The position numbers and the translations under genes are program-made. Positions 1-64,000 of a DNA stretch of 64,000 nt are shown here, piece after piece (positions within the stretch are counted from its first letter, which is position 1; the number at the start of each line of letters is the position of its first letter). The notes below the pieces were generated by a model. That model saw only the letters and a list, made by a program, of their open reading frames with translations, had not been told where the DNA came from and made no database searches. This stretch comes from an uncultured Acidobacteriaceae bacterium (GTDB lineage Bacteria > Acidobacteriota > Terriglobia > Terriglobales > Acidobacteriaceae), in assembly GCA_903904755.1 (NCBI GenBank), contig CAIVDV010000009.1, positions 1 through 64,000 of the forward strand. The letters run 5' to 3'.

Positions 1-264
1 GGGCTTCTGGAAACGATAGAACTGCTTTTCGCCGGTTGACTTCTCTTGGACCTCGTAGCCGCCCGCGCGCACAAACTCCCAGAATGCCCGGACAAAGGCG
101 CTATCCAACGCCTCGACAAAGAGAACGATGTCCAGGTCCTTGGTGGCCCTGAATGGGAGGCCGGCGCCGTTCATGGCAATATCGCATGCGGCACCGCCGA
201 TGAGTACATAGCGATCGGCAAAATTCCGGAAGTGCTCGCGAAAGACCTCCAACCCCTTCACCAT
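1..264 (-). CDS. AbiEii-like nucleotidyltransferase, partial (runs off the left edge; absent from the ORF track)
   Basis: Reverse complement from ATG at 264 reads 88 codons without stop: MVKGLEVFREHFRNFADRYVLIGGAACDIAMNGAGLPFRATKDLDIVLFVEALDSAFVRAFWEFVRAGGYEVQEKSTGEKQFYRFQKP. GGAA...R.TKDLDI matches AbiEii/pol-beta-like NTases. Start overlaps the stop of the upstream gene. Confidence 0.85.
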   Translation of the reverse strand, partial: MVKGLEVFREHFRNFADRYVLIGGAACDIAMNGAGLPFRATKDLDIVLFVEALDSAFVRAFWEFVRAGGYEVQEKSTGEKQFYRFQKP

Positions 265-1256
265 TTGAATTTCTCCATCATCTCTTCCAACGCGGTTTCA
301 GTGCGCTCGTCGCGGTCTTCCTTCAGGGAAAGATAGAGCGATAACGGATCGACGATGCCATCTTCGGCGAAGAGCACTGGCGGATACCACCAGACTTCAA
401 CCTCACTGGCATCCGGATCCTGTGCCGGAACCTCATTGATCTTGTGCCGTTGCCGAAGGGCTTTCCAATCATCACGGCTCAGCGCATAGGTCGTGTACTC
501 TGGCGGTGCCAGCATGCTGAATCGCGCCAATGCTGTGAGTCCAGCTCGCATAGCGCCTTCCAAGCCTGAGGCGCGGCGGATAAAAAGCCGCTTGCTCACC
601 GGGCTGCGGAGAAAGGGCAGAGCCTTCTCCCATATCTCTTTTCGGCCTCCAACGAAACGCAGGCAACGCTCCCGGCCGCGGACCGTGACTTCAGCAAGGT
701 TCGCCGCCTCCAACTGGTCAAAGGCGCGGGTCATCGTCATGGCCGAGTATCCCAACCGCGGGGCCATTTCGGCAGGAATCAGCACCTGCCCTGCATCGCG
801 GAGCAACGCATGGAGGACCACAACCTGCGTGGACGGGCTGAAGGTGGGAGCCTCCTCGCGGATTCTGCGGAAGTGCTCGCGCAAATCAATCGCCAGCATG
901 GGCAGGTACATCTGGTTGCCTGGAACAATAAACGGAACCTTATGTTCGATCAACCGCTTCCTGTTGTACGCCGTCACCTGCGCGCGGACATAGATCAGGT
1001 CCGCTTGCTGCCTGGCCTGGAGCATGTCCATGTGCTTGCGTACCGTTGCCGGCGCCTGCTCCTCGGGGTTGGAATCAATGATGAGAAGGGCGCGCAGTCC
1101 GAGCAGTTCCGCCTGCGCGAATTTGTACCTCTCCCTGAGGACGGGCGGCAAATTGCCTGCTCCTCGCCAAGGCGCAGTCTTCACCGTGGCGCCCAGGGCG
1201 TCGTGAACATAGCGCTCGAGTTCCTGGAGTTCGGGTTGCACCTGCGACTCCGCCAC
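258..1256 (-). CDS. AbiEi-like winged-helix antitoxin/regulator
   Basis: ORF 258..1301 trimmed to GTG at 1256 because the predicted promoter (-35 1296-1301, -10 1273-1278) lies inside the longer ORF. Overlaps the downstream NTase start (A-ATGG-TGA). HTH-like central region (YSAMTMTRAFDQLEAANLAEVTVRGRERCLRF). Confidence 0.7.
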   Translation of the reverse strand: MAESQVQPELQELERYVHDALGATVKTAPWRGAGNLPPVLRERYKFAQAELLGLRALLIIDSNPEEQAPATVRKHMDMLQARQQADLIYVRAQVTAYNRKRLIEHKVPFIVPGNQMYLPMLAIDLREHFRRIREEAPTFSPSTQVVVLHALLRDAGQVLIPAEMAPRLGYSAMTMTRAFDQLEAANLAEVTVRGRERCLRFVGGRKEIWEKALPFLRSPVSKRLFIRRASGLEGAMRAGLTALARFSMLAPPEYTTYALSRDDWKALRQRHKINEVPAQDPDASEVEVWWYPPVLFAEDGIVDPLSLYLSLKEDRDERTETALEEMMEKFKW

Positions 1257-1263
1257 AATGGAT

Positions 1264-1301
1264 ATGCACGATAGCATAGCACATGTGATCGTGCATTTCA
1301 A
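1264..1301 (-). promoter_or_regulatory. Promoter with overlapping operator for the AbiE-like operon
   Basis: Minus strand TTGAAA-N17-TATGCT; perfect 9-bp inverted repeat ATGCACGAT (1264-1272) / ATCGTGCAT (1288-1296) flanks the -10. Confidence 0.6.
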
Positions 1302-1453
1302 GTGTTATATTGACAAGCGGCGCACTGCGACACGATCAGCCCATTGGCCGCATGGTGTGCACACACTTTACCCGCAAAATACCGAGGGGTATCTACATAG
1401 GCGGAAGCCGTTGGTCTATGAGATGATTTCGCTTTTGGAGAGTCTCGTTCCGC

Positions 1454-4400
1454 ATGAGCGATTTCAAAGAGGGTCTATACGATCAGCTGGTAACTCGGCA
1501 TGTCCGGGAGTTCCTTGACCTGCAAGCCGCACAAGGACTGAAATCGTCGATCGAAGAGCTTGAAGAGAACGACTACCCAGACTATCTTGCTCGCCACCTC
1601 ATCCGGCAGATCAAGGCTGTCCTTCGATCCGTACCGGCGGAAGATCGCAAGCGAAGACAAATTGAGCTAGCGAATACTCTTTTGGACTTTGCGCGCACAC
1701 AAGAAACCTCCATCGAAACAGATGCCGTCGATCAGGCTGGCCAGGTCCTCCGCGCCATTTACAGTGGTGCGGTCGCTCCGGTGCCGCCGTCCACTCCTCT
1801 TAGCGTTACAAGCCTGTTGATGAATGCGCTCGACGAACCTCGTCTCGGCTTTGAACTTGAACGCGAAATGGCAACCGCGGACCGGGTGCTCATGGTGGTT
1901 AGCTTCGTCCAATGGCGTGGCTGGCAGCGTCTCAAAAGCGCCTTTCATTTGCTCGCCGAACGAAATGTTCCGATCAGGCTGCTGACGACCACCTATATAG
2001 GAGCCACAGATTTCCGCGCAATTGAAGAATTGTCGCGGCTTCCCAACGTTGAATTGCGCATCTCCCTCGATGGCCGCCGGCGCCGTCTGCACGCCAAGGC
2101 CTGGCTCTTTCAGCGGGACAATGGCTTCAGCAGCATCTATGTTGGCTCGGCTAATCTTTCCGGGCCCGCTCTCGAAGATGGAATCGAATGGACCGTCAAG
2201 CTCAGCGAAGTCGAAGCGCCACATATTGTCGAGCGTTTCCGGGGTGCGTTTGATTCCCTTTGGTGCGATGAAGAGTTTGAAACATTCCGGCCCGATGATG
2301 AAGCCTTCTGTCGTCGTGTAAAGCAGTCTCTGGAATATGCGCGGCAGGGTCCCGGTCGCCGGGATTCTGGACCGCCGGTGTTCTTCGATTTGAGGCCGCA
2401 TCCCTATCAGCAAGCTACGCTCGATCAACTTGAAGCTGAGCGAGTCGACAGGGGCCATTTCCGTAATCTGGTGGTCGCCCCAACTGGCACCGGCAAGACG
2501 TTGGTTGCGGCATTCGACTACAACCGCCAACCTTTCATCGGCCCACGGCCACGCTTGCTCTTTCTGGCCCATCGGGAGGAACTCCTGCGCCAGGCACGCG
2601 ACAGATTCCGCCATGTTTTGCGCGACGAATCATTTGGCGAGTTGTTGGGTGGCGGAGAAGAGCCCAGCAGTTTCGACCATCTCTTCGCCACCATTCAGAG
2701 CTTCCGGAGCCGGGGTCTACTCGAATCCCAAGGTGCAGATCACTGGGACTATGTTGTTCTCGATGAGGCCCACCACGTCCCCGCGGACAGTTATCGCGAG
2801 ATCGTCTCTTCTCTGCGGCCACGGATTCTTTTGGGGCTGACGGCAACCCCAGAGCGCATGGACGGCGAGAGCATATTGCCGTGGTTCGACCATCGGATCG
2901 CTGATGAGATGCGCCTCTGGCACGCGATTGAACGCCAGTATCTGGTGCCCTTCGACTACTACGGCGTTCACGATGGCATTGACTTGTCCGGGCTTTCATG
3001 GAGCCGTGGTGCGTATGCCGTCAGCGAACTCGAACAGCACTACCTCGGCAACACTCGCCGCGCGAATCTGATCGTCAAGGAGTTCTGCGAGTTCTATGGT
3101 GACTGGCATTTGGCCCGGGGACTTGGGTTTTGCGTGAGTATCGCACATGCTGAATTCATGGCCGAGTCATTTCGACAGGCGGGAATACCTGCATTGGCCA
3201 TCACCAGTGAATCGCCAGCGGAGGAACGAGCTCAGGCTACGAGCCTGCTGCGCAATCGAGAAGTGAATGTTCTATTCACAGTCGACCTTTACAACGAAGG
3301 CGTCGACATTCCCGAGGCTGATTGCGTGCTCTTTCTCCGGCCGACCGAAAGTTCGACGGTCTTTCTCCAGCAACTGGGGCGCGGGCTTAGGCTGGATACG
3401 GGCAAGACTAGCAGTCTTGTGCTGGATTTCATCGGCAACCAAAGACGTGAGTTCCGCTTTGACCAGAGGTTCCTTGCATTATTTGGTGGAACGAGACAGC
3501 AGGTGATCCGGAAAATCGAGAGCGGAATCACGCGTCTGCCGGGAAATTGCTATTTCCGGCTCGATAAAGAGTCCCGGAAAGTCATCCTGGAGAATCTTAA
3601 AGCACAGTTGCAGGCAAACCGCGCAAGGATGGTCGCAGAGCTCAGAGCGCTCGCGAGCCAACTCGGACGGCGCCCCACTCTGATCGAGTATCTTGCCGAA
3701 ACCCGCTATGAGCTTTCGGATGTTTACAAGCAGTCGATTGGAGGCTGGTATGCCCTTCTCAACGAAGCGCAATTCCTGGCAGAGCCTCCGGCGGAACCCG
3801 ACATAAAGTTAATTAGGCAATTTCGGCACTTATTACATATCGATTCGATCCAACGGCTGCGACTGTACCTAGATCTGCTGAGCGGAACGAGAGTTGGAGC
3901 CGAAACTCTCAGTGTTTCCGAGAGGCGTATGGTGCAGATGCTGACCTTTCGCTTGCTTCAGGGTGAGGCGAAACAGCAAAGGGACGAATGGGAAGCTGGA
4001 TTGACGCGGCTCAGACAGCACGGCGGAGCAAAAGCAGAGTTCAAAGAGCTTTGTGACGCTTTGCTTGATTCAGTGAAACTGCATAGCGACGAAAATCCAA
4101 CGCTGGGTGACTGCCCAGTCTTTCTCCACCGGCAATATACTCGCGATGAAATTCTCGTTGGATTGGGTCTGGCGAAGCTTGTCGGAGCATTCAATACGCA
4201 AACCGGCCGATTTTGGATCGAAGCATTGAATACCGAAGTTTTCTTTGTGACTCTGGACAAATCAGAGAAAACTTTCTCACCATCCACTCGATACGAGGAC
4301 TTCGCGCTGAGTCCGACCCGATTCCATTGGCAATCCCAGAGCACTACGAGCGAGAATTCTCCGACTGGCCAGCGGTATGTTCACCAACAGGAAAACGGTG

Positions 4401-4570
4401 CCAGGTTTCTGCTGTTCGTTCGACCGAAGAGGGAAGACGCATTCTTATTCCTCGGACCTTTGCACTACGTATCTCATTCGGGGAGCCGCCCGATGAGCAT
4501 TTACTGGGACCTGGACTATCCGATGCCTGCCTGGTTCTTCGAGATTTGCGCTTCACTACGGGCAGCTTGA
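1454..4570 (+). CDS. PLD-nuclease / DEAH-box SF2 helicase / DUF3427 C-terminal domain protein
   Basis: PLD motif (RLHAKAWLF...YVGSANLSG), Walker A APTGTGKT, DEAHH, LTATPERMD, QQLGRGLR; C-terminus RYEDFALSPTRFHWQSQS...LGPLHYVSHSGSRPMSIYWDL is DUF3427-like. Confidence 0.9.
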   Translation: MSDFKEGLYDQLVTRHVREFLDLQAAQGLKSSIEELEENDYPDYLARHLIRQIKAVLRSVPAEDRKRRQIELANTLLDFARTQETSIETDAVDQAGQVLRAIYSGAVAPVPPSTPLSVTSLLMNALDEPRLGFELEREMATADRVLMVVSFVQWRGWQRLKSAFHLLAERNVPIRLLTTTYIGATDFRAIEELSRLPNVELRISLDGRRRRLHAKAWLFQRDNGFSSIYVGSANLSGPALEDGIEWTVKLSEVEAPHIVERFRGAFDSLWCDEEFETFRPDDEAFCRRVKQSLEYARQGPGRRDSGPPVFFDLRPHPYQQATLDQLEAERVDRGHFRNLVVAPTGTGKTLVAAFDYNRQPFIGPRPRLLFLAHREELLRQARDRFRHVLRDESFGELLGGGEEPSSFDHLFATIQSFRSRGLLESQGADHWDYVVLDEAHHVPADSYREIVSSLRPRILLGLTATPERMDGESILPWFDHRIADEMRLWHAIERQYLVPFDYYGVHDGIDLSGLSWSRGAYAVSELEQHYLGNTRRANLIVKEFCEFYGDWHLARGLGFCVSIAHAEFMAESFRQAGIPALAITSESPAEERAQATSLLRNREVNVLFTVDLYNEGVDIPEADCVLFLRPTESSTVFLQQLGRGLRLDTGKTSSLVLDFIGNQRREFRFDQRFLALFGGTRQQVIRKIESGITRLPGNCYFRLDKESRKVILENLKAQLQANRARMVAELRALASQLGRRPTLIEYLAETRYELSDVYKQSIGGWYALLNEAQFLAEPPAEPDIKLIRQFRHLLHIDSIQRLRLYLDLLSGTRVGAETLSVSERRMVQMLTFRLLQGEAKQQRDEWEAGLTRLRQHGGAKAEFKELCDALLDSVKLHSDENPTLGDCPVFLHRQYTRDEILVGLGLAKLVGAFNTQTGRFWIEALNTEVFFVTLDKSEKTFSPSTRYEDFALSPTRFHWQSQSTTSENSPTGQRYVHQQENGARFLLFVRPKREDAFLFLGPLHYVSHSGSRPMSIYWDLDYPMPAWFFEICASLRAA

Positions 4571-4583
4571 GAATCCGACCACG

Positions 4584-5240
4584 TCACGCAATTTCGCTGG
4601 AAACGTCGATCTCGACAACCTGCGGCTCATGGACGAGCCGGTAGGCTTCGTCAACCACGGACGCGTTCACGAATTGGGTACCGTTGGCAGTCATTTGCCC
4701 GCGGCCGCCATGAATATGCCCAAAGATATTCAGTCTAGGCCTGATCTGTTCAATCGCTTTTGCCAGTTCCTCGCACCCAAGATGAGGGGTAGAAGAAAGC
4801 GATTTGTCCAGCACTCCGAACGGCGGTCCATGTGTGACCAGGACGTCTGTGCCTTCGGGAATCATCTGCCAATAGCGCCGGATTGCAGCGCCGCGGGCGA
4901 CATTGAATGCCCAATTATTGAATTCGGGCTGAACAGGGGATCCCCAGAACTTCAAACCCAGAAGTTCCGTACCGGAATTTTCAAGATAGATTGCGTTGGA
5001 GAGCAGCTCTTTTGCGGCTCCGGGGTGGCGCTCGAACATCAGATCATGGTTTCCGGCAATAACGACCTTGAATCGGTGTGGCTGCTTGCCTAGCCAATGA
5101 TTGAAATCGACAATCTCCTTCGGCGTGTCGCCGAATGCCATGAAATCCCCTGCATGAATGAGCACATCCCCAGCCGGCACGCTCAATTTGGCGTGCTGGC
5201 CGTGGGTGTCGCTAATGCACACAATGCGGACAGGCGGCAT
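4584..5240 (-). CDS. Calcineurin-like metallophosphoesterase (MPPED/239FB-like)
   Basis: SDTHG, GDF, GNHD, THGPPFG, FGHIHGG motifs. Start is 3 nt after the stop of the upstream HEPN gene. Confidence 0.85.
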   Translation of the reverse strand: MPPVRIVCISDTHGQHAKLSVPAGDVLIHAGDFMAFGDTPKEIVDFNHWLGKQPHRFKVVIAGNHDLMFERHPGAAKELLSNAIYLENSGTELLGLKFWGSPVQPEFNNWAFNVARGAAIRRYWQMIPEGTDVLVTHGPPFGVLDKSLSSTPHLGCEELAKAIEQIRPRLNIFGHIHGGRGQMTANGTQFVNASVVDEAYRLVHEPQVVEIDVSSEIA

Positions 5241-5243
5241 GGA

Positions 5244-5720
5244 TCAACTTTGCTTTGAATCGTCTTTGAGAAGTTCGGGATGGGTTGCCTTCAACCACTC
5301 ATTCACCTGCTCTCGCAAAAGGCCCAAGTCCCTTATGACCTGCGCGAGATCGGTGGGCGAGACGCCGCCCGCCAAATCGTAGCTCGTGGTGTTTCTCTTC
5401 TGCGAATGAGATTTGATCTTGCGCACCCATCTCTCGCGCGCTGTGGCATCCTGAGTCGTCAGGGTATGTTCGAGGCTTTCGATCACCCGCCGGTGGTGCC
5501 CTTGGCCCAGAGAGACACGAAAGCCGCTGGCCCGCAGGCCAATGTTGGCGAGCGTGAGAACGCCGTTGTAGGCCGCCTGAAAGCGAAGGTCGTCGGAGAT
5601 GCCCTCCACTTTGAGGTCCGCCTGCGAACGGTCCACGATGCTGAAGAGGTCCGCAATCTCCTTCGAACTGCTAGGCTCAGCCTTGTACCAACCGAGTTGT
5701 ACTAACTTTTCTAAACTCAT
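5244..5720 (-). CDS. HEPN-like protein (partner of MNT)
   Basis: 158 aa helical protein with KRNTTSYD (RNxxxY-type HEPN signature) and candidate Rx6H stretches; overlaps the 3' end of the MNT gene. Confidence 0.65.
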   Translation of the reverse strand: MSLEKLVQLGWYKAEPSSSKEIADLFSIVDRSQADLKVEGISDDLRFQAAYNGVLTLANIGLRASGFRVSLGQGHHRRVIESLEHTLTTQDATARERWVRKIKSHSQKRNTTSYDLAGGVSPTDLAQVIRDLGLLREQVNEWLKATHPELLKDDSKQS

Positions 5721-6300
5721 CCTCGTCGCCGATCAGAAACACTTTTCTACTCTTCTTCAATGATTGCAAAAAGTGGTTGCCTTCGTGAAGCCGTGCCCTC
5801 ACATCTTCGAGTGAGTATATGGTTGGATTCACGGGACGCCGCAACTGCTTCTCGACGGGACCCACAACGTCCAATACTTCGTCGAGCGTAATCGCACCGA
5901 TCACCATCAGGTCAATGTCGCTCGCGGCTTTCTCCTCGCCGCGGGCAACCGAACCATAAACAAAGGCAACGCTGATACGGGACGAAAGCGGGGCGAGAGC
6001 AGCCTTGAGCATCTGAAATACACCGGTGGTTTTTGCGAGCAAGGCCCGAAGTTCTGGGAATTCCGGATGCTCCTGATTGGCCTGGTAAAACACCTGACTA
6101 CCCACAGCTGAGCGCTTGATCAGTCCTGCGTCGGCGAGTAATGCAAGTTCGCGCTGAACAGTCCCCACGCTCGTCTCGACCTGGCGGGCAATTTGGCGAA
6201 CGAAGAAAGTTTCGTCGGGCGCACCATACAGAAGCGCCAGAACTCTACCTCTGGTCTGGCCAAAGAGCAGATCCCCAACGGACGTGAGAGATGTTCTCAT
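5677..6300 (-). CDS. HTH-nucleotidyltransferase (MNT) fusion, putative antitoxin
   Basis: N-terminal winged helix (TFFVRQIARQVETSVGTVQRELALLADAGLIKR), then VYGSVARGEEKAASDIDLMV (GSx10DxD). Start M18 (6300) chosen because a palindromic operator lies inside the longer ORF. Confidence 0.85.
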   Translation of the reverse strand: MRTSLTSVGDLLFGQTRGRVLALLYGAPDETFFVRQIARQVETSVGTVQRELALLADAGLIKRSAVGSQVFYQANQEHPEFPELRALLAKTTGVFQMLKAALAPLSSRISVAFVYGSVARGEEKAASDIDLMVIGAITLDEVLDVVGPVEKQLRRPVNPTIYSLEDVRARLHEGNHFLQSLKKSRKVFLIGDEDEFRKVSTTRLVQG

Positions 6301-6312
6301 TCCGAGAACAAT

Positions 6313-6331
6313 TGTACTCAAAATGAGTACA
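6313..6331 (-). promoter_or_regulatory. Palindromic operator upstream of the MNT-HEPN operon
   Basis: Perfect inverted repeat TGTACTCA-AAA-TGAGTACA immediately upstream of ATG 6300. Confidence 0.65.
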
Positions 6332-6398
6332 GACTGGCTAGCAGTGCGCACTTATCTCGACAAACACCCCACTGCGCAGCGAAAACTTGGATCGCGTT

Positions 6399-6995
6399 TC
6401 AGATCTCAATTTCCTGGTCGTAGGCCGCGAGGTCAGCGAGTGCCGCCCTGCGTTCGGTCTGGATTTTCGCTTCTCGGGCGACAGCCTTCGGCTGCATCAC
6501 GGCTTGGATTTCGTCAAAGTGCCACGGGCGAAACTCGTGGGTATCAACGCCCACGTCAAGAGAGAGCGCCAGAGGCTCGTCCGGCAGGTTGCCGTGCGAG
6601 TGTCCGTAGAGGTGCCACGCGCCTTGGGCGTGGTGTGGCCACACTCGCATCGCATAATGGCAAAGCACGATTCTCTGCTTCGCTGCGTGGACCTCGGACA
6701 ACAGATTCCATGAAGCAAAGAGATGCTGAAGCTTTCGCGCAGTTCTGTCGTGGTTGCCTTCGATAAAGTGGATTGTCCGGCAGGCCAGCCGCTTTCGATA
6801 GGCGGTCACGCGCTCCGGTCCTCCGAGGCAGAAATCCCCGAGGAAATAGAGAATATCGTTTGGTTTGGCGCAAGCGTTGACACGCTCGCAGATCGCGTTG
6901 TCCATCTCCTCCACGCTCGCAAAGGGACGATTGCAATACCGAATAATGTTGAAGTGGCCGAGATGAAAATCGGCCGTGAACCAGACATCGCGCAT
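6399..6995 (-). CDS. Metallophosphoesterase
   Basis: FTADFHLGH, LGDFCLGG, EGNHDR, CHYAM, LYGHSHGN. Start M13 of ORF 6399..7031 preferred (MRDVWFTADFHLGH). Confidence 0.85.
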   Translation of the reverse strand: MRDVWFTADFHLGHFNIIRYCNRPFASVEEMDNAICERVNACAKPNDILYFLGDFCLGGPERVTAYRKRLACRTIHFIEGNHDRTARKLQHLFASWNLLSEVHAAKQRIVLCHYAMRVWPHHAQGAWHLYGHSHGNLPDEPLALSLDVGVDTHEFRPWHFDEIQAVMQPKAVAREAKIQTERRAALADLAAYDQEIEI

Positions 6996-7336
6996 GGATT
7001 CATTCTCGTTGATCTCAGGGCTCAGCGTCATCGCCTAGCCGAACCCTGATTAGAGGATGCAGGGCACAGATTGTTGATCGAATGGTTTGACACGAGCCGC
7101 TCGACAGTTGAAATCTGTGAGCAATTCATTCACGGGGTTGCGGTCGGCCGCCTTATTCCGCCTTGTTCTTGTTCCCTTCCTCGGGCTTTGGGCTGCGGCG
7201 AGTTTTAAAATGAGCAACTTCCATGAGGTGACCATACGACTTGAGTCGCCCACTATTCGCTTGTCTCCGGAAGAACTTGGCTTGGGGGACCCACCTCGCG
7301 ATTGGGGTTGCGAGCAGAGATCATGTCGAGGAGCGC

Positions 7337-7379
7337 TTGACTATCATGGTAATCATTGGTATCATGGAGATCATGGATG
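7337..7379 (+). promoter_or_regulatory. Promoter embedded in a 4x 9-bp direct repeat, upstream of the RES module
   Basis: TTGACT (7337-7342)-N17-TATCAT (7360-7365). TCAT at 7344, 7353, 7362, 7371: TCATGGTAA/TCATTGGTA/TCATGGAGA/TCATGGATG, exact 9-bp period. Confidence 0.55.
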
Positions 7380-8359
7380 GTGCGGTCATGTCGGAATCTC
7401 TAACAGCTTCTGCAGCCCTCCTTGAGCCTAGCGGCATTCATACGCTCGATGTTCGCCATGCCATGGACAAACTCATTGCAGCGGTCTCTCCCGAGCAAAG
7501 CCATGCCAACGCGGCTTACGGTGTCGTGATCTACCATGCCGCCAAGAGGGTCCCGGCACCCAACATCCTGAGTGCGACCGGTTGGTTCGTCCAAGCCTAT
7601 CTGAAAGGATGGACCGCTCTCTCGAAGATGGAAGTCGGAGTGGTGGGCGCTGGAGAAAAAGGGAACGCTCTTATCGGTGTGCTCGAACACAGCAATGTCC
7701 GCTACATCGTAAAGGTATTCGCGGGCAAGGCAGCGGTGAGCGCTCTAAAAAAAGAAGCGAAGCCATCGCCTGGCGTCTACATCAACACGGCCCATCTCGA
7801 CACGCTTTTGCTTGACGATCTCAGGCTGCCTCACCTTCCCGAGCGATTCCGAAACATGCCTCTCGTCATGCAGGTAGAAGAGAAAGAACAAAAGAACGAT
7901 GAAACGTTGCCCGGATGGGAGAACTTCGTCAAAGCCACCTTCGATGAGATTGCAGCCCAGGAAACGATCGACCGCGATACGGTGGAATGGCGAAGCCAAT
8001 TCATGAAGAACAATCCGAGCTGGACCGCGAAGGATGTTGCGGATCAAAGTACCAGTACTGCGAAGAATCGAGCTGCGCTCGCCTCGCGCTGGGCTCAAGA
8101 AGGAAAGATCTTCGCGGTGAAATACGAGGGGCAGCTCTGGTATCCGCGCTTCCAGTTTCAGGATGGAGAGCCTCTGACCACAATTGGGCAGGTCATCCAG
8201 GCGTATCCGAGCCACGCCAATGGATGGGACTTCGCTTACTTCTTTGCTACTCCCAATGCGAACATCGGAGGGCGGAAGCCTCTCGAACTACTGAAGTCTG
8301 ATCCCCAACGTGTTCTCTCGCTTGCTCGCGCCGCGGCCAGTCCCGCCGATGCCTATTAA
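7373..8359 (+). CDS. Xre/MbcA/ParS-type antitoxin with a long N-terminal extension
   Basis: ORF 7241..8359, start moved to ATG 7373 (or 7388) because of the embedded promoter. C-terminal NGWDFAYFFATPNANIGGRKPLELLKSDPQRVLSLARAA resembles the ParS/MbcA toxin-binding domain; overlaps the RES gene. Confidence 0.7.
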   Translation: MDGAVMSESLTASAALLEPSGIHTLDVRHAMDKLIAAVSPEQSHANAAYGVVIYHAAKRVPAPNILSATGWFVQAYLKGWTALSKMEVGVVGAGEKGNALIGVLEHSNVRYIVKVFAGKAAVSALKKEAKPSPGVYINTAHLDTLLLDDLRLPHLPERFRNMPLVMQVEEKEQKNDETLPGWENFVKATFDEIAAQETIDRDTVEWRSQFMKNNPSWTAKDVADQSTSTAKNRAALASRWAQEGKIFAVKYEGQLWYPRFQFQDGEPLTTIGQVIQAYPSHANGWDFAYFFATPNANIGGRKPLELLKSDPQRVLSLARAAASPADAY

Positions 8360-9038
8360 ATGCCCGCCCGCGCCTGTCGCGGCAAACCCCGCACTCGTCA
8401 TCCAGACCGCGATCCTAAAGGCGGGCTCGGCATTGACGCGCTTTCATAGCAAATCGCGTGCGGGCAATATCTATAACCCGAACACCGGGAAACGCATCGA
8501 GATCGAGGAGGAAGGCGCTCGATTCAATCCGTTTCCTGGGGCTCCGGCTGCCAATGTGCCTACGCTATACGCTGCCGACAACATCACCGCGGCGGCACTC
8601 GAAAGCATCTTCCACGCCGTGAAGCACATTCCATCACCGACCTTCCCTCGGATCGGCCTCAAAGATTCAAGCTATAGCGAGCTCGTGGTCAACGCCGACC
8701 TGGTTGTCGTTGAGTTGACGAACCCTCAGCTGCGCCAACTCGTTATCGCGCGCCGCCGCACCTCCTTGAAGGAGGAAGAACTGATTCACACTCCGCCGAG
8801 CCAATACCCCCACACTCGCACCTGGGCTCGCTTCCTGCACGACAGTCTCCCCTCGCTTCAGGGTCTCTGCTGGCGTCCACGTCTCGGCGGCGCCGGGCTG
8901 GCGTACATGCTCTTCGGGGATCGCTGCGCCCTGGGAGCTCTCACTGTCACCTCCGGTCCGACCGACATCGATTCGGGAAGCGGTTTTGTCAGAGTGTTTG
9001 AGATTGCTCAATCGGCAAACATCAAGATCATCGGGTAG
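8349..9038 (+). CDS. RES-domain toxin (NAD+ phosphorylase/hydrolase family)
   Basis: RFHS...NIYNP...GARFNPFPG...VPTLYAADNITAAALESIFH is RES-like. ATG at 8349 overlaps the antitoxin end; 8310 is an alternative start. Confidence 0.85.
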   Translation: MPIKCPPAPVAANPALVIQTAILKAGSALTRFHSKSRAGNIYNPNTGKRIEIEEEGARFNPFPGAPAANVPTLYAADNITAAALESIFHAVKHIPSPTFPRIGLKDSSYSELVVNADLVVVELTNPQLRQLVIARRRTSLKEEELIHTPPSQYPHTRTWARFLHDSLPSLQGLCWRPRLGGAGLAYMLFGDRCALGALTVTSGPTDIDSGSGFVRVFEIAQSANIKIIG

Positions 9039-9334
9039 ATCCGAAGCGGCGCATTTGCTTCCGGCCGATACTGACCGGGGGCGAATCATGTATAAAGGGT
9101 CCCAGAGCACTTCAGAGTGCTCGAATGATGAAACCAGATTGGGAAGTGTGGAGAGGTGCTGAGAAGTGAGCAGGGTCCGAGTTGAGCCCTTTTTGTGACC
9201 GGATTGTGCCAAGATCTGAAAATGATGACAATCATGACAGATTTGCACTTCACAGAGTCAATAAGTTACGTGGATTGAGGTACTGGAGTCCGACCGACTC
9301 CCGCCGCCTCCACCAACTTTATGTCACTTATTTT

Positions 9335-9355
9335 CAATTATTTAGGCAATTATTT
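9335..9355. repeat. AT-rich direct repeat, CAATTATTT x2 (12-bp period)
   Basis: CAATTATTT at 9335-9343 and 9347-9355 in an AT-rich patch of a 0.6-kb intergenic gap. Confidence 0.6.
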
Positions 9356-9581
9356 TCGGCTACTCTGCTAGTCCTTTGCTAACAATCAAAGCAAATGAGT
9401 ACGCCACGGTACGGATTGCAACACGCCAACGACGCCTTTGACCACCGATGCACGTCCAGGAAGCATCTGCGCTGGACCATGTGGCAGCCTCAACTCACTT
9501 GAAATTAAGAGTTCCCCCACACCCATATCAATTTGCCGCCATGCCGATGAGGTAACGGCGGAGGTTGACGCTGCGCTTCAG

Positions 9582-9630
9582 CCGCTCTGCCATTCCCCCT
9601 GAAACCAATTTCAGGGGAATGGCTGAGCGG
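9582..9630 (-). terminator. Long hairpin 3' of the giant gene, no U-tract
   Basis: CCGCTCTGCCATTCCCCCTGAAA-ccaa-TTTCAGGGGAATGGCTGAGCGG; one mismatch and one bulged C. Confidence 0.5.
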
Positions 9631-9646
9631 TATTCTCTTTCCGCGC

Positions 9647-12600
9647 CTACTTGGTTACTTTCACATTGACGGCCGCCAGGGCATTCGCGCCCTTATAGTT
9701 GGCGTCACCGCTGTAGCTGATTGTGATTGGATTGGTTCCCGGCAGCAGATCGCTGGTATCGAGCGTTGCCACACCGCCGCTCAGCGTTCCTGTCCCCAGC
9801 GTCCTGTTTCCGTCAAGGAATTTCACAGTTCCCGTCGGAGTTGCGCCGCTGCCGCTCAACGTTGCTGTCAAGGCAACCGTGTCCCCCAGTCTGGCCGGAT
9901 TTTCCAGGCTCGTGAGCACTGCGGTAGCAGTAAGCTTGCTTACAATTAGCTTCAGAATCGTGCCATTCATAGCCGCGTAGTTGCCGTCTCCGCGATACTG
10001 GACCCACAAATCATGCTGCCCAGCCGGCAGAGCGCGAATCAAAAACGTGGCCACGCCAGCGCTCAGGGTCGCCGTCCCGAGCTGCGAATTCACATCGCGC
10101 AGGATTACCGTCCCGGTCGGGGTTGCACCTGACCCCAGAATGCTCGCGGTCAGGGTTACGGCCGTGCCCACCGTGTCAGGATTCGGTGAGGCGTCCAAAT
10201 GGACCGCCGTCGGGGTCAGCTTCTCCACGCTTACTGACCTGAAGTTTCGGACGGTGTTGTAGTTGGCATCGCCACTGTAGACCGCAACAATCTGATGACC
10301 CCCGACGGTCAGCCTGACGTTGGGCAGGCTTGCTGTGCCGCTCACCAGCGCAACTCTTGCAAGCAGCGTGTGCAGGTCATAGAAAGCCACTGTTCCCGTT
10401 GGGCTCACTGCCGGAATCGTACCCCCAACCGTGGCTTGGAGCGCCACTGCGTTGTTGGCATCGGTCGGATTGGGCCAGGCAGTAATAGCCACCGTGGGAA
10501 TTGCCAGGATTGTTTCAGTGAGCTTGCTCGAAGTTGCGGATGGGTAGGTGCTGTCTCCGCTGTACGTCGCTGAGATTGCATGGGTCCCGATCGGGAGAGT
10601 GCTTACGGAGTAAGCGGCCTGGCTGCCAGTGAGGCTGACGGTGGCAATCAGGCTGGCATCCGCGAAGAAGTTCACCGCGCCGGTCGGTGCTGACCCGTTC
10701 CCGGTAACCTGTGCCGTAAAAGTAACACTAGCCCCGGCGTTCGCTTTGTAGGCGGAGGTGCTGAGAGCGACGGTTGCCGCCGGCCCCTCACTGCCGATCA
10801 CCGTGAGCATTTGTGCGACGCCGGATTGGTTGAGGTTGTTGTCCGTCACCCGAACGAGTTCAGAGAGCGTGGCGGACGGGGCGAAGGTGACTGGTTTGAA
10901 GTTGACACTGAGAGTGCAGGTTGCGCCGGCCGGCAGGGGCGAGGGAACGCGGCAGTCGGATGCGGCGGAGGCCTTGGGGAAGTCGACGGGGAAGGAAATG
11001 GAGCTGAAGCTGAGGGGAGCGTTGCCGAAGTTTTCGACTGTGAAGCGTTTTGGATTTTCGGTAGTGTCCACGGTGCCTTTGGGGGTGATGGTGGTGAAGG
11101 CGAGCGCGGGGAGGTCGGCGTAGTCCATTTCCACGATGGCTCCGTGGTTGGTATCGGCCAGGTAGACATTGCCGGCAGCATCGACAGAGACCGCGCCGGG
11201 CGAGCTGAGCGGGGCTGTTGGCAGCAGGGTTTCGGTGTAGTTTGCGCCGTTGGGAGTTTCGCGAACCAGGGAATTGGCTGGCCCGCTGGTGAAGTAGATA
11301 CGTCCGTTGCTGTCGACGGCAACCGAGGTCGGCTGGATGGCATTGAAAGAGGTGGGGAAAGCCGTGACTACCGACTCGATGTAGCTGCCGGCTGAGGGCG
11401 CTTCCCTCAGGATGCGATTGTTGTAGGTGTCGGCGACGTATACGTTGCCGGCGGCATCGACGGCCACGCCGTGGGGCTCAGCGAGTGCACTGGTGGGAAT
11501 TACGGTTTCGGTATAGTTCGCCGTGCCTGGCTGGGTGAGCGTCTCCATGAGGATCCGGTTGTTGTAGGTATCGGCGATGTAGATGTTTCCGGCGGCATCC
11601 ACAGCGACGCCGTAGGGTTCAGAGAGTGCGCTGGTGGGGAGTACGGACTGGGTCCAGGTACCGGGGCTGGTCAGTGTTTCGAGGACAATCTGGTTATTGA
11701 AGGTGTCTGCAACGATGACGTTGCCGAGCGCATCAACCGCGAGGGCATTCGGCTGTGCGAAGCCTGAACCGAGGGTGGAGGCGGTGTAGCCGCTGCCAGT
11801 GTTGGTTTCGAGGAAGATTTGGTTGTTGTAGGTGTCGGCGACAAAGAGGTTGCCGGCGCCATCGACGGCGACCCCCTCAGGGAAATTGAAGCCGGAGACT
11901 GGCGTGGAAGCGGTGCCGGGGAGGAAGTTGGTCTGGGGTCCAACGCCGAGGGCGCGCAGGTAGGCGGAACCGGCGATGGTTCCCGGAGCAGTACCGGTGA
12001 CAAGTTGCAGCCCAGCATTGTGGTCGCCGCTCAAGGCTGGCGTGAAGCGAACGTTGACGGTGCAAGGAATCCCGGAGGTGGCAGCGTAGCCCGTGGCGGA
12101 GCAGGTACCGCCAGGAACCACGGCGATTTCCGTGGTGGGCGCACCCTGGTTGAGGACCGTGATGGACGAGACAGTGCCGGAACTGGTTGGGGTCACCGGA
12201 ACCAGAAAGGTGGTGCTGTCCCCCACGTTGACCTGAGGAATGGCGAATTGCGCGAGTGCGTTGGATTCGGCAGCGGTGTAGTTGGTGTTGCCGTTGTAGA
12301 CAGCGGTGACGGTGTAGCTGCCGGCCGGGAGAGTGCCGGAGGCGATGGATCCGCTGCCGCCAGTGAGGTTAACCGTTCCCAGCACGGTGGGGCCGGTGTA
12401 GCTGGTGAGGGTGAAAGTGATGGTGCCGGTGGGGACTGCACCGGAGCCAACAGCGCTGACGGTGGCTGTGAAGGTGGTGGCGTTGCCCGCAGGGATTGGA
12501 TTCGCAGCGGAGCCGAGTGCGACGGTGGGCGTTGCCTGCGTGACCGTGAGGGGAACGCTTGCGGTGGCCGTCGCAAAGTCAGTGGTGTCAGTCGGTGTGA

Positions 12601-15600
12601 ACTGCACGCTGAGGCTCTGCGTGCCGGCATCGAGCACCGCACCGTCCGCAGGCGTGTACAGGAATGTGCCCGTGGTGACTGTGCTGGCGTTCAGTTGCGT
12701 GGCATCGAGAGGGGTGCCGTAGGAGATGGCGGCAGGGGGCAGCCAGGCGATGGGCAGCGACGCCGGTGTGCCCGGTTGGGTGACAAAGAGGGTTCCGGTT
12801 GCGAACTGGAAGTTGTAGTTGGCGGCGGCGAGGGTGCCCTGCGTGCCGCTGATGGTGTAGTTGCCCGCCGGGGAGGTGACGACTTGCGGGGTCGTGGAGG
12901 AGAGGGTTACGGCGGCGGAGAGAGCGGGTGCCCCGGAGACTACAGGGAACTCGACGGCATCGCCGTTGACATAGCCGCTGATGGAGTACGTGAGCGTAGG
13001 CAGCTGTTCGTTGACGAACATGGAGACATCTTTTGCCTTCACGGTGAGCAGTGCCTTTGCGACGTTGAAGCTTCGGACCACGCTCGTGGCGGGAGACCAG
13101 GTGCTGTTGCCGGCTTGGGAGGCGGTGACGGTTACCAGGCCAGCTCCGATGATCGAGAGGGTAGGCCCAGAGATTGTGGCCGGGCCGCTGACGGAGTAGG
13201 AGATGGGTAGGTTGGAAGTTGCGGAGGCCCCCAGGTTGAACGGGGTGATCCCATAGGTTTGGTCGCTGAGAGAGCCAAACGTGATTGTCTGGGCGAGCGG
13301 GTTGACAGTTACGGTCGATGAGATTGCCGGAACATTGGTTGCGTTGACGTCATTCACGGTGAAGGTGTAGGTACCGGCCTGGCTGATGGAGAAGCTGCTG
13401 AGATTCAGGTCAGCGACTCCGCTGGAGAATGGGCCACCACCTCCATTGAGACCAGATGAGAACTCCGGACCAGTGATGATGAGCCGTGCCCCATCGGTGC
13501 TGTTGGAAATTGGGTTTCCGGCGGCATCTTCCACCTGGACCTGGATATGTCCGAAGCTGGCGTTGGCATTGATGCTTGTCGGCGGGGGTGTCACGAAGAC
13601 CAATTGAGCCGGTGCGCCGACGATGGAGTTTCCGGTGAAGCTGACGGTCTGGGTTCCAGTCGCATTGAGAGAGTTGGTGGTGGCGGTGGCGGAGAGGTCC
13701 TGCTCACCGAGGGTCGTGGGGTTGAAGAGGAAGGTGAGGCTGCAGCTTCCACCAGCCGAAAGCGTGGAAGACGCGCTGCAGGCGTTGCCGTCCTGTTGCT
13801 GCTGATAGGCGGCGGGGACGCTGAGAGCGCTGAAGGCTAGGGGGCGATTGCCGGCGTTGGCAAGTTGGACGGACTGGACGGCGCTGGAGGTTTCGTCTGC
13901 GATGTCTCCGAAGGCCATGGAGAAGTTGGCGGCATCCATCCGGTAGACGGCGGAGTTGGCTTCGTCCGAGATGTAAATCGACCCCTGCGGGGTGACGGCG
14001 ACACCAAGGAAGCTGGGGTTGGCAATGCCCAGCGGCAGACTGGTAGCAGTCCCGCCGGAAGGGATGCGGAAGAGCGCATTGGCTCCGGCATCGGCAACGT
14101 AAACCGTACCCGCGGCATCTACTGCGAGTTGGGTGGGAGTGGTGAGTTGGTAGCCGCCAGGGGCGGTGGTGGAGTCGAGCAGGGTGGTGGTGACGCCGAG
14201 GTAGCTGGTCTTGTAGATGGCCGGCTCATCGGTGGCGACGTAGATGTTCTGGAACTCATCGACGGCGACACTCTGTATGTTTACGGTGCTGGCTGTGCCG
14301 TAGGTGTAGGCGTTGACGAAGTTGCCGTAGACATCAAAGGTGGCCAGGGTATTGGAAGCGGTGTCGTAGTAAGTTCCTGCGGCGTCGCGTGCGAGCGGGC
14401 CGTCAGCGCTGATTCCGTTGGTGGCCAGGCCGAAGCCGGTGGAGCTGACGCGGAAGATTGCGGAGCCAAAGCTGACCGGCTTGAGGTAGAAGTTGCCCTG
14501 GGCGTCCATGGCGAAGTCGTGCTCAGCTCCACCAGGAACGGTGCTGGTGTCGAGGGCGGTGGAGACGGCGCCGGCAGGGGTGATCTTCTGGATTGCGGGG
14601 CCGGCCGGGTTGGTCTGGTCGAGCAGGAAGACGTTGCCTGCGCTGTCGGAGTGGAGGACGGTGGGGGTCCAGGTGCCGGAGACGGTGGTCTTGTTGCCGA
14701 GGAAGAACACGGCTTCGGGCCCGGTTCCGATGCCGTAGATGGGCAGAGTAACGGTGTGGCCGAGTGCATCGGTCGCCTGGAGGGTGGCGTCGCGCTGGCC
14801 GGGGAAGGCAGGGCTAAAGCTGACGTCGAAGGAGCAGCGGTTGTTGGAAACCGTGCAGGTGTTGCCATTGGGCAGGGTCCAATCGGAGTTGCCGGCCGAG
14901 TCGGCCACGGAGATGGTGCTGACGGAGTTTCCAACCGGCACGCTGAGGGTGACGTTGAAGTTTTGTGGGGTGCCGACGGCGGCTTGGCCGGCGTTGAGGG
15001 GCTGTGCGCTGGAGGCCACGAAGACCTTTGCGCTGCCAGAGCTGACGACATAGACGCGAGTCTGTGAGTCAACAAAGATGGCTCCGGCACCGTTCAGCGC
15101 GGGGGTCTGGAGAATGCGGTAGGCGAATCCGTTGGCGTATTGAGTCACGGTGTTGTCGGTGGCGTCGGAGACATAAAGGCTGTTGCCGCGGCCGATGGCG
15201 AGGGCGACCGGGTTGGTGAGACCGGAGGCAACCGTGGAAGGAGTGCCGGTGATGTTCACCTTCTCATTGACGACGTTGACGGAGCCGGTGGTGCCGGAGA
15301 CATAGAGGGTGTTGTTTGAGTCGATGGCAATGGCGTTGACTGAGAGCACGCCCAGTTGGGAGAAGGAAATCTGGGTGGAACTGGTCTCTCCGGGGCCACG
15401 TTCCCATGCGCTGCTGATGGAGGGATCCGTGATGTACATCTTGCCATTGGTGTCGACGGCGACCCCTGTGGCGGAATAAGCACCCGAGAAGAGCGTGGAT
15501 GCCTGGTTCGACGGGGAGACGTAGCGGATGACGGAGACGTTGTTCCTGCCGCCGTTGGAGACGACGTAGAGGGCGCCGTCTGGGCCAATGGTCATGGCGC

Positions 15601-18600
15601 CGGGAGCGGTCAGGCCGTTGATGGGCAGGGTTCTCTGCACACCGGCGGGGTCGATTTCGTAGACGGCGTTGTTGGCAGTGTCGCTGAGGAAGACATTTCC
15701 GTTAGCGTCCGCGGCGACACCCCCAGGGGTGGTGATGGTGGCAGGAACCGGGTGGAGCGAGGAGAGGAAGCTGATGGACTGGGCGTTGATTCCGGTGCCG
15801 GAGAGGGCGACGGTTTGGGAGCCGCCGGTGTAGGAAACCTGGAACTGGCTGCTGGCCGCTCCATCTGCGGTGGGAGTGAAGGTGACCAGGATGGAGCAGC
15901 TGGCCTGGGAAGCAAGCGTGGCTGCGCAGGAGCTGGCATCGACCGAGAAGGGGGCGGCCGGAGAGGAGACGGAGAGACCGGTGACTGCCGCAGAGCCGAT
16001 GTTGGTGACGTTGACGGTCTGCGCTGCCGAGGCAATGTTGAGCACCTGGCTGCCGAAGTTGATTGTCGTTGCGCTCAACTGCGGGTCAGGGCCGGCAGGG
16101 ATGCCGGTTCCGGTGAGCGAGACGGTGTTGGGGCTGTTCGGTGCGTTGCCTGGGATGACGAGCTGCGCCGAGAGTGTTCCCGCAGCCCGCGGGGTAAATG
16201 TGACGTTGTAGCTGCAGAAGGTACCGAACGGGGTGATTTGGCTTCCGGCCGGGCAGGCAGAGGTGACGCTGAAACTGGAAGCGGCTGGGCCTGAGATGGT
16301 GGGGGTTCCAACTATCAGGTTTGAGGTTCCGATGTTTTCGAGCGATATACCCTGAACGGCAGCGGAGACCCCGACTATGGTGGAGGGGAAGTTGAGGCTG
16401 GAAACGTTGGTTGCGCCTTTTGGAGTGGACGGGAGAATGGTGATGGGCAGGCCGAAGGATATTTGGGGGTTATAGTTGGCGTCGCCGAGGTAATTGGCTG
16501 TGATGGTGTCGGCTCCGACAGGCAGGGCGGAGGTCTGCAAGGTTGCGGTTCCGGCCTGATAGCCGCCAATGGTGCTGCTGGTGATTGGGGCGGTGCCGAG
16601 GCTGATGCCGTTGGCCATGAACTGCACGTTGCCGGTCAACGCGGGCGAAGTGCGCTGGCTGGTGACGGTGGCCGTGAGGGTAATCAGCAAGCCCTGGAAG
16701 ACGTTGGAGGTATGGTTCGCGGCAACGCTGACGGTGTCGGTGAAGCCGTGGACGGCGATGGTCTGCGCGGCTGAGGTGGAGCTGGCGGTGATGGCGTCGC
16801 CAGAGTAGACGGCGGTGACCGAATCGTTGCCGGGGTAGAGGCCGGTGGTGGTGAGCTTTGCCGAGAGGTTATAGGCACCGCCGCTGATGCTGACGGAGCC
16901 CACGGCAACCGGCGCGCCGACAGGGTTGCCATTCTGGTAGAACTGGACGGTACCGGAGGGCGCGGTGACGGTCTGGGGTACGCTGACGGAAGCGATGAGA
17001 TCCACAGCAGAGCCCAGCGTGGAAGAATTTGTGCTGAGCGAAAGTGCAACGGTGGGCACAGCTTTGGTGATGGTGATGGCGCCAGTGGCGGCCGGAGAGG
17101 GATTGAATGTGTCGTCGCCGGCGTAGGTGGCCGTGAGCGTGTAGGTGTCGACCGGGACGTTGTTTATAAGCCAGTTGGGAATCGTGATACTCGATCCGCT
17201 GGCAGGTGTGAGCGCCGTGAGCGGAGTAGTGCCAAGGTAATACTGGGTGGTGCCGGTGCTGGCTCTGGTGTAGTTGATGACGATGTTGCCGGAGGGGTTG
17301 CCGTAGCCTGTGGTTCCGTTTGCGTTTACGACAATGGTGTAGGTCCCTGCTCCATAAGGTGCGCTGGCCGGGGCGGTTGAGCCGTCAGGGTTTTGCCAGA
17401 GAACTGTGAGCGAGGAGTTGATTTTCGTGATCTGGAGAGATTGCGACCCACTGGTGCTGCGCCCATATTGCGTGTCGCCACCGTAGAGCGCCTTGATGGT
17501 ATTTGAGCCGATGCCGACTCCCGTCATCGTCCCGGAGAAGTTCCCGCCGGCATCGAGCGCGTAGGGGCCGTAGCTGTGGTTGTGATTGTCCAGCAGGGTG
17601 ACATAGCCGGTGGGGGTTCCTGCGGAAGTGTTGTCCGTGACGGTTCCTGAGATGTTGACGGGGGTGCCGTAGTTCTCCGTGCTCACCCCCAGAGTCAGCG
17701 TTGTCGTGGTCCCGACGTAATGGATGCTGGTCCATTTGTTGATGAGCTGGGCGACATTGACTGAGCCGAGGCCGGTGACCAGATCGTAGCCGGTACCGGA
17801 ATCGTAGGTTTCCGAGGAGGTTCCGTAGCCGGCCTGGCCTGGGACGGCGTTGTTGCCGTTGGTGATGTCGTAGAAAACGCAACTGGATGGCGGGCGGGTT
17901 GTGGACTGGCTGGAGCCGTTGCAATCGCTCCAGTTCTCGCCAGAGGCGAGCTTGTACAGGGTGGGGTTGACGAGTCCCTGACGGCCGTATTTCTGGTCAA
18001 TCAGAGCAATCATGGCGGCAAAAGCCGGGCCGGAGGCTGAGGTTCCGCCATTGGCTTGCATGCTGAAGTTGGGATCCAACGGATTTCCACCGGCGCAGCT
18101 GCCGCCCTGGCAGACGAAATAAAGCGAATCTCCATAGGCAATCAACGAGACATCAGGGAAAGCGCGACCGAGGCCTGGGGTGATGCCCGGAACGCCGACC
18201 TGCCACTCCGGCTGAGGGAAGGTGGCATCGTATCCCCCACCGGAACCGTTCCAGGCATCTTCCGGAATGTGTCCGCCGACTGAGGTGGTTTGAAATGACG
18301 CCGCAGTGGCGGCGTAGAATCCGTTGAGCCCCCACCAGTAGAGGGCGTTTGAGCCAGTATCAGATATGGTGCCCCCAACCGAGGTGACATACGGGTGAGC
18401 GGTGTAGAGACTTGCACCGAGGGTCGGAGTGCCATAGGTATTCGGCTCTGAGCCGGCGAACGAGCCTGAGCCCCAATCACCGGAGCCCACAAAGTAGCTG
18501 ATGCCTTCTGCCGCAGCCTGCTCACCGCGCGCAACAATATAGTCGTCGAAGCTGCTGGGCCCGCCATCCATGATGGCGTAGCTCAGGCTGATGATGTCTA

Positions 18601-19687
18601 CGAGATTATTGTCCACCAGGTAGTCCTGGGCCAGATCTCCGCCCCATGACCCACCAATGTCCGGCGAAGGAACCAGGACAATCTGGGCGCCGGGCGCCAT
18701 GCCGTGGGCGACCTGCATGTCAAGCGTGGATTCTCCGTTGCTTCCGTCGGTTCTTTGTCCGGGGTCGCCATAAGGCAGCAGAACCGTCAGGTTGGTGGGC
18801 AGATTCTGCAGTTTGTTGTAGTCGTCGTAATCCTGAACGCTGTAGTTGCCATTGCCGTGACTTACCAGGCCGCCGATGGGGTCGGTAGGCTCCGGCAAGC
18901 CAATGCGAACCCCGGCACCAGTGGCATTGGAGGGGACGTTGTACATGGCCCGGATGTCCAGCGCGTCATAGGTATAACCGTAGAAACCGTTGGTTTCAAT
19001 CATTGGTTTGGGGAAGAAGTTGTGCATGCCAACCACACCGCTGACCACCGGTGCCAGCGCCGAGGGAATGCGTACCGGTGCCGCATTGGCAAAATGCTCC
19101 TCCCCATTCACGACAAACCGATGAATCGGTGACTGAAAGGCTGCTGCAACCTGACCCGCCGTACCGCTGAACTCCAAGGTCTGGCGACCTCGCGCCACCC
19201 CAGTCACCTTCATTCCGTGCGACTCCAGCCAGCCCTTGACCACGGCAATGTCGCCTTCCGCCGGTCCAAAGTGCGCGCCAAACTCATCCGGCGTCAGCCA
19301 GCGGTGGAAGTTGGGGTGGTCGGGGTCCTGCACCTGCTGGAAGAACGCCTGCAGAGCCGCTTCCTGCTCAGGGCTGCGCTTGAGCACCAGCTTCATGTGC
19401 TCCAGCGGCATCTCCGAGGCAACCGCCCCCCGGTCAAACTCCGCCCTGGCGCTGGGGTGTACGGAGCCCTTCGTGGAGATCATCGCACTGTCATCCGGGG
19501 CAGCATGAATTCTGGCCTCGGGAAGGACGGAGAGGATGGCGTGCGGCCTCTGCGCAGGCTGCGAACCTTGATCTGGAGTGGCCTGGGCGAGAACCACGAG
19601 CGGCAGCAACACCAGAAAAAGGGCTGCGAGCACGATTTTCCGGGACAGGACGGAAACAGACAGGGGCCAGGTCTTCATACGATTCAA
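9647..19687 (-). CDS. Giant secreted protein: pro-kumamolisin/S53 sedolisin peptidase, Ig-like (Big_3/ASPM-SPD2-Hydin/MBG-like) and NHL repeat regions
   Basis: 3346 aa; signal peptide; S53 features ESTLD (Glu/Asp), GSGDWG, GGTSASGPAFAAMIALID; repeated GTPTGTVTF..G..LGT..L..G.A......L..G...I.A.Y.GD.NY units and VAVDAAGNVYVADTYNNRI units. Confidence 0.92.
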   Translation of the reverse strand: MNRMKTWPLSVSVLSRKIVLAALFLVLLPLVVLAQATPDQGSQPAQRPHAILSVLPEARIHAAPDDSAMISTKGSVHPSARAEFDRGAVASEMPLEHMKLVLKRSPEQEAALQAFFQQVQDPDHPNFHRWLTPDEFGAHFGPAEGDIAVVKGWLESHGMKVTGVARGRQTLEFSGTAGQVAAAFQSPIHRFVVNGEEHFANAAPVRIPSALAPVVSGVVGMHNFFPKPMIETNGFYGYTYDALDIRAMYNVPSNATGAGVRIGLPEPTDPIGGLVSHGNGNYSVQDYDDYNKLQNLPTNLTVLLPYGDPGQRTDGSNGESTLDMQVAHGMAPGAQIVLVPSPDIGGSWGGDLAQDYLVDNNLVDIISLSYAIMDGGPSSFDDYIVARGEQAAAEGISYFVGSGDWGSGSFAGSEPNTYGTPTLGASLYTAHPYVTSVGGTISDTGSNALYWWGLNGFYAATAASFQTTSVGGHIPEDAWNGSGGGYDATFPQPEWQVGVPGITPGLGRAFPDVSLIAYGDSLYFVCQGGSCAGGNPLDPNFSMQANGGTSASGPAFAAMIALIDQKYGRQGLVNPTLYKLASGENWSDCNGSSQSTTRPPSSCVFYDITNGNNAVPGQAGYGTSSETYDSGTGYDLVTGLGSVNVAQLINKWTSIHYVGTTTTLTLGVSTENYGTPVNISGTVTDNTSAGTPTGYVTLLDNHNHSYGPYALDAGGNFSGTMTGVGIGSNTIKALYGGDTQYGRSTSGSQSLQITKINSSLTVLWQNPDGSTAPASAPYGAGTYTIVVNANGTTGYGNPSGNIVINYTRASTGTTQYYLGTTPLTALTPASGSSITIPNWLINNVPVDTYTLTATYAGDDTFNPSPAATGAITITKAVPTVALSLSTNSSTLGSAVDLIASVSVPQTVTAPSGTVQFYQNGNPVGAPVAVGSVSISGGAYNLSAKLTTTGLYPGNDSVTAVYSGDAITASSTSAAQTIAVHGFTDTVSVAANHTSNVFQGLLITLTATVTSQRTSPALTGNVQFMANGISLGTAPITSSTIGGYQAGTATLQTSALPVGADTITANYLGDANYNPQISFGLPITILPSTPKGATNVSSLNFPSTIVGVSAAVQGISLENIGTSNLIVGTPTISGPAASSFSVTSACPAGSQITPFGTFCSYNVTFTPRAAGTLSAQLVIPGNAPNSPNTVSLTGTGIPAGPDPQLSATTINFGSQVLNIASAAQTVNVTNIGSAAVTGLSVSSPAAPFSVDASSCAATLASQASCSILVTFTPTADGAASSQFQVSYTGGSQTVALSGTGINAQSISFLSSLHPVPATITTPGGVAADANGNVFLSDTANNAVYEIDPAGVQRTLPINGLTAPGAMTIGPDGALYVVSNGGRNNVSVIRYVSPSNQASTLFSGAYSATGVAVDTNGKMYITDPSISSAWERGPGETSSTQISFSQLGVLSVNAIAIDSNNTLYVSGTTGSVNVVNEKVNITGTPSTVASGLTNPVALAIGRGNSLYVSDATDNTVTQYANGFAYRILQTPALNGAGAIFVDSQTRVYVVSSGSAKVFVASSAQPLNAGQAAVGTPQNFNVTLSVPVGNSVSTISVADSAGNSDWTLPNGNTCTVSNNRCSFDVSFSPAFPGQRDATLQATDALGHTVTLPIYGIGTGPEAVFFLGNKTTVSGTWTPTVLHSDSAGNVFLLDQTNPAGPAIQKITPAGAVSTALDTSTVPGGAEHDFAMDAQGNFYLKPVSFGSAIFRVSSTGFGLATNGISADGPLARDAAGTYYDTASNTLATFDVYGNFVNAYTYGTASTVNIQSVAVDEFQNIYVATDEPAIYKTSYLGVTTTLLDSTTAPGGYQLTTPTQLAVDAAGTVYVADAGANALFRIPSGGTATSLPLGIANPSFLGVAVTPQGSIYISDEANSAVYRMDAANFSMAFGDIADETSSAVQSVQLANAGNRPLAFSALSVPAAYQQQQDGNACSASSTLSAGGSCSLTFLFNPTTLGEQDLSATATTNSLNATGTQTVSFTGNSIVGAPAQLVFVTPPPTSINANASFGHIQVQVEDAAGNPISNSTDGARLIITGPEFSSGLNGGGGPFSSGVADLNLSSFSISQAGTYTFTVNDVNATNVPAISSTVTVNPLAQTITFGSLSDQTYGITPFNLGASATSNLPISYSVSGPATISGPTLSIIGAGLVTVTASQAGNSTWSPATSVVRSFNVAKALLTVKAKDVSMFVNEQLPTLTYSISGYVNGDAVEFPVVSGAPALSAAVTLSSTTPQVVTSPAGNYTISGTQGTLAAANYNFQFATGTLFVTQPGTPASLPIAWLPPAAISYGTPLDATQLNASTVTTGTFLYTPADGAVLDAGTQSLSVQFTPTDTTDFATATASVPLTVTQATPTVALGSAANPIPAGNATTFTATVSAVGSGAVPTGTITFTLTSYTGPTVLGTVNLTGGSGSIASGTLPAGSYTVTAVYNGNTNYTAAESNALAQFAIPQVNVGDSTTFLVPVTPTSSGTVSSITVLNQGAPTTEIAVVPGGTCSATGYAATSGIPCTVNVRFTPALSGDHNAGLQLVTGTAPGTIAGSAYLRALGVGPQTNFLPGTASTPVSGFNFPEGVAVDGAGNLFVADTYNNQIFLETNTGSGYTASTLGSGFAQPNALAVDALGNVIVADTFNNQIVLETLTSPGTWTQSVLPTSALSEPYGVAVDAAGNIYIADTYNNRILMETLTQPGTANYTETVIPTSALAEPHGVAVDAAGNVYVADTYNNRILREAPSAGSYIESVVTAFPTSFNAIQPTSVAVDSNGRIYFTSGPANSLVRETPNGANYTETLLPTAPLSSPGAVSVDAAGNVYLADTNHGAIVEMDYADLPALAFTTITPKGTVDTTENPKRFTVENFGNAPLSFSSISFPVDFPKASAASDCRVPSPLPAGATCTLSVNFKPVTFAPSATLSELVRVTDNNLNQSGVAQMLTVIGSEGPAATVALSTSAYKANAGASVTFTAQVTGNGSAPTGAVNFFADASLIATVSLTGSQAAYSVSTLPIGTHAISATYSGDSTYPSATSSKLTETILAIPTVAITAWPNPTDANNAVALQATVGGTIPAVSPTGTVAFYDLHTLLARVALVSGTASLPNVRLTVGGHQIVAVYSGDANYNTVRNFRSVSVEKLTPTAVHLDASPNPDTVGTAVTLTASILGSGATPTGTVILRDVNSQLGTATLSAGVATFLIRALPAGQHDLWVQYRGDGNYAAMNGTILKLIVSKLTATAVLTSLENPARLGDTVALTATLSGSGATPTGTVKFLDGNRTLGTGTLSGGVATLDTSDLLPGTNPITISYSGDANYKGANALAAVNVKVTK

Positions 19688-19760
19688 TCTCCAGCGGGCG
19701 AACTCAAGGGGGTAGAGGGGAAGCGAGTCGCCGGATTTTACCTTCGTATGGATAGCGGGG

Positions 19761-19815
19761 AAAAAGGGGAAACTCTGTCATGGTTTTGGGAAAAAAGTGA
19801 GAAAAAGCCGAAAAA
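19761..19815. promoter_or_regulatory. Phased A-tracts (predicted curved DNA) upstream of the giant gene
   Basis: A5 at 19761-19765, A6 at 19791-19796, A5 at 19802-19806, A5 at 19811-19815; centres separated by about 30, 10.5 and 9 bp. Confidence 0.45.
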
Positions 19816-19884
19816 CTGGCCTGCACCGGAAATCGCCGGCGGCATTTGCGTCTTGGGTATGAGTGGACGAGTTGGAAGCCTGGC

Positions 19885-22530
19885 TCAGTTCTGGCGAACA
19901 GCCAACGCGATTTCCGCCGTTAACTTTCTTTGCAGGCCGGCAGCTTCGGCGCGAAGGCGGCGGGCTTCCTCTGAGTTGCCGTGCTGGTCAAGCGTGCCGG
20001 CCAAAGCCAGCAGGCCCTTTGCAGCTTCTGGCCGGTCGAGCGCCGCAGTCGTGCGGTACAGCTCCACAGCGCGCCGCAACTGGGCCTCGGCCTCATGGAA
20101 ATTGCCCTCAGCGGCCAAAGCCTGTCCCAGCAAGCGATGGTCGAGTGCCGCAAAGGGCGATGTGTCGCCCACGAATTTCTGTTCGCTTGCGAGTGCCTGA
20201 CGCAAGGTTTCCGCCGCTGTCGTGACCTGTCCCCGGGCCAGTTGCAAGCGGCCTAGAATGGCCAATGCCCGGGCCATGAAGAAGCTGTCGCCGGGCAGGT
20301 GGCTCCCGCAGAGACGGATGTCATCTTCAATGAGCGGTTGAGCCAGGTCCGGCTTTCCCTCATTCAGATAGGTTTCGGCCAGCATCCCTTCATCCACGCC
20401 GTAATTGCGGCTGTTGCGTCCCTGAGCAGCTTCCCGGGATCGAAGGGCGTCCCGGCCCCACTTTTCCGCCTCGGCAAACCGCCCCATCCGGCCCAGGGTC
20501 GCGCCCAGAATGGCCTCGGTTGCGCCCGTCGAGTCGTGGGCAAATCCCAGAATCTTGAGGCGGAGCGCAACGGTTTCGCGCAGCATCGGAACGGCTTCGA
20601 CATAACGGCCCTCCAACCCCAGCAGAAATCCAAGCCGCGTGGCCAATTCCAGTTCGGCGATTACCGTCCGTCTGCTTTGCCAGTCGCCCTGGCGAAAATG
20701 CTCATAACCCTGCCGCTCCAAACGTTCGACTTCCGGCCATTTCCCCTCGTAGTACAGCACCACTCCCACCAGCGCCATGTCGCTGTATGGTGAGTCTTCC
20801 CGAGGCATGCCCACTCTTTCTGCCACGCGGAGCGTCTGATAGCCATTGGCTTCCGCCGAGGCCAGGCGATTTCGATAAACCTCCATGATCGTCCGCATCC
20901 GCAGGGCGAGGAGAGCCTCCTGGTCGTAACGGTCATCGAAGGTCCGAATATGCTGAAACCATTGATCCGCGTCGGCAAATGCTCGCTGATAGTCCTCTGC
21001 GTAGACATCCAGATCCGCCATCCTCGCCATATCCTCGGCGACCTGGGGAGAAGACTCGCCATAGACCGCGCGGCGAAGTTGCAGCAATCTGCTGCGAAGT
21101 TGATAGGCGCGGTCGTAAATGCCCTGGCTCATGTAGTCGTCGGCAAGGGTGGTCAGCAGCTTGTCCTGCGCTGCCGGGTCCAGTTCTGCCACGCGGTCCA
21201 CGCCTGCAGCGCCCTTGTCGAGAAGTTCCCGGGGCGACAGCGTCCGGCCCAGTGCCTGGGATGTGTCTGCCGCAGCAAAGACTGAGGCCAGGAACTCAGC
21301 AGCTCTCTGGGCTGCGTTCCGCTCCCGCTCAAGCCTGCGAGACTGCAGAATCAATGCCCCCACAAAGGCGATGGTCAGGCAGAAGCCCACAGTTGCCGCA
21401 GTTACCGCCAACCGGTGACGCCCGACAAACTTGCGGGTACCGTACATCCACGAGCTCTGGCGTGCTCGCACCGGAAAGCCGTTCTGCCAGCGTCGCAAAT
21501 CGTCTGCAAACTCTCTCGCCCCGGCATATCGCCTCTGCGGGTCCTTCTCAATCGCGTGCAGGATGATTCTTGCAATATCTTCCTCGACCTGGGGACGCGG
21601 CGGCTCGGTATCGCAGATCAGCCGCTCGATTTCGCCCATTCGCAGGTTGGAAACATCAAAAGGCAGCTTGCCCGTCGCCAGAAGATAGAGCAGCACCCCA
21701 AGCTGATACACGTCGGTCCGGGTGGTGACGACCTCGCCGCGCACCTGCTCCGGGCTGGCATAGCTGGGAGTCATCAGCCGCGAGGTATCCACTGTCTGTC
21801 CGCTGTCTACTCCAAGAGCCTGCGGATCCAAAGCCTTGGCAATGCCAAAGTCCAGCAGCTTGGGCTCACCCTCTGCGTTGACCAGAATGTTGTCCGGCTT
21901 CAGGTCCCGATGCACCACAAGATGCTGGTGAGCGTGCTCCACGGCCGCCACCACTTGCAGGAAAAGCTTCACCCGACCGCGCAGGTCCAGGTTTGACTCT
22001 AGGCACCACTGATCGATTGGCTTGCCTGAGACAAACTCCATTGCGACAAAAGGTGCGCCCTGGCCGGTGGTCCCGCCGTCGATGATGCGAGCAATATTGG
22101 GGTGTTCGAGGCCAGCCAGAATGCGCCGCTCGATCATAAAGCGCTCGCGCAGTTCCGGTACGTGTACGCCAAAGGAAGCGACCTTGATGGCAACTTCCTT
22201 CTGATAGGCATCGTCGGCGCGAACCGCACGGTAGACCACTCCCATCCCGCCGCGCCCAACCACGCCGGTCAGCCGGTAAGGGCCAATCAGCACTCCGATG
22301 GCAGGCAGTTCGGCATCCACAATTTGGGCTGCAGCCGCGCCTACCATTTGATGAATCCCGGTGTCGGACTCCAGCGTGGCCAACAACGCCTCCACACGTG
22401 GACGCAGGGTCGGCCATTCCGCGCCAACAGACTCCAGATACTCTGCACGCTCGGCAGACTCCATCTCTGCGGCACATGCAAAGAACTCCTGAAGGCGTGT
22501 CCAGTCACTGTCTGAAAGGATCGTGATCAT
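19885..22530 (-). CDS. Ser/Thr protein kinase with TM segment and TPR-like C-terminal region
   Basis: GRGGMGVVYRA, HRDLKPDNILVN, LLDFGIAK, SYASPEQVRGE; TM segment LAVTAATVGFCLTIAFVGALIL. Confidence 0.93.
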   Translation of the reverse strand: MITILSDSDWTRLQEFFACAAEMESAERAEYLESVGAEWPTLRPRVEALLATLESDTGIHQMVGAAAAQIVDAELPAIGVLIGPYRLTGVVGRGGMGVVYRAVRADDAYQKEVAIKVASFGVHVPELRERFMIERRILAGLEHPNIARIIDGGTTGQGAPFVAMEFVSGKPIDQWCLESNLDLRGRVKLFLQVVAAVEHAHQHLVVHRDLKPDNILVNAEGEPKLLDFGIAKALDPQALGVDSGQTVDTSRLMTPSYASPEQVRGEVVTTRTDVYQLGVLLYLLATGKLPFDVSNLRMGEIERLICDTEPPRPQVEEDIARIILHAIEKDPQRRYAGAREFADDLRRWQNGFPVRARQSSWMYGTRKFVGRHRLAVTAATVGFCLTIAFVGALILQSRRLERERNAAQRAAEFLASVFAAADTSQALGRTLSPRELLDKGAAGVDRVAELDPAAQDKLLTTLADDYMSQGIYDRAYQLRSRLLQLRRAVYGESSPQVAEDMARMADLDVYAEDYQRAFADADQWFQHIRTFDDRYDQEALLALRMRTIMEVYRNRLASAEANGYQTLRVAERVGMPREDSPYSDMALVGVVLYYEGKWPEVERLERQGYEHFRQGDWQSRRTVIAELELATRLGFLLGLEGRYVEAVPMLRETVALRLKILGFAHDSTGATEAILGATLGRMGRFAEAEKWGRDALRSREAAQGRNSRNYGVDEGMLAETYLNEGKPDLAQPLIEDDIRLCGSHLPGDSFFMARALAILGRLQLARGQVTTAAETLRQALASEQKFVGDTSPFAALDHRLLGQALAAEGNFHEAEAQLRRAVELYRTTAALDRPEAAKGLLALAGTLDQHGNSEEARRLRAEAAGLQRKLTAEIALAVRQN

Positions 22531-23216
22531 GCAGGGTGCTGTCCACTACCGGGCACTGCTTCCGGCGGCCATTCCAGATCCTCATCTTTCATGCCCGTCA
22601 GAGAATCCTTCAGCCAGGCCTTCGCAAGCTTCAATTCGCGGTTTATCGTTGAGACCGAGACTGCCAGCACCACTGCTGCTTCGTCGCAGTTCAGGCCGCC
22701 AAAATAGATCATCTCCATCAGCCGCGCCTTGCGCTCATCCTGGTCATGCAACCGATTCAGCGCCTGGTCCAGGTACAAGACCTCAATGGAACCAGGCTCC
22801 CCACGCAGCATTTCCGCATTGTCTAGTACCGTGAGGGTCAGCTTGACTGCACCAGACCCGCGTCGTGCGCTGCGCAGGCCGCGAGCCCGATCAATCAGGA
22901 TGCGCCGCATCGTCGTCGCTGCAACGGCCAGGAAGTGGGCCCGGTCAACCAGCGCGATATCGGAGGACATCAGCCGCAGATAGGCTTCATGCACAAGGGC
23001 CGTTGCACTCAGAGTGTGTCCCGCGCGCTCGCGGCTCATATAGCTGGAAGCCAGGGAATGCAGTTGCCGGTACACAATCCCCATCACCTGGTCCAGCGCC
23101 TGCCGGTCGCCGGTCCGCCATGCCGCAAGAAGCACAGTAATGTCTTGGCGCTCTCTGGCTGAGGGCAACGATTGGGGAGGACCGAAACTCTCACGGGCTA
23201 TCATCGGCAGATTCAA
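22527..23216 (-). CDS. ECF-type RNA polymerase sigma factor
   Basis: Sigma-70 region 2/4-like (ALDQVMGIVYRQLHSLASSYMSRE; MEMIYFGGLNCDEAAVVLAVSVSTINRELKLAKAWL). Stop overlaps kinase start (ATGA). Confidence 0.9.
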   Translation of the reverse strand: MNLPMIARESFGPPQSLPSARERQDITVLLAAWRTGDRQALDQVMGIVYRQLHSLASSYMSRERAGHTLSATALVHEAYLRLMSSDIALVDRAHFLAVAATTMRRILIDRARGLRSARRGSGAVKLTLTVLDNAEMLRGEPGSIEVLYLDQALNRLHDQDERKARLMEMIYFGGLNCDEAAVVLAVSVSTINRELKLAKAWLKDSLTGMKDEDLEWPPEAVPGSGQHPA

Positions 23217-23304
23217 GTTCCAAGTGCAATAACTGGAATTGTAACTGACCAGTGTTTGACGAAGTCGAAAGCTCCATCAAGGATAGTATGCGGCTTCCCC
23301 GTTC

Positions 23305-24471
23305 TTATAGCCCCATACCCACCAACAAGGCCTGCGCCAAATCCGCCCGCAAATCCTCCACACTCTCCAGCCCGATATTCAGCCGCACCAGCCGGTTTCC
23401 GTATACCGGCCGCTCCGGCGAGTGCGTAAAGTCATACGTCAGCGCCAGGCTCGACACCCCACCCCAGCTATACCCAATCCCGAACAGCTTCAGCGCATCC
23501 ACAAACCCGTGCACCTGCTCCTTCCGCGTACCCTCCCGAAACACTATCGAAAACACCCCGGAGCTGCCAGTAAAGTCCCGCTTCCAGTTCTCATGCCCTG
23601 GGCAGCTCTCCAGCGCAGGATGCAGCACCCGCTCAATCTCTGGCTGCTCCCCCAGCCACCGCGCCAGCTCCAGTGCCCGCGCCTCAATCGCATCCAGACG
23701 CACCGCCATCGTCTTCAGTCCCCGCAGCGCCAGACTCGCCTCATCCGGCGACACGCTCAGCCCCAAAATGCAGTGCGCATCCCCCAGCTTCTGCCATATC
23801 TCCGCATTGCTCGCCGTCACCGACCCCAGCAGCAAATCACTGTGCCCGCCCACGTACTTGCTCAGCGCCTGCATCGTCACATCGGCACCGTGCCCCAGCG
23901 CGTCAAACAGCACTCCCGCCGCCCACGTATTGTCCACCGCCACCAGCGCCCCGGCCTCGTGCGCCACCCGCACCATCGCCGGCACATCCGGCACCTCCAT
24001 CGTCACCGACCCCGGCGCCTCGCACCACACCAGCCGCGTATTCGGCCGCAGATACTCGCGAATCCCCTCGCCCGCCAGCGGCGGATACAGGCTCCACTCC
24101 ACCCCCAGCCGGCTCAGCAGCTTCGCCGCCATCCTCCGGCTCGGCCCATACACATTCGCCGGCAGCAACAAATGGTCCCCGGCACTCAGCAGCGCCAGAT
24201 TCACCAGCGATATCGACGCCAATCCACAGGGCACAATCCACGTCCGGTAGCCGCCCTCCAGCTCGCAAATTCGGCTCGCCAGCTCCAGCACCGTCTGCGT
24301 GCCATGCGTGCCATACGAGTATCCACCCTCATAGTGGTCCCACGATTCCCGCTGCTCCCCCGCACTCGGGAACAGCACCGTCGAACCCCGGTGTACCGGC
24401 TCAGCCAGCGATTTGAAACCCTCCGGAGCATGCACCCCGGCATGAATCAGCTTTGTCTTCCAGTCCGTCAT
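23305..24471 (-). CDS. metC: Cystathionine beta-lyase / Cys-Met metabolism PLP enzyme
   Basis: YGTHGTQTVLELASRICELEGG, VDNTWAAGVLFDALGHGADVTMQALSKYVGGHSD (PLP lysine). Confidence 0.85.
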   Translation of the reverse strand: MTDWKTKLIHAGVHAPEGFKSLAEPVHRGSTVLFPSAGEQRESWDHYEGGYSYGTHGTQTVLELASRICELEGGYRTWIVPCGLASISLVNLALLSAGDHLLLPANVYGPSRRMAAKLLSRLGVEWSLYPPLAGEGIREYLRPNTRLVWCEAPGSVTMEVPDVPAMVRVAHEAGALVAVDNTWAAGVLFDALGHGADVTMQALSKYVGGHSDLLLGSVTASNAEIWQKLGDAHCILGLSVSPDEASLALRGLKTMAVRLDAIEARALELARWLGEQPEIERVLHPALESCPGHENWKRDFTGSSGVFSIVFREGTRKEQVHGFVDALKLFGIGYSWGGVSSLALTYDFTHSPERPVYGNRLVRLNIGLESVEDLRADLAQALLVGMGL

Positions 24472-24523
24472 TCCCCGTATTATAGGTTTCCACCCGGTAT
24501 GCCAACCTTCCGGCCTACCCCCA

Positions 24524-25420
24524 CTACTGCTTCACCAACTCCACCCTCCGGTTCCGCGCCCGTCCTTCGTCCGTCGCGTTGTCGGCAATCGGTCTCGTGT
24601 CGCCCAGCCCGGCCGAGCTCAGCCGTCCTGCCGGAATCCCGTTTTGCACCAGCCAGGCAACCACCGCAGTTGCTCTCTGCTGGCTCAGCGTCTGGTTTCC
24701 CGCCTTTGTCCCGGTCGAGTCTGTGTGTCCCTCAATCCGCATCCGCCACTCTGGCTTCGCCTGCAACAGACCCAGTACCTCGGTCAGCACCTTCACTGAC
24801 TCCGCCTTCAGCGTCGCCTTCCCCGTATCAAACTCAATCCCATAAATCGCCGCATGGCCGGTCTGGTCAATCGCCGCTGCCCACGCCGCTGCATCCGTCG
24901 TCATCTCCTGCTTCATCTCCTCGGTCAGCACCGTCGTCACCACATAGCTGCTGTCGCCCGTCATCTCTGATGCCACCACCGCCACCCACTGCGCCCCCTT
25001 GTGCGCTGTCACGTAGTGCTCGGGAACGTCGTACCCCGTAAAGTCCACCTGGAAACCTGCCCCGTGCAACGCTGCTTCCGCATTCCGGCGCACCTGCAAC
25101 GCAGACTTTCCCGTGCAGGTGTAGTGGATCTTCTCCACCTTCCCTTCCACATGCTTCGTCCTCGGGTCCTTGCTCAGCGAGGTCTGCACTTCCGCCGCGT
25201 CAAACTCAGACTTGCTGCAATCTGCTATCGAACACCCCGCCATCCGCGTCAACAAAGCTGAATCCTTGCAACCCGGCTCATCTTCCTGTGCCATCGCGCT
25301 CAGCCCAAACCCTGCCCCAATCGCCAATACAACTAAAAAACGACCGATTCTCATATTTCTCCCTCGTTCCGCTGCATCCCGCAGCCGGGGTTGTACCTCT
25401 AAATACCGGTCTGCACACAC
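24524..25420 (-). CDS. OmpA-family protein with signal peptide
   Basis: Signal from M23 (MRIGRFLVVLAIGAGFGLSAMAQ); C-terminal MRIEGHTDSTGTKAGNQTLSQQRATAV...ATDEGRARNRRVELV. Confidence 0.85.
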   Translation of the reverse strand: MCADRYLEVQPRLRDAAERGRNMRIGRFLVVLAIGAGFGLSAMAQEDEPGCKDSALLTRMAGCSIADCSKSEFDAAEVQTSLSKDPRTKHVEGKVEKIHYTCTGKSALQVRRNAEAALHGAGFQVDFTGYDVPEHYVTAHKGAQWVAVVASEMTGDSSYVVTTVLTEEMKQEMTTDAAAWAAAIDQTGHAAIYGIEFDTGKATLKAESVKVLTEVLGLLQAKPEWRMRIEGHTDSTGTKAGNQTLSQQRATAVVAWLVQNGIPAGRLSSAGLGDTRPIADNATDEGRARNRRVELVKQ

Positions 25421-25533
25421 ACATGTATCCCTTGCGTGCCTATGGCCGTCTCCAGCGGCTGACTCATCCTCAGGGTCTTTTCAACTCAATCAAATTCTTC
25501 AAGCGCCCCTGGGATGGGTCCGCCACTACTTCT

Positions 25534-25980
25534 CTACTGGCAGTGCAACGTAAAGCCTACCCGCCCTTCCAACCGCTCCGGGGCATCAATCACAAGCTTC
25601 ACCCACCCCGAATAATTGGCAAACGGCCGAGTAGTCGCCCCCAGCCGCCAGCGGTCATTAACCGGCATCGACCTGTTCCCGCCAGGCAATCGCTTCCCGG
25701 ATTCGCCTGCCGAGTGGCCGCCATCGCTCCGTTCAAAGTGATACTCCATCACTCGCGGATACATCCCAATCACGCCCCAGCCAAACTCTAGATCCACCGG
25801 ACACGGTCCAAAATAATCATGATGCGGAATAACTTGGCCATTGGCACGCAGTGACTCGCCACCTATCCGGATCTCTCCGTTTCCCGAATAGGCGTTGCGG
25901 CTCACAAATACGAGGCAGAAGAGGATTCCAACCAGACATACAGCCTTCCTGATCTTCACATTCCCTCCCCGTTTCCACAC
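25534..25980 (-). CDS. Hypothetical secreted protein
   Basis: N-terminal hydrophobic signal (VKIRKAVCLVGILFCLVFVSRNAYS); no family recognised. Confidence 0.55.
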   Translation of the reverse strand: MWKRGGNVKIRKAVCLVGILFCLVFVSRNAYSGNGEIRIGGESLRANGQVIPHHDYFGPCPVDLEFGWGVIGMYPRVMEYHFERSDGGHSAGESGKRLPGGNRSMPVNDRWRLGATTRPFANYSGWVKLVIDAPERLEGRVGFTLHCQ

Positions 25981-26080
25981 GCGCAGGTCTCTCCCTGCTG
26001 GAAACGGATAAGTCTAACCCCGTTTCTTTCTCCTGATTCACATTTTTTACTTCCATCCCCTTCTCAAACCGACGGCACAC

Positions 26081-26884
26081 ATGGCACCGGCAGAGGCGTA
26101 CAATCCCCCAATGCCCCAGCCTTCCCCCGACGGCAGCACCTTCGTTCCGTTCCGCCTCGCACTTGGCGAGGCCATCCTTTCTGGAACTGCGCTGGTACCC
26201 GTCGGCATAACCACGCTGACCGAGTTGCTTCCGGTGCTGAGGAGGCTCGAGCAATCCGGATCGGAAGCTGCGATTGAGGGATTAGCCAGCAGAGGGCAGC
26301 CGATCTCCTGCCGGCAGGCATGTTCCGCCTGTTGCGACCACTTGGTCCCGGTAACGCTGTTTGAAGCAGAATCGCTCTCCTTCGCGATTCGGGCCATGCC
26401 TCCGCCTCAGCAGCACGCTCTCGCTGACCGCTTCCGCTCCGCGCTTCAGCAACTTGCCGCCTCCGGCCTCAACGACCGCATCCAAGCCGAAGACTGGATC
26501 GGTGATACCCCCAGCGCCCGCCACATCGTCCTTGACTACCTCTATCAGCGCATCCCCTGCCCATTTCTCGTGGACAGCGCGTGCTCGGTCTATGAGCTTC
26601 GTCCGTTTGCTTGCCGCGAGTATCTGGTTGTTTCCCCGCCCGCTCACTGCGCAGACCCCGCCGCCAACGCTGTTGTCCGAGTCAATCTCCCCTTGCGTCT
26701 GTTTCCCATCCTGAACCGAATCGGTGCGAGCGTCTTTGACGATACACGCGGCTGGTTTCCCCTCGTCCTGCTGCTGGCCTGGATGGAGGCAGACCCCCAT
26801 CCAGGCGACTCTGTCTCTGCGCCGGGCCTGGAACTCTTTCACGAGATTCTCACCGGCCTCGGTGCATCAGCCGCGTCGGCCTGA
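26081..26884 (+). CDS. YkgJ-family cysteine-cluster protein
   Basis: CRQACSACCDHLVPVT...CPFLVDSACSVYELRPFACREY. Confidence 0.8.
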   Translation: MAPAEAYNPPMPQPSPDGSTFVPFRLALGEAILSGTALVPVGITTLTELLPVLRRLEQSGSEAAIEGLASRGQPISCRQACSACCDHLVPVTLFEAESLSFAIRAMPPPQQHALADRFRSALQQLAASGLNDRIQAEDWIGDTPSARHIVLDYLYQRIPCPFLVDSACSVYELRPFACREYLVVSPPAHCADPAANAVVRVNLPLRLFPILNRIGASVFDDTRGWFPLVLLLAWMEADPHPGDSVSAPGLELFHEILTGLGASAASA

Positions 26885-26896
26885 GGGGTCGAGTTC

Positions 26897-27475
26897 CTAC
26901 TCCTCCACAAACAACCGCTCAATCCGCCGGTCCGGGATATGCCACATCGCCGCCACCGCCCCATAAATCCCCAGCGCCACCCAATGGTTCCAAAACGCCA
27001 GCGGCAGGCTCACGGCATACAACGCAATCGATACCTTCCCCTTTCGGTCCCGTCCCACAGCCCGCGCCAGCAGACTCTCCGGCCCCTCCGTCCGAATCAG
27101 CACCTTCGCCAGAATCGTATACGCCACCCCGCACATCAGCAGCACGCTCCCGTACAGCACCGTCGGCCACGTCGCAAAGTGGTTCTCCCCCATCCACCCC
27201 GTCACAAACGGCAGCAGGCTCAGCCAGAACAGCAAATGCAGATTCGCCCACAGCACCCCGCCTGAAACATGCTTCACCGCATGCAGCATATGGTGGTGGT
27301 TGTTCCAGTAAATCCCGATATAGATAAAGCTCAGCACATAGCACCCCACCACCGGCAGCATCGGCAGCAGCACGCTCAGTTGGTCGCCCTTGGGGATGTG
27401 GAACTCCATCACCATAATCGTCAGGATGATCGCCAGAACCCCATCGCTGAAGGCCTCCAGTCGCGTCTTCGGCAT
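26897..27475 (-). CDS. TMEM175-family (DUF1211) membrane protein
   Basis: RLEAFSDGVLAIILTIMVMEFHIP signature, several TM segments. Confidence 0.88.
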   Translation of the reverse strand: MPKTRLEAFSDGVLAIILTIMVMEFHIPKGDQLSVLLPMLPVVGCYVLSFIYIGIYWNNHHHMLHAVKHVSGGVLWANLHLLFWLSLLPFVTGWMGENHFATWPTVLYGSVLLMCGVAYTILAKVLIRTEGPESLLARAVGRDRKGKVSIALYAVSLPLAFWNHWVALGIYGAVAAMWHIPDRRIERLFVEE

Positions 27476-27592
27476 CTATGCTCGTTCCTCCGCTTTCTTG
27501 GGACAGGTTGGATTGTAGCCTGTTACCAACCCCTCCCGGCACTCTGATTTTTTCCCGTCCCTTCGCACTTCCGCCGGGATATCCTCAACCAC

Positions 27593-28291
27593 ATGACTTC
27601 GCCCGCCCTCTGGCAACGCCGCCAGTGGCCCCTTCCCGCCCTTGCCCTCGTCATGCTCCTCATCGTCGCCGTCGGTTACACCCTCCGCATCTTCATCCCC
27701 GGGCTCTATCGCCACTCCATCGGCTCCTGGATCATCCGCGTCCACGTCATCTTCGTCAGCCTCTGGCTGCTTACCTTTACCACCCAGGTCATCCTGGCAG
27801 CCATCGGCCGACTCGACCTTCACCGCCGCATCGGCCCCTGGGCCTTCCGCCTCGACGCAGTCTGGGTTGTCACCGCCCTCGCCGCCCTCGCCGTCCTGGT
27901 CCATGTCGAACCCGGCTCTGACGCCGAATCCCTCATCCTCCTCTCCCGCATCGGCCTCTTCGCCCTCTTTCTCTTCCTCGCCTGGCTCCAGCGCCACCAG
28001 CCGGAAGAGCACAAGCGCTGGATGATCCTCGGCATGTCCCAGGCCATCATCGGCGGCATCATGCGCCTTCCCATCCCCGCCCTCCAGCATCAATTCCCCG
28101 CCTCAGCCCTCGTCGCGCTTCTCTTCCCTCTTGCCCTCATCCTCTGGGACCTCTCCACCACCCGCCGACTCCACCGCGCCACTCTCATCGGCTCCCTCAT
28201 CATCCTCTTCGTCCACCTCACCCGCGTCCCCCTCCGCCAAACCGCCCCCTGGCTCGCCTTCGCCCACTGGGTCGGCTCCTGGGGCCTTTAG
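27593..28291 (+). CDS. Multi-pass membrane protein of unknown function
   Basis: Long hydrophobic segments; coding direction supported by C-rich third positions. Confidence 0.7.
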   Translation: MTSPALWQRRQWPLPALALVMLLIVAVGYTLRIFIPGLYRHSIGSWIIRVHVIFVSLWLLTFTTQVILAAIGRLDLHRRIGPWAFRLDAVWVVTALAALAVLVHVEPGSDAESLILLSRIGLFALFLFLAWLQRHQPEEHKRWMILGMSQAIIGGIMRLPIPALQHQFPASALVALLFPLALILWDLSTTRRLHRATLIGSLIILFVHLTRVPLRQTAPWLAFAHWVGSWGL

Positions 28292-28348
28292 CGCAACTCC
28301 ATCTTTTGGTGGTGTCCCCCTCCACCCCTGCTCGAATAACCTTTCCCC

Positions 28349-29188
28349 ATGAAGCAGCAGGGGCCCCGCACCACCTTCTTCCCTCGCGAACACGGCGCAA
28401 CCGCCATGCTCCTCACCCCCTTTGTAGCCGCCGCCATCCTCGCCCGCACCTTCCGCTGGCAGGAGATTGCTGGCCTCCTCGCCATCGCCGCCGCCTACTC
28501 CATCAAGGAGCCCCTCGTCACCCTCGGGCGCCGACGCATCCAGTGGGAAGGCCTCCCAACCCGCAACTGGCCTCTTGATCTCCAGGCCGCTGCCCGTTGG
28601 CTCGTCGTGGAAGCACTCGTCGCCGCCACTTCCGCCCTTGCCCTGCTCCTCACCGGCCCCTGGCTCCCCTACGCCATCATCTTCACCGCCTCCGCAGCAT
28701 TCTTCGGCTTCGCCTTCTGGATCAACCTCCGCAACCGCCAGCGCAACCCGCTTTTCCAGGTCGCCAGCGCCCTCGCCCTCACCTCCACCTCCCTCGTCGC
28801 CGCCCTCTCCGCCACCGGCAGCTTTCCCGCCTGGACCTGGCTCCTCTGGGCGCTTCTCGCCGCCCAGGCCACCGGCGGCATCTTCACCGTCCACGCCCGC
28901 CTCGACGCCATGGCCGCCCTGCGCAAATCCAACCCAGCCCTCGCCCTCCCCGCCCGCCGCACCGCAATCTCCGTCTGCATCCTGCTCTTCACCGCTGCCA
29001 TCGTCGCACTCGTCCGCCAACAGCCTATACTTGCCGTTGCCCTGGACCTCATCACCGTCGGCTACGCCTGGGACCTCCGCCGCCAGCGCGACCCCGCCGC
29101 CCTCAAGCTCCCCTTCATGAAAGTGGGCCAGCGCTCCCTCGCACTCGCCCTCGTCTACTCCGTCATCGTCCTCATCGGCCTCTGGTAA
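28349..29188 (+). CDS. YwiC-like membrane protein
   Basis: PRTTFFPREHGATAMLLTPF N-terminus, multiple TM segments. Confidence 0.75.
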   Translation: MKQQGPRTTFFPREHGATAMLLTPFVAAAILARTFRWQEIAGLLAIAAAYSIKEPLVTLGRRRIQWEGLPTRNWPLDLQAAARWLVVEALVAATSALALLLTGPWLPYAIIFTASAAFFGFAFWINLRNRQRNPLFQVASALALTSTSLVAALSATGSFPAWTWLLWALLAAQATGGIFTVHARLDAMAALRKSNPALALPARRTAISVCILLFTAAIVALVRQQPILAVALDLITVGYAWDLRRQRDPAALKLPFMKVGQRSLALALVYSVIVLIGLW

Positions 29189-29306
29189 ATCCCCATATCA
29201 AGCAATCAGCCTCTTCAGATTTCCTACCCGCGCCTGCCTGTGTATCATGGCTTTGCCAGCTTTCAGTAATCGTTTTCCAGCGCAAATCCCCACCCGAGGC
29301 ACTCCC

Positions 29307-31298
29307 ATGGCCAACCCTCTCTCCCGCCGCCAATTCCTCTCCACCGCAACCGCCGCCGGCGCAGCCACTCTCCTGCCCGCCTCATCTGCCGCCTCGCCCA
29401 CCCCGGCCGTAGCTCCCACTCCAGCCACAACTCCAGCCCCAGCCATCCCCTCCGCCGTCGCTCTCCAGCTCCAGCCCTTCCCGCTCTCCGCCGTCCGCCT
29501 CCTCCCCGGCCCCTGGAAGACCATGCAGGAAATCAACCGTAGCTGGCTCTACTCGCTCCCCAACGATCGCCTCGTCCACACCTTCCGCCTCAACGCCGGC
29601 CTTCCCTCCGACGCAGAACCCCTCGGCGGCTGGGAAGCCCCCACCGGCGAACTCCGCGGCCACTACATCGGCCACTATCTCTCCGCCTGCGCCATGCTCT
29701 ACGCCTCCACCGGCGACCAGCCCATCCTCGCCAAGGCCAACGAGCTCGTCTCCATGCTCGCCGCCTGCCAGCGCGCCGACGGCTACCTCAGCGCCTACCC
29801 CGATTCCTTCTACGACCGCCTTCGCCAGCACAAGGAGGTCTGGGCGCCCTTCTACACCTACCACAAGATCCTCGCTGGCATGATCGACATGTACCAGCAC
29901 GCCGGCTCCGCCCTCGCCCTCCAGGTCGCCACCCGCATGGCCGACTGGGCCGACCAGTACGCCCGCTCCTTCACCCCAGACGACTGGCAAACCGTCCTCC
30001 TCACCGAGCAGGGCGGCATGAACGAAGCCTCCTTCAACCTCTACGCCATCACCGGAAACACCAAATACCGCGACCTCGCCTACCGCTTCGAGCACCACAA
30101 GATCTTCGACCCACTCGCTGCCAACCAGGACGCCCTCGCCGGCAACCACACCAACACCAACATCCCCAAAATCATCGGCGCAGTCCGCGGCTACGAACTC
30201 ACCGGCGACGACCGCTACCGCCAGATTGCCTGGAACTTCCACCGCATCGTCACCCAGCACCACTCCTACGCCCCCGGCGGCACCAGCTACGACGAGTTCT
30301 TTCAAACCCCCGACGCCACCGCCGCCCACCTCGGCCGCGCCGACCAGGAGTGCTGCTGCAGCTACAACATGATGAAGCTCACCCGGCATCTCTTCCAGCA
30401 GCAGCCCAACGCAGCCCTCTTCGACTACTACGAGCGCCTCCTCTTCAACGTCCGCGCAGGCACCCAGGACCGCAACGGCATGTTCATGTACTACGTCCCT
30501 CTCCAACCCGGCCTCTACAAAATGTTCGGCACCCCCACCGACTCCTTCTGGTGCTGCACCGGTACCGGCTCTGAGGAGTACACCAAGCTCAATGACTCCA
30601 TCTACTTCCACGACGACTCCTCCGTCTGGGTCAACCTCTTCCTGCCGTCGGTCCTCAACTGGCAGCAGCGCGGCCTTCGCCTCCGCCTCACCACCCGCCT
30701 CCCCCACGAAGAGCGCGTCACCCTCACCATCGACTCCGCCCCCTCCACCCCCACAACCCTGCGCATCCGCATCCCCGCCTGGACCACATCCGGCGTCCGC
30801 ATTGCCATCAACGGCACCGCGCAAACCATCCCCACCACCCCTTCCACATACGTCTCCCTCCAGCAAGCCTGGAAGGCCGGCGACGTCATCACCCTCGACC
30901 TTCCCCTCACCCTCCGCGTCGAAACCACCCCCGACGATCCCCAGGTCCAGGCAGCCTTCTACGGCCCGCTCGTCCTCGCCGCCCGCCTCGGCTCTGAGGG
31001 CCTCACAAACTCCATGATTTACCTCGACAACGCCGCCCACGGCGACCGCGGCTACCCCATGCCCACGGTCGAGCCCAACCCCCGCGACTGGCAGGGCAAA
31101 CTCCTCGCCCCCCAGGACGACGGCCCATGGCTCACCCGCATTGACGGCTCAACCCAGTACCCGCTTCAGTTCCAGACCAAAGGCAGCGGCCCCACCCACA
31201 CCCTCGTTCCCCTCGCCCACATCTACGACGAGCGGTACTCGGTCTACCTCCGCAACCTCGGCATCCCCGCCAGCCCAGGTGGCCCAGCCCACACCTGA
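29307..31298 (+). CDS. GH127-type (DUF1680) beta-L-arabinofuranosidase-like glycoside hydrolase, Tat-exported
   Basis: Tat signal SRRQFLSTATAAGAATLL; ECCCSYNMMKLTRHLF and FWCCTGTGSEEYTKLNDSIYF. Start M21 of ORF 29247..31298. Confidence 0.88.
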   Translation: MANPLSRRQFLSTATAAGAATLLPASSAASPTPAVAPTPATTPAPAIPSAVALQLQPFPLSAVRLLPGPWKTMQEINRSWLYSLPNDRLVHTFRLNAGLPSDAEPLGGWEAPTGELRGHYIGHYLSACAMLYASTGDQPILAKANELVSMLAACQRADGYLSAYPDSFYDRLRQHKEVWAPFYTYHKILAGMIDMYQHAGSALALQVATRMADWADQYARSFTPDDWQTVLLTEQGGMNEASFNLYAITGNTKYRDLAYRFEHHKIFDPLAANQDALAGNHTNTNIPKIIGAVRGYELTGDDRYRQIAWNFHRIVTQHHSYAPGGTSYDEFFQTPDATAAHLGRADQECCCSYNMMKLTRHLFQQQPNAALFDYYERLLFNVRAGTQDRNGMFMYYVPLQPGLYKMFGTPTDSFWCCTGTGSEEYTKLNDSIYFHDDSSVWVNLFLPSVLNWQQRGLRLRLTTRLPHEERVTLTIDSAPSTPTTLRIRIPAWTTSGVRIAINGTAQTIPTTPSTYVSLQQAWKAGDVITLDLPLTLRVETTPDDPQVQAAFYGPLVLAARLGSEGLTNSMIYLDNAAHGDRGYPMPTVEPNPRDWQGKLLAPQDDGPWLTRIDGSTQYPLQFQTKGSGPTHTLVPLAHIYDERYSVYLRNLGIPASPGGPAHT

Positions 31299-31321
31299 CA
31301 CCTGGTCAGCAAGGCACGGCC

Positions 31322-31663
31322 CTATTTCCCTTTCGCAGCGCACCGGGGGTCGGCTATTTCCACCCGCCGATTCTTCGCCCGGCCCGCATCCGTGTTGTTG
31401 TCGGCAATCGGCATTGTCTTCCCGTACCCCTTCGCCGTCAGCCGTGTCGCCGCCACCCCATGCTGCGTCAGCCACACCGCCACTGCCGTCGCTCTTGCCT
31501 CGCTCAATGTCTGGTTATAGGCATCGCCGCCCACGTCGTCCGTGTGCCCCTGGATCTCCAGCTTCAGCGTTGCATCCTTCGTCAATAGTCCCAGAATCTG
31601 CTGCAGCACCGGATCCGATGCCGCCTGCAACGTCGCCTTGTTGAAGTCAAAAGGAAAGTTCAT
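31322..31663 (-). CDS. OmpA-like C-terminal domain (likely separated from its signal peptide by a frameshift)
   Basis: LEIQGHTDDVGGDAYNQTLSEARATAV...NNTDAGRAKNRRVEI; no signal peptide in this frame. Confidence 0.75.
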   Translation of the reverse strand: MNFPFDFNKATLQAASDPVLQQILGLLTKDATLKLEIQGHTDDVGGDAYNQTLSEARATAVAVWLTQHGVAATRLTAKGYGKTMPIADNNTDAGRAKNRRVEIADPRCAAKGK

Positions 31664-31667
31664 TCGG

Positions 31668-31787
31668 TCACGGCACCGTTTGCGCCCCCGCGCTCACGCC
31701 CGCCAGGCCCACCAGGCCCACCAGGCCGCTGACCAGCAACTGGCACACGCCGCCAAGACGGCTCGGACGAAAACTCACAAAGCTCAT
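31668..31787 (-). pseudogene. Signal-peptide ORF in a different frame from the adjacent OmpA domain
   Basis: MSFVSFRPSRLGGVCQLLVSGLVGLVGLAGVSAGAQTVP* ends 4 nt before the ATG of the OmpA ORF. Confidence 0.6.
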
Positions 31788-31931
31788 GATTAGCTCCTTG
31801 AAGTCGCCCGATGCTACCACCGCAACTTACAACAAAGTCAAAGGAATTCCCGCGCCAAACGCAGCCTTTCTCCGCGCAGCCGCATTGGCTGGAAATGCCC
31901 CGGCCAAATCCTCTATCTCACTCGCATTGCC

Positions 31932-32321
31932 TTATTTCTTGCTCGCCGGCAAACTCCGCAGGTACGCAATCACCTGCCACCGCTGCGGCTCAGTAAGCGC
32001 CTGCGCCGGCGGCATCCCCTTGTAGGGATTCCCATTCCGCAGCATCCAGAGCAATGACCCATCCGACGCCCCCCGAATCCGCGCCGATCGCAAACTCGGT
32101 CGCGTCGTCCGCCCGTCCGCGTCCACACCATGGCACCGGGCACAGTTCTCGTGGAACAGGCCCTCTCCCACCCGAATCGCCGCCGCCTGCCCGGCAACGG
32201 GATTCTTCCGGGCCCGGTCCTCATCCGGAACTCGCCGCAGCCAAGCCCCATCCGCAGTCGCAAACACAACACTCGGCATCAGCACCAACAAAACCACGGG
32301 AAGAAAACGCAATCGCATCAT
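31932..32321 (-). CDS. c-type cytochrome (monohaem)
   Basis: Signal peptide MRLRFLPVVLLVLMPSVVFA, CARCHG, distal NPYKGMPP Met ligand region. Confidence 0.88.
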   Translation of the reverse strand: MMRLRFLPVVLLVLMPSVVFATADGAWLRRVPDEDRARKNPVAGQAAAIRVGEGLFHENCARCHGVDADGRTTRPSLRSARIRGASDGSLLWMLRNGNPYKGMPPAQALTEPQRWQVIAYLRSLPASKK

Positions 32322-32441
32322 GACCTCTACTCTCGACAATAACGCGCCGACCCCAACGCGTAAAACCACATCACCACCCCATCAACATTCCCCTTCGCGC
32401 CGCCACTCGTCTATCCTGTTTGAGTCCAACAAGGTGGTGCC

Positions 32442-34031
32442 ATGAGCTATTCCTCCGTCCCCAATATCGAACCCCGCTCGCCCCAGGGCGACTTCGTCAA
32501 CGAGCCCTTTGAAAACTTCTCCCTGCCCCAAACCGCGCGCGCCATGGAGTCCGCCCTCGCCGCCGTCCGCAGCCAGCTCGGCCGCGAGTATGACCTCATC
32601 ATCGGTGGCCATCGCATCAGGACCGTCGGCAAAATCCGCTCCATCAATCCCGCCCGCCCCGCCGAGGTCGTCGGCATCCACCAGAAAGCCGAGCTTGAGC
32701 ACGCCCAGCTCGCCATGGATGCAGCCCTCAAGGCTTTCGAATCCTGGTCCCGCGTCCCCGTTGCAGTCCGCGCCTCCCTCCTCTTCCGCGCCGCCGAAAT
32801 CATCCGCGAGCGCAAATTCGAGTTCTGCGCCTGGCTCACCTTTGAGGTCGGTAAAAACTGGGCCGAATCCGACGCCGACGTGGGCGAAACCATCGATTTC
32901 CTCAACTTCTACGCCCGCGAAGCCCTCCGCCTCGACAAGGCCACCACCCCCATCCAGTTCCCCGGCGAGCGCAACCAGCTCCGTTACATCCCCCTCGGCG
33001 TCGGCGCGGTCATCCCCCCGTGGAACTTCCCCTTCGCCATCATGGCCGGCATGACCGTTGCCTCCATCGTCACCGGCAACACCGTCATCCTCAAGCCCTC
33101 CTCTGACTCGCCCACCATCGCCGCCCGCTTCATGGAAGTTCTGGAAGAAGCCGGCCTCCCCGACGGCGTCGTCAACTTCTGCCCCGGCTCCGGCGCAACC
33201 TTCGGCAACGCCATCGTCGAGCACCCCAAGACCCGCTTCATCGCCTTCACCGGCTCCAAGGCCGTCGGCCTCGACATCCACGAGAAATCCGCCCGCACCC
33301 AGCCCGGCCAAATCTGGATTAAGCGCACCATCCTCGAAATGGGCGGCAAAGACTCCATCCTCGTCTGCGCCGACGCTGACATTGACGCCGCAGCCGACGG
33401 CATCGTTGCCTCCGCCTTCGGTTTCAGCGGGCAAAAGTGCTCCGCCTGCTCCCGCGCCATCATCGAAGCACCCGTCTACGATACCCTCGTCGACAAAATC
33501 CGTGAGCGCGTCGCAAAGCTCTCCGTCGGCGACCCCGCCACCAACCCCAACATGGGCCCGGTCATCAACAAGGCCGCTTACGAATCCCACCTCGACTACA
33601 TCACCATCGGCAACCGCGAAGGCCGCCTCATCTCCGGTGGCGCTCCCATCGAAAACGCTGACGGTGGCTACCTCATCGCCCCCACCGTCTTCGCCGACAT
33701 CGCCCCCGACGCCCGCCTCAGCCAGGAAGAAATCTTCGGCCCCGTCCTCGCCCTCATCAAGGTCTCCGACTTCGCCGAGGGCCTCGCCGTCGCCAACAAC
33801 ACTGAGTACGGCCTCACCGGAGCCATCTACTCCAGTGACCGTGCCAAGCTCGACCACGCCTCCCGAGACTTCCACGTCGGCAACCTCTACCTCAACCGCA
33901 AGTGCACCGGTGCCATGGTCGGCGCCCACCCCTTCGGCGGCTTCAACATGAGCGGTACAGATTCCAAGGCCGGCGGCCCCGACTACCTACTCCTCTTCAC
34001 CCAGGCCAAGTCCATCGCGGAAAAGCTCTAA
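32442..34031 (+). CDS. pruA: L-glutamate gamma-semialdehyde (P5C) dehydrogenase
   Basis: ALDH motifs FTGSKAVG, LEMGGKDS, GFSGQKCSACSRA, ...KCTGAMVGAHPFGGFNMSGTDSKAGGPDYL. Confidence 0.9.
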   Translation: MSYSSVPNIEPRSPQGDFVNEPFENFSLPQTARAMESALAAVRSQLGREYDLIIGGHRIRTVGKIRSINPARPAEVVGIHQKAELEHAQLAMDAALKAFESWSRVPVAVRASLLFRAAEIIRERKFEFCAWLTFEVGKNWAESDADVGETIDFLNFYAREALRLDKATTPIQFPGERNQLRYIPLGVGAVIPPWNFPFAIMAGMTVASIVTGNTVILKPSSDSPTIAARFMEVLEEAGLPDGVVNFCPGSGATFGNAIVEHPKTRFIAFTGSKAVGLDIHEKSARTQPGQIWIKRTILEMGGKDSILVCADADIDAAADGIVASAFGFSGQKCSACSRAIIEAPVYDTLVDKIRERVAKLSVGDPATNPNMGPVINKAAYESHLDYITIGNREGRLISGGAPIENADGGYLIAPTVFADIAPDARLSQEEIFGPVLALIKVSDFAEGLAVANNTEYGLTGAIYSSDRAKLDHASRDFHVGNLYLNRKCTGAMVGAHPFGGFNMSGTDSKAGGPDYLLLFTQAKSIAEKL

Positions 34032-34146
34032 CCCCCGTCGGGCACGGCACGCATCATGCAACGCCCACGGAACTTCCCTCGCCCACACCGCGTATCTCCT
34101 CAGGCATCCAACCCCGCTCCGGGCTTCCCACCCGGGGCGCAACAAC

Positions 34147-35937
34147 ATGGACCCGCATCCCACTTCCCCCGGAAGGTCCGTTCGCATGAAGCAGTTTGAG
34201 TCGTTCCTGCTCGACACCGCCAACCAGTCCCTCTGGCTCGGTGCTTCCTCCATCGACATCGCTCCCAAGCCCTACGCCATCCTCCGTTACCTGGTCGAGC
34301 ACCCCGGTCGCCTCATCACCCACGACGAGCTCCTCGACGCCCTCTGGCCAAATACCTTCGTCCAGCCCCAGATTCTCCGCACCTACATCCTCGACCTGCG
34401 CAAAGCCCTCGGTGACGACCCCGCTACCCCCCGATTCATCCAGACCATCCCCAAGCGAGGCTACCGCTTCCTTGCTCCAGTCTCTGAGCCCCAGAAGCCG
34501 GAACCCCAATCCACCCCCCACCCCACCCCGCCCGCCCCGCACCTGTTGCCCACTCTCCCTCCAGCAACCATCGTCGGCCGCCAGCGCGAACTCGCTCAGC
34601 TCCACGCCTTCGCCTCCCAGGCCATCCAGGGCCACCGCCAACTCGTCTTCATCACCGGCGAAGTCGGAATCGGCAAAACCACCCTGGTCGACGCCTTCAT
34701 GCAGCTCGCACAGGCCTTCCCAACCCAGCCCGCCGTCCTCCGCGGCCAATGCATCGCCGGCTTTGCCGCCGCCCAGCCCTGGTACCCCGTCCTCGAACTC
34801 CTCCGCCAGCTCTGCGCCTCGCCTCACGGGGAGCTCGCATGCCGAGTCCTGCGCTCCCTGGCCCCCTCCTGGCTCACTACCGGCTCCGCACCAGACGCCC
34901 CATCGCCCGAACGCATCCCAGGCGACCTCTGCGCCGCCCTGGAAGAAATCTCCGTCGCGCAACCTCTCGTCCTCGTCCTCGAAGACCTCCACTGGGCCGA
35001 CCCAGCCACCATTCACTTTCTCTCCGCCCTCGCTCACCGGCGCAACCCCGCCCGCCTCATCATCCTCGTCACCTTCCGTCCTCAGCACGGTGCGCACAAC
35101 TCCGCGGAACCCTCCCTCAAGTCCACCCGACACGACCTGCTCATGCGCCGCCTTGCGCAGGACATCCCCCTTCAGCCACTCGATAAATCGGCCATGCAGC
35201 AGCTCCTTGCGCTCGAACTCCACCAGGCCGAACTGCCCCCCGGACTCACCAGCTTTGTCCACCGCCGCTCCGAGGGAAATCCACTCTTCGCCATCGCCAT
35301 CCTTGAGCACCTCATCGCCCAGCATTTCCTCATCCAGTCCCCCGCCCAAGGCACCTCCCTCGCCCCCACCCTCTGGACCCAGTCTGCTCCCCTGCCGGAG
35401 ATGGATGCCGAAGTCCCCGCCGGCCTCGCTGAAATGATCGATCTCGAACTCGAACGCCTTACCCCCGACGAACAGGCAATCCTCGAAGCCGGCTCCCTCA
35501 CCCAGGTCGCCTTCCCCGCCTGGTCCGTTGCCGCGGCACTCGCGCTTCCCCAGGAACTTGCAGAAGACGCCTGCGACGCCCTCAGCCGCCGACTCTACTT
35601 CCTCGAACGGGCCGGCCAGGACGAGCTGCCCGACGGCTCCTGCTCCCCCTTCTACGTCTTCGCCCACGGCCTCTTCCGCGAGGTCCTCTACCAGCGCCAG
35701 GCCCCCGCCCGCCGCGCTCAGCGCCACATCCGCATCGCTGAAAAGCTCACCAGCCTCTTCCACGGTCGCGAAAGCAGCGTCGCCCACGATGTCGCCATGC
35801 ACTTCCAGGCCGCCGGCAACCACGCCCGTGCCAACGAGGCGCTCCAATCCGCACTCCTCATTTCCTCAACGCAAACGACGATGGATACCCCTGAATTCCC
35901 CCAAAAACGCACCCGAAAAACCTCCACGAAAGCTTGA
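34147..35937 (+). CDS. OmpR/CadC-type winged helix + AAA ATPase transcriptional regulator
   Basis: HDELLDALWPNTFVQPQILRTYILDLRKALGDDPATPRFIQTIPKRGYRFL; FITGEVGIGKTTLVDAF; LVLVLEDLHWAD. Confidence 0.88.
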   Translation: MDPHPTSPGRSVRMKQFESFLLDTANQSLWLGASSIDIAPKPYAILRYLVEHPGRLITHDELLDALWPNTFVQPQILRTYILDLRKALGDDPATPRFIQTIPKRGYRFLAPVSEPQKPEPQSTPHPTPPAPHLLPTLPPATIVGRQRELAQLHAFASQAIQGHRQLVFITGEVGIGKTTLVDAFMQLAQAFPTQPAVLRGQCIAGFAAAQPWYPVLELLRQLCASPHGELACRVLRSLAPSWLTTGSAPDAPSPERIPGDLCAALEEISVAQPLVLVLEDLHWADPATIHFLSALAHRRNPARLIILVTFRPQHGAHNSAEPSLKSTRHDLLMRRLAQDIPLQPLDKSAMQQLLALELHQAELPPGLTSFVHRRSEGNPLFAIAILEHLIAQHFLIQSPAQGTSLAPTLWTQSAPLPEMDAEVPAGLAEMIDLELERLTPDEQAILEAGSLTQVAFPAWSVAAALALPQELAEDACDALSRRLYFLERAGQDELPDGSCSPFYVFAHGLFREVLYQRQAPARRAQRHIRIAEKLTSLFHGRESSVAHDVAMHFQAAGNHARANEALQSALLISSTQTTMDTPEFPQKRTRKTSTKA

Positions 35938-36002
35938 CGCTTTCTCCACGGAACCTTGACAACTTATTTTTCGCAACTGGGTAGTCTGAGTTTCGTAGAG
36001 GA

Positions 36003-36101
36003 CATCTGACGGGAAACAAGAAGGCTCGAACCTTCTTGAGGGCCGCAAAGAGATGCGGGTTTCAAGAAGATTCGAGAAGGCGAAATCTCCCCAAACAGAT
36101 G
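36003..36101 (+). promoter_or_regulatory. Candidate structured 5' leader RNA with alternative stems
   Basis: CAAGAAGG-CTCGAA-CCTTCTTG (36017-36038) competes with a long stem 36025-36040 / 36061-36076 enclosing CCGCA-AAGAGA-TGCGG; CATCTG (36003-36008) complements CAGATG (36096-36101). Confidence 0.5.
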
Positions 36102-36124
36102 CAACCTCACTGGAGGACACACCC

Positions 36125-36517
36125 ATGAAAAACATCGTTCGCAACTTCCTCGTGGCATCTGCAGTCGTAGCGGCCATCGCCTTCACCTCCACCGCCGCCC
36201 TCGCGGACTCCAACGTGAAGATCCCCTTCGACTTCAAGGTCGGCTCCAAGACCCTGCCCGCTGGCGACTACGTCGTCAAGCAGAATTCCACCCATGCCAG
36301 CGTCCAGTTCTCCAGCAAGGATGGCAAGCACAACTTCACCTGGATTCTGCAGCCCGGCGACCCCGAGCCCAACTCCACCGCCGTCAAGCTCACCTTTGAC
36401 ACCAACGGCACCACCGACTGGCTCCGCTCCATCGACTTCGGCGCACAGACCACACCGCGCATCGACCCCGGTTCCAGCCGCCTGGAGTATTCAAAGCTGA
36501 CGATTACCGGCCGCTAG
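36125..36517 (+). CDS. Small secreted protein of unknown function
   Basis: Signal peptide MKNIVRNFLVASAVVAAIAFTSTAALA; GGAGG upstream of ATG 36125. Confidence 0.8.
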   Translation: MKNIVRNFLVASAVVAAIAFTSTAALADSNVKIPFDFKVGSKTLPAGDYVVKQNSTHASVQFSSKDGKHNFTWILQPGDPEPNSTAVKLTFDTNGTTDWLRSIDFGAQTTPRIDPGSSRLEYSKLTITGR

Positions 36518-36621
36518 CGACCGGCAAACATCCCCGGGGCTTCCCCTGGTACCCCGTAAGTACCACAACCCCGGGCACCTCCCCCCAACTTTTTCCACGC
36601 AGGTCCCGAAGCCTGCCAAAC

Positions 36622-36657
36622 CCAAAGGGCGGATCGCATCAGCGGTCCGCCCTTTGG
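36622..36657. terminator. Hairpin, weak/no U-tract
   Basis: CCAAAGGGCGGATCGC-atca-GCGGTCCGCCCTTTGG, 16-bp stem with one G-T pair. Confidence 0.6.
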
Positions 36658-36723
36658 CTTGGGCCCTGAATCCCGCTAACTTGCTGCTCTTGTTCATCCC
36701 CGCCCCTGTGGGAAAATCAATAC

Positions 36724-37539
36724 GTGAGCACCTCAACCAATCCCTCCCTCCAGTCCCGCCTCCACATCGCCTCTGCCGTCGCCCGCGAAGCCGGCCAACT
36801 CCAGAAGCGCCGCTTTCAGGAGCGCGAAGCCGCCCTCGAAAAAACGTACAAATTCAAGGGCCCCCAGGACTACATCACCGCTACCGACGGCGAAGTTGAA
36901 AAGCTCATCCGCGCCCGGCTGCTCTCCGCCTTCCCCACCGACACCATGCTCGGCGAAGAAGACGGCGGACAGGTCTCCCCCGCCACCTGGGTCGTCGACC
37001 CCATCGACGGCACCAGCAACTTCGCCCGCGGCATCGCCCATTTCTGCGTCTCCATCGCCCTCGTCCTCGACGGCAAAGCCGCCATCGGCGTCATCTATCA
37101 GCCCATCCTCGACGAACTCTTCGCCGCCGCCACCGGCCTCGGCGCAACCCTCAACGGCGAGCCCATCAAAACCTCCTCGGTTACCAGCCTGGATCGCAGC
37201 CTGCTTGAGGTGGGCCGCGCCAGCCGCCAGCCCCAGGGCCCCTATCTCGAAATGCTCGACAAGGTCATGCGCACCGGTGCCGCCATCCGCGGCGCTGGCT
37301 CCGGCTCCCTCGCCGTAGCCAACGTTGCCGCAGGCCGCGTCGATGCCTGCTACGAAACCCACATGTACAGTTGGGATTGCCTCGCCGGCCTGGTCCTCGT
37401 CGTCGAAGCCGGCGGCCGCGTCAACGACTTCCTCGCCGGCGACGGGCTCCTCAAGGGCAACCCCATCTTCGCCTCGGCACCCGGCATCGCCGATCAGCTG
37501 GCCCAGGTCGTCGGCTGCCCCCTGCCTCCGCTGGGCTAG
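36724..37539 (+). CDS. Inositol monophosphatase family protein
   Basis: GEEDGG, WVVDPIDGTSNFARGI, YSWDCLAGLVLVVEAGG. GTG start. Confidence 0.92.
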   Translation: MSTSTNPSLQSRLHIASAVAREAGQLQKRRFQEREAALEKTYKFKGPQDYITATDGEVEKLIRARLLSAFPTDTMLGEEDGGQVSPATWVVDPIDGTSNFARGIAHFCVSIALVLDGKAAIGVIYQPILDELFAAATGLGATLNGEPIKTSSVTSLDRSLLEVGRASRQPQGPYLEMLDKVMRTGAAIRGAGSGSLAVANVAAGRVDACYETHMYSWDCLAGLVLVVEAGGRVNDFLAGDGLLKGNPIFASAPGIADQLAQVVGCPLPPLG

Positions 37540-38330
37540 TCCCCCTGGGTCGCCTCCGGCGCGCTTCCAATTCGCTCTTCCACCAGCGCCAGATACGTCT
37601 CCAGAAAGTGCGCCCTTGCAAAGCTGGCCCGCTCCTCAGCCGCCAACTCCCGCAACTCCTGCGCCATGCCTACATGCGCATACAGCAGCGGGGGCTGCTT
37701 GGGAACCAGGTCTGAGTGGTTGAAGACGCGGTAAGTCGCCGGGACAAGGGCGTCGTACTGCTCGCGAAACTCCCCGCAACCCACCCGAGGACTGGCAAAG
37801 GTGTACACCTCGGGCCGTGTGCCTCCAGAATTCAGCGCCAAATCCAGCCCCAGCAGCGTCGCCAGCGCCCCTCCCAGGCTGTGCCCGGTTATCGTCACCG
37901 CACCTGCCGCGCCGTCTGTTATCACCTTCACCACTGGCTTCGACTTGGGCGATGCCCCCACCCGCAGTGACCGGTAAATCGCGGTAAATCCGTCCTCCGT
38001 TCGCCCTTTGCCGCCCGGAATCGGGTTCTTCACCCAGCCAAACTCCAGGTCCTTGAACCACTCAAAGATGCCCTCGGTCCCACGCAGCACAGCCACCAGT
38101 TCCCCGCCTGCACCCCGCGCCAGGTACCCAAACGTCACCGTCTCGCCAGCGTACGGATTGGCATCCGTGGCCAGGTCACTCCCATAGATTGCAGAGACAA
38201 ACTCGTAACCCGCCCGCCCAATCCGCCTCCGCGTCGTTTGCGTGTAGGACTTGCGCGGCGGCACCGAATACGCAATCAGCACCAGTTGCGCGTACTGGCG
38301 CGCCTGATGCCAGTTGAAGTTGGGGTTCAA
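37536..38330 (-). CDS. Class 3 lipase-family protein
   Basis: VTITGHSLGGALATLLGLDLA, YTFASPRVG, FNHSDLVP. Confidence 0.88.
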   Translation of the reverse strand: MNPNFNWHQARQYAQLVLIAYSVPPRKSYTQTTRRRIGRAGYEFVSAIYGSDLATDANPYAGETVTFGYLARGAGGELVAVLRGTEGIFEWFKDLEFGWVKNPIPGGKGRTEDGFTAIYRSLRVGASPKSKPVVKVITDGAAGAVTITGHSLGGALATLLGLDLALNSGGTRPEVYTFASPRVGCGEFREQYDALVPATYRVFNHSDLVPKQPPLLYAHVGMAQELRELAAEERASFARAHFLETYLALVEERIGSAPEATQGD

Positions 38331-38438
38331 ATCTGCCAGACATGGCCTCCGGCGCGCACTTCTCGCGCACGCCAGTATGCCATTCTCACTCCATTTTCAC
38401 CACATCAATCGTCGCGAACCCTTCACGCGCCCTCAACC

Positions 38439-39152
38439 TCAGGCAGGCAGTACATTCGCGGAGCGCACTTGGGACAGGCTTTGGTGGGTCAGGGTTCGCT
38501 CTTCTGCATCAATCCTGTTGCCAACCTCGGCAGCAGCCTGCGCCAGAACCCGGTGGTGCAGCGTAAACAGCGCCAGTTCCAGCCGGTCGCCAACGCCCGT
38601 CTTGTCATAGATGGAACGCAGATAATTCTTGATGACCTGCTCGGTCGTCTTCAGGCGCTGGGCAATTTCGCGGTTCTTGCAGCCCTGCACAATCAGTGCC
38701 ACAATCCGCATCTCCTTCGGAGTCAGCCGGTCCCGCACTCGCGCGCCCACAGCATCGTCGTCCATGCCGGGTCCAGACATCGTCTGCAACGGCTGCCAGC
38801 TTTCGCCGGCGCCCACCTTCCGCACACACTCCACCAGCGCCGACGCACTCGAGTTCCGGAAGAGGACCCCGCGGCATCCCTGCTGCATATACCCGGCAGC
38901 AGATTCTGAGTTCTCCGCCACCACCACAGCCCGCGAACCATGCGTCTCCAGCAGCGCGCGCAGCCGCGCCATTTCCGGCTTCAGCACTGCCGCATACAAC
39001 ACCACCGCGCCAGGGAACGTCGTAATGGCATGCATCATCCGCTCTACGTCCGAGCATTGCGCGATTATGCGCAACTCCTCGTCCATCGCCAGAACCTTTG
39101 CCGTCCCAGCCCGGAAGATTGCCTGTGAGTCTGCGAGAATCACCTTGATCAT
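38439..39152 (-). CDS. NarL/LuxR-type regulator with degenerate receiver domain
   Basis: C-terminal LTPKEMRIVALIVQGCKNREIAQRLKTTEQVIKNYLRSIYDKTGVGDRLELALF; receiver phosphosite residues not conserved. Confidence 0.85.
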   Translation of the reverse strand: MIKVILADSQAIFRAGTAKVLAMDEELRIIAQCSDVERMMHAITTFPGAVVLYAAVLKPEMARLRALLETHGSRAVVVAENSESAAGYMQQGCRGVLFRNSSASALVECVRKVGAGESWQPLQTMSGPGMDDDAVGARVRDRLTPKEMRIVALIVQGCKNREIAQRLKTTEQVIKNYLRSIYDKTGVGDRLELALFTLHHRVLAQAAAEVGNRIDAEERTLTHQSLSQVRSANVLPA

Positions 39153-39550
39153 AGCCCTGACGTCGCCTCCTGCACAGGTAGTTGCTGCAACTCCGCGAGC
39201 GTTACAACTTTTCTCGGAGGCTTACCTGTGTCCCGTCCGGATTCGGCCCAATACCAGTGCCTGAACTCCGTTACTAACCCACCTATCGGCGAGTCACGGG
39301 AAACCATGGAAGTGTTTCGTTTCACGACAGCCGGGGGGGGTAGCCTGTGACGAAAAGGGCATACTGCGGCGGGTCTTTTGCCCGCTCAAATGACTATTAC
39401 TGGCTTAGAGTAACAAGGCCAAACCATTCAAGTACAAATAACCAGCTCTCATTCGCCTCCAAGGAAACTAGCATCGCAACAGTCCCTCTGTGAATCACTC
39501 TTTAGCAGCACCTGTTTCACGGGCCCCCACTGCCCTAAACTGATACAACC

Positions 39551-41227
39551 ATGAGCCGACCCATTCTCTTCGCCGTAGACGACGACCCCAGCGTTCTCGA
39601 AGCTGTCGTCCAGGACCTGCGCCGTAACTACGCCGCCGAATACCGCGTCCTCCGGGCCGGCAGCGGCCCCGCAGCCGTGGAAACCCTCCGCCAGCTCAAA
39701 GCCCGCTCCGAGGCCGTCGCACTCATCGTCAGCGACCAGCGCATGCCCGGAATGACCGGCGTTGAATTCCTCGAAGCCGCCCGCGACCTCTACCCGGATG
39801 CCAAGCGCGTCCTGCTCACCGCATACGCTGACACCGAAGCCGCCATTCGCGCCATCAACTCCGCGCGCATTCACTACTACCTCACCAAGCCCTGGGACCC
39901 GCCCGAAGAAAAACTCTACCCCGTCCTCGACGACCTGCTGGAAGACTGGAAAGCCGGCTACCAACCCAGCTTCCAGGGCCTCCGCGTGTTGGGCCATCGC
40001 TGGTCTGATCGTGACCACCAGCTCCGCAGCTTCCTCTCCCGCAACCACGTCCCCTATCGATGGTTTGACATCGCTGCGAATGCTGAAGCTGCCCACCTTC
40101 TCGCAGAGCACAACCTGCAATCCGCCGCTCTCCCGGTCGTCCTCTTCCCCGACGGCACCTCCCTGGCTGACCCCAATCAATCCGAGCTCGCCACCCGCGT
40201 CGGCCTCCGAACCGAAGCGAAACAGGACTTCTACGACATCGTCATCGCCGGCGGTGGTCCCGCCGGCCTCGCCGCCGCCGTCTACGGCGCCAGCGAAGGC
40301 CTCCGCACCCTCGTCCTTGAGCCCGTCGCCCCAGGCGGCCAGGCCGGTTCCACCTCCCGCATCGAAAACTACCTCGGCTTCCCCTCCGGCATCACCGGTG
40401 CCGACCTTGGCCGCCGCGCCCACCTGCAGTGCGTCCGCTTCGGCGTCGAATTCGTCTCCCAGCGCGCCACCGGCATCCGCGCCGACGGCCAATATCGCTT
40501 CGTCCAGCTCGGCGACGGCCGCGAAGTCGCCACCCACGTCCTCCTCCTCGCCATGGGTGTCCAGTACCGCCGTCTGGAAATCCCCGGCGCAGCCGAGCTC
40601 ACAGGCCGAGGCATCTATTACGGCGCAGCCCTGGTGGAAGCCTCCGCATGCCAGGACGAAGAAGTCTTCGTCGTCGGCGGGGCAAACTCCGCCGGCCAGG
40701 CCGCCCTCCACTTTGCCAAATTCGCCTGCAAGGTCACCATGCTCGTTCGCGGACCCAGCCTCGAAGCCAGCATGAGCAAATACCTCATCGACGAAATCGC
40801 GCTAATCCCAAACATCGTCGTCGAGCCCAACACACAAGTCGTCTCTGCCATCTCTGCCGAAGGCACCATCGACCCCGCCACCGCCCGCCTCACAGCCATC
40901 CGCACCCTCGGTCCCGATGGCGAAAAACTGCGCCCAACCACCTCGCTCTTCGTCTTCATTGGCGCCGAGCCGCGAACCGACTGGCTGCCCGACTCCATCC
41001 TGCGCGACGACAAGGGCTTTGTCCTCGCCGGCCCCGACCTCGCCGCACACCCCGGATTTTCAGCACTCTGGAAGGAAAAGCGCGCACCTTATCTGCTGGA
41101 AACCAGCCTCTCCGGCGTTCTCGTAGCCGGCGATGTCCGCCACGGCAGCGTCAAACGCGCAGCATCCGCGGTCGGCGAAGGCTCCATCTCCGTCCAATTC
41201 GCCCACCAGTACCTGGCCGGCTTTTAG
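39551..41227 (+). CDS. Response-regulator receiver / glutaredoxin-like / thioredoxin-reductase-like fusion
   Basis: REC: VDDDPSV, IVSDQRMPGMTG, LTKPWD; FAD: IAGGGPAGLAAAVYGASEG; NAD(P)H: VVGGANSAGQAALHFAKFA. Confidence 0.9.
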   Translation: MSRPILFAVDDDPSVLEAVVQDLRRNYAAEYRVLRAGSGPAAVETLRQLKARSEAVALIVSDQRMPGMTGVEFLEAARDLYPDAKRVLLTAYADTEAAIRAINSARIHYYLTKPWDPPEEKLYPVLDDLLEDWKAGYQPSFQGLRVLGHRWSDRDHQLRSFLSRNHVPYRWFDIAANAEAAHLLAEHNLQSAALPVVLFPDGTSLADPNQSELATRVGLRTEAKQDFYDIVIAGGGPAGLAAAVYGASEGLRTLVLEPVAPGGQAGSTSRIENYLGFPSGITGADLGRRAHLQCVRFGVEFVSQRATGIRADGQYRFVQLGDGREVATHVLLLAMGVQYRRLEIPGAAELTGRGIYYGAALVEASACQDEEVFVVGGANSAGQAALHFAKFACKVTMLVRGPSLEASMSKYLIDEIALIPNIVVEPNTQVVSAISAEGTIDPATARLTAIRTLGPDGEKLRPTTSLFVFIGAEPRTDWLPDSILRDDKGFVLAGPDLAAHPGFSALWKEKRAPYLLETSLSGVLVAGDVRHGSVKRAASAVGEGSISVQFAHQYLAGF

Positions 41228-41344
41228 CCTCCCGTCCATTTCACAGAAACTTTTTCCCGATTGGCTCAATTCCCTGGAATCGTTCCACGCCTCACCGCAT
41301 CCTTCATTTAGCGATTCCCTTCGGGGGCACCACAAACGTCCACC

Positions 41345-42811
41345 ATGAGCGCAGCGCAGACCATCCCCGTACGCACCGTCCGCCTCAGCGACTTCGCCGC
41401 TGAGCTGGCCCAAGTCCCCGTATTCGCGACGCTCACTCCGGAAGACCTCATCTCCCTCGGCGATGTCGAACTCCTCGAAGTCCCAGCCGAAACCGTCCTC
41501 TTCGACCCCGCCGCGCCCGCCCGCGACTACTGCGTCATGCTGCAGGGCCGCGCCGTTGCTGACCGCGTCGAGCCCGACGGCTCCATCACACGCATCGGCA
41601 AAGCACGCACCGGTGAGTGCTTCGGAGAAGTCGTCCTGCTCAGCGGCAAACAGCCCCGCGTCAAGGTCGTTGCCACAGAACCTTCCCGCATCCTCCGTTT
41701 TTCTGAGCAGGCCTTCTGGCATTTGATGGACTGCTGTCCGCAGGTGCGCGAACTCATCCTCGCCAACATGGCCCAGCGGCTCCACACCTACCAGGCTGAA
41801 ATCGCCCACCGCGAAAAACTCATCGCCCTTGGCACCCTCGCCGCCGGCCTCATGCACGAGCTCAACAACCCCGGCACTGCAGCCAAACGCGCCGCCTCTC
41901 AGCTTCGCGAAAACCTGGCGCGCCTGCAGACGTTGAGCCTGCGATTCTGCGACCGCGAAAACACTCCCACACAAATGGCCTGCATGCGCGAGTTGCAGCA
42001 CGATGCCATCGCCCACGCCAAATCCGCCGCACTCAGCACTCTCGAGCAGGCCGATGCCGAAGAAACCATGGCCGACTGGCTCGCAGAATCCGGCGTGGAC
42101 AACGCCTACCGCATCGCTCCTTCCCTCGTTGCCATGGGCCTCAACCCCTCTGAACTCAACTGCATGAAGCATGAGTTCGCCTCCGACGGCCTCTCAGACG
42201 CGCTCAACTGGCTTGAATCCCTCGTCTCCAGCATTTCCCTGGTCGGCGCCATTGAGGAAAGCATCTCCCGCGTCTCCGAACTGGTGATGGCCGTCAAGAA
42301 ATTCGCCTACGACGATCGCTGCGGCCTGCGCCCCGTCGATGTACACGACAGCATCCAAAGCACCATTACGATTCTTGGCCACAAGCTCCGCATCAAGCCC
42401 GTCGAGCTGGTTAAGGAATTCTCCGCAACCTCTCCTCTGATCCGCTCCACAGGCGCCGCACTCTCCCAGGTCTGGACCAATCTTCTCGATAACGCCATCG
42501 ACGCCTCCCCGGCAGGCGGCACCATACACGTCCGCACATGGTCAGAGCCGGGCTCCATGTGCGTCTCAATCTCCGATCAAGGCTCCGGCATCCCTGCCGA
42601 CCTTCAGGCCCGCATCTTTGAGCCCTTCTTCACCACCAAGCCCGTCGGCGAAGGCACCGGCCTTGGCCTCGAGATTGTCCATCGCATCGTCACCCAGCAC
42701 TTTGGCGGATCCATCGAGCTCAACTCCCGCCCCGGCCAAACCACCTTCCTCGTCCGCCTTCCTCAATCTCCAGAGGCTGCCCTGCCCGCCCTGCCCGGCT
42801 GCCCATCCTGA
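41345..42811 (+). CDS. Cyclic-nucleotide-binding domain sensor histidine kinase
   Basis: cNMP-like N-terminus (VLFDPAAPARDYCVMLQGRAV...GECFGEVVLLSGKQPRVKVVA); LAAGLMHELNNP; LDNAIDA, GSGIPADLQARIFEPFFTTK, GTGLGL. Confidence 0.9.
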   Translation: MSAAQTIPVRTVRLSDFAAELAQVPVFATLTPEDLISLGDVELLEVPAETVLFDPAAPARDYCVMLQGRAVADRVEPDGSITRIGKARTGECFGEVVLLSGKQPRVKVVATEPSRILRFSEQAFWHLMDCCPQVRELILANMAQRLHTYQAEIAHREKLIALGTLAAGLMHELNNPGTAAKRAASQLRENLARLQTLSLRFCDRENTPTQMACMRELQHDAIAHAKSAALSTLEQADAEETMADWLAESGVDNAYRIAPSLVAMGLNPSELNCMKHEFASDGLSDALNWLESLVSSISLVGAIEESISRVSELVMAVKKFAYDDRCGLRPVDVHDSIQSTITILGHKLRIKPVELVKEFSATSPLIRSTGAALSQVWTNLLDNAIDASPAGGTIHVRTWSEPGSMCVSISDQGSGIPADLQARIFEPFFTTKPVGEGTGLGLEIVHRIVTQHFGGSIELNSRPGQTTFLVRLPQSPEAALPALPGCPS

Positions 42812-42944
42812 ACCACCACTCTCCCGGCCCCAGCCACAGCCCGCCCGCACCTGACCAAAACCCATCAAGACTCCAGACAACCTGCCGATAGGAGAGGGGT
42901 AAACCCCGGAGCCGTCTCATGGACTGCTCTGTCAGGCAGGTGCC

Positions 42945-43949
42945 ATGATTCCTGAGGAACCAACCCCGGCCAGCGAGCGAATCGCACACCGAACCGCACT
43001 TCTTGAGGCGGTGCTCGACTCAATCGAAGAGGGCGTCATCCTCCTCGATGCGGATGCCCGCGTCGCCTTCTGGAACCAGGCCGCCACCACCATCAGCGGA
43101 TACCCGCGCGAGTCGCTCCTCGGCCGCTCCTGCCCGCCCGGTTTCTACCGGCTTGACGCCCGGCACCAGGAAGACCTGCAGGCCTTTGCCGAGTCCCAGC
43201 AGCCCGTCCACGGGCATTTCGCAACCGGCGACCTGCACTCTGTAACCCACGAAGCATCCAATCGCCCCATCCTGGTCGAACTCCGTCACCGCCTGGGCCA
43301 CCTGCTCCCTGCGATGCTCAAGCGCACCCCCCTTCGCGACACCCTCGGCATCCGCATCGGCTCGCTGCTGCGCTTCCACCCTGCCGAGGATTCTGACCAG
43401 CTCCCCCACGGCGACTCCGGCGAAGGCGTCGGCGTCGAACACAGTCAGGCCGAAATGGAAGACCGCCTCGACCAGAGTTGGCGCGACTGGTCCGCTTCCG
43501 GCCTCCCCTTTGGCCTGCTCTGGATCACCATTGACCAGGCAGAGCGCCTGCGCAAGACCCACGGCCGCGATGCCTGCGAGTCCATGCTCCAGTCCATGAC
43601 ATCCACCATCCGCCACGGCCTCAAGCCAACCGAGATTCTCGGGCGATGGGGCGATAACGAATTGCTCGTACTTGCCCACGAGCGCACTCCGGAGATGCTC
43701 CTGGAACACGCCCGCCAACTCCTTGGCCTCACCCGCACCGCAGAATTCCGCTGGTGGGGCGATCGCGTCTCGCTCACCGCAAGCATCGGCCTCGCACATG
43801 CCTCTCCCGGCGACACCCTCTCCGCCGTGATGCAGGCAGCTCAAAAAGCCATGCAAAAATCCCTCCTCACCGGCGGCAATCGAGTCTCGCATCCACCCGA
43901 CCGCATCCAGGACACCAACCGCAGGAGTCAGTCATGTTCGCAATCATAG
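42945..43949 (+). CDS. PAS domain + degenerate GGDEF-like domain protein
   Basis: PAS: VLDSIEEGVILLDADARVAFWNQAATTISGYPRESLLGRSC; GGDEF position reads RWGDNELLVL. Overlaps motA by 16 nt. Confidence 0.8.
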   Translation: MIPEEPTPASERIAHRTALLEAVLDSIEEGVILLDADARVAFWNQAATTISGYPRESLLGRSCPPGFYRLDARHQEDLQAFAESQQPVHGHFATGDLHSVTHEASNRPILVELRHRLGHLLPAMLKRTPLRDTLGIRIGSLLRFHPAEDSDQLPHGDSGEGVGVEHSQAEMEDRLDQSWRDWSASGLPFGLLWITIDQAERLRKTHGRDACESMLQSMTSTIRHGLKPTEILGRWGDNELLVLAHERTPEMLLEHARQLLGLTRTAEFRWWGDRVSLTASIGLAHASPGDTLSAVMQAAQKAMQKSLLTGGNRVSHPPDRIQDTNRRSQSCSQS

Positions 43950-44794
43950 GGATCGTCGTCGTCCTCGGAGCCATCGTCGCCGGCTACCTCATGGAACACG
44001 GTAACCTCATGGTCCTTCTGCAGCCCGCCGAACTCATCATCATCGGCGGCGCGGCCCTGGGCACACTGCTCATTGCCAACCCCATGCACATCATCAAGGC
44101 CATCGTGGGACAGCTCACCGGCATCCTCAAGCCCTCGCCTTTCGGCAAAAAACGCTACACCGAAACCCTCAAAATGATGTTCGAATTCCTCAATAAGGTC
44201 CGCAAGGAAGGACTGCTCTCCGTCGAAATGGACGTCGAAAAACCCAAAGAATCCGCCATCTTCAAGAAATACCCCGACTTCCTCAAAGACCACCACATCT
44301 GCGACTTCGTCTGTGACACCCTGCGCATGGCAATCACCGGCGGCGTCGAGCCCTTTGACATGGACCAGATGATGGAGCTCGACATGGAGGTTCACCACCA
44401 CGAGGCCGCCGCACCTATCGCCGCCCTCTCCACCGTAGCCGACGCACTGCCCGGCCTCGGCATCGTCGCCGCAGTCCTCGGCGTCGTCATCACCATGGGT
44501 GCCATCGGCGGCCCGCCCGAAGAGGTCGGCCACAAAGTTGCCGCCGCCCTCGTTGGCACCTTCCTCGGAATCCTCATGTGCTATGGAGTCGTCGGCCCGC
44601 TTGCCTCACTCATGACCAAGGGTACCGACGCCCACAACGAATACCTCCACGTCCTCCGCGTCCTGCTGCTCGCCTTCCTCAAGGGCAACGCCCCCATGAT
44701 CGCCCTCGAAATGGCCCGCCGCGCCATCCCAGCCCACCTCCGCCCAACCTTTGAAGAAATGGAGAAAGCCTGCAAAGGCACCCCCGCAACCTAG
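43934..44794 (+). CDS. motA: Flagellar motor stator protein MotA
   Basis: MFAIIGIVVVLGAIVAGYLMEHGNLMVLLQPAELIIIGGAALGTLLIANP; VLGVVITMGAIGGPPEEVGHKVAAALVGTFLGILMCYG. Start 43934 within ORF 43754..44794. Confidence 0.92.
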   Translation: MFAIIGIVVVLGAIVAGYLMEHGNLMVLLQPAELIIIGGAALGTLLIANPMHIIKAIVGQLTGILKPSPFGKKRYTETLKMMFEFLNKVRKEGLLSVEMDVEKPKESAIFKKYPDFLKDHHICDFVCDTLRMAITGGVEPFDMDQMMELDMEVHHHEAAAPIAALSTVADALPGLGIVAAVLGVVITMGAIGGPPEEVGHKVAAALVGTFLGILMCYGVVGPLASLMTKGTDAHNEYLHVLRVLLLAFLKGNAPMIALEMARRAIPAHLRPTFEEMEKACKGTPAT

Positions 44795-44801
44795 CCCTTC
44801 G

Positions 44802-44829
44802 TCCCTGATCCCTGACCCCTGACCCCTGA
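44802..44829 (+). repeat. 4x 7-bp tandem repeat in the motA-motB spacer
   Basis: TCCCTGA TCCCTGA CCCCTGA CCCCTGA. Confidence 0.85.
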
Positions 44830-44836
44830 GGCCCCA

Positions 44837-45766
44837 ATGTCCGAAGGCAAACGCCCCATCATCGTCATCAAGAAAAAAGGCGGCCACGGCGGCCACCACG
44901 GCGGCGCGTGGAAAGTTGCCTATGCTGACTTTGTCACTGCGATGATGGCGCTCTTCATCGTCCTTTGGCTGCTCAACTCCTCCGTCAAAGTCAAAAAGGC
45001 CGTCGCCGGATACTTTCAGGACCCCACCAGCAGCCAGCGCGAAACCGGCTCCGACAAGATGGGAGACGAAGACTCCATCCCCATCGACAAGGACAATGTC
45101 CAAAAGCTCAAGGAGCAGATCGAAAAGGCCATCAAAGAGCAGAAAGACCTGGAAAAGCTGGCCAAGAACATTGAAATCACCATCACCCCCGAGGGCCTGC
45201 GAATCGAGCTCATCGAAGACAAGAACGGCACCTTCTTCCAGTCCGGCTCCGCCATTCTGTCGCAGCCCGGCCAGGAACTGCTCGGCATGCTCGCCGGCCA
45301 GCTCAAAGCTCTGCCCAATCACCTGCTGCTCGAAGGCCACACCGACGCACAGCCCTACTCCCCCACAGCCACCTACACCAACTGGGAACTCTCCGCAGAC
45401 CGCGCCAACTCCGCCCGCCGCCTCCTCCAGCAAGACGGCGTTCGCCAGGACCAGATCTCCCAGGTACGCGGCTTTGCTGACCAGTTCCTCCGCGTCAAAA
45501 ACAACCCCCTCGACCCCTCTAACCGCCGCATCTCACTCATCGTCCAATGGATTACCATGGCCGCACCCAAGATTCCCGCAGGCGCAGAAGCTGCAAAAGA
45601 GAGCGGTGATGCAAAGTCGGAGCCCAAACTACCCACCGCCGAAAAGCCTTCGTCACCAGTGCCGGCAACCTCCTCAGCCAACTCGCCGGGGACAAAGCCG
45701 ACTGCAGCCAAACCCTCAGTGATGGACCGGCTGAAAGGGATAATTCCCGGCACCAGAAAAAAATAA
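44837..45766 (+). CDS. motB: Flagellar motor protein MotB
   Basis: HHGGAWKVAYADFVTAMMALFIVLWLL; OmpA-like domain LLLEGHTDAQPYS. Confidence 0.92.
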   Translation: MSEGKRPIIVIKKKGGHGGHHGGAWKVAYADFVTAMMALFIVLWLLNSSVKVKKAVAGYFQDPTSSQRETGSDKMGDEDSIPIDKDNVQKLKEQIEKAIKEQKDLEKLAKNIEITITPEGLRIELIEDKNGTFFQSGSAILSQPGQELLGMLAGQLKALPNHLLLEGHTDAQPYSPTATYTNWELSADRANSARRLLQQDGVRQDQISQVRGFADQFLRVKNNPLDPSNRRISLIVQWITMAAPKIPAGAEAAKESGDAKSEPKLPTAEKPSSPVPATSSANSPGTKPTAAKPSVMDRLKGIIPGTRKK

Positions 45767-45815
45767 CCCGCAGTTTGACCCGGAACAGGGTGGGACATGG
45801 CTCGATTGGCGCGGC

Positions 45816-47777
45816 TCAGCAGCACCGATACGGCGCCGCCGTCTTCAGGTCAACTTTCCCAGGTTCCGGCTCGCCCTTGGCCCACGGAGTTGCGACGCCC
45901 CGCAGCGTCTGCACGCACCGCCACCCCGCCGAGCCCACAATCCCGATTGCTCCCACAATAAACACCGCCATCAGCCCGGTCTCAATCCACCCCTGCAACT
46001 CGCTCCCCGCCCGGTGCGCCATCGGCCAGAACGTCTGCCCAATCGACATCGTTCCCGCCGTCACCGTTGTCACCAGCACAAACACACCCGGCACCAGCGT
46101 GCACCACGCATACTTCGCCTTCCCGTGGTTCACCAGCCACGTCGTCATTGTCCCCAGTGCAATCGAAGCCAGCAACTGGTTCGCCGTCCCAAACAACGGC
46201 CAAATCGTCGCAATCGTCCCGCCCCAAATCAGGTATCCCCAGCAAAACACCACAAACCCGGTCGCCAGTAAATTTCCCGGCAGCCAGTTCGTACGTCCCC
46301 ACGGCCGGTACACTTTCCCCATCAGCTCCTGCATCACATACCGCGCCACACGCGTGCCGGCATCAATCGTCGTCAGAATAAACAGCGCCTCAAACAGAAT
46401 CGCGTAGTGGTACCAGTAGCTCATCAGCTGGGCCATCCCCGGCAGCTTGCGGAAAATCTGCGCCATCCCAATCGCCAGGCTCACCGCCCCGCCCGTGCGC
46501 CCGGCAAGTTGTTCTCCCACCTGCGCCGAAAACTCCGGCAAATTCACCGTATGCAGTCCCAGCTTGGCGTAAGCCGCCGCAGGCGCATTAATGGCAAAAT
46601 AATCTCCCGGCGCCAGCGAACACGCCGCAATCAGCGCCAGTACCCCCACCAGGGACTCCGCCAGCATCGCCCCATAGCCGATAAACCGCGCATCCGTCTC
46701 CTTGGCAATCAGCTTCGGCGTCGTACCCGACCCCACCAGCGAGTGGAAGCCCGAAATCGCCCCGCAGGCAATCGTGATGAACAGGAACGGAAACAGCTTG
46801 CCCGGAATAACCGGCCCGCCCCCGTGCACATACTCCGTCACCGCGGGAAACTGCAACTGCGGATGAACAAAGAACACGCCAAGAATCAGCGCCGTCAGCG
46901 TCCCCAGCTTCAGATACGTCGAAAGATAATCGCGCGGCTCCAGCAGCATCCACACCGGCAGCACCGAAGCCAGAAACCCATAGGCGCACAGCAGCAGAAC
47001 TATCTGGTGCGCGTTGAAGGTAAACGCCGCAGCCGCGCCGGAGTTCGCCACCCAGTGCCCGCCCACCAGTGCCACCGTCAGCGCCACCACCCCAAAAATC
47101 GACGGCCCCAGCACCAGCACCCGCCCGCTTGCCCCTTTGAACATCCACACGCCCATCACCATCGCAATCGGAATCGTGCACCCAATCGTGAACACCCCCC
47201 AGGGACTCTGGCTCAGCGCGTTCACCACAATAATCGCCAACCCGGCCATGGCCACAATCACAATTAGAACCACCGCCACCATCGCCAGCAAACCAGTCGC
47301 TGGGCCAACCTCGCGACGCACAATCGACGGCAGCGAGCTCCCGTCCTGCCGCAGCGATCCAATCAGCACCGTCAAGTCCTGCACCGCCCCAGCCAGCACC
47401 GCTCCCGCCACCAGCCATATCAGCCCCGGCGCGTACCCAAACTGCGCCGCCAGCGTCGGCCCCACCAGCGGGCCCGCTCCGGCAATCGCCGCAAAGTGAT
47501 GCCCAAACACCACCCACTTCGGCGAGGGAACATAGTTGTGCCCATCTTTCAGCCGGTACGCCGGCGTAATATTCCGGTCGTCCAGCACAAACGCGCGCGT
47601 GGCCAGCATCGCAGCGTAATAGCGGTACGCCAACACAAATATGCCAAGCACAACCAGCAGCAAAGGAAGAGTATTCACTCGGGGCAAAACCTCAGGGCGC
47701 AGGGGAAGCAGGAATGGGGCAAGTATAGCAATCGGCGAGCCTGCGCGGTTCCATGCATTCCCTTTGACGGCTTCCAT
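45816..47777 (-). CDS. cstA: Carbon starvation protein A (peptide/pyruvate transporter family)
   Basis: KWVVFGHHFAAIAGAGPLVGPTLAAQFGYAPG, multiple TM. N-terminus trimmed (M57 of ORF 45816..47945) because the longer ORF overlaps the divergent OYE gene. Confidence 0.9.
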   Translation of the reverse strand: MEAVKGNAWNRAGSPIAILAPFLLPLRPEVLPRVNTLPLLLVVLGIFVLAYRYYAAMLATRAFVLDDRNITPAYRLKDGHNYVPSPKWVVFGHHFAAIAGAGPLVGPTLAAQFGYAPGLIWLVAGAVLAGAVQDLTVLIGSLRQDGSSLPSIVRREVGPATGLLAMVAVVLIVIVAMAGLAIIVVNALSQSPWGVFTIGCTIPIAMVMGVWMFKGASGRVLVLGPSIFGVVALTVALVGGHWVANSGAAAAFTFNAHQIVLLLCAYGFLASVLPVWMLLEPRDYLSTYLKLGTLTALILGVFFVHPQLQFPAVTEYVHGGGPVIPGKLFPFLFITIACGAISGFHSLVGSGTTPKLIAKETDARFIGYGAMLAESLVGVLALIAACSLAPGDYFAINAPAAAYAKLGLHTVNLPEFSAQVGEQLAGRTGGAVSLAIGMAQIFRKLPGMAQLMSYWYHYAILFEALFILTTIDAGTRVARYVMQELMGKVYRPWGRTNWLPGNLLATGFVVFCWGYLIWGGTIATIWPLFGTANQLLASIALGTMTTWLVNHGKAKYAWCTLVPGVFVLVTTVTAGTMSIGQTFWPMAHRAGSELQGWIETGLMAVFIVGAIGIVGSAGWRCVQTLRGVATPWAKGEPEPGKVDLKTAAPYRCC

Positions 47778-47844
47778 TGACCGCGCCAAACCGATAAAAC
47801 GCCCAATATCGCTCTGCGACCATTGCCCCTTGTCGCGCATCCTT

Positions 47845-48981
47845 ATGAGCATGACGACTTCTTCTCTCTTCACTCCCCTGCAAGTTGGCGACCTGCACCT
47901 GGCGCATCGCGTCGTGCTGGCTCCCCTCACCCGCATGCGCTCCACCCAGCCGGGCGACGTACCAAACGCCTTGAACGCGACCTATTACGGGCAGCGTGCC
48001 AGCAAGGGTGGCCTGCTCATCTCGGAAGCAACCCAGATCTCCCTCGAAGGCAAGGGCTACCCCGCCACCCCCGGCATCTATTCCCCGGAACAGGTGGAAG
48101 GCTGGAAGCTCGTGACCGAAGCCGTCCACGCAAAGGGTGCTTACATCTTCGCCCAACTCTGGCATGTTGGCCGCATCAGCCACACCTCCCTGCACCCGGC
48201 AGAAGGGCTCCCGGTTTCCTCCTCCGCCATCGCTCCGGCAGACGGCAAGACCTTTACCGCGCAATTCCAGATGGCCGACTTTGAGACGCCCCGTGCTCTC
48301 GAACTCAACGAAATCCCCCGCATCATCGCCGCCTACCGCCAGGCCGCTGAAAATGCCCGGGCTGCCGGTTTTGACGGCGTTGAGATTCATGGCGCCAACG
48401 GCTACCTGCCCGACCAGTTTCTTGAAGACGGCGTCAACCAGCGCACCGACGAGTACGGCGGAAGCAAGGAAAACCGTGCACGCTTCCTGCTGGAAGCCGT
48501 CGATGCCGCGATTGAAATCTGGGGCAGCGGCCGCGTTGGCGTGCGTCTCTCTCCCTACGGCACCGCCAACGGCATGAGCGACTCCGACCCCGTCACCCTC
48601 TTCTCCTACGTCCTCGGCCAGCTCTCCGCCCGCGGCATCGCATATGCCCACCTGGTTGAGCCCCGCGCCAGCAAGGCCGGCGGCGGCGCGCCGACCGACG
48701 ACAGCGCTCCCCACACGGCTGAGATCTTCCGCAAGGCATTCCATGGCGTGCTCATCTCTGCCGGCGGCTATACCGGCCCAACTGCGGCAGAAGTCGTCAG
48801 CAGCGGCTATGCCGATGCGGTCGCCTTCGGGCGCTGGTTCATCGCCAACCCCGATCTGCCGCAGCGCTTGAAGCTCGGTGCCGAGTTGAATCCCTACGAC
48901 CGCCGCACCTTCTACGGCGGAACAGAAAAGGGCTACACCGACTACCCGACCTTGGCCGAAGTACCGGCAATCAAGGCATAA
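47845..48981 (+). CDS. Old-yellow-enzyme family alkene reductase (NADH:flavin oxidoreductase)
   Basis: HRVVLAPLTRMRS, QLWHVGRISH, GFDGVEIHGANGYLPDQFLEDGVNQRTDEYGG. Start 47845 within ORF 47641..48981. Confidence 0.93.
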   Translation: MSMTTSSLFTPLQVGDLHLAHRVVLAPLTRMRSTQPGDVPNALNATYYGQRASKGGLLISEATQISLEGKGYPATPGIYSPEQVEGWKLVTEAVHAKGAYIFAQLWHVGRISHTSLHPAEGLPVSSSAIAPADGKTFTAQFQMADFETPRALELNEIPRIIAAYRQAAENARAAGFDGVEIHGANGYLPDQFLEDGVNQRTDEYGGSKENRARFLLEAVDAAIEIWGSGRVGVRLSPYGTANGMSDSDPVTLFSYVLGQLSARGIAYAHLVEPRASKAGGGAPTDDSAPHTAEIFRKAFHGVLISAGGYTGPTAAEVVSSGYADAVAFGRWFIANPDLPQRLKLGAELNPYDRRTFYGGTEKGYTDYPTLAEVPAIKA

Positions 48982-49001
48982 AACCCAGGGAAATCAGACC
49001 G

Positions 49002-49040
49002 CGGGCAGGGCGGCAAAGCAAGTGCCGCCCTGCCCGTTTT
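49002..49040 (+). terminator. Rho-independent terminator after the OYE gene
   Basis: CGGGCAGGGCGGCA-aagcaag-TGCCGCCCTGCCCG-TTTT. Confidence 0.85.
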
Positions 49041-49087
49041 CGCGGTACACCGGGGGATGTTACGATTGCAGCGATTGGAGAACTGCG

Positions 49088-51295
49088 GTGATTGGAGTTC
49101 AGTTGAAAACCTTTCCATTTGTCCTTTGCCTGGCCGCTGCCATGGCCATCCCCGTTCTGGCCCAGGATGCAAAACCAACTTTCCGCCTCGATGGCGGAAA
49201 TACCACCTACGCCTTTGGGGTAAATGAACGCGGCGAACTCCAGCAGGTCTACTGGGGTGGCCGCATCGCCCCCACTGATCCAATCCCCGCCGCCGCAGGC
49301 AAAATGGAGTGGGCCAGCTTTGACGGGTCATACAACAACACTCCGCAGGAGTACGCCGGCTGGGGCCAGGGCCTCTACATGGAGCCCGCGCTCAAGGTCA
49401 GCTTTGCCGATGGCAACCGCGATCTCGTTCTCCACTACCTCTCCTCAACCAAACCCGACGCCCAAAGCCTCGACATCGTCCTCAAAGACATCTCCCGCGC
49501 CGTAACCGTCACCCTGCACTACAAAATGGATGCCGAATCTGGTATCCTCGCCCGTTCTGCCACCGTCGAGAATGGCGAAAAGCAGCCCATCACCATTGAG
49601 CAGGAGGCAGCTGCCGCCTATTCCCTGCCCCCCGCCCACTACACCCTCAGCTACCTCAGCGGACGCTGGGCCGGCGAGTGGACCCTCAACCAGGAAACCA
49701 TCCACCAGGGCCAGCGCGTGCTGGAAAGCCGCCGCGGCTCCACTGGCCACCAGCTCAACCCGTGGTTTGCCATCGCCCGCGGCGATGCCGACGAAGACCA
49801 CGGAGAAGTCTGGTTTGGCGAACTCGCCTGGAGCGGCAACTGGCGCATCACCGTCGAGCAGGACACGCTCGATGCCGTCCGCGTCACCGGCGGCTTCAAT
49901 CCCTTTGACTTCGGATACTCCCTCAAGACCGGCGAAAAGCTGGAGTCCCCGGTGTTCTACGCCGGCTACTCGGCCCACGGCATCGGCGGCGCCAGCCGCC
50001 AGCTCAACAAGTTCACCGTCGAACATGTCCTCCCGACTGCCCCGAAGCCGAAGCCGCGCCCCGTCATCTACAACAGTTGGGAAGCCACCGAGATGAACGT
50101 CAGCGAAGCCGGGCAGATTGCCATGGCCGAGAAGGCCGCCACCCTTGGCATCGACCGCTTCGTCATGGACGACGGTTGGTTTGGAAAGCGCAAAACCGAC
50201 CACGCTGGCCTGGGCGACTGGTACGTTGACCCCGACAAATTCCCCCACGGCCTTAAGCCCCTCATCGATCGCGTTCACGCCCTCGGCATGGACTTCGGCC
50301 TATGGGTCGAGCCCGAAATGGTCAACCCCGACTCGGACCTCTACCGTGCCCACCCCGACTGGGCCATCAACTTCCCCGGCCGCCCCCGCATGGAGCAGCG
50401 CACCCAGCTCGTCCTCAACCTCGCCCGCCCCGACGTCCGTGCCTATGTCTTCGGCTTCCTCGACAAGCTGCTCACCGAAAACCAGATCGCCTTCCTCAAG
50501 TGGGATTACAACCGCAACTGGAGCGAGCCGGGCTGGGACCAGCAGCAGGGCGCAGACCAGAAGAAGATCTACGTCGACTTCGTCCGCAACGTCTACTCCA
50601 TCCTCGCGGAACTCCGCGCCAAGCATCCGGGCATCGAGATTGAAAGCTGCTCCGGCGGCGGCGGTCGCGTCGACCTCGGCATCCTGCACTACACCGACGA
50701 GGTCTGGCCCAGCGACAACACCGATCCCTTTGACCGCCTCACCCAGCAGTGGGGCTTCACCCACGCCTATCCCAACCAGGTCATGCTCGCCTGGGTCACC
50801 GACTCGCCCCACTGGATGAACAACCGCGCCACCACCCTCACCTACCGGCTGCTCTCGTCCATGGAGGGCTCCCTCGGCATCGGCGCCAACCTCAACAAGT
50901 GGAATGACGCCGACTTCGCCACCGCCAAACGGCTCATCGCGGCCTACCACGAGGTTCAGCTCACCGTCACCCAGGGCGACCTCTACCGCCTCATCGCCCC
51001 CACCAACAACGTCACCGGCCCCAGCCAGTTTGCCGCCACCGAAATGGTCGCGCCAGACAAGCACCAGGCCGTCCTCTTCGCATACGCCAACGGCACCAAC
51101 GAGGGCCGCAACTTCCCGCTCCTTCAGTGGAAGGGTCTCGACCCCGCAGCCACCTACAAGCTCACCACCATTGAGGGCACTACCCTCCCCGGCACCCCCG
51201 CCTCAGCCTCCGGCGCCTGGTGGATGAACCACGGCCTCGACATCCTCCTCCACGGAGACTTCGTCGCAGCCGCCTTCCGCCTTGACCGCCAGTAA
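49088..51295 (+). CDS. GH36 alpha-galactosidase with signal peptide
   Basis: FLKWDYNRNW (nucleophile), ESCSGGGGRVDLGILHYTDEVWPSDNTD (acid/base). GTG 49088 start gives a signal peptide and avoids the terminator. Confidence 0.9.
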   Translation: MIGVQLKTFPFVLCLAAAMAIPVLAQDAKPTFRLDGGNTTYAFGVNERGELQQVYWGGRIAPTDPIPAAAGKMEWASFDGSYNNTPQEYAGWGQGLYMEPALKVSFADGNRDLVLHYLSSTKPDAQSLDIVLKDISRAVTVTLHYKMDAESGILARSATVENGEKQPITIEQEAAAAYSLPPAHYTLSYLSGRWAGEWTLNQETIHQGQRVLESRRGSTGHQLNPWFAIARGDADEDHGEVWFGELAWSGNWRITVEQDTLDAVRVTGGFNPFDFGYSLKTGEKLESPVFYAGYSAHGIGGASRQLNKFTVEHVLPTAPKPKPRPVIYNSWEATEMNVSEAGQIAMAEKAATLGIDRFVMDDGWFGKRKTDHAGLGDWYVDPDKFPHGLKPLIDRVHALGMDFGLWVEPEMVNPDSDLYRAHPDWAINFPGRPRMEQRTQLVLNLARPDVRAYVFGFLDKLLTENQIAFLKWDYNRNWSEPGWDQQQGADQKKIYVDFVRNVYSILAELRAKHPGIEIESCSGGGGRVDLGILHYTDEVWPSDNTDPFDRLTQQWGFTHAYPNQVMLAWVTDSPHWMNNRATTLTYRLLSSMEGSLGIGANLNKWNDADFATAKRLIAAYHEVQLTVTQGDLYRLIAPTNNVTGPSQFAATEMVAPDKHQAVLFAYANGTNEGRNFPLLQWKGLDPAATYKLTTIEGTTLPGTPASASGAWWMNHGLDILLHGDFVAAAFRLDRQ

Positions 51296-51306
51296 CCGAA
51301 ACGCAC

Positions 51307-51355
51307 ACAACCCAGCCCAACGACAACACTCCGTCGTTGGGCTGGGTTGTTTTTA
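51307..51355 (+). terminator. Rho-independent terminator after GH36
   Basis: ACAACCCAGCCCAACGAC-aacactcc-GTCGTTGGGCTGGGTTGT-TTTT; 18-bp perfect stem. Confidence 0.92.
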
Positions 51356-51372
51356 TCTGTGCTTTTCTGAAA

Positions 51373-52242
51373 TTACCCTGCGGGTTGGCCCATGAAGTCC
51401 AGCGCCCTCGCCAGGTACGCCTTGGTCTCTTTGCGCGTCACCACCGCATCCAGGAAGCCGTGCTCCAGCAGAAACTCTGACCGCTGGAAGCCCTCTGGCA
51501 GCTTCTGCCGAATCGTCTGCTCAATCACGCGCGGCCCGGCAAACCCAATCAGCGCGCCCGGCTCCGCAATGTTCAGGTCGCCCAGCATGGCAAAGCTGGC
51601 CGTGACGCCGCCCGTGGTCGGGTCCGTAAGAATGCAGATGTAAGGAATCCCAGCGTCGTCCAGTTGCGCCAGGCCGGAAGAAATCTTCGCCAGTTGCATC
51701 AGGCTCACTACGCCTTCCATCATCCGCGCCCCGCCTGAGGCCGCAATGATAATCAGCGGATGCCGCGTCGCCAGCGACCGGTCAATCGCGCGGGCAATCG
51801 TCTCTCCCACCACGGCGCCCATGCTGCCGCCGATAAAGCTGTACTCCATCGCAGTCAGCACCACATCGTGATGGGCCAACTTGCCGATTGCGGTCACAAT
51901 CGCGTCGTCCAGCCCGGTATTCTTCTGGGCCGCAGCCAGCCGCTGTTTGTACGGCTTGATGTCGGTAAAGTTCAGCGGATCCGTCGAGCGCAGCCCCGCA
52001 TCGACAAACCTGTAACCCGGCTCAAGCAGCAGCTCAATCCGCTCCCGTGCGCCCATCTTGAAGTGCTTCCCGCACTTCGGGCACACGTTCAGATTGCTTT
52101 CAAGCTCGGCCTTGAAAAGAATCTGCCGGCAGCCGTCGCACTTGATCCAAAGGCCCTGGGTCCGTACGCGGGACTCGCCTGCGTCCGACTCCGCTTCGAT
52201 GCTGGTTTCAGAACGTTTAAACCACGCCATATCGAGTTTCAT
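51373..52242 (-). CDS. accD: Acetyl-CoA carboxylase carboxyltransferase subunit beta
   Basis: Zinc finger CDGCRQ...CPKCGKHF; GGSMGAVVGETIARAID; SGGARMMEGVVSLMQLAK; LIGFAGPRVIEQTI. Confidence 0.95.
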   Translation of the reverse strand: MKLDMAWFKRSETSIEAESDAGESRVRTQGLWIKCDGCRQILFKAELESNLNVCPKCGKHFKMGARERIELLLEPGYRFVDAGLRSTDPLNFTDIKPYKQRLAAAQKNTGLDDAIVTAIGKLAHHDVVLTAMEYSFIGGSMGAVVGETIARAIDRSLATRHPLIIIAASGGARMMEGVVSLMQLAKISSGLAQLDDAGIPYICILTDPTTGGVTASFAMLGDLNIAEPGALIGFAGPRVIEQTIRQKLPEGFQRSEFLLEHGFLDAVVTRKETKAYLARALDFMGQPAG

Positions 52243-52539
52243 TGTACCGGAGGCGCCGGGTCGATGCGCGGGCAACCGGGTCGGCAAGCATCGATGCAGG
52301 CCCCGACAGGAAGCGGGAAAAGCGCACGATTTGGGACAAAACCCTCACCAAGATGAACTTACCGTCATTCAAGGGCCAATTCACCCGGCATTCACCTCAT
52401 TTTTCCGGAACCGTAACAAAGCACAGTCAGGCTTAGAAGGGCGAAACAGGCAAAGTTGCGCCGGGAATTCAGGTCTAGGCACATCGGCCAAACCTGAAGG
52501 ACGAGTTCGATAGCTGCACTTTCTCTGGAGGAATTCTCA

Positions 52540-55404
52540 ATGCGATTTGGATTGCAAGGCTTTCGGCTGCTCATGGCAGCTCTGGCGCTGGTGCTGATCT
52601 GCGAAAGCGGTTTGGCGCAGACGGCAGCGGGCCGTGGCGGCATCGGCGGAACCGTAACGGATGCGACGGGTGGAATTCTGCCCGGTGCGCAGATTACCCT
52701 CGACCCCGGCGGACGCACCACCGTGACCGACGACTCCGGAAAGTTCCTGGTGAACGGCCTCGAAGCTGGCCAGTACAAGGTGACGGTAAAGGTGCTCGGA
52801 TTTGACAACGCCACCAGCACAGTCACCGTAGCCAGCGGCTCAATTGTATCCACCACCGTTTCGATGAAGGTAGCCTCAGCCAGCGTGGACGTGCAAGTCT
52901 ACGGCGGCCGCTCCTACGGCGAAGTGCAAGCTGTCAACCAGCAGCAGGTGGCCGACAACATTCTCGAAGTGCTGCCCCAGGAGATTATCTCCAGCCTCCC
53001 CAACACCAACATTGCCGACGCGGTTGGCCGCCTCCCCGGCGTCTCGCTCGAGCGTGACGAGGGCGAAGGCAAGTACGTACAGATTCGCGGCACCGAGCCC
53101 CGGCTCTCCAACACCACCATTGACGGCATCAACGTCCCCGCACCGGAAGCCAGTGTGCGCAACATCAAGCTGGACGTAATCCCCGCAGCCCTCGTTGAGC
53201 AGTTGGAAGTCTCGAAGACCCTCACCGCTGACCAGGATGGCGACGCGGTGGGCGGCAGCGTCAATCTCGTCACCCGTGTGGCCGGCGATGAGCCGTTCTT
53301 CACGGTGACTGCGATGGGAGGCCACATTCCCATCGAGCTGGGCGGGCGCAACCTTGACCAATTCTCCGCAGCAGCCGGCAAGCGCTTTGGCCCCAACCAC
53401 AAGCTCGGCATCTTCGTCGGCGGCAGCTACGACTATAACGGCCGCGGCATCGACGACATCGAGCCCGGAACTGCCGTAACCGGCGCAGCCGACGGCGGCA
53501 ACTTCGTCGGCCCCAACACCATGGATATCCGCGAGTACTACTACACCCGCAGCCGCTACGGTTTTGCCGGCACCGTGGACTACCGCTTCTCGCCCGCCAC
53601 AACCGTCTTGGCCCGTACCTTCTTCTCAGACTTCCGCGACTTTGGCGGCAAGTACATTTACTCGCCCACGGCAGGCAACTTTCTCACCAGCTCTGGCCAG
53701 GCAGACGACGCGGGCAACATGTCATTCGCCGATGCGCCGCGTACGCCAGACTACCAGATATTCAACTTCATGCTGAATCTCAAGCATGTCTCCGGCGACT
53801 GGGCCTTCGACGCCACTGCGGCGGTCTCCCGCGGCCGGGCCGACAACCAGAACTTCCCGCAGGCCGACTTCAACGGACCGCAGGCCGTGGCCTTCAACGT
53901 GGATGTCACCAACACCAACCGGCCCAGGTTTGTCGTCACCAACGGCGTGAACATCTATGACCCAACGACCTACCAGTGGGCCGACATTCACTTCACCAAA
54001 GACCACTCCGCACAAGTCAACCTGCAGGGCAGCTTTGACGTAACCCGCTTCTACAAGACCTCCGGCGGACACCTCGGCACCTGGCAGGCTGGCGTCAAAA
54101 TCCGCAACGCGCACAAGTTCAACGACGTCAATGACAAGTACTACGACGCAGATGGTTCCATCCTGCTGTCGCAGGTACTCGATACCGGCTTCAGCAACAA
54201 GGACTACTACAACGGAACCTACGGCGCTTACGGGCCCGTTTCCAGTTGGGACAAGCTGGTGGCGGCTTTCAACGCCAACCCCGGCGCATTCACTGAAAAC
54301 TTCAAGAGCGAGAGCAAGAAGAGCCTCCCCAACAACTGGAATACCCATGAGCTGATTCCTGCCTTCTACGCCATGGATACCTTCGACATCGGCCACCTCC
54401 GGTTGATTGGCGGCCTGCGTGTGGAAGTCACCAAGCAGGACTTCACCGGCCTGGAAGTCGCGCTTGGCAGCCTGGATGCCACCAAAACGAGCGGCAACAA
54501 GACCTACGTGGACTTCATGCCGAATGCCCAGGCCAAGTACACCTTTGGCACCAACCAGGCACTGCGCGCCGTCTATGGACGCGGCGTCGCCCGCCCCAAC
54601 TATGGCGACCTGCCGCCCTTCATCCTCGTCAACGGCACCAAGAACCAGGTCTCCCTCGGCAACCCCAATCTGCTGTCCACCCGTGCCAACAACTTCGACC
54701 TGCTCTACGAGCAGTATCTGAAGACGGTCGGCTTCATCTCCGCAGGCTTCTTCTACAAGCAGCTCTCCAACCCCATCGTGACCGTCCAGTACCCCTACCT
54801 GCTCGATCCCTTCAAGGGCTACACCGCCACCCAGCCCAAGAACCTGCCCAGCGCACACATTGGCGGCCTGGAACTGGGTTGGCAGCAGCACTTCAAGGGC
54901 CTGCCGTACGGCCTGTCTGGCCTCGGCATCCAGGCCAACTACGCCTACTCCTTCTCCCAGGCGCAGAACCCCTACTGCTGCACCGATACCAACGGCAATT
55001 CGGTCACCCGCAAGGTCGCCCTTGACCGCCAGGCCCCGAACACCTTCAACATCAACCCGACCTTTGACACCAAACGCCTCTCGGTGCGCTTGGGCATCAG
55101 CTACAACCAGGCCAACATCTACGCCTACAACTACGGCGGTGTGGCCAGCGACCACTCAATTGTCTCCGGTGACAAGGGCCCGGCGGGCGATGTCTACCAA
55201 AACGGCCACACCCAAATCGACACCCAGGTCAGCTACCAGCTCCCCTGGAACCTCAAGCTCACCGCCTCCGGCCTCAACCTGAAAAACGAGGTCTTCGGCT
55301 TCTACCAGGGCGGCCCGGCCTACCCCATCCAGCGCGAGTACTACCACCCCAGCTACCTCTTCAGCCTCAAGTGGACGAGCAACGGCGAGCGCGACAGCAA
55401 GTAA
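52540..55404 (+). CDS. TonB-dependent receptor with carboxypeptidase-regulatory-like N-terminal domain
   Basis: Signal peptide; GGTVTDATGGILPGAQITL; NIADAVGRLPGVSLERDEGEGKYVQIRGTEPRLSNTTIDG; terminal aromatic-rich strands (YYHPSYLFSLKWTS). Confidence 0.93.
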   Translation: MRFGLQGFRLLMAALALVLICESGLAQTAAGRGGIGGTVTDATGGILPGAQITLDPGGRTTVTDDSGKFLVNGLEAGQYKVTVKVLGFDNATSTVTVASGSIVSTTVSMKVASASVDVQVYGGRSYGEVQAVNQQQVADNILEVLPQEIISSLPNTNIADAVGRLPGVSLERDEGEGKYVQIRGTEPRLSNTTIDGINVPAPEASVRNIKLDVIPAALVEQLEVSKTLTADQDGDAVGGSVNLVTRVAGDEPFFTVTAMGGHIPIELGGRNLDQFSAAAGKRFGPNHKLGIFVGGSYDYNGRGIDDIEPGTAVTGAADGGNFVGPNTMDIREYYYTRSRYGFAGTVDYRFSPATTVLARTFFSDFRDFGGKYIYSPTAGNFLTSSGQADDAGNMSFADAPRTPDYQIFNFMLNLKHVSGDWAFDATAAVSRGRADNQNFPQADFNGPQAVAFNVDVTNTNRPRFVVTNGVNIYDPTTYQWADIHFTKDHSAQVNLQGSFDVTRFYKTSGGHLGTWQAGVKIRNAHKFNDVNDKYYDADGSILLSQVLDTGFSNKDYYNGTYGAYGPVSSWDKLVAAFNANPGAFTENFKSESKKSLPNNWNTHELIPAFYAMDTFDIGHLRLIGGLRVEVTKQDFTGLEVALGSLDATKTSGNKTYVDFMPNAQAKYTFGTNQALRAVYGRGVARPNYGDLPPFILVNGTKNQVSLGNPNLLSTRANNFDLLYEQYLKTVGFISAGFFYKQLSNPIVTVQYPYLLDPFKGYTATQPKNLPSAHIGGLELGWQQHFKGLPYGLSGLGIQANYAYSFSQAQNPYCCTDTNGNSVTRKVALDRQAPNTFNINPTFDTKRLSVRLGISYNQANIYAYNYGGVASDHSIVSGDKGPAGDVYQNGHTQIDTQVSYQLPWNLKLTASGLNLKNEVFGFYQGGPAYPIQREYYHPSYLFSLKWTSNGERDSK

Positions 55405-55421
55405 CTCCAGCTGAAACAAAC

Positions 55422-55450
55422 GAAAGGGCCAGCGCAAGCCGGCCCTTTTC
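55422..55450 (+). terminator. Hairpin terminator after the TonB receptor gene
   Basis: GAAAGGGCC-agcgcaagcc-GGCCCTTTTC. Confidence 0.75.
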
Positions 55451-55576
55451 AGTCTGCTGACTAACTCGATTTCTGGCAGTCATGTATCAGGGCACAACTT
55501 CAGCCGTGCCGATTAAGCTCAATAGAATGAAAGGGATTTAGCCCCTGTGGCCGCCTCCCCCCAACCTTTCCTGGCC

Positions 55577-55933
55577 TCAACCCCGCAGATACGCGTCCGT
55601 GCCGTCCAGCCAGTCCTGGCGGATTGGAGAAAACACGTCAATCGCAACCGTATCCTCCAGCGCAACCACGCGGTGCGGCACATGCGGCGGAATCGTCAGC
55701 ACCTCACCCGCCACTGCCACCAGCTCGTAATCGTCAAACTGGAACACCAGCGAGCCCGACAGCACCTGGCTGACCTGCTCGTTGTGGTGGGAGTGGCGCG
55801 CCACCACAGCGTCCTTCAGCAGGACAAGCCGCGCCACGGTCGTGTGCGTGCCGGTGATGTACTGCCGGGTAATCAGCGGGCTCATCTGCTCAACGGGAAC
55901 CGCGGACCACGGCGTGGAAGTGGGATTGGACAT
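55577..55933 (-). CDS. Cupin-domain protein
   Basis: RHSHHNEQVSQVLSGSLVFQFDDYELVAVAGEVLTIPPHVPHRVVALEDTVAIDVFSP. Confidence 0.88.
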   Translation of the reverse strand: MSNPTSTPWSAVPVEQMSPLITRQYITGTHTTVARLVLLKDAVVARHSHHNEQVSQVLSGSLVFQFDDYELVAVAGEVLTIPPHVPHRVVALEDTVAIDVFSPIRQDWLDGTDAYLRG

Positions 55934-55971
55934 CAGCGAACTCCTGTCATTGCCTGTTCTCGCCTCAGTGG

Positions 55972-56508
55972 TTAGAACTCAATGCCCCTCTGTGCCAGAA
56001 TACCCTTCTGGTAGGCGTGCTTCACCTCGCGCATCTCGGTCACAGTATCAGCAATTTCAACCAGCGTGGGGTGTGCGTTGCGCCCCGTAAGGATGACGTG
56101 CACCATCTCCGGCCGCTCCAGCAGCGTCTTGCGGACCACTTCCGGATCGAGCATCCCGTAGCCGATAGCGTAGTTGATTTCGTCAAGGATGACGAGGTCC
56201 CAGTCGCCACTCAGAATCGCCTCCCGCGCCTCGTCCCACGCCGCGTGAACCATCCGCAGGTCTTCGGGATCGGTCTCCGCCCCGCCCACCTTCACAAACC
56301 CGCGCCCAAGCTGTTTGAGAATGAAGTTCTCGCCAAACGGAGTAACCCCATCCAGCTCGCCATAGTGCCAGCTGCCCTTCAGGAACTGGAGCATAAGTAC
56401 ACGCATGCCGCATCCGACGGCGCGCAGCCCGGTGCCCAGAGCGGCGGTGGTTTTCCCCTTGCCGGGGCCCGTGTTGATCAGAATAAGTCCGCGTCGCGAG
56501 TCGGTCAT
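55972..56508 (-). CDS. cobO: Cob(I)yrinic acid a,c-diamide adenosyltransferase
   Basis: GLILINTGPGKGKTTAALGTGLRAVGCGMRVLMLQFLKG; DLVILDEINYAIGYGML; VILTGRNAHPTLVEIADTVTEMREVKHAY. Start 56508 within ORF 55972..56946. Confidence 0.93.
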   Translation of the reverse strand: MTDSRRGLILINTGPGKGKTTAALGTGLRAVGCGMRVLMLQFLKGSWHYGELDGVTPFGENFILKQLGRGFVKVGGAETDPEDLRMVHAAWDEAREAILSGDWDLVILDEINYAIGYGMLDPEVVRKTLLERPEMVHVILTGRNAHPTLVEIADTVTEMREVKHAYQKGILAQRGIEF

Positions 56509-56536
56509 GGCAGCAAGTTGAGCGGCGTGTGCCTGC

Positions 56537-57007
56537 TCAGTGTCCTCCGTGGTAGGGATGTCCAACCAGGATTGTACAGGCGCGGTAGAGCTGTTCGGCC
56601 AGCACCAGCCGGGCCAATTCATGAGCCATTGTGATGGGGCCAAAAGACAGCAGCAGGTGGGGCTGCGCCCGCAACGCCTGCACCGTCCCCGCCGACCACC
56701 CGTCCGCCGGGCCAATCGCAAACACCAGATGCTGTGCGCCTTCATCCCGCCGCGCCCCCAGCCAGGTGGCCAGCGCCTCAGAGCTGAGTGCCTTCCCGCG
56801 CGAGTCCAGCAGCACCGGGAATGCCGGGGTTCGCCCCCGCTGCCGTCCCAGCCACTCCAGCAATGCGGCCTCATCCTTGAAGGCAACCGCCTCAATCGCG
56901 TGGTACGGCCCAATCCGGTCCAGGTAAAGCTGGGTGAGCGCCTCAAAACCCGCCTTCGCCCCTGAGCGGGGCGGTTTGGGGCCGATGTGGGCTAGCGTCA
57001 GCTGCAT
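56537..57007 (-). CDS. rlmH: 23S rRNA (pseudouridine(1915)-N3)-methyltransferase
   Basis: LLDSRGKALSSEALATWL, FAIGPADGWS, LLLSFGPITMAHELARLVLAEQLYRACTILVGHPYH. Start 57007 within ORF 56537..57175. Confidence 0.92.
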   Translation of the reverse strand: MQLTLAHIGPKPPRSGAKAGFEALTQLYLDRIGPYHAIEAVAFKDEAALLEWLGRQRGRTPAFPVLLDSRGKALSSEALATWLGARRDEGAQHLVFAIGPADGWSAGTVQALRAQPHLLLSFGPITMAHELARLVLAEQLYRACTILVGHPYHGGH

Positions 57008-57125
57008 GGCTGTGGGTAGTGTAGCGCGCCTGCCACTTCCCTCAACCCTGTCCGCCATGACACCGGATTGGCCAATGCGATAGACTTGCCGCGAGCAGTT
57101 AGAAATCGTTTTCCTGAGGTTACGT

Positions 57126-58697
57126 ATGCCTGTTGTCGCCGGTGTGGATTTTGGAACCCTGAGTGTCCGCGTCACTCTCGTTCACAGTGAGAAGGGGCCC
57201 ATCGGCACCGCCTCGGCCGAGTATCCGCTCAATCGCAAGCGCGAAGACCCCGACTTTGCCACACAGAGCCACCTCGCCCAGATGAATGCCCTCGTCAAGG
57301 CCACTCGCGCCGTGCTCGAACAAACCGGCATCGCCGGGGCCGGCGTCGCCGCAATCGCCCTCGATACCACCGGCTCCAGCGTCATCGTCGTCGACAACGA
57401 GCTGCAACCCCTCGACGACTACTACCTCTGGTGCGACCACCGCGCCAAGTCCGAGGCCGAGGAAATCACCACCAAGGCACACGCCCTCGGCCTCGAAGCC
57501 ATCGAGTGGTGCGGCGGAACCTACTCGCACGAGTGGGGATTTGCCAAACTCCTCCACTGGCTCCGCCACAACCCGGAAAAGCGCGCTGAGTTTGCCACCG
57601 CGCTCGAGCACTGCGATATGGTCGCAGCCACCCTCAGCGGCGTCACTCACCCGGCCCAGGTCAAGCGCAGCATCTGCGCCATGGGCCACAAGTGGATGTG
57701 GAATCCCAAATGGGGCGGCCTGCCCCCTGAGGAGTTCCTCGTCGCCGTCGATCCCCTCCTCGCAGGCGTCCGCGAAAAACTCGGCGGCGAATACCTCACC
57801 AGCGACAAAATCGCTGGCCATCTCAGCGCCGAGTGGGCCGAAAAAATGGGCCTCCGCGCCGGAATCCCCATTCCCGTCGGTGCCTTTGACGCGCACTGGG
57901 ATGCTCTCGGCTCCAACTGCCGCGAAGGCGACGTGGTCAACGTCGTCGGCACATCCACCTGCATCATCGCCATGGCAAAACAGGCCGGCCTCGTCCCCGG
58001 CGTTTGCGGCGTCGTACCGGGAAGCGTGCATCCCGACTATGTCGGCATTGAAGCCGGGCTGTCCGCAACCGGAGACATCTTCGACGCCATCGCCAAACGA
58101 GCAGGAAAAACCGTAGCCGAGCTCTCAAACGGCCTCGACCAGTACAAGGCCGGCCAAACCGGCCTCCTCCGCTTGAGCTGGGATAACGGCGACCGTACCG
58201 TCCTCGTCAATCCCGAACTCGGCGGCGTAACCCTCGGTTGGAATCTCCTCCACACCGCCCAGGACGAGCTCTTTGCCGCCATCGAGGGCACAGCCTTCCA
58301 TACTCGCATCATTCTGGAGCGCATGGCCGAGCACGGCGTCCGCGTCGACCGCGTCATCAACGCCGGCGGCATTCCCCAGAAGAACGAAGTCCTCAATCGC
58401 GTCTATGCCAACGTGCTGAACAAGCCCGTTCTCGTCCCCGCAGGTGTTCCCACCAGCCTCGGCTCAGGCATCATCGCGCTCGTTGCCGCCGGCGTCTACC
58501 CCACCATTGAGGCGGCCCAGGCTGCAGTTTGCCTCCCCCTGCGAACCGTACAACCCGATCCGGCAGAGGCCGCAGTCTACGAGCGCCTTTATGCCCAGTA
58601 CCGGGCGGCCTACTTTGCCCTCGGCCAGCGCAACGCCTCACTGGGCAGCGTCCTGCCGACCCTGCGGGAAGTGGCCGCCGCAGTGCGCAAAAACTAG
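57126..58697 (+). CDS. araB: Ribulokinase
   Basis: VVAGVDFGTLSVRVTLVHSEKG; SHEWGFAKLLHWL; NVVGTSTCIIAMAKQ; INAGGIPQKNEVLNRVYANVLNKPV. Confidence 0.93.
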   Translation: MPVVAGVDFGTLSVRVTLVHSEKGPIGTASAEYPLNRKREDPDFATQSHLAQMNALVKATRAVLEQTGIAGAGVAAIALDTTGSSVIVVDNELQPLDDYYLWCDHRAKSEAEEITTKAHALGLEAIEWCGGTYSHEWGFAKLLHWLRHNPEKRAEFATALEHCDMVAATLSGVTHPAQVKRSICAMGHKWMWNPKWGGLPPEEFLVAVDPLLAGVREKLGGEYLTSDKIAGHLSAEWAEKMGLRAGIPIPVGAFDAHWDALGSNCREGDVVNVVGTSTCIIAMAKQAGLVPGVCGVVPGSVHPDYVGIEAGLSATGDIFDAIAKRAGKTVAELSNGLDQYKAGQTGLLRLSWDNGDRTVLVNPELGGVTLGWNLLHTAQDELFAAIEGTAFHTRIILERMAEHGVRVDRVINAGGIPQKNEVLNRVYANVLNKPVLVPAGVPTSLGSGIIALVAAGVYPTIEAAQAAVCLPLRTVQPDPAEAAVYERLYAQYRAAYFALGQRNASLGSVLPTLREVAAAVRKN

Positions 58698-58714
58698 CCC
58701 CGCAAGAGCCCGCG

Positions 58715-58752
58715 GCGCAAAGAGGCGGCCCAAGCGGGCCGCCTCTTTGCGC
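58715..58752. terminator. 17-bp perfect hairpin between convergent araB and the hexahaem cytochrome gene, no U-tract
   Basis: GCGCAAAGAGGCGGCCC-aagc-GGGCCGCCTCTTTGCGC. Confidence 0.75.
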
Positions 58753-58770
58753 TGCTGAGAAACAAGGCTG

Positions 58771-60207
58771 TTACTTGATGCCGAGGTCGACCAGAAGCTT
58801 CGGGTTCACGTCGTCGACGGCCAGCAGGTTGTGGCAGGTGGAGCAATCCTGCGTGATAGCGTTGCCCTTCTTGTCCATGTGGCTGCCGTCGTGGCAACGG
58901 AAGCAGCCCGTGGAGGTGGTGTGACCAACGTTGTTCGGATGCAGCCCCCAGGTAACCCCCATCTCAGGGAAAACGTTGGTGGAGTATATGGCAACCAGAG
59001 CCTTCGCGGCCTGATCAACATAGGCGCGCTCACTGGAGTAAACGGCCGGGTACGAAGTGCGATAGAAGTCATTGAGCCCGGAGGTGATCTTGTCTGCCGC
59101 TTCCGCCTGCGTCTTGTACGTGCCCTTGATCAGCTCCATTCCCTTCTTGTGGATGAAGGGCAGGCTGGCAGAGGGCGCGCCCTCGGCCATGGCGCGGTTC
59201 AGAGCCTCGCCCGGATCCTGGAAGGTGTGGGAAGCGCGGTTGTGGCAGTCGATGCAGTCCATCACGCGGCGGGCGCCGACGGTCGGGTTCTTGGCATCAG
59301 ACGAGACAAAGTCGGTAAAGCTGCCGTCTTCGTTCCGCTTGCTCACCATTGAAATCGTCTGCCGCTTTTCGTCGGAAGACACATACTCGATGTGCCCCAG
59401 GTGCACTCCGTGGATGCCCGTCAGGTGCGAGAGCGAATCCCGCCCGCCCAGGTGCAGCAGCACCAGCGTTCGCGTGCTGGAGTTCTTCTCATCGTCGGAA
59501 TAGCTGGTCTTCACAATCAGCTTTTCTCCGATAAACTTGGCCGGAGTGTGGCAGCCTTCGCAGATGTCGCGGGCAGGGCGCAGGTTCTTCACCGGAGACT
59601 CAATGGGCCGCGGGAAGGTGTTGAGGGCTACCTCAACAAGTTGCTTGGTGCCGTTGACCTTGGCTTCCACAAAAGACTGCACGCCCGAGCCGATGTGGCA
59701 GCTGACGCAGGGAACGTGAGAGTGCGAGGAAACCTTGTACGCCGTCCACTCCGGGCCCATCGCAACGTGGCACGTCGCACCGCAGAACTCGGCAGAGTCC
59801 ATGTGGTCCACCGCGCGGTAGCTCGCAGTGCCCACGATGACAACGTTCAGGAAGGTCGCAACCAGAACGAAGTCGATGCCGTGGCGAAAGATCGGGTCGC
59901 GAAGATCAATCTGCGGGAAGACGGAAGGAATCTTGCCGGCTTTCTTGAGTTCGCTCCGGCGGAGAAAGATGCCAACAGGAATAAGAAGAAGACCTACAAC
60001 AAAGAGTGCTGGAAGTGCAAAAGTAAGTACGAGACCCAGGTAGGGGTTGTTGGATCCGCCGTGGCCAATGGTGTCAATGACCCAGAATCCGATGAGGAGA
60101 ATCGCGGAGGCGCTGGTAAGAGCGCCTCCGATCAGGCTGATTGTGTTGTTACCAAAGAAGAGAAGCGGCCGAAGCCAGTGCTCTTTGAATTGATTGGGTT
60201 GGCTCAT
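58771..60207 (-). CDS. NapC/NirT-type multihaem c-type cytochrome (five CxxCH plus one CxxxCH)
   Basis: Motifs CGATCH, CVSCH, CEGCH, CIDCH, CFRCH, CSTCH; N-terminal TM segments. Confidence 0.9.
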   Translation of the reverse strand: MSQPNQFKEHWLRPLLFFGNNTISLIGGALTSASAILLIGFWVIDTIGHGGSNNPYLGLVLTFALPALFVVGLLLIPVGIFLRRSELKKAGKIPSVFPQIDLRDPIFRHGIDFVLVATFLNVVIVGTASYRAVDHMDSAEFCGATCHVAMGPEWTAYKVSSHSHVPCVSCHIGSGVQSFVEAKVNGTKQLVEVALNTFPRPIESPVKNLRPARDICEGCHTPAKFIGEKLIVKTSYSDDEKNSSTRTLVLLHLGGRDSLSHLTGIHGVHLGHIEYVSSDEKRQTISMVSKRNEDGSFTDFVSSDAKNPTVGARRVMDCIDCHNRASHTFQDPGEALNRAMAEGAPSASLPFIHKKGMELIKGTYKTQAEAADKITSGLNDFYRTSYPAVYSSERAYVDQAAKALVAIYSTNVFPEMGVTWGLHPNNVGHTTSTGCFRCHDGSHMDKKGNAITQDCSTCHNLLAVDDVNPKLLVDLGIK

Positions 60208-60248
60208 GGCCGTCTAATCCTCTCGATGGAATTCAGGCTGCAGTGAGA

Positions 60249-60563
60249 CTACTTCTGCAGGGTGCGGATGTACTTGACGACGGCGGAAATTTCATCGCCG
60301 CTGAGCTTGCCGGTGTAGGCCGGCATCTTGCCCTTGCCGTTGGTGGTCGTGGCGATCAGATCCGCGTCTGAGGCCTTGACAGCCGCGGGATCCTTGAAGG
60401 ATGGGGTCTTCATGGCCTTGCCGGCCGGGCTGTCGCCGAGGCCTGCGTCGCCATGACACATTTTGCACTTGGCAGCGTAGGTGGCGGCGCCATCAGCAAA
60501 AGCTGCGGTGGACAGAGCGAGGGCCAGGACGCCGAGGGTTCCAAAACGGACGATGTTTTTCAT
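60249..60563 (-). CDS. Class I monohaem cytochrome c
   Basis: Signal peptide, CKMCHG, GKMPAYTGKLSGDEISAVVKYIRTL. Confidence 0.92.
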   Translation of the reverse strand: MKNIVRFGTLGVLALALSTAAFADGAATYAAKCKMCHGDAGLGDSPAGKAMKTPSFKDPAAVKASDADLIATTTNGKGKMPAYTGKLSGDEISAVVKYIRTLQK

Positions 60564-61160
60564 GATGAAAGGTTCTCCTATGCAGTTTTTTGAAACAGCG
60601 AATGAATACGCCTGGAGGCGTACCGGCCGCTGGTTGGGTGACTGTCGCCGCAGCGGTTGCGCGGGTTGGTGGGATTCATGGCCGATACTTTGCCATGGTC
60701 CCCGTCATTGTCTTCAGGCTTCCCCTGCGAAACGGGCTCTGTGCCGAAGCCGAGCCAAGCCGGGACAGCCTGGGAGGTGGACCGCAACGAGCCCAGCAAC
60801 ATGCCGGTGTTGAGGAAGTCCGATTTGCCATCGACACCTGAGCAGCAAGTGCCAAAGGCGCCGTAGACCTTGTTAATCGACTCCGGGGCAAAACGCCGGG
60901 AGCCAAAACTGAGGGTTGCCGAAACATGGTAGTGCCCTGGGACATGGCGGGGCGTGCCGAATGTCACATGCGTATGGTCAGCCGCCGCTGTGCAAAGTGC
61001 CTGCTGCGGGAGTATAGCCGGGTTGCGCCCCTGCTGGCGAGAAAGGAGTGGGCAGCCGACTGGCTCTGCTGTGGTCTGGTTCGTCATCTGCCGGGACCCT
61101 CCTTTCTGCATTTGCTAACACTGATGGGACTGCTTTGTTGCTGAAGCAGTTGCAAGCGCG

Positions 61161-61826
61161 CTACTTAAGAAAAATCTTGCTGGTGTTGGAGCCATGTACT
61201 TCAGCGTGGCAACTGGTACAGGGCTGGGGATTCTTGCTCTGGTTGTGAAACTGCGGCACACCGGGTGCGGTGAAGTTGGTGGCCATGGTGTGGCAGAACA
61301 TGCATATCTGATTCACGTTGGCCCGAATCAGCAGCTTCGCGTTCTTTGATCCGTGCGGCTCGTGGCAGGCTGTACATCCCTGCGCCTTGACCGCCGGGTG
61401 CTCAAACTTGAAGGGTCCGCCGGCCTCGGCATGGCACTTGATGCAGCTCTGGTTGCGCGCTGCTGTTGCGGCAGGGCCGCTCGGCAGCGCGGCCGCGTGC
61501 ACGTTGTGGCAGTCGCTGCACTGCACCTTGCCTTCAGCAACGGGATGATGGCTGGCCAGCGCAAATGCCTCCGGCACCTGGGCATGGCAAGTCTCGCAAA
61601 GGGTAATCTGCTTGTCCTTCAGCAGCCCCTTGTCCCCTCCATCCGCCGGCGGAAGGTGGCAGGATGTGCAGGTCAGTCCCGCTGCGGCATGTGTGCTGCG
61701 GCTGAATTCCGGATGGGTGCCAGCAGCCTGGGCAAGCCCGGCTGGAAGCGCAAAAAGGCAGAGAGCCGCAAGCCCGACAAGCAACAGGGCTACCCGTGCC
61801 AACCTGAACTCCGGTAAAACTTTCAT
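61161..61826 (-). CDS. Cytochrome c3/DmsE-like heptahaem c-type cytochrome
   Basis: Seven CxxCH: CTSCH, CETCH, CSDCH, CIKCH, CTACH, CMFCH, CTSCH; signal peptide from M63 of ORF 61161..62012. Confidence 0.9.
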   Translation of the reverse strand: MKVLPEFRLARVALLLVGLAALCLFALPAGLAQAAGTHPEFSRSTHAAAGLTCTSCHLPPADGGDKGLLKDKQITLCETCHAQVPEAFALASHHPVAEGKVQCSDCHNVHAAALPSGPAATAARNQSCIKCHAEAGGPFKFEHPAVKAQGCTACHEPHGSKNAKLLIRANVNQICMFCHTMATNFTAPGVPQFHNQSKNPQPCTSCHAEVHGSNTSKIFLK

Positions 61827-62134
61827 CCCTGTCTCCACACCTCGGGCGTCGCCACCGCAGCTCCACGCCGGCCTTGGGGCTTCCACTCCCTGTCCTGGTG
61901 CCTGCCGCAATCCCGAGACTATGGAAACAAAAGTGGCTTTGGTTGTGACGTTCATCACTTTTATGGCATGGCGGCGGCAAGCGGTAACACTCTCCGCATG
62001 AAATTTGGGCAACCTCGAACGGCGGGGTCAACGAGGCAGGTAGCGGACAGACAGAGGGCCGGTGGTATCCTTGAGCCGAAACCCTGTTCCGCGCCCCCGC
62101 TGGCGGCGCGAGATCCACGAGGCACAATCCTTTC

Positions 62135-64000
62135 ATGTCTGACCCTAATGCTGAACTTCTGCCGGCGGTAGCGCCGGAAGCCGAAACCGCGCCTGTCGCG
62201 GAAGTTTCCCCTGCTTCGGAAGAAGCCGCCGAGCCCGCAGAGTCTGCGGCACCGGAATCCGAACTTGCCGACGCCCCCGAAGAAGTCGCGGCTGAGGCTG
62301 TGGCCGAACCGGAGACCGTGCTGCCCGATGCCGTGCAGCCTGCAGTGACCGAGCCTGAGATGGTCACTGAAGCCCCCGTTGCACCCGAGCCTGTCCCGGC
62401 GGCTCTTCCTGTGCCCGAGCCCATCCCTGAGCCCATCGAAGAAGGCCCCAGCTTCGGCGAAATCTTTGCCGAGTTCGAGCACACCCACCAGCGCCGCTCT
62501 GAAGATGACCGCCGCCAGATCCGCGGCACCGTCCTCAAAGCCGATGACGAATTCGTCTATGTCGATATCGGCTACAAGAGCGAAGGCACCCTCCCGCTCA
62601 CCGCATTCCCTGCCGGCAAACTGCCCGAACAAGGCGCAACCGTGCTCGTCAGCGTCAAGGGCCGCAGCCAGGATGGCTACTACGAACTCAGCCTCTTCCG
62701 CACAGCAGTCCCCAAGGACTGGACCGGCCTCGAAGCCGCCTTTGCCGAAAAGGCAACCATCGTCGGCACCGTGACCGCCGTGGTCAAGGGAGGCCTCCAC
62801 GTCGATGTCGGCGTCCGCGCCTTCCTGCCGGCGTCGCGTTCCGGCGCTCGCGAAGCCGGCGAACTCGAAGCCCTCGTCGGCACTGAGATCCGCTGCCGCA
62901 TCACCAAGCTCGACGTAGCCGACGAGGACGTCGTCGTCGACCGCCGCGTCGTCCTCGAGCAGGAAGCCCTCGCCCAGAAGGCCGAAAGCTTCGCCGCCGT
63001 CACCGAGGGCTCCGTCGTCTCCGGCACCGTCCGCAGCCTCACCGACTACGGCGCGTTTGTCGACCTGGGCGGCGTCGATGGCCTCCTCCACATCAGCGAT
63101 ATCTCCTTTACTCGCATTGCAAAGGCCAGCGACGTGCTCACCGTCGGCCAGGAAATTGAGGTCAAGGTACTCAAAATTGACCCGGCCACCCAGAAGATCT
63201 CCCTCGGCCTCAAGCAGCTCCAGGCCGACCCATGGGCTACCGCAGTCGAAAAGTACCCCCTCGGCACCACCATTCGCGGCGTCGTCACCCGCACCACCGA
63301 CTTCGGCGCATTTGTCGAAATTGAGCCCGGCCTCGAAGGCCTCGTCCACCTCTCTGAAATGTCCTGGTCCCGCCGCATCCTCAAGGCGACTGAAGTCATG
63401 AAGGCCGGCGACGTCATCGACGCCGTCATCCTCAGCGTCACTCCCGGCGACCGCCGCATCTCCCTCAGCCTCAAGCAGGCCTTGGGCGACCCCTGGGCTG
63501 AAGCCGCCAAAACCCTCCACGTCGGCGCAGTCGTCGATGGCAAAGTCGCCAGCATCCAGAAGTTTGGAGCCTTCGTGCAAATCGCCGAAGGCGTCGAAGG
63601 CCTCGTGCACATCAGCGAAATCGTCGCCGACCGCCGCCTCAACCACCCCTCTGACGTCCTTCGCGTCGGCGAAAAAGTGCAGGCACTGGTCCTCGGCATT
63701 GACCAGGAAAAACGCCAGCTCAAGCTCAGCATCAAGCAGCTCATCCCAACCGGCCTCGACGAATTCCTCGCCGAGCAGACCGTCGGCACCGTCGTCACCG
63801 GGCGTGTGGTCACCGTGGACGCAGACCAGTTGGCCGTGGAACTCGGCGACGGTATCGTCGTCCGCACCAAGGCACCGGCTGCAAAGGTGGAAGAAGCCGC
63901 CCCGGCTGCAGCCGCCGGCAAGGTCGATCTCTCAGCGTTCAGCTCCATGCTCAAGAACAAGTGGAAGACCGGCGGCGATTCCAACACAAAGGCCAAGGCT
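62135..64000 (+). CDS. rpsA: 30S ribosomal protein S1 (partial, no stop inside window; absent from ORF track)
   Basis: Frame open 62135-64000: MSDPNAELLPAVAPEAE..., then S1 repeats such as GSVVSGTVRSLTDYGAFVDLGGVDGLLHISDIS and TTIRGVVTRTTDFGAFVEIEPGLEGLVHLSEMSW. Confidence 0.93.
   Translation, partial: MSDPNAELLPAVAPEAETAPVAEVSPASEEAAEPAESAAPESELADAPEEVAAEAVAEPETVLPDAVQPAVTEPEMVTEAPVAPEPVPAALPVPEPIPEPIEEGPSFGEIFAEFEHTHQRRSEDDRRQIRGTVLKADDEFVYVDIGYKSEGTLPLTAFPAGKLPEQGATVLVSVKGRSQDGYYELSLFRTAVPKDWTGLEAAFAEKATIVGTVTAVVKGGLHVDVGVRAFLPASRSGAREAGELEALVGTEIRCRITKLDVADEDVVVDRRVVLEQEALAQKAESFAAVTEGSVVSGTVRSLTDYGAFVDLGGVDGLLHISDISFTRIAKASDVLTVGQEIEVKVLKIDPATQKISLGLKQLQADPWATAVEKYPLGTTIRGVVTRTTDFGAFVEIEPGLEGLVHLSEMSWSRRILKATEVMKAGDVIDAVILSVTPGDRRISLSLKQALGDPWAEAAKTLHVGAVVDGKVASIQKFGAFVQIAEGVEGLVHISEIVADRRLNHPSDVLRVGEKVQALVLGIDQEKRQLKLSIKQLIPTGLDEFLAEQTVGTVVTGRVVTVDADQLAVELGDGIVVRTKAPAAKVEEAAPAAAAGKVDLSAFSSMLKNKWKTGGDSNTKAKA

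Follow-up and report, generated by a model that had tools for sequence, protein, structure and literature searches.

Two of the genes studied here, HTH-MNT and HEPN-like, form a pair that is listed among antiviral candidates as PDC-M05; the metallophosphoesterase (MPE) gene behind them was added locally and is now missing from close relatives, which kept the pair. The locus belongs to a soil bacterium of the family Acidobacteriaceae, and its three genes all lie on the minus strand, downstream of the palindrome at 6313-6331 (Table 1); throughout, "the window" denotes the whole stretch of 64,000 nucleotides that was analyzed. We consider it likely that an autoregulated Class II HEPN/MNT module of two genes forms the core, behind which an accessory, lineage-specific MPE gene stands where it could be co-transcribed.

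The gene layout claimed in the preliminary description was confirmed. The HTH-MNT and HEPN-like genes share 44 nt, the ATG of the MPE gene follows the HEPN stop codon by 3 nt (TGA-TCC-ATG), a position that would allow co-transcription with the other two genes, and the palindrome TGTACTCA-AAA-TGAGTACA lies upstream of the first gene. A longer HTH-MNT reading frame (224 aa, GTG at 6351) would make the operator part of the coding sequence. Of about 50 loci, nearly all had the MNT-HEPN pair with its gene overlap, and the overlapping gene order, together with an autoregulatory-looking operator, supports the earlier view of a toxin-antitoxin-like pair. Frameshifted or split copies of HEPN or MNT occur in five loci (L037, L038, L040, L045, and L047), which suggests that the pair decays frequently.

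Table 1. Positions of the features of the locus and of neighboring genes in the window
Feature	Position	Strand	Remarks
MPE gene (calcineurin-like metallophosphoesterase)	4584..5240	-	218 aa; PDC-S10; lineage-specific third gene
HEPN-like gene	5244..5720	-	158 aa; PDC-M05B
HTH-MNT gene	5677..6300	-	207 aa counted from ATG; PDC-M05A
Proximal operator palindrome	6292..6310	.	TGTTCTC-GGAAT-GAGAACA; matches TGTNCTCN5GAGNACA; encloses HTH-MNT start codon
Predicted -10 box TACAAT	6311..6316	-	between operators; same place in many relatives
Distal operator palindrome	6313..6331	.	minus-strand reading TGTACTCA-TTT-TGAGTACA; matches TGTNCTCN5GAGNACA
-35-like TAGCCA	6340-6335	-	partner of predicted -10 box TACAAT
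MPE2 gene	6399-6995	-	198 aa; second metallophosphoesterase
PLD-helicase-DUF3427 gene	1454-4570	+	1038 aa; PADLOC mREase_IV, 765 bits
Xre/MbcA/ParS-like gene, then RES-domain gene	7241-9038	+	overlapping genes
Large ORF	9647-19687	-	3346 aa

The HTH-MNT and HEPN-like proteins

Both proteins matched the PADLOC-DB entries PDC-M05A (240 bits, HTH-MNT residues 6-199) and PDC-M05B (163 bits, HEPN residues 1-152) over nearly their full length. In the accessible text of PMC12988326, PDC-M05 comprises the same two genes, a nucleotidyltransferase and a HEPN, is enriched in archaea, and has an unconfirmed antiviral role. The window differs in its third gene, MPE, which falls outside the PDC-M05 definition, and in a twin operator with an embedded start codon, which that text does not mention.

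The HTH-MNT protein combines an ArsR/HlyU-like winged HTH with a minimal nucleotidyltransferase; Pfam reported a wHTH (MarR_2/HTH_20, just under the cut-off) and a pol-beta nucleotidyltransferase. As a single sequence it found no relative among PDB sequences, but its structure model (pLDDT 83) matched the folds of the MNT antitoxins 8xeo, 8xeh, and 7bxo at about 1e-4, and the N-terminal half of the model matched ArsR-type wHTHs. The GSx10DxD signature is present (G116-S117-x10-D128-I-D130, with a Ser directly before D128), and its G, S, D, and D occur in all aligned members; R155 and N158 follow. N158, found in 51 of 53 sequences, occupies the third-Asp position, where the 9xbd MNT has an Asp in the alignment; this Asn could mean weak or absent nucleotidyl transfer.

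The HEPN-like protein belongs to the AF0298/PF05168 "Class II" type, with the motif R109-N110-x3-Y114 (R-N-T-T-S-Y) and H76. The catalytic motif R-x4-H(-x-Y) is absent, and no member of the aligned family has a His at that position. Arg and Tyr in the absence of R-x4-H are the pattern of AF0298-like HEPN-T proteins (PMC3710099), and a conserved Tyr with no RNase motif characterizes "Class II" (PMC7641770). R109 and Y114 are each conserved in 54 of 55 relatives, N110 in 50 of 55, and H76, the second conserved His N-terminal to the HEPN motif named in PMC3710099, in 48 of 53. Pfam found no domain in the window HEPN, PF05168 included, and matched PF05168 directly in 5 of 24 family members. The single sequence likewise found no relative among PDB sequences, whereas a profile of 24 relatives found 2hsb (AF0298; E 1.4e-7) and 9xbd (E 4.6e-6); it also found the HEPN-MNT structure 9xbc, whose aligned chain has Phe in place of the motif Tyr of 9xbd. 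The structure model was confident (pLDDT 93.5), and Foldseek against the PDB returned only matches with E>=1, with HEPNs among the better TM-scores. Helical bundles typically yield weak Foldseek E-values.

The pair resembles the type VII system HepT/MntA (SO_3166/SO_3165) in its MNT fold (the 7bxo match), its G-S and D-x-D residues, its HEPN-like fold (6m6w_B, TM 0.50, E 3.4), and its antitoxin-first order. However, R-x4-H-x-Y is missing from the window HEPN, the equivalent of MntA D71, which has a metal-binding role (PMC7641770), is Asn, the MNT is fused to an HTH, and an MPE is present. Because R-x4-H is absent and the third Asp is Asn, we do not file the pair as type VII, contrary to the plain type VII identity proposed earlier, although it may well work like type VII despite the missing features. 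"Class II" HEPN/MNT (PF05168/PF01909; PMC7641770) is closer in having a HEPN Tyr without R-x4-H and a GSx10DxD-type MNT, but the window MNT has an N-terminal winged HTH and the Asn, and Pfam PF05168 itself misses the window HEPN. The occurrence of R-N-x3-Y and MNT Asn158 in nearly the whole sampled family raises the question of how Class II modules function without the usual catalytic residues.

The twin operator and its likely role

The preliminary description overlooked the proximal palindrome, which is spaced 21 bp, centre to centre, from the distal one. The pattern TGTNCTCN5GAGNACA has exactly two sites in the 4.22-Mb assembly, namely these two palindromes, whereas a reversed-pattern control had zero sites in the same genome and window shuffles gave an expected count of 0.07 with one mismatch; the twin palindrome is therefore not a product of chance. 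A predicted -10 box with a -35-like partner accompanies the operators, although such boxes were no more numerous here than in shuffles. Read from the predicted -10 position, the HTH-MNT mRNA would be leaderless or nearly so. Rfam gave no match over positions 1-12000 of the window.

The twin operator, the embedded start codon, and the overlap between the two genes are recurrent features of the family. Among 51 upstream regions, the best tandem-palindrome spacing was 21 bp in 41, the tandem palindromes were better than shuffles in 31 (p<=0.05), and an in-frame ATG or GTG stood exactly 2 bp beyond the centre of the second palindrome in 34. The operator class also agreed with the recognition helix in 40/40 classified loci: CTC/GAG was paired with S-x-G, CCC/GGG with G-x-G, and CGC/GCG mostly with x-P-S. 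Each operator class is, however, confined to about one clade, so that the match amounts to as few as two changes on the tree; we therefore rejected this covariation as strong independent proof, and it counts as a weakness of the preferred explanation. A twin 21-bp operator that swallows the start codon, with helix classes tracking operator classes, is likely the autoregulatory design of PDC-M05.

It is natural to infer that HTH-MNT autorepresses its operon through these sites. In the preferred explanation, the winged HTH of the MNT protein would bind the two 21-bp-spaced operators, which cover the -10 region as well as the start codon of its own gene, and would repress the operon. The MNT domain would restrain HEPN by complex formation, by nucleotidylation of the conserved Tyr114, or by both. 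When repression or inhibition is lifted, for example by phage attack or stress, HEPN would be released as a growth-arresting effector that probably targets RNA, using R109 and the alternative H76. The PADLOC scores, the recurring operator layout, and the conserved HEPN R109/Y114 and MNT D128/D130 argue for this explanation. Against it stand the Asn that MNT carries in place of the third Asp and the fact that toxicity of HEPNs without R-x4-H is stated in general terms only (PMC3710099).

The loss of R-x4-H and of the third Asp could also mean that HTH-MNT and HEPN form a domesticated, nucleotide-responsive repressor and not a toxin system. The HEPN catalytic His is missing family-wide, as is the third Asp in nearly all members, and the operator and HTH are highly conserved, which fits such a regulator. 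Nonetheless, we regard it as unlikely: the invariant G-S and D-x-D and the near-invariant Tyr argue that chemistry is retained, the genome contains no such operators besides the pair's own, so that no other target is apparent, and the patchy distribution and frameshifted copies fit a toxin-like element.

Distribution and loss of the MPE gene

MPE is a calcineurin-like enzyme of the MPPED1/2 type (Pfam Metallophos), with the motifs D-x-H, GD, GNH, and GHxH intact. It matched PADLOC-DB PDC-S10 at 297 bits and the MPPED2 structure 3rl4 at 3e-54. It differs from PDC-S10 and MPPED1-MPPED2 in that the His of GHIH is present, and from PDC-S10 in that it lies inside an MNT-HEPN operon, which is not so elsewhere in the sampled phylum.

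Two loci out of about 50 with the MNT-HEPN pair, the window and L033, have MPE as the next gene after HEPN, and both belong to one clade; the expectation that it would be a conserved third gene was thus largely contradicted. In these two loci, which differ in context, MPE starts 3-7 nt past the HEPN stop codon, and the homology between them runs from the operator edge through the end of MPE. Among 297 genomes of the phylum, M05B occurred in 21, S10 in 36, and both in 6; S10 lay apart from M05 in 35 of the 36 S10-bearing genomes and was adjacent only in the window's genome (G000). Among 397 genomes of the order, HEPN occurred in 89 and S10 in 47, and G000 and G633 were the only genomes in which the two were adjacent. 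G633 is the source of the L033 contig and was rejected as a third independent triad, being the same record. HEPN and S10 did share a genome more often than expected (20 observed vs 10.5 expected, p 0.001 before any correction for genome size, completeness, or lineage), which counts against our preferred explanation. No MPE was annotated beside the pair in a few plasmid relatives (Legionella, Comamonas).

The gene behind HEPN varies. Pfam found no other metallophosphoesterase among the 39 ORFs counted in that position; several of these ORFs are of defence type, in that three are SNF2-type helicases like DISARM/BREX/Dpd proteins, and BrxA, a Dam-type methylase, and SIR2 had one match each. A SIR2-domain protein in L031 (6603-10205, 1200 aa) lies directly downstream of the pair, just past an MPE stub. 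In the sister clade, the position is taken by a 92-aa GNAT-type gene (Acetyltransf_CG-like; L034 6477-6755, L036 3155-3433, L035 3672-3950), and in L035 part of the GNAT-type sequence is also fused upstream of the MNT frame.

Three sister loci of the window carry MPE stubs right after the HEPN stop codon: MPRVRIVCISE in L031, MPRA in L032, and MPRVRIVCV* in L038. Each stub consists of the first MPE codons followed by unrelated sequence, and MPE was therefore ancestral to the clade and then deleted. MNT and HEPN remain readable in L031 and L032, although the contig stops within the L032 MNT; the L038 HEPN is frameshifted. Since MPE was lost in L031 and L032, it is unneeded for holding HEPN in check. 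Where kept, MPE is under purifying selection, with a dN/dS of about 0.06 (dS near saturation) compared with 0.11 for MNT and HEPN. MPE is a gene captured once behind HEPN in a small acidobacterial clade, and a dispensable one.

Possible roles of MPE and surrounding genes

The preliminary description took the three genes as a reversible module, in which MPE would re-arm HEPN, either through removal of AMP from its Tyr114 or through cleavage of an MNT-made nucleotide. The few-nucleotide spacing in two loci of different context, the purifying selection and intact active-site motifs, and the homologous unit from operator to MPE end are all consistent with this, as is the remark in PMC7641770 that undoing the adenylylation of HepT "may require unknown PDEs". 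As a design of the family, however, the module does not stand, given one clade with MPE adjacent and stubs in three sisters, two of which still have both pair genes readable. The single S10-M05 adjacency among S10-bearing genomes of the phylum, the Asn of MNT, and the status of Tyr114 as a candidate AMPylation site also weigh against it, and we give it a slim chance. An accessory role such as de-AMPylation or cleavage of a nucleotide signal, confined to the small clade, is a possibility. A bolder form, in which MPE would erase HEPN nucleotidylation in the window clade as part of a writer-target-eraser operon, the sisters having reverted to an irreversible pair, we hold to be very unlikely. Even so, the locus places next to an MNT-HEPN pair a candidate for the eraser enzyme that is described as unknown in the HepT/MntA work (PMC7641770), and loci with MPE, without it, and with a stub offer a natural comparison.

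Phosphoesterase genes have been noted in HEPN operons before, namely in HEPN-M/MNT operons with a HAD phosphoesterase (PMC3710099, Table 1). Those operons have a HAD fold and a DUF86-type HEPN, whereas the window has a calcineurin fold and a PF05168-type HEPN. We found no publications in which the terms HEPN, nucleotidyltransferase, metallophosphoesterase, and operon all occur.

In the preferred explanation, MPE, itself a PADLOC single-gene candidate, would be co-transcribed as an accessory or independent defence gene. Its sharper version, to which we give a better than even chance and whose probability is not exclusive of that of the broader one, is that two defence candidates (PDC-M05 and PDC-S10) came to share a transcript by defence-island shuffling and that MPE acts alone, with no contact with MNT-HEPN. 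The usual separation of S10 from M05 in the phylum, the varying gene after M05 with a single capture and later loss, and the mREase_IV and Xre/RES genes nearby point in this direction. Conversely, capture into the same operon a few nucleotides from HEPN, with lasting selection, could mean a joint function.

The mREase_IV gene is convergent with the MPE gene. On the other side of the operon, the Xre/MbcA/ParS-like gene and the overlapping RES-domain gene are likely an Xre-RES toxin-antitoxin pair, and because of this pair the locus resembles a small defence island. The second metallophosphoesterase, MPE2, which the preliminary description did not mention, is of an unrelated type with weak similarity to PdeM and ends about 68 bp ahead of the operator. 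With homologous DNA it also precedes MNT in L031 and, in part, in L038, but it is absent from L033; it was left out as a component of the system because it is located before the operator and missing in L033. Farther along, the large ORF encodes a protein whose N-terminal region is protease-like and whose many repeats include NHL-like stretches.
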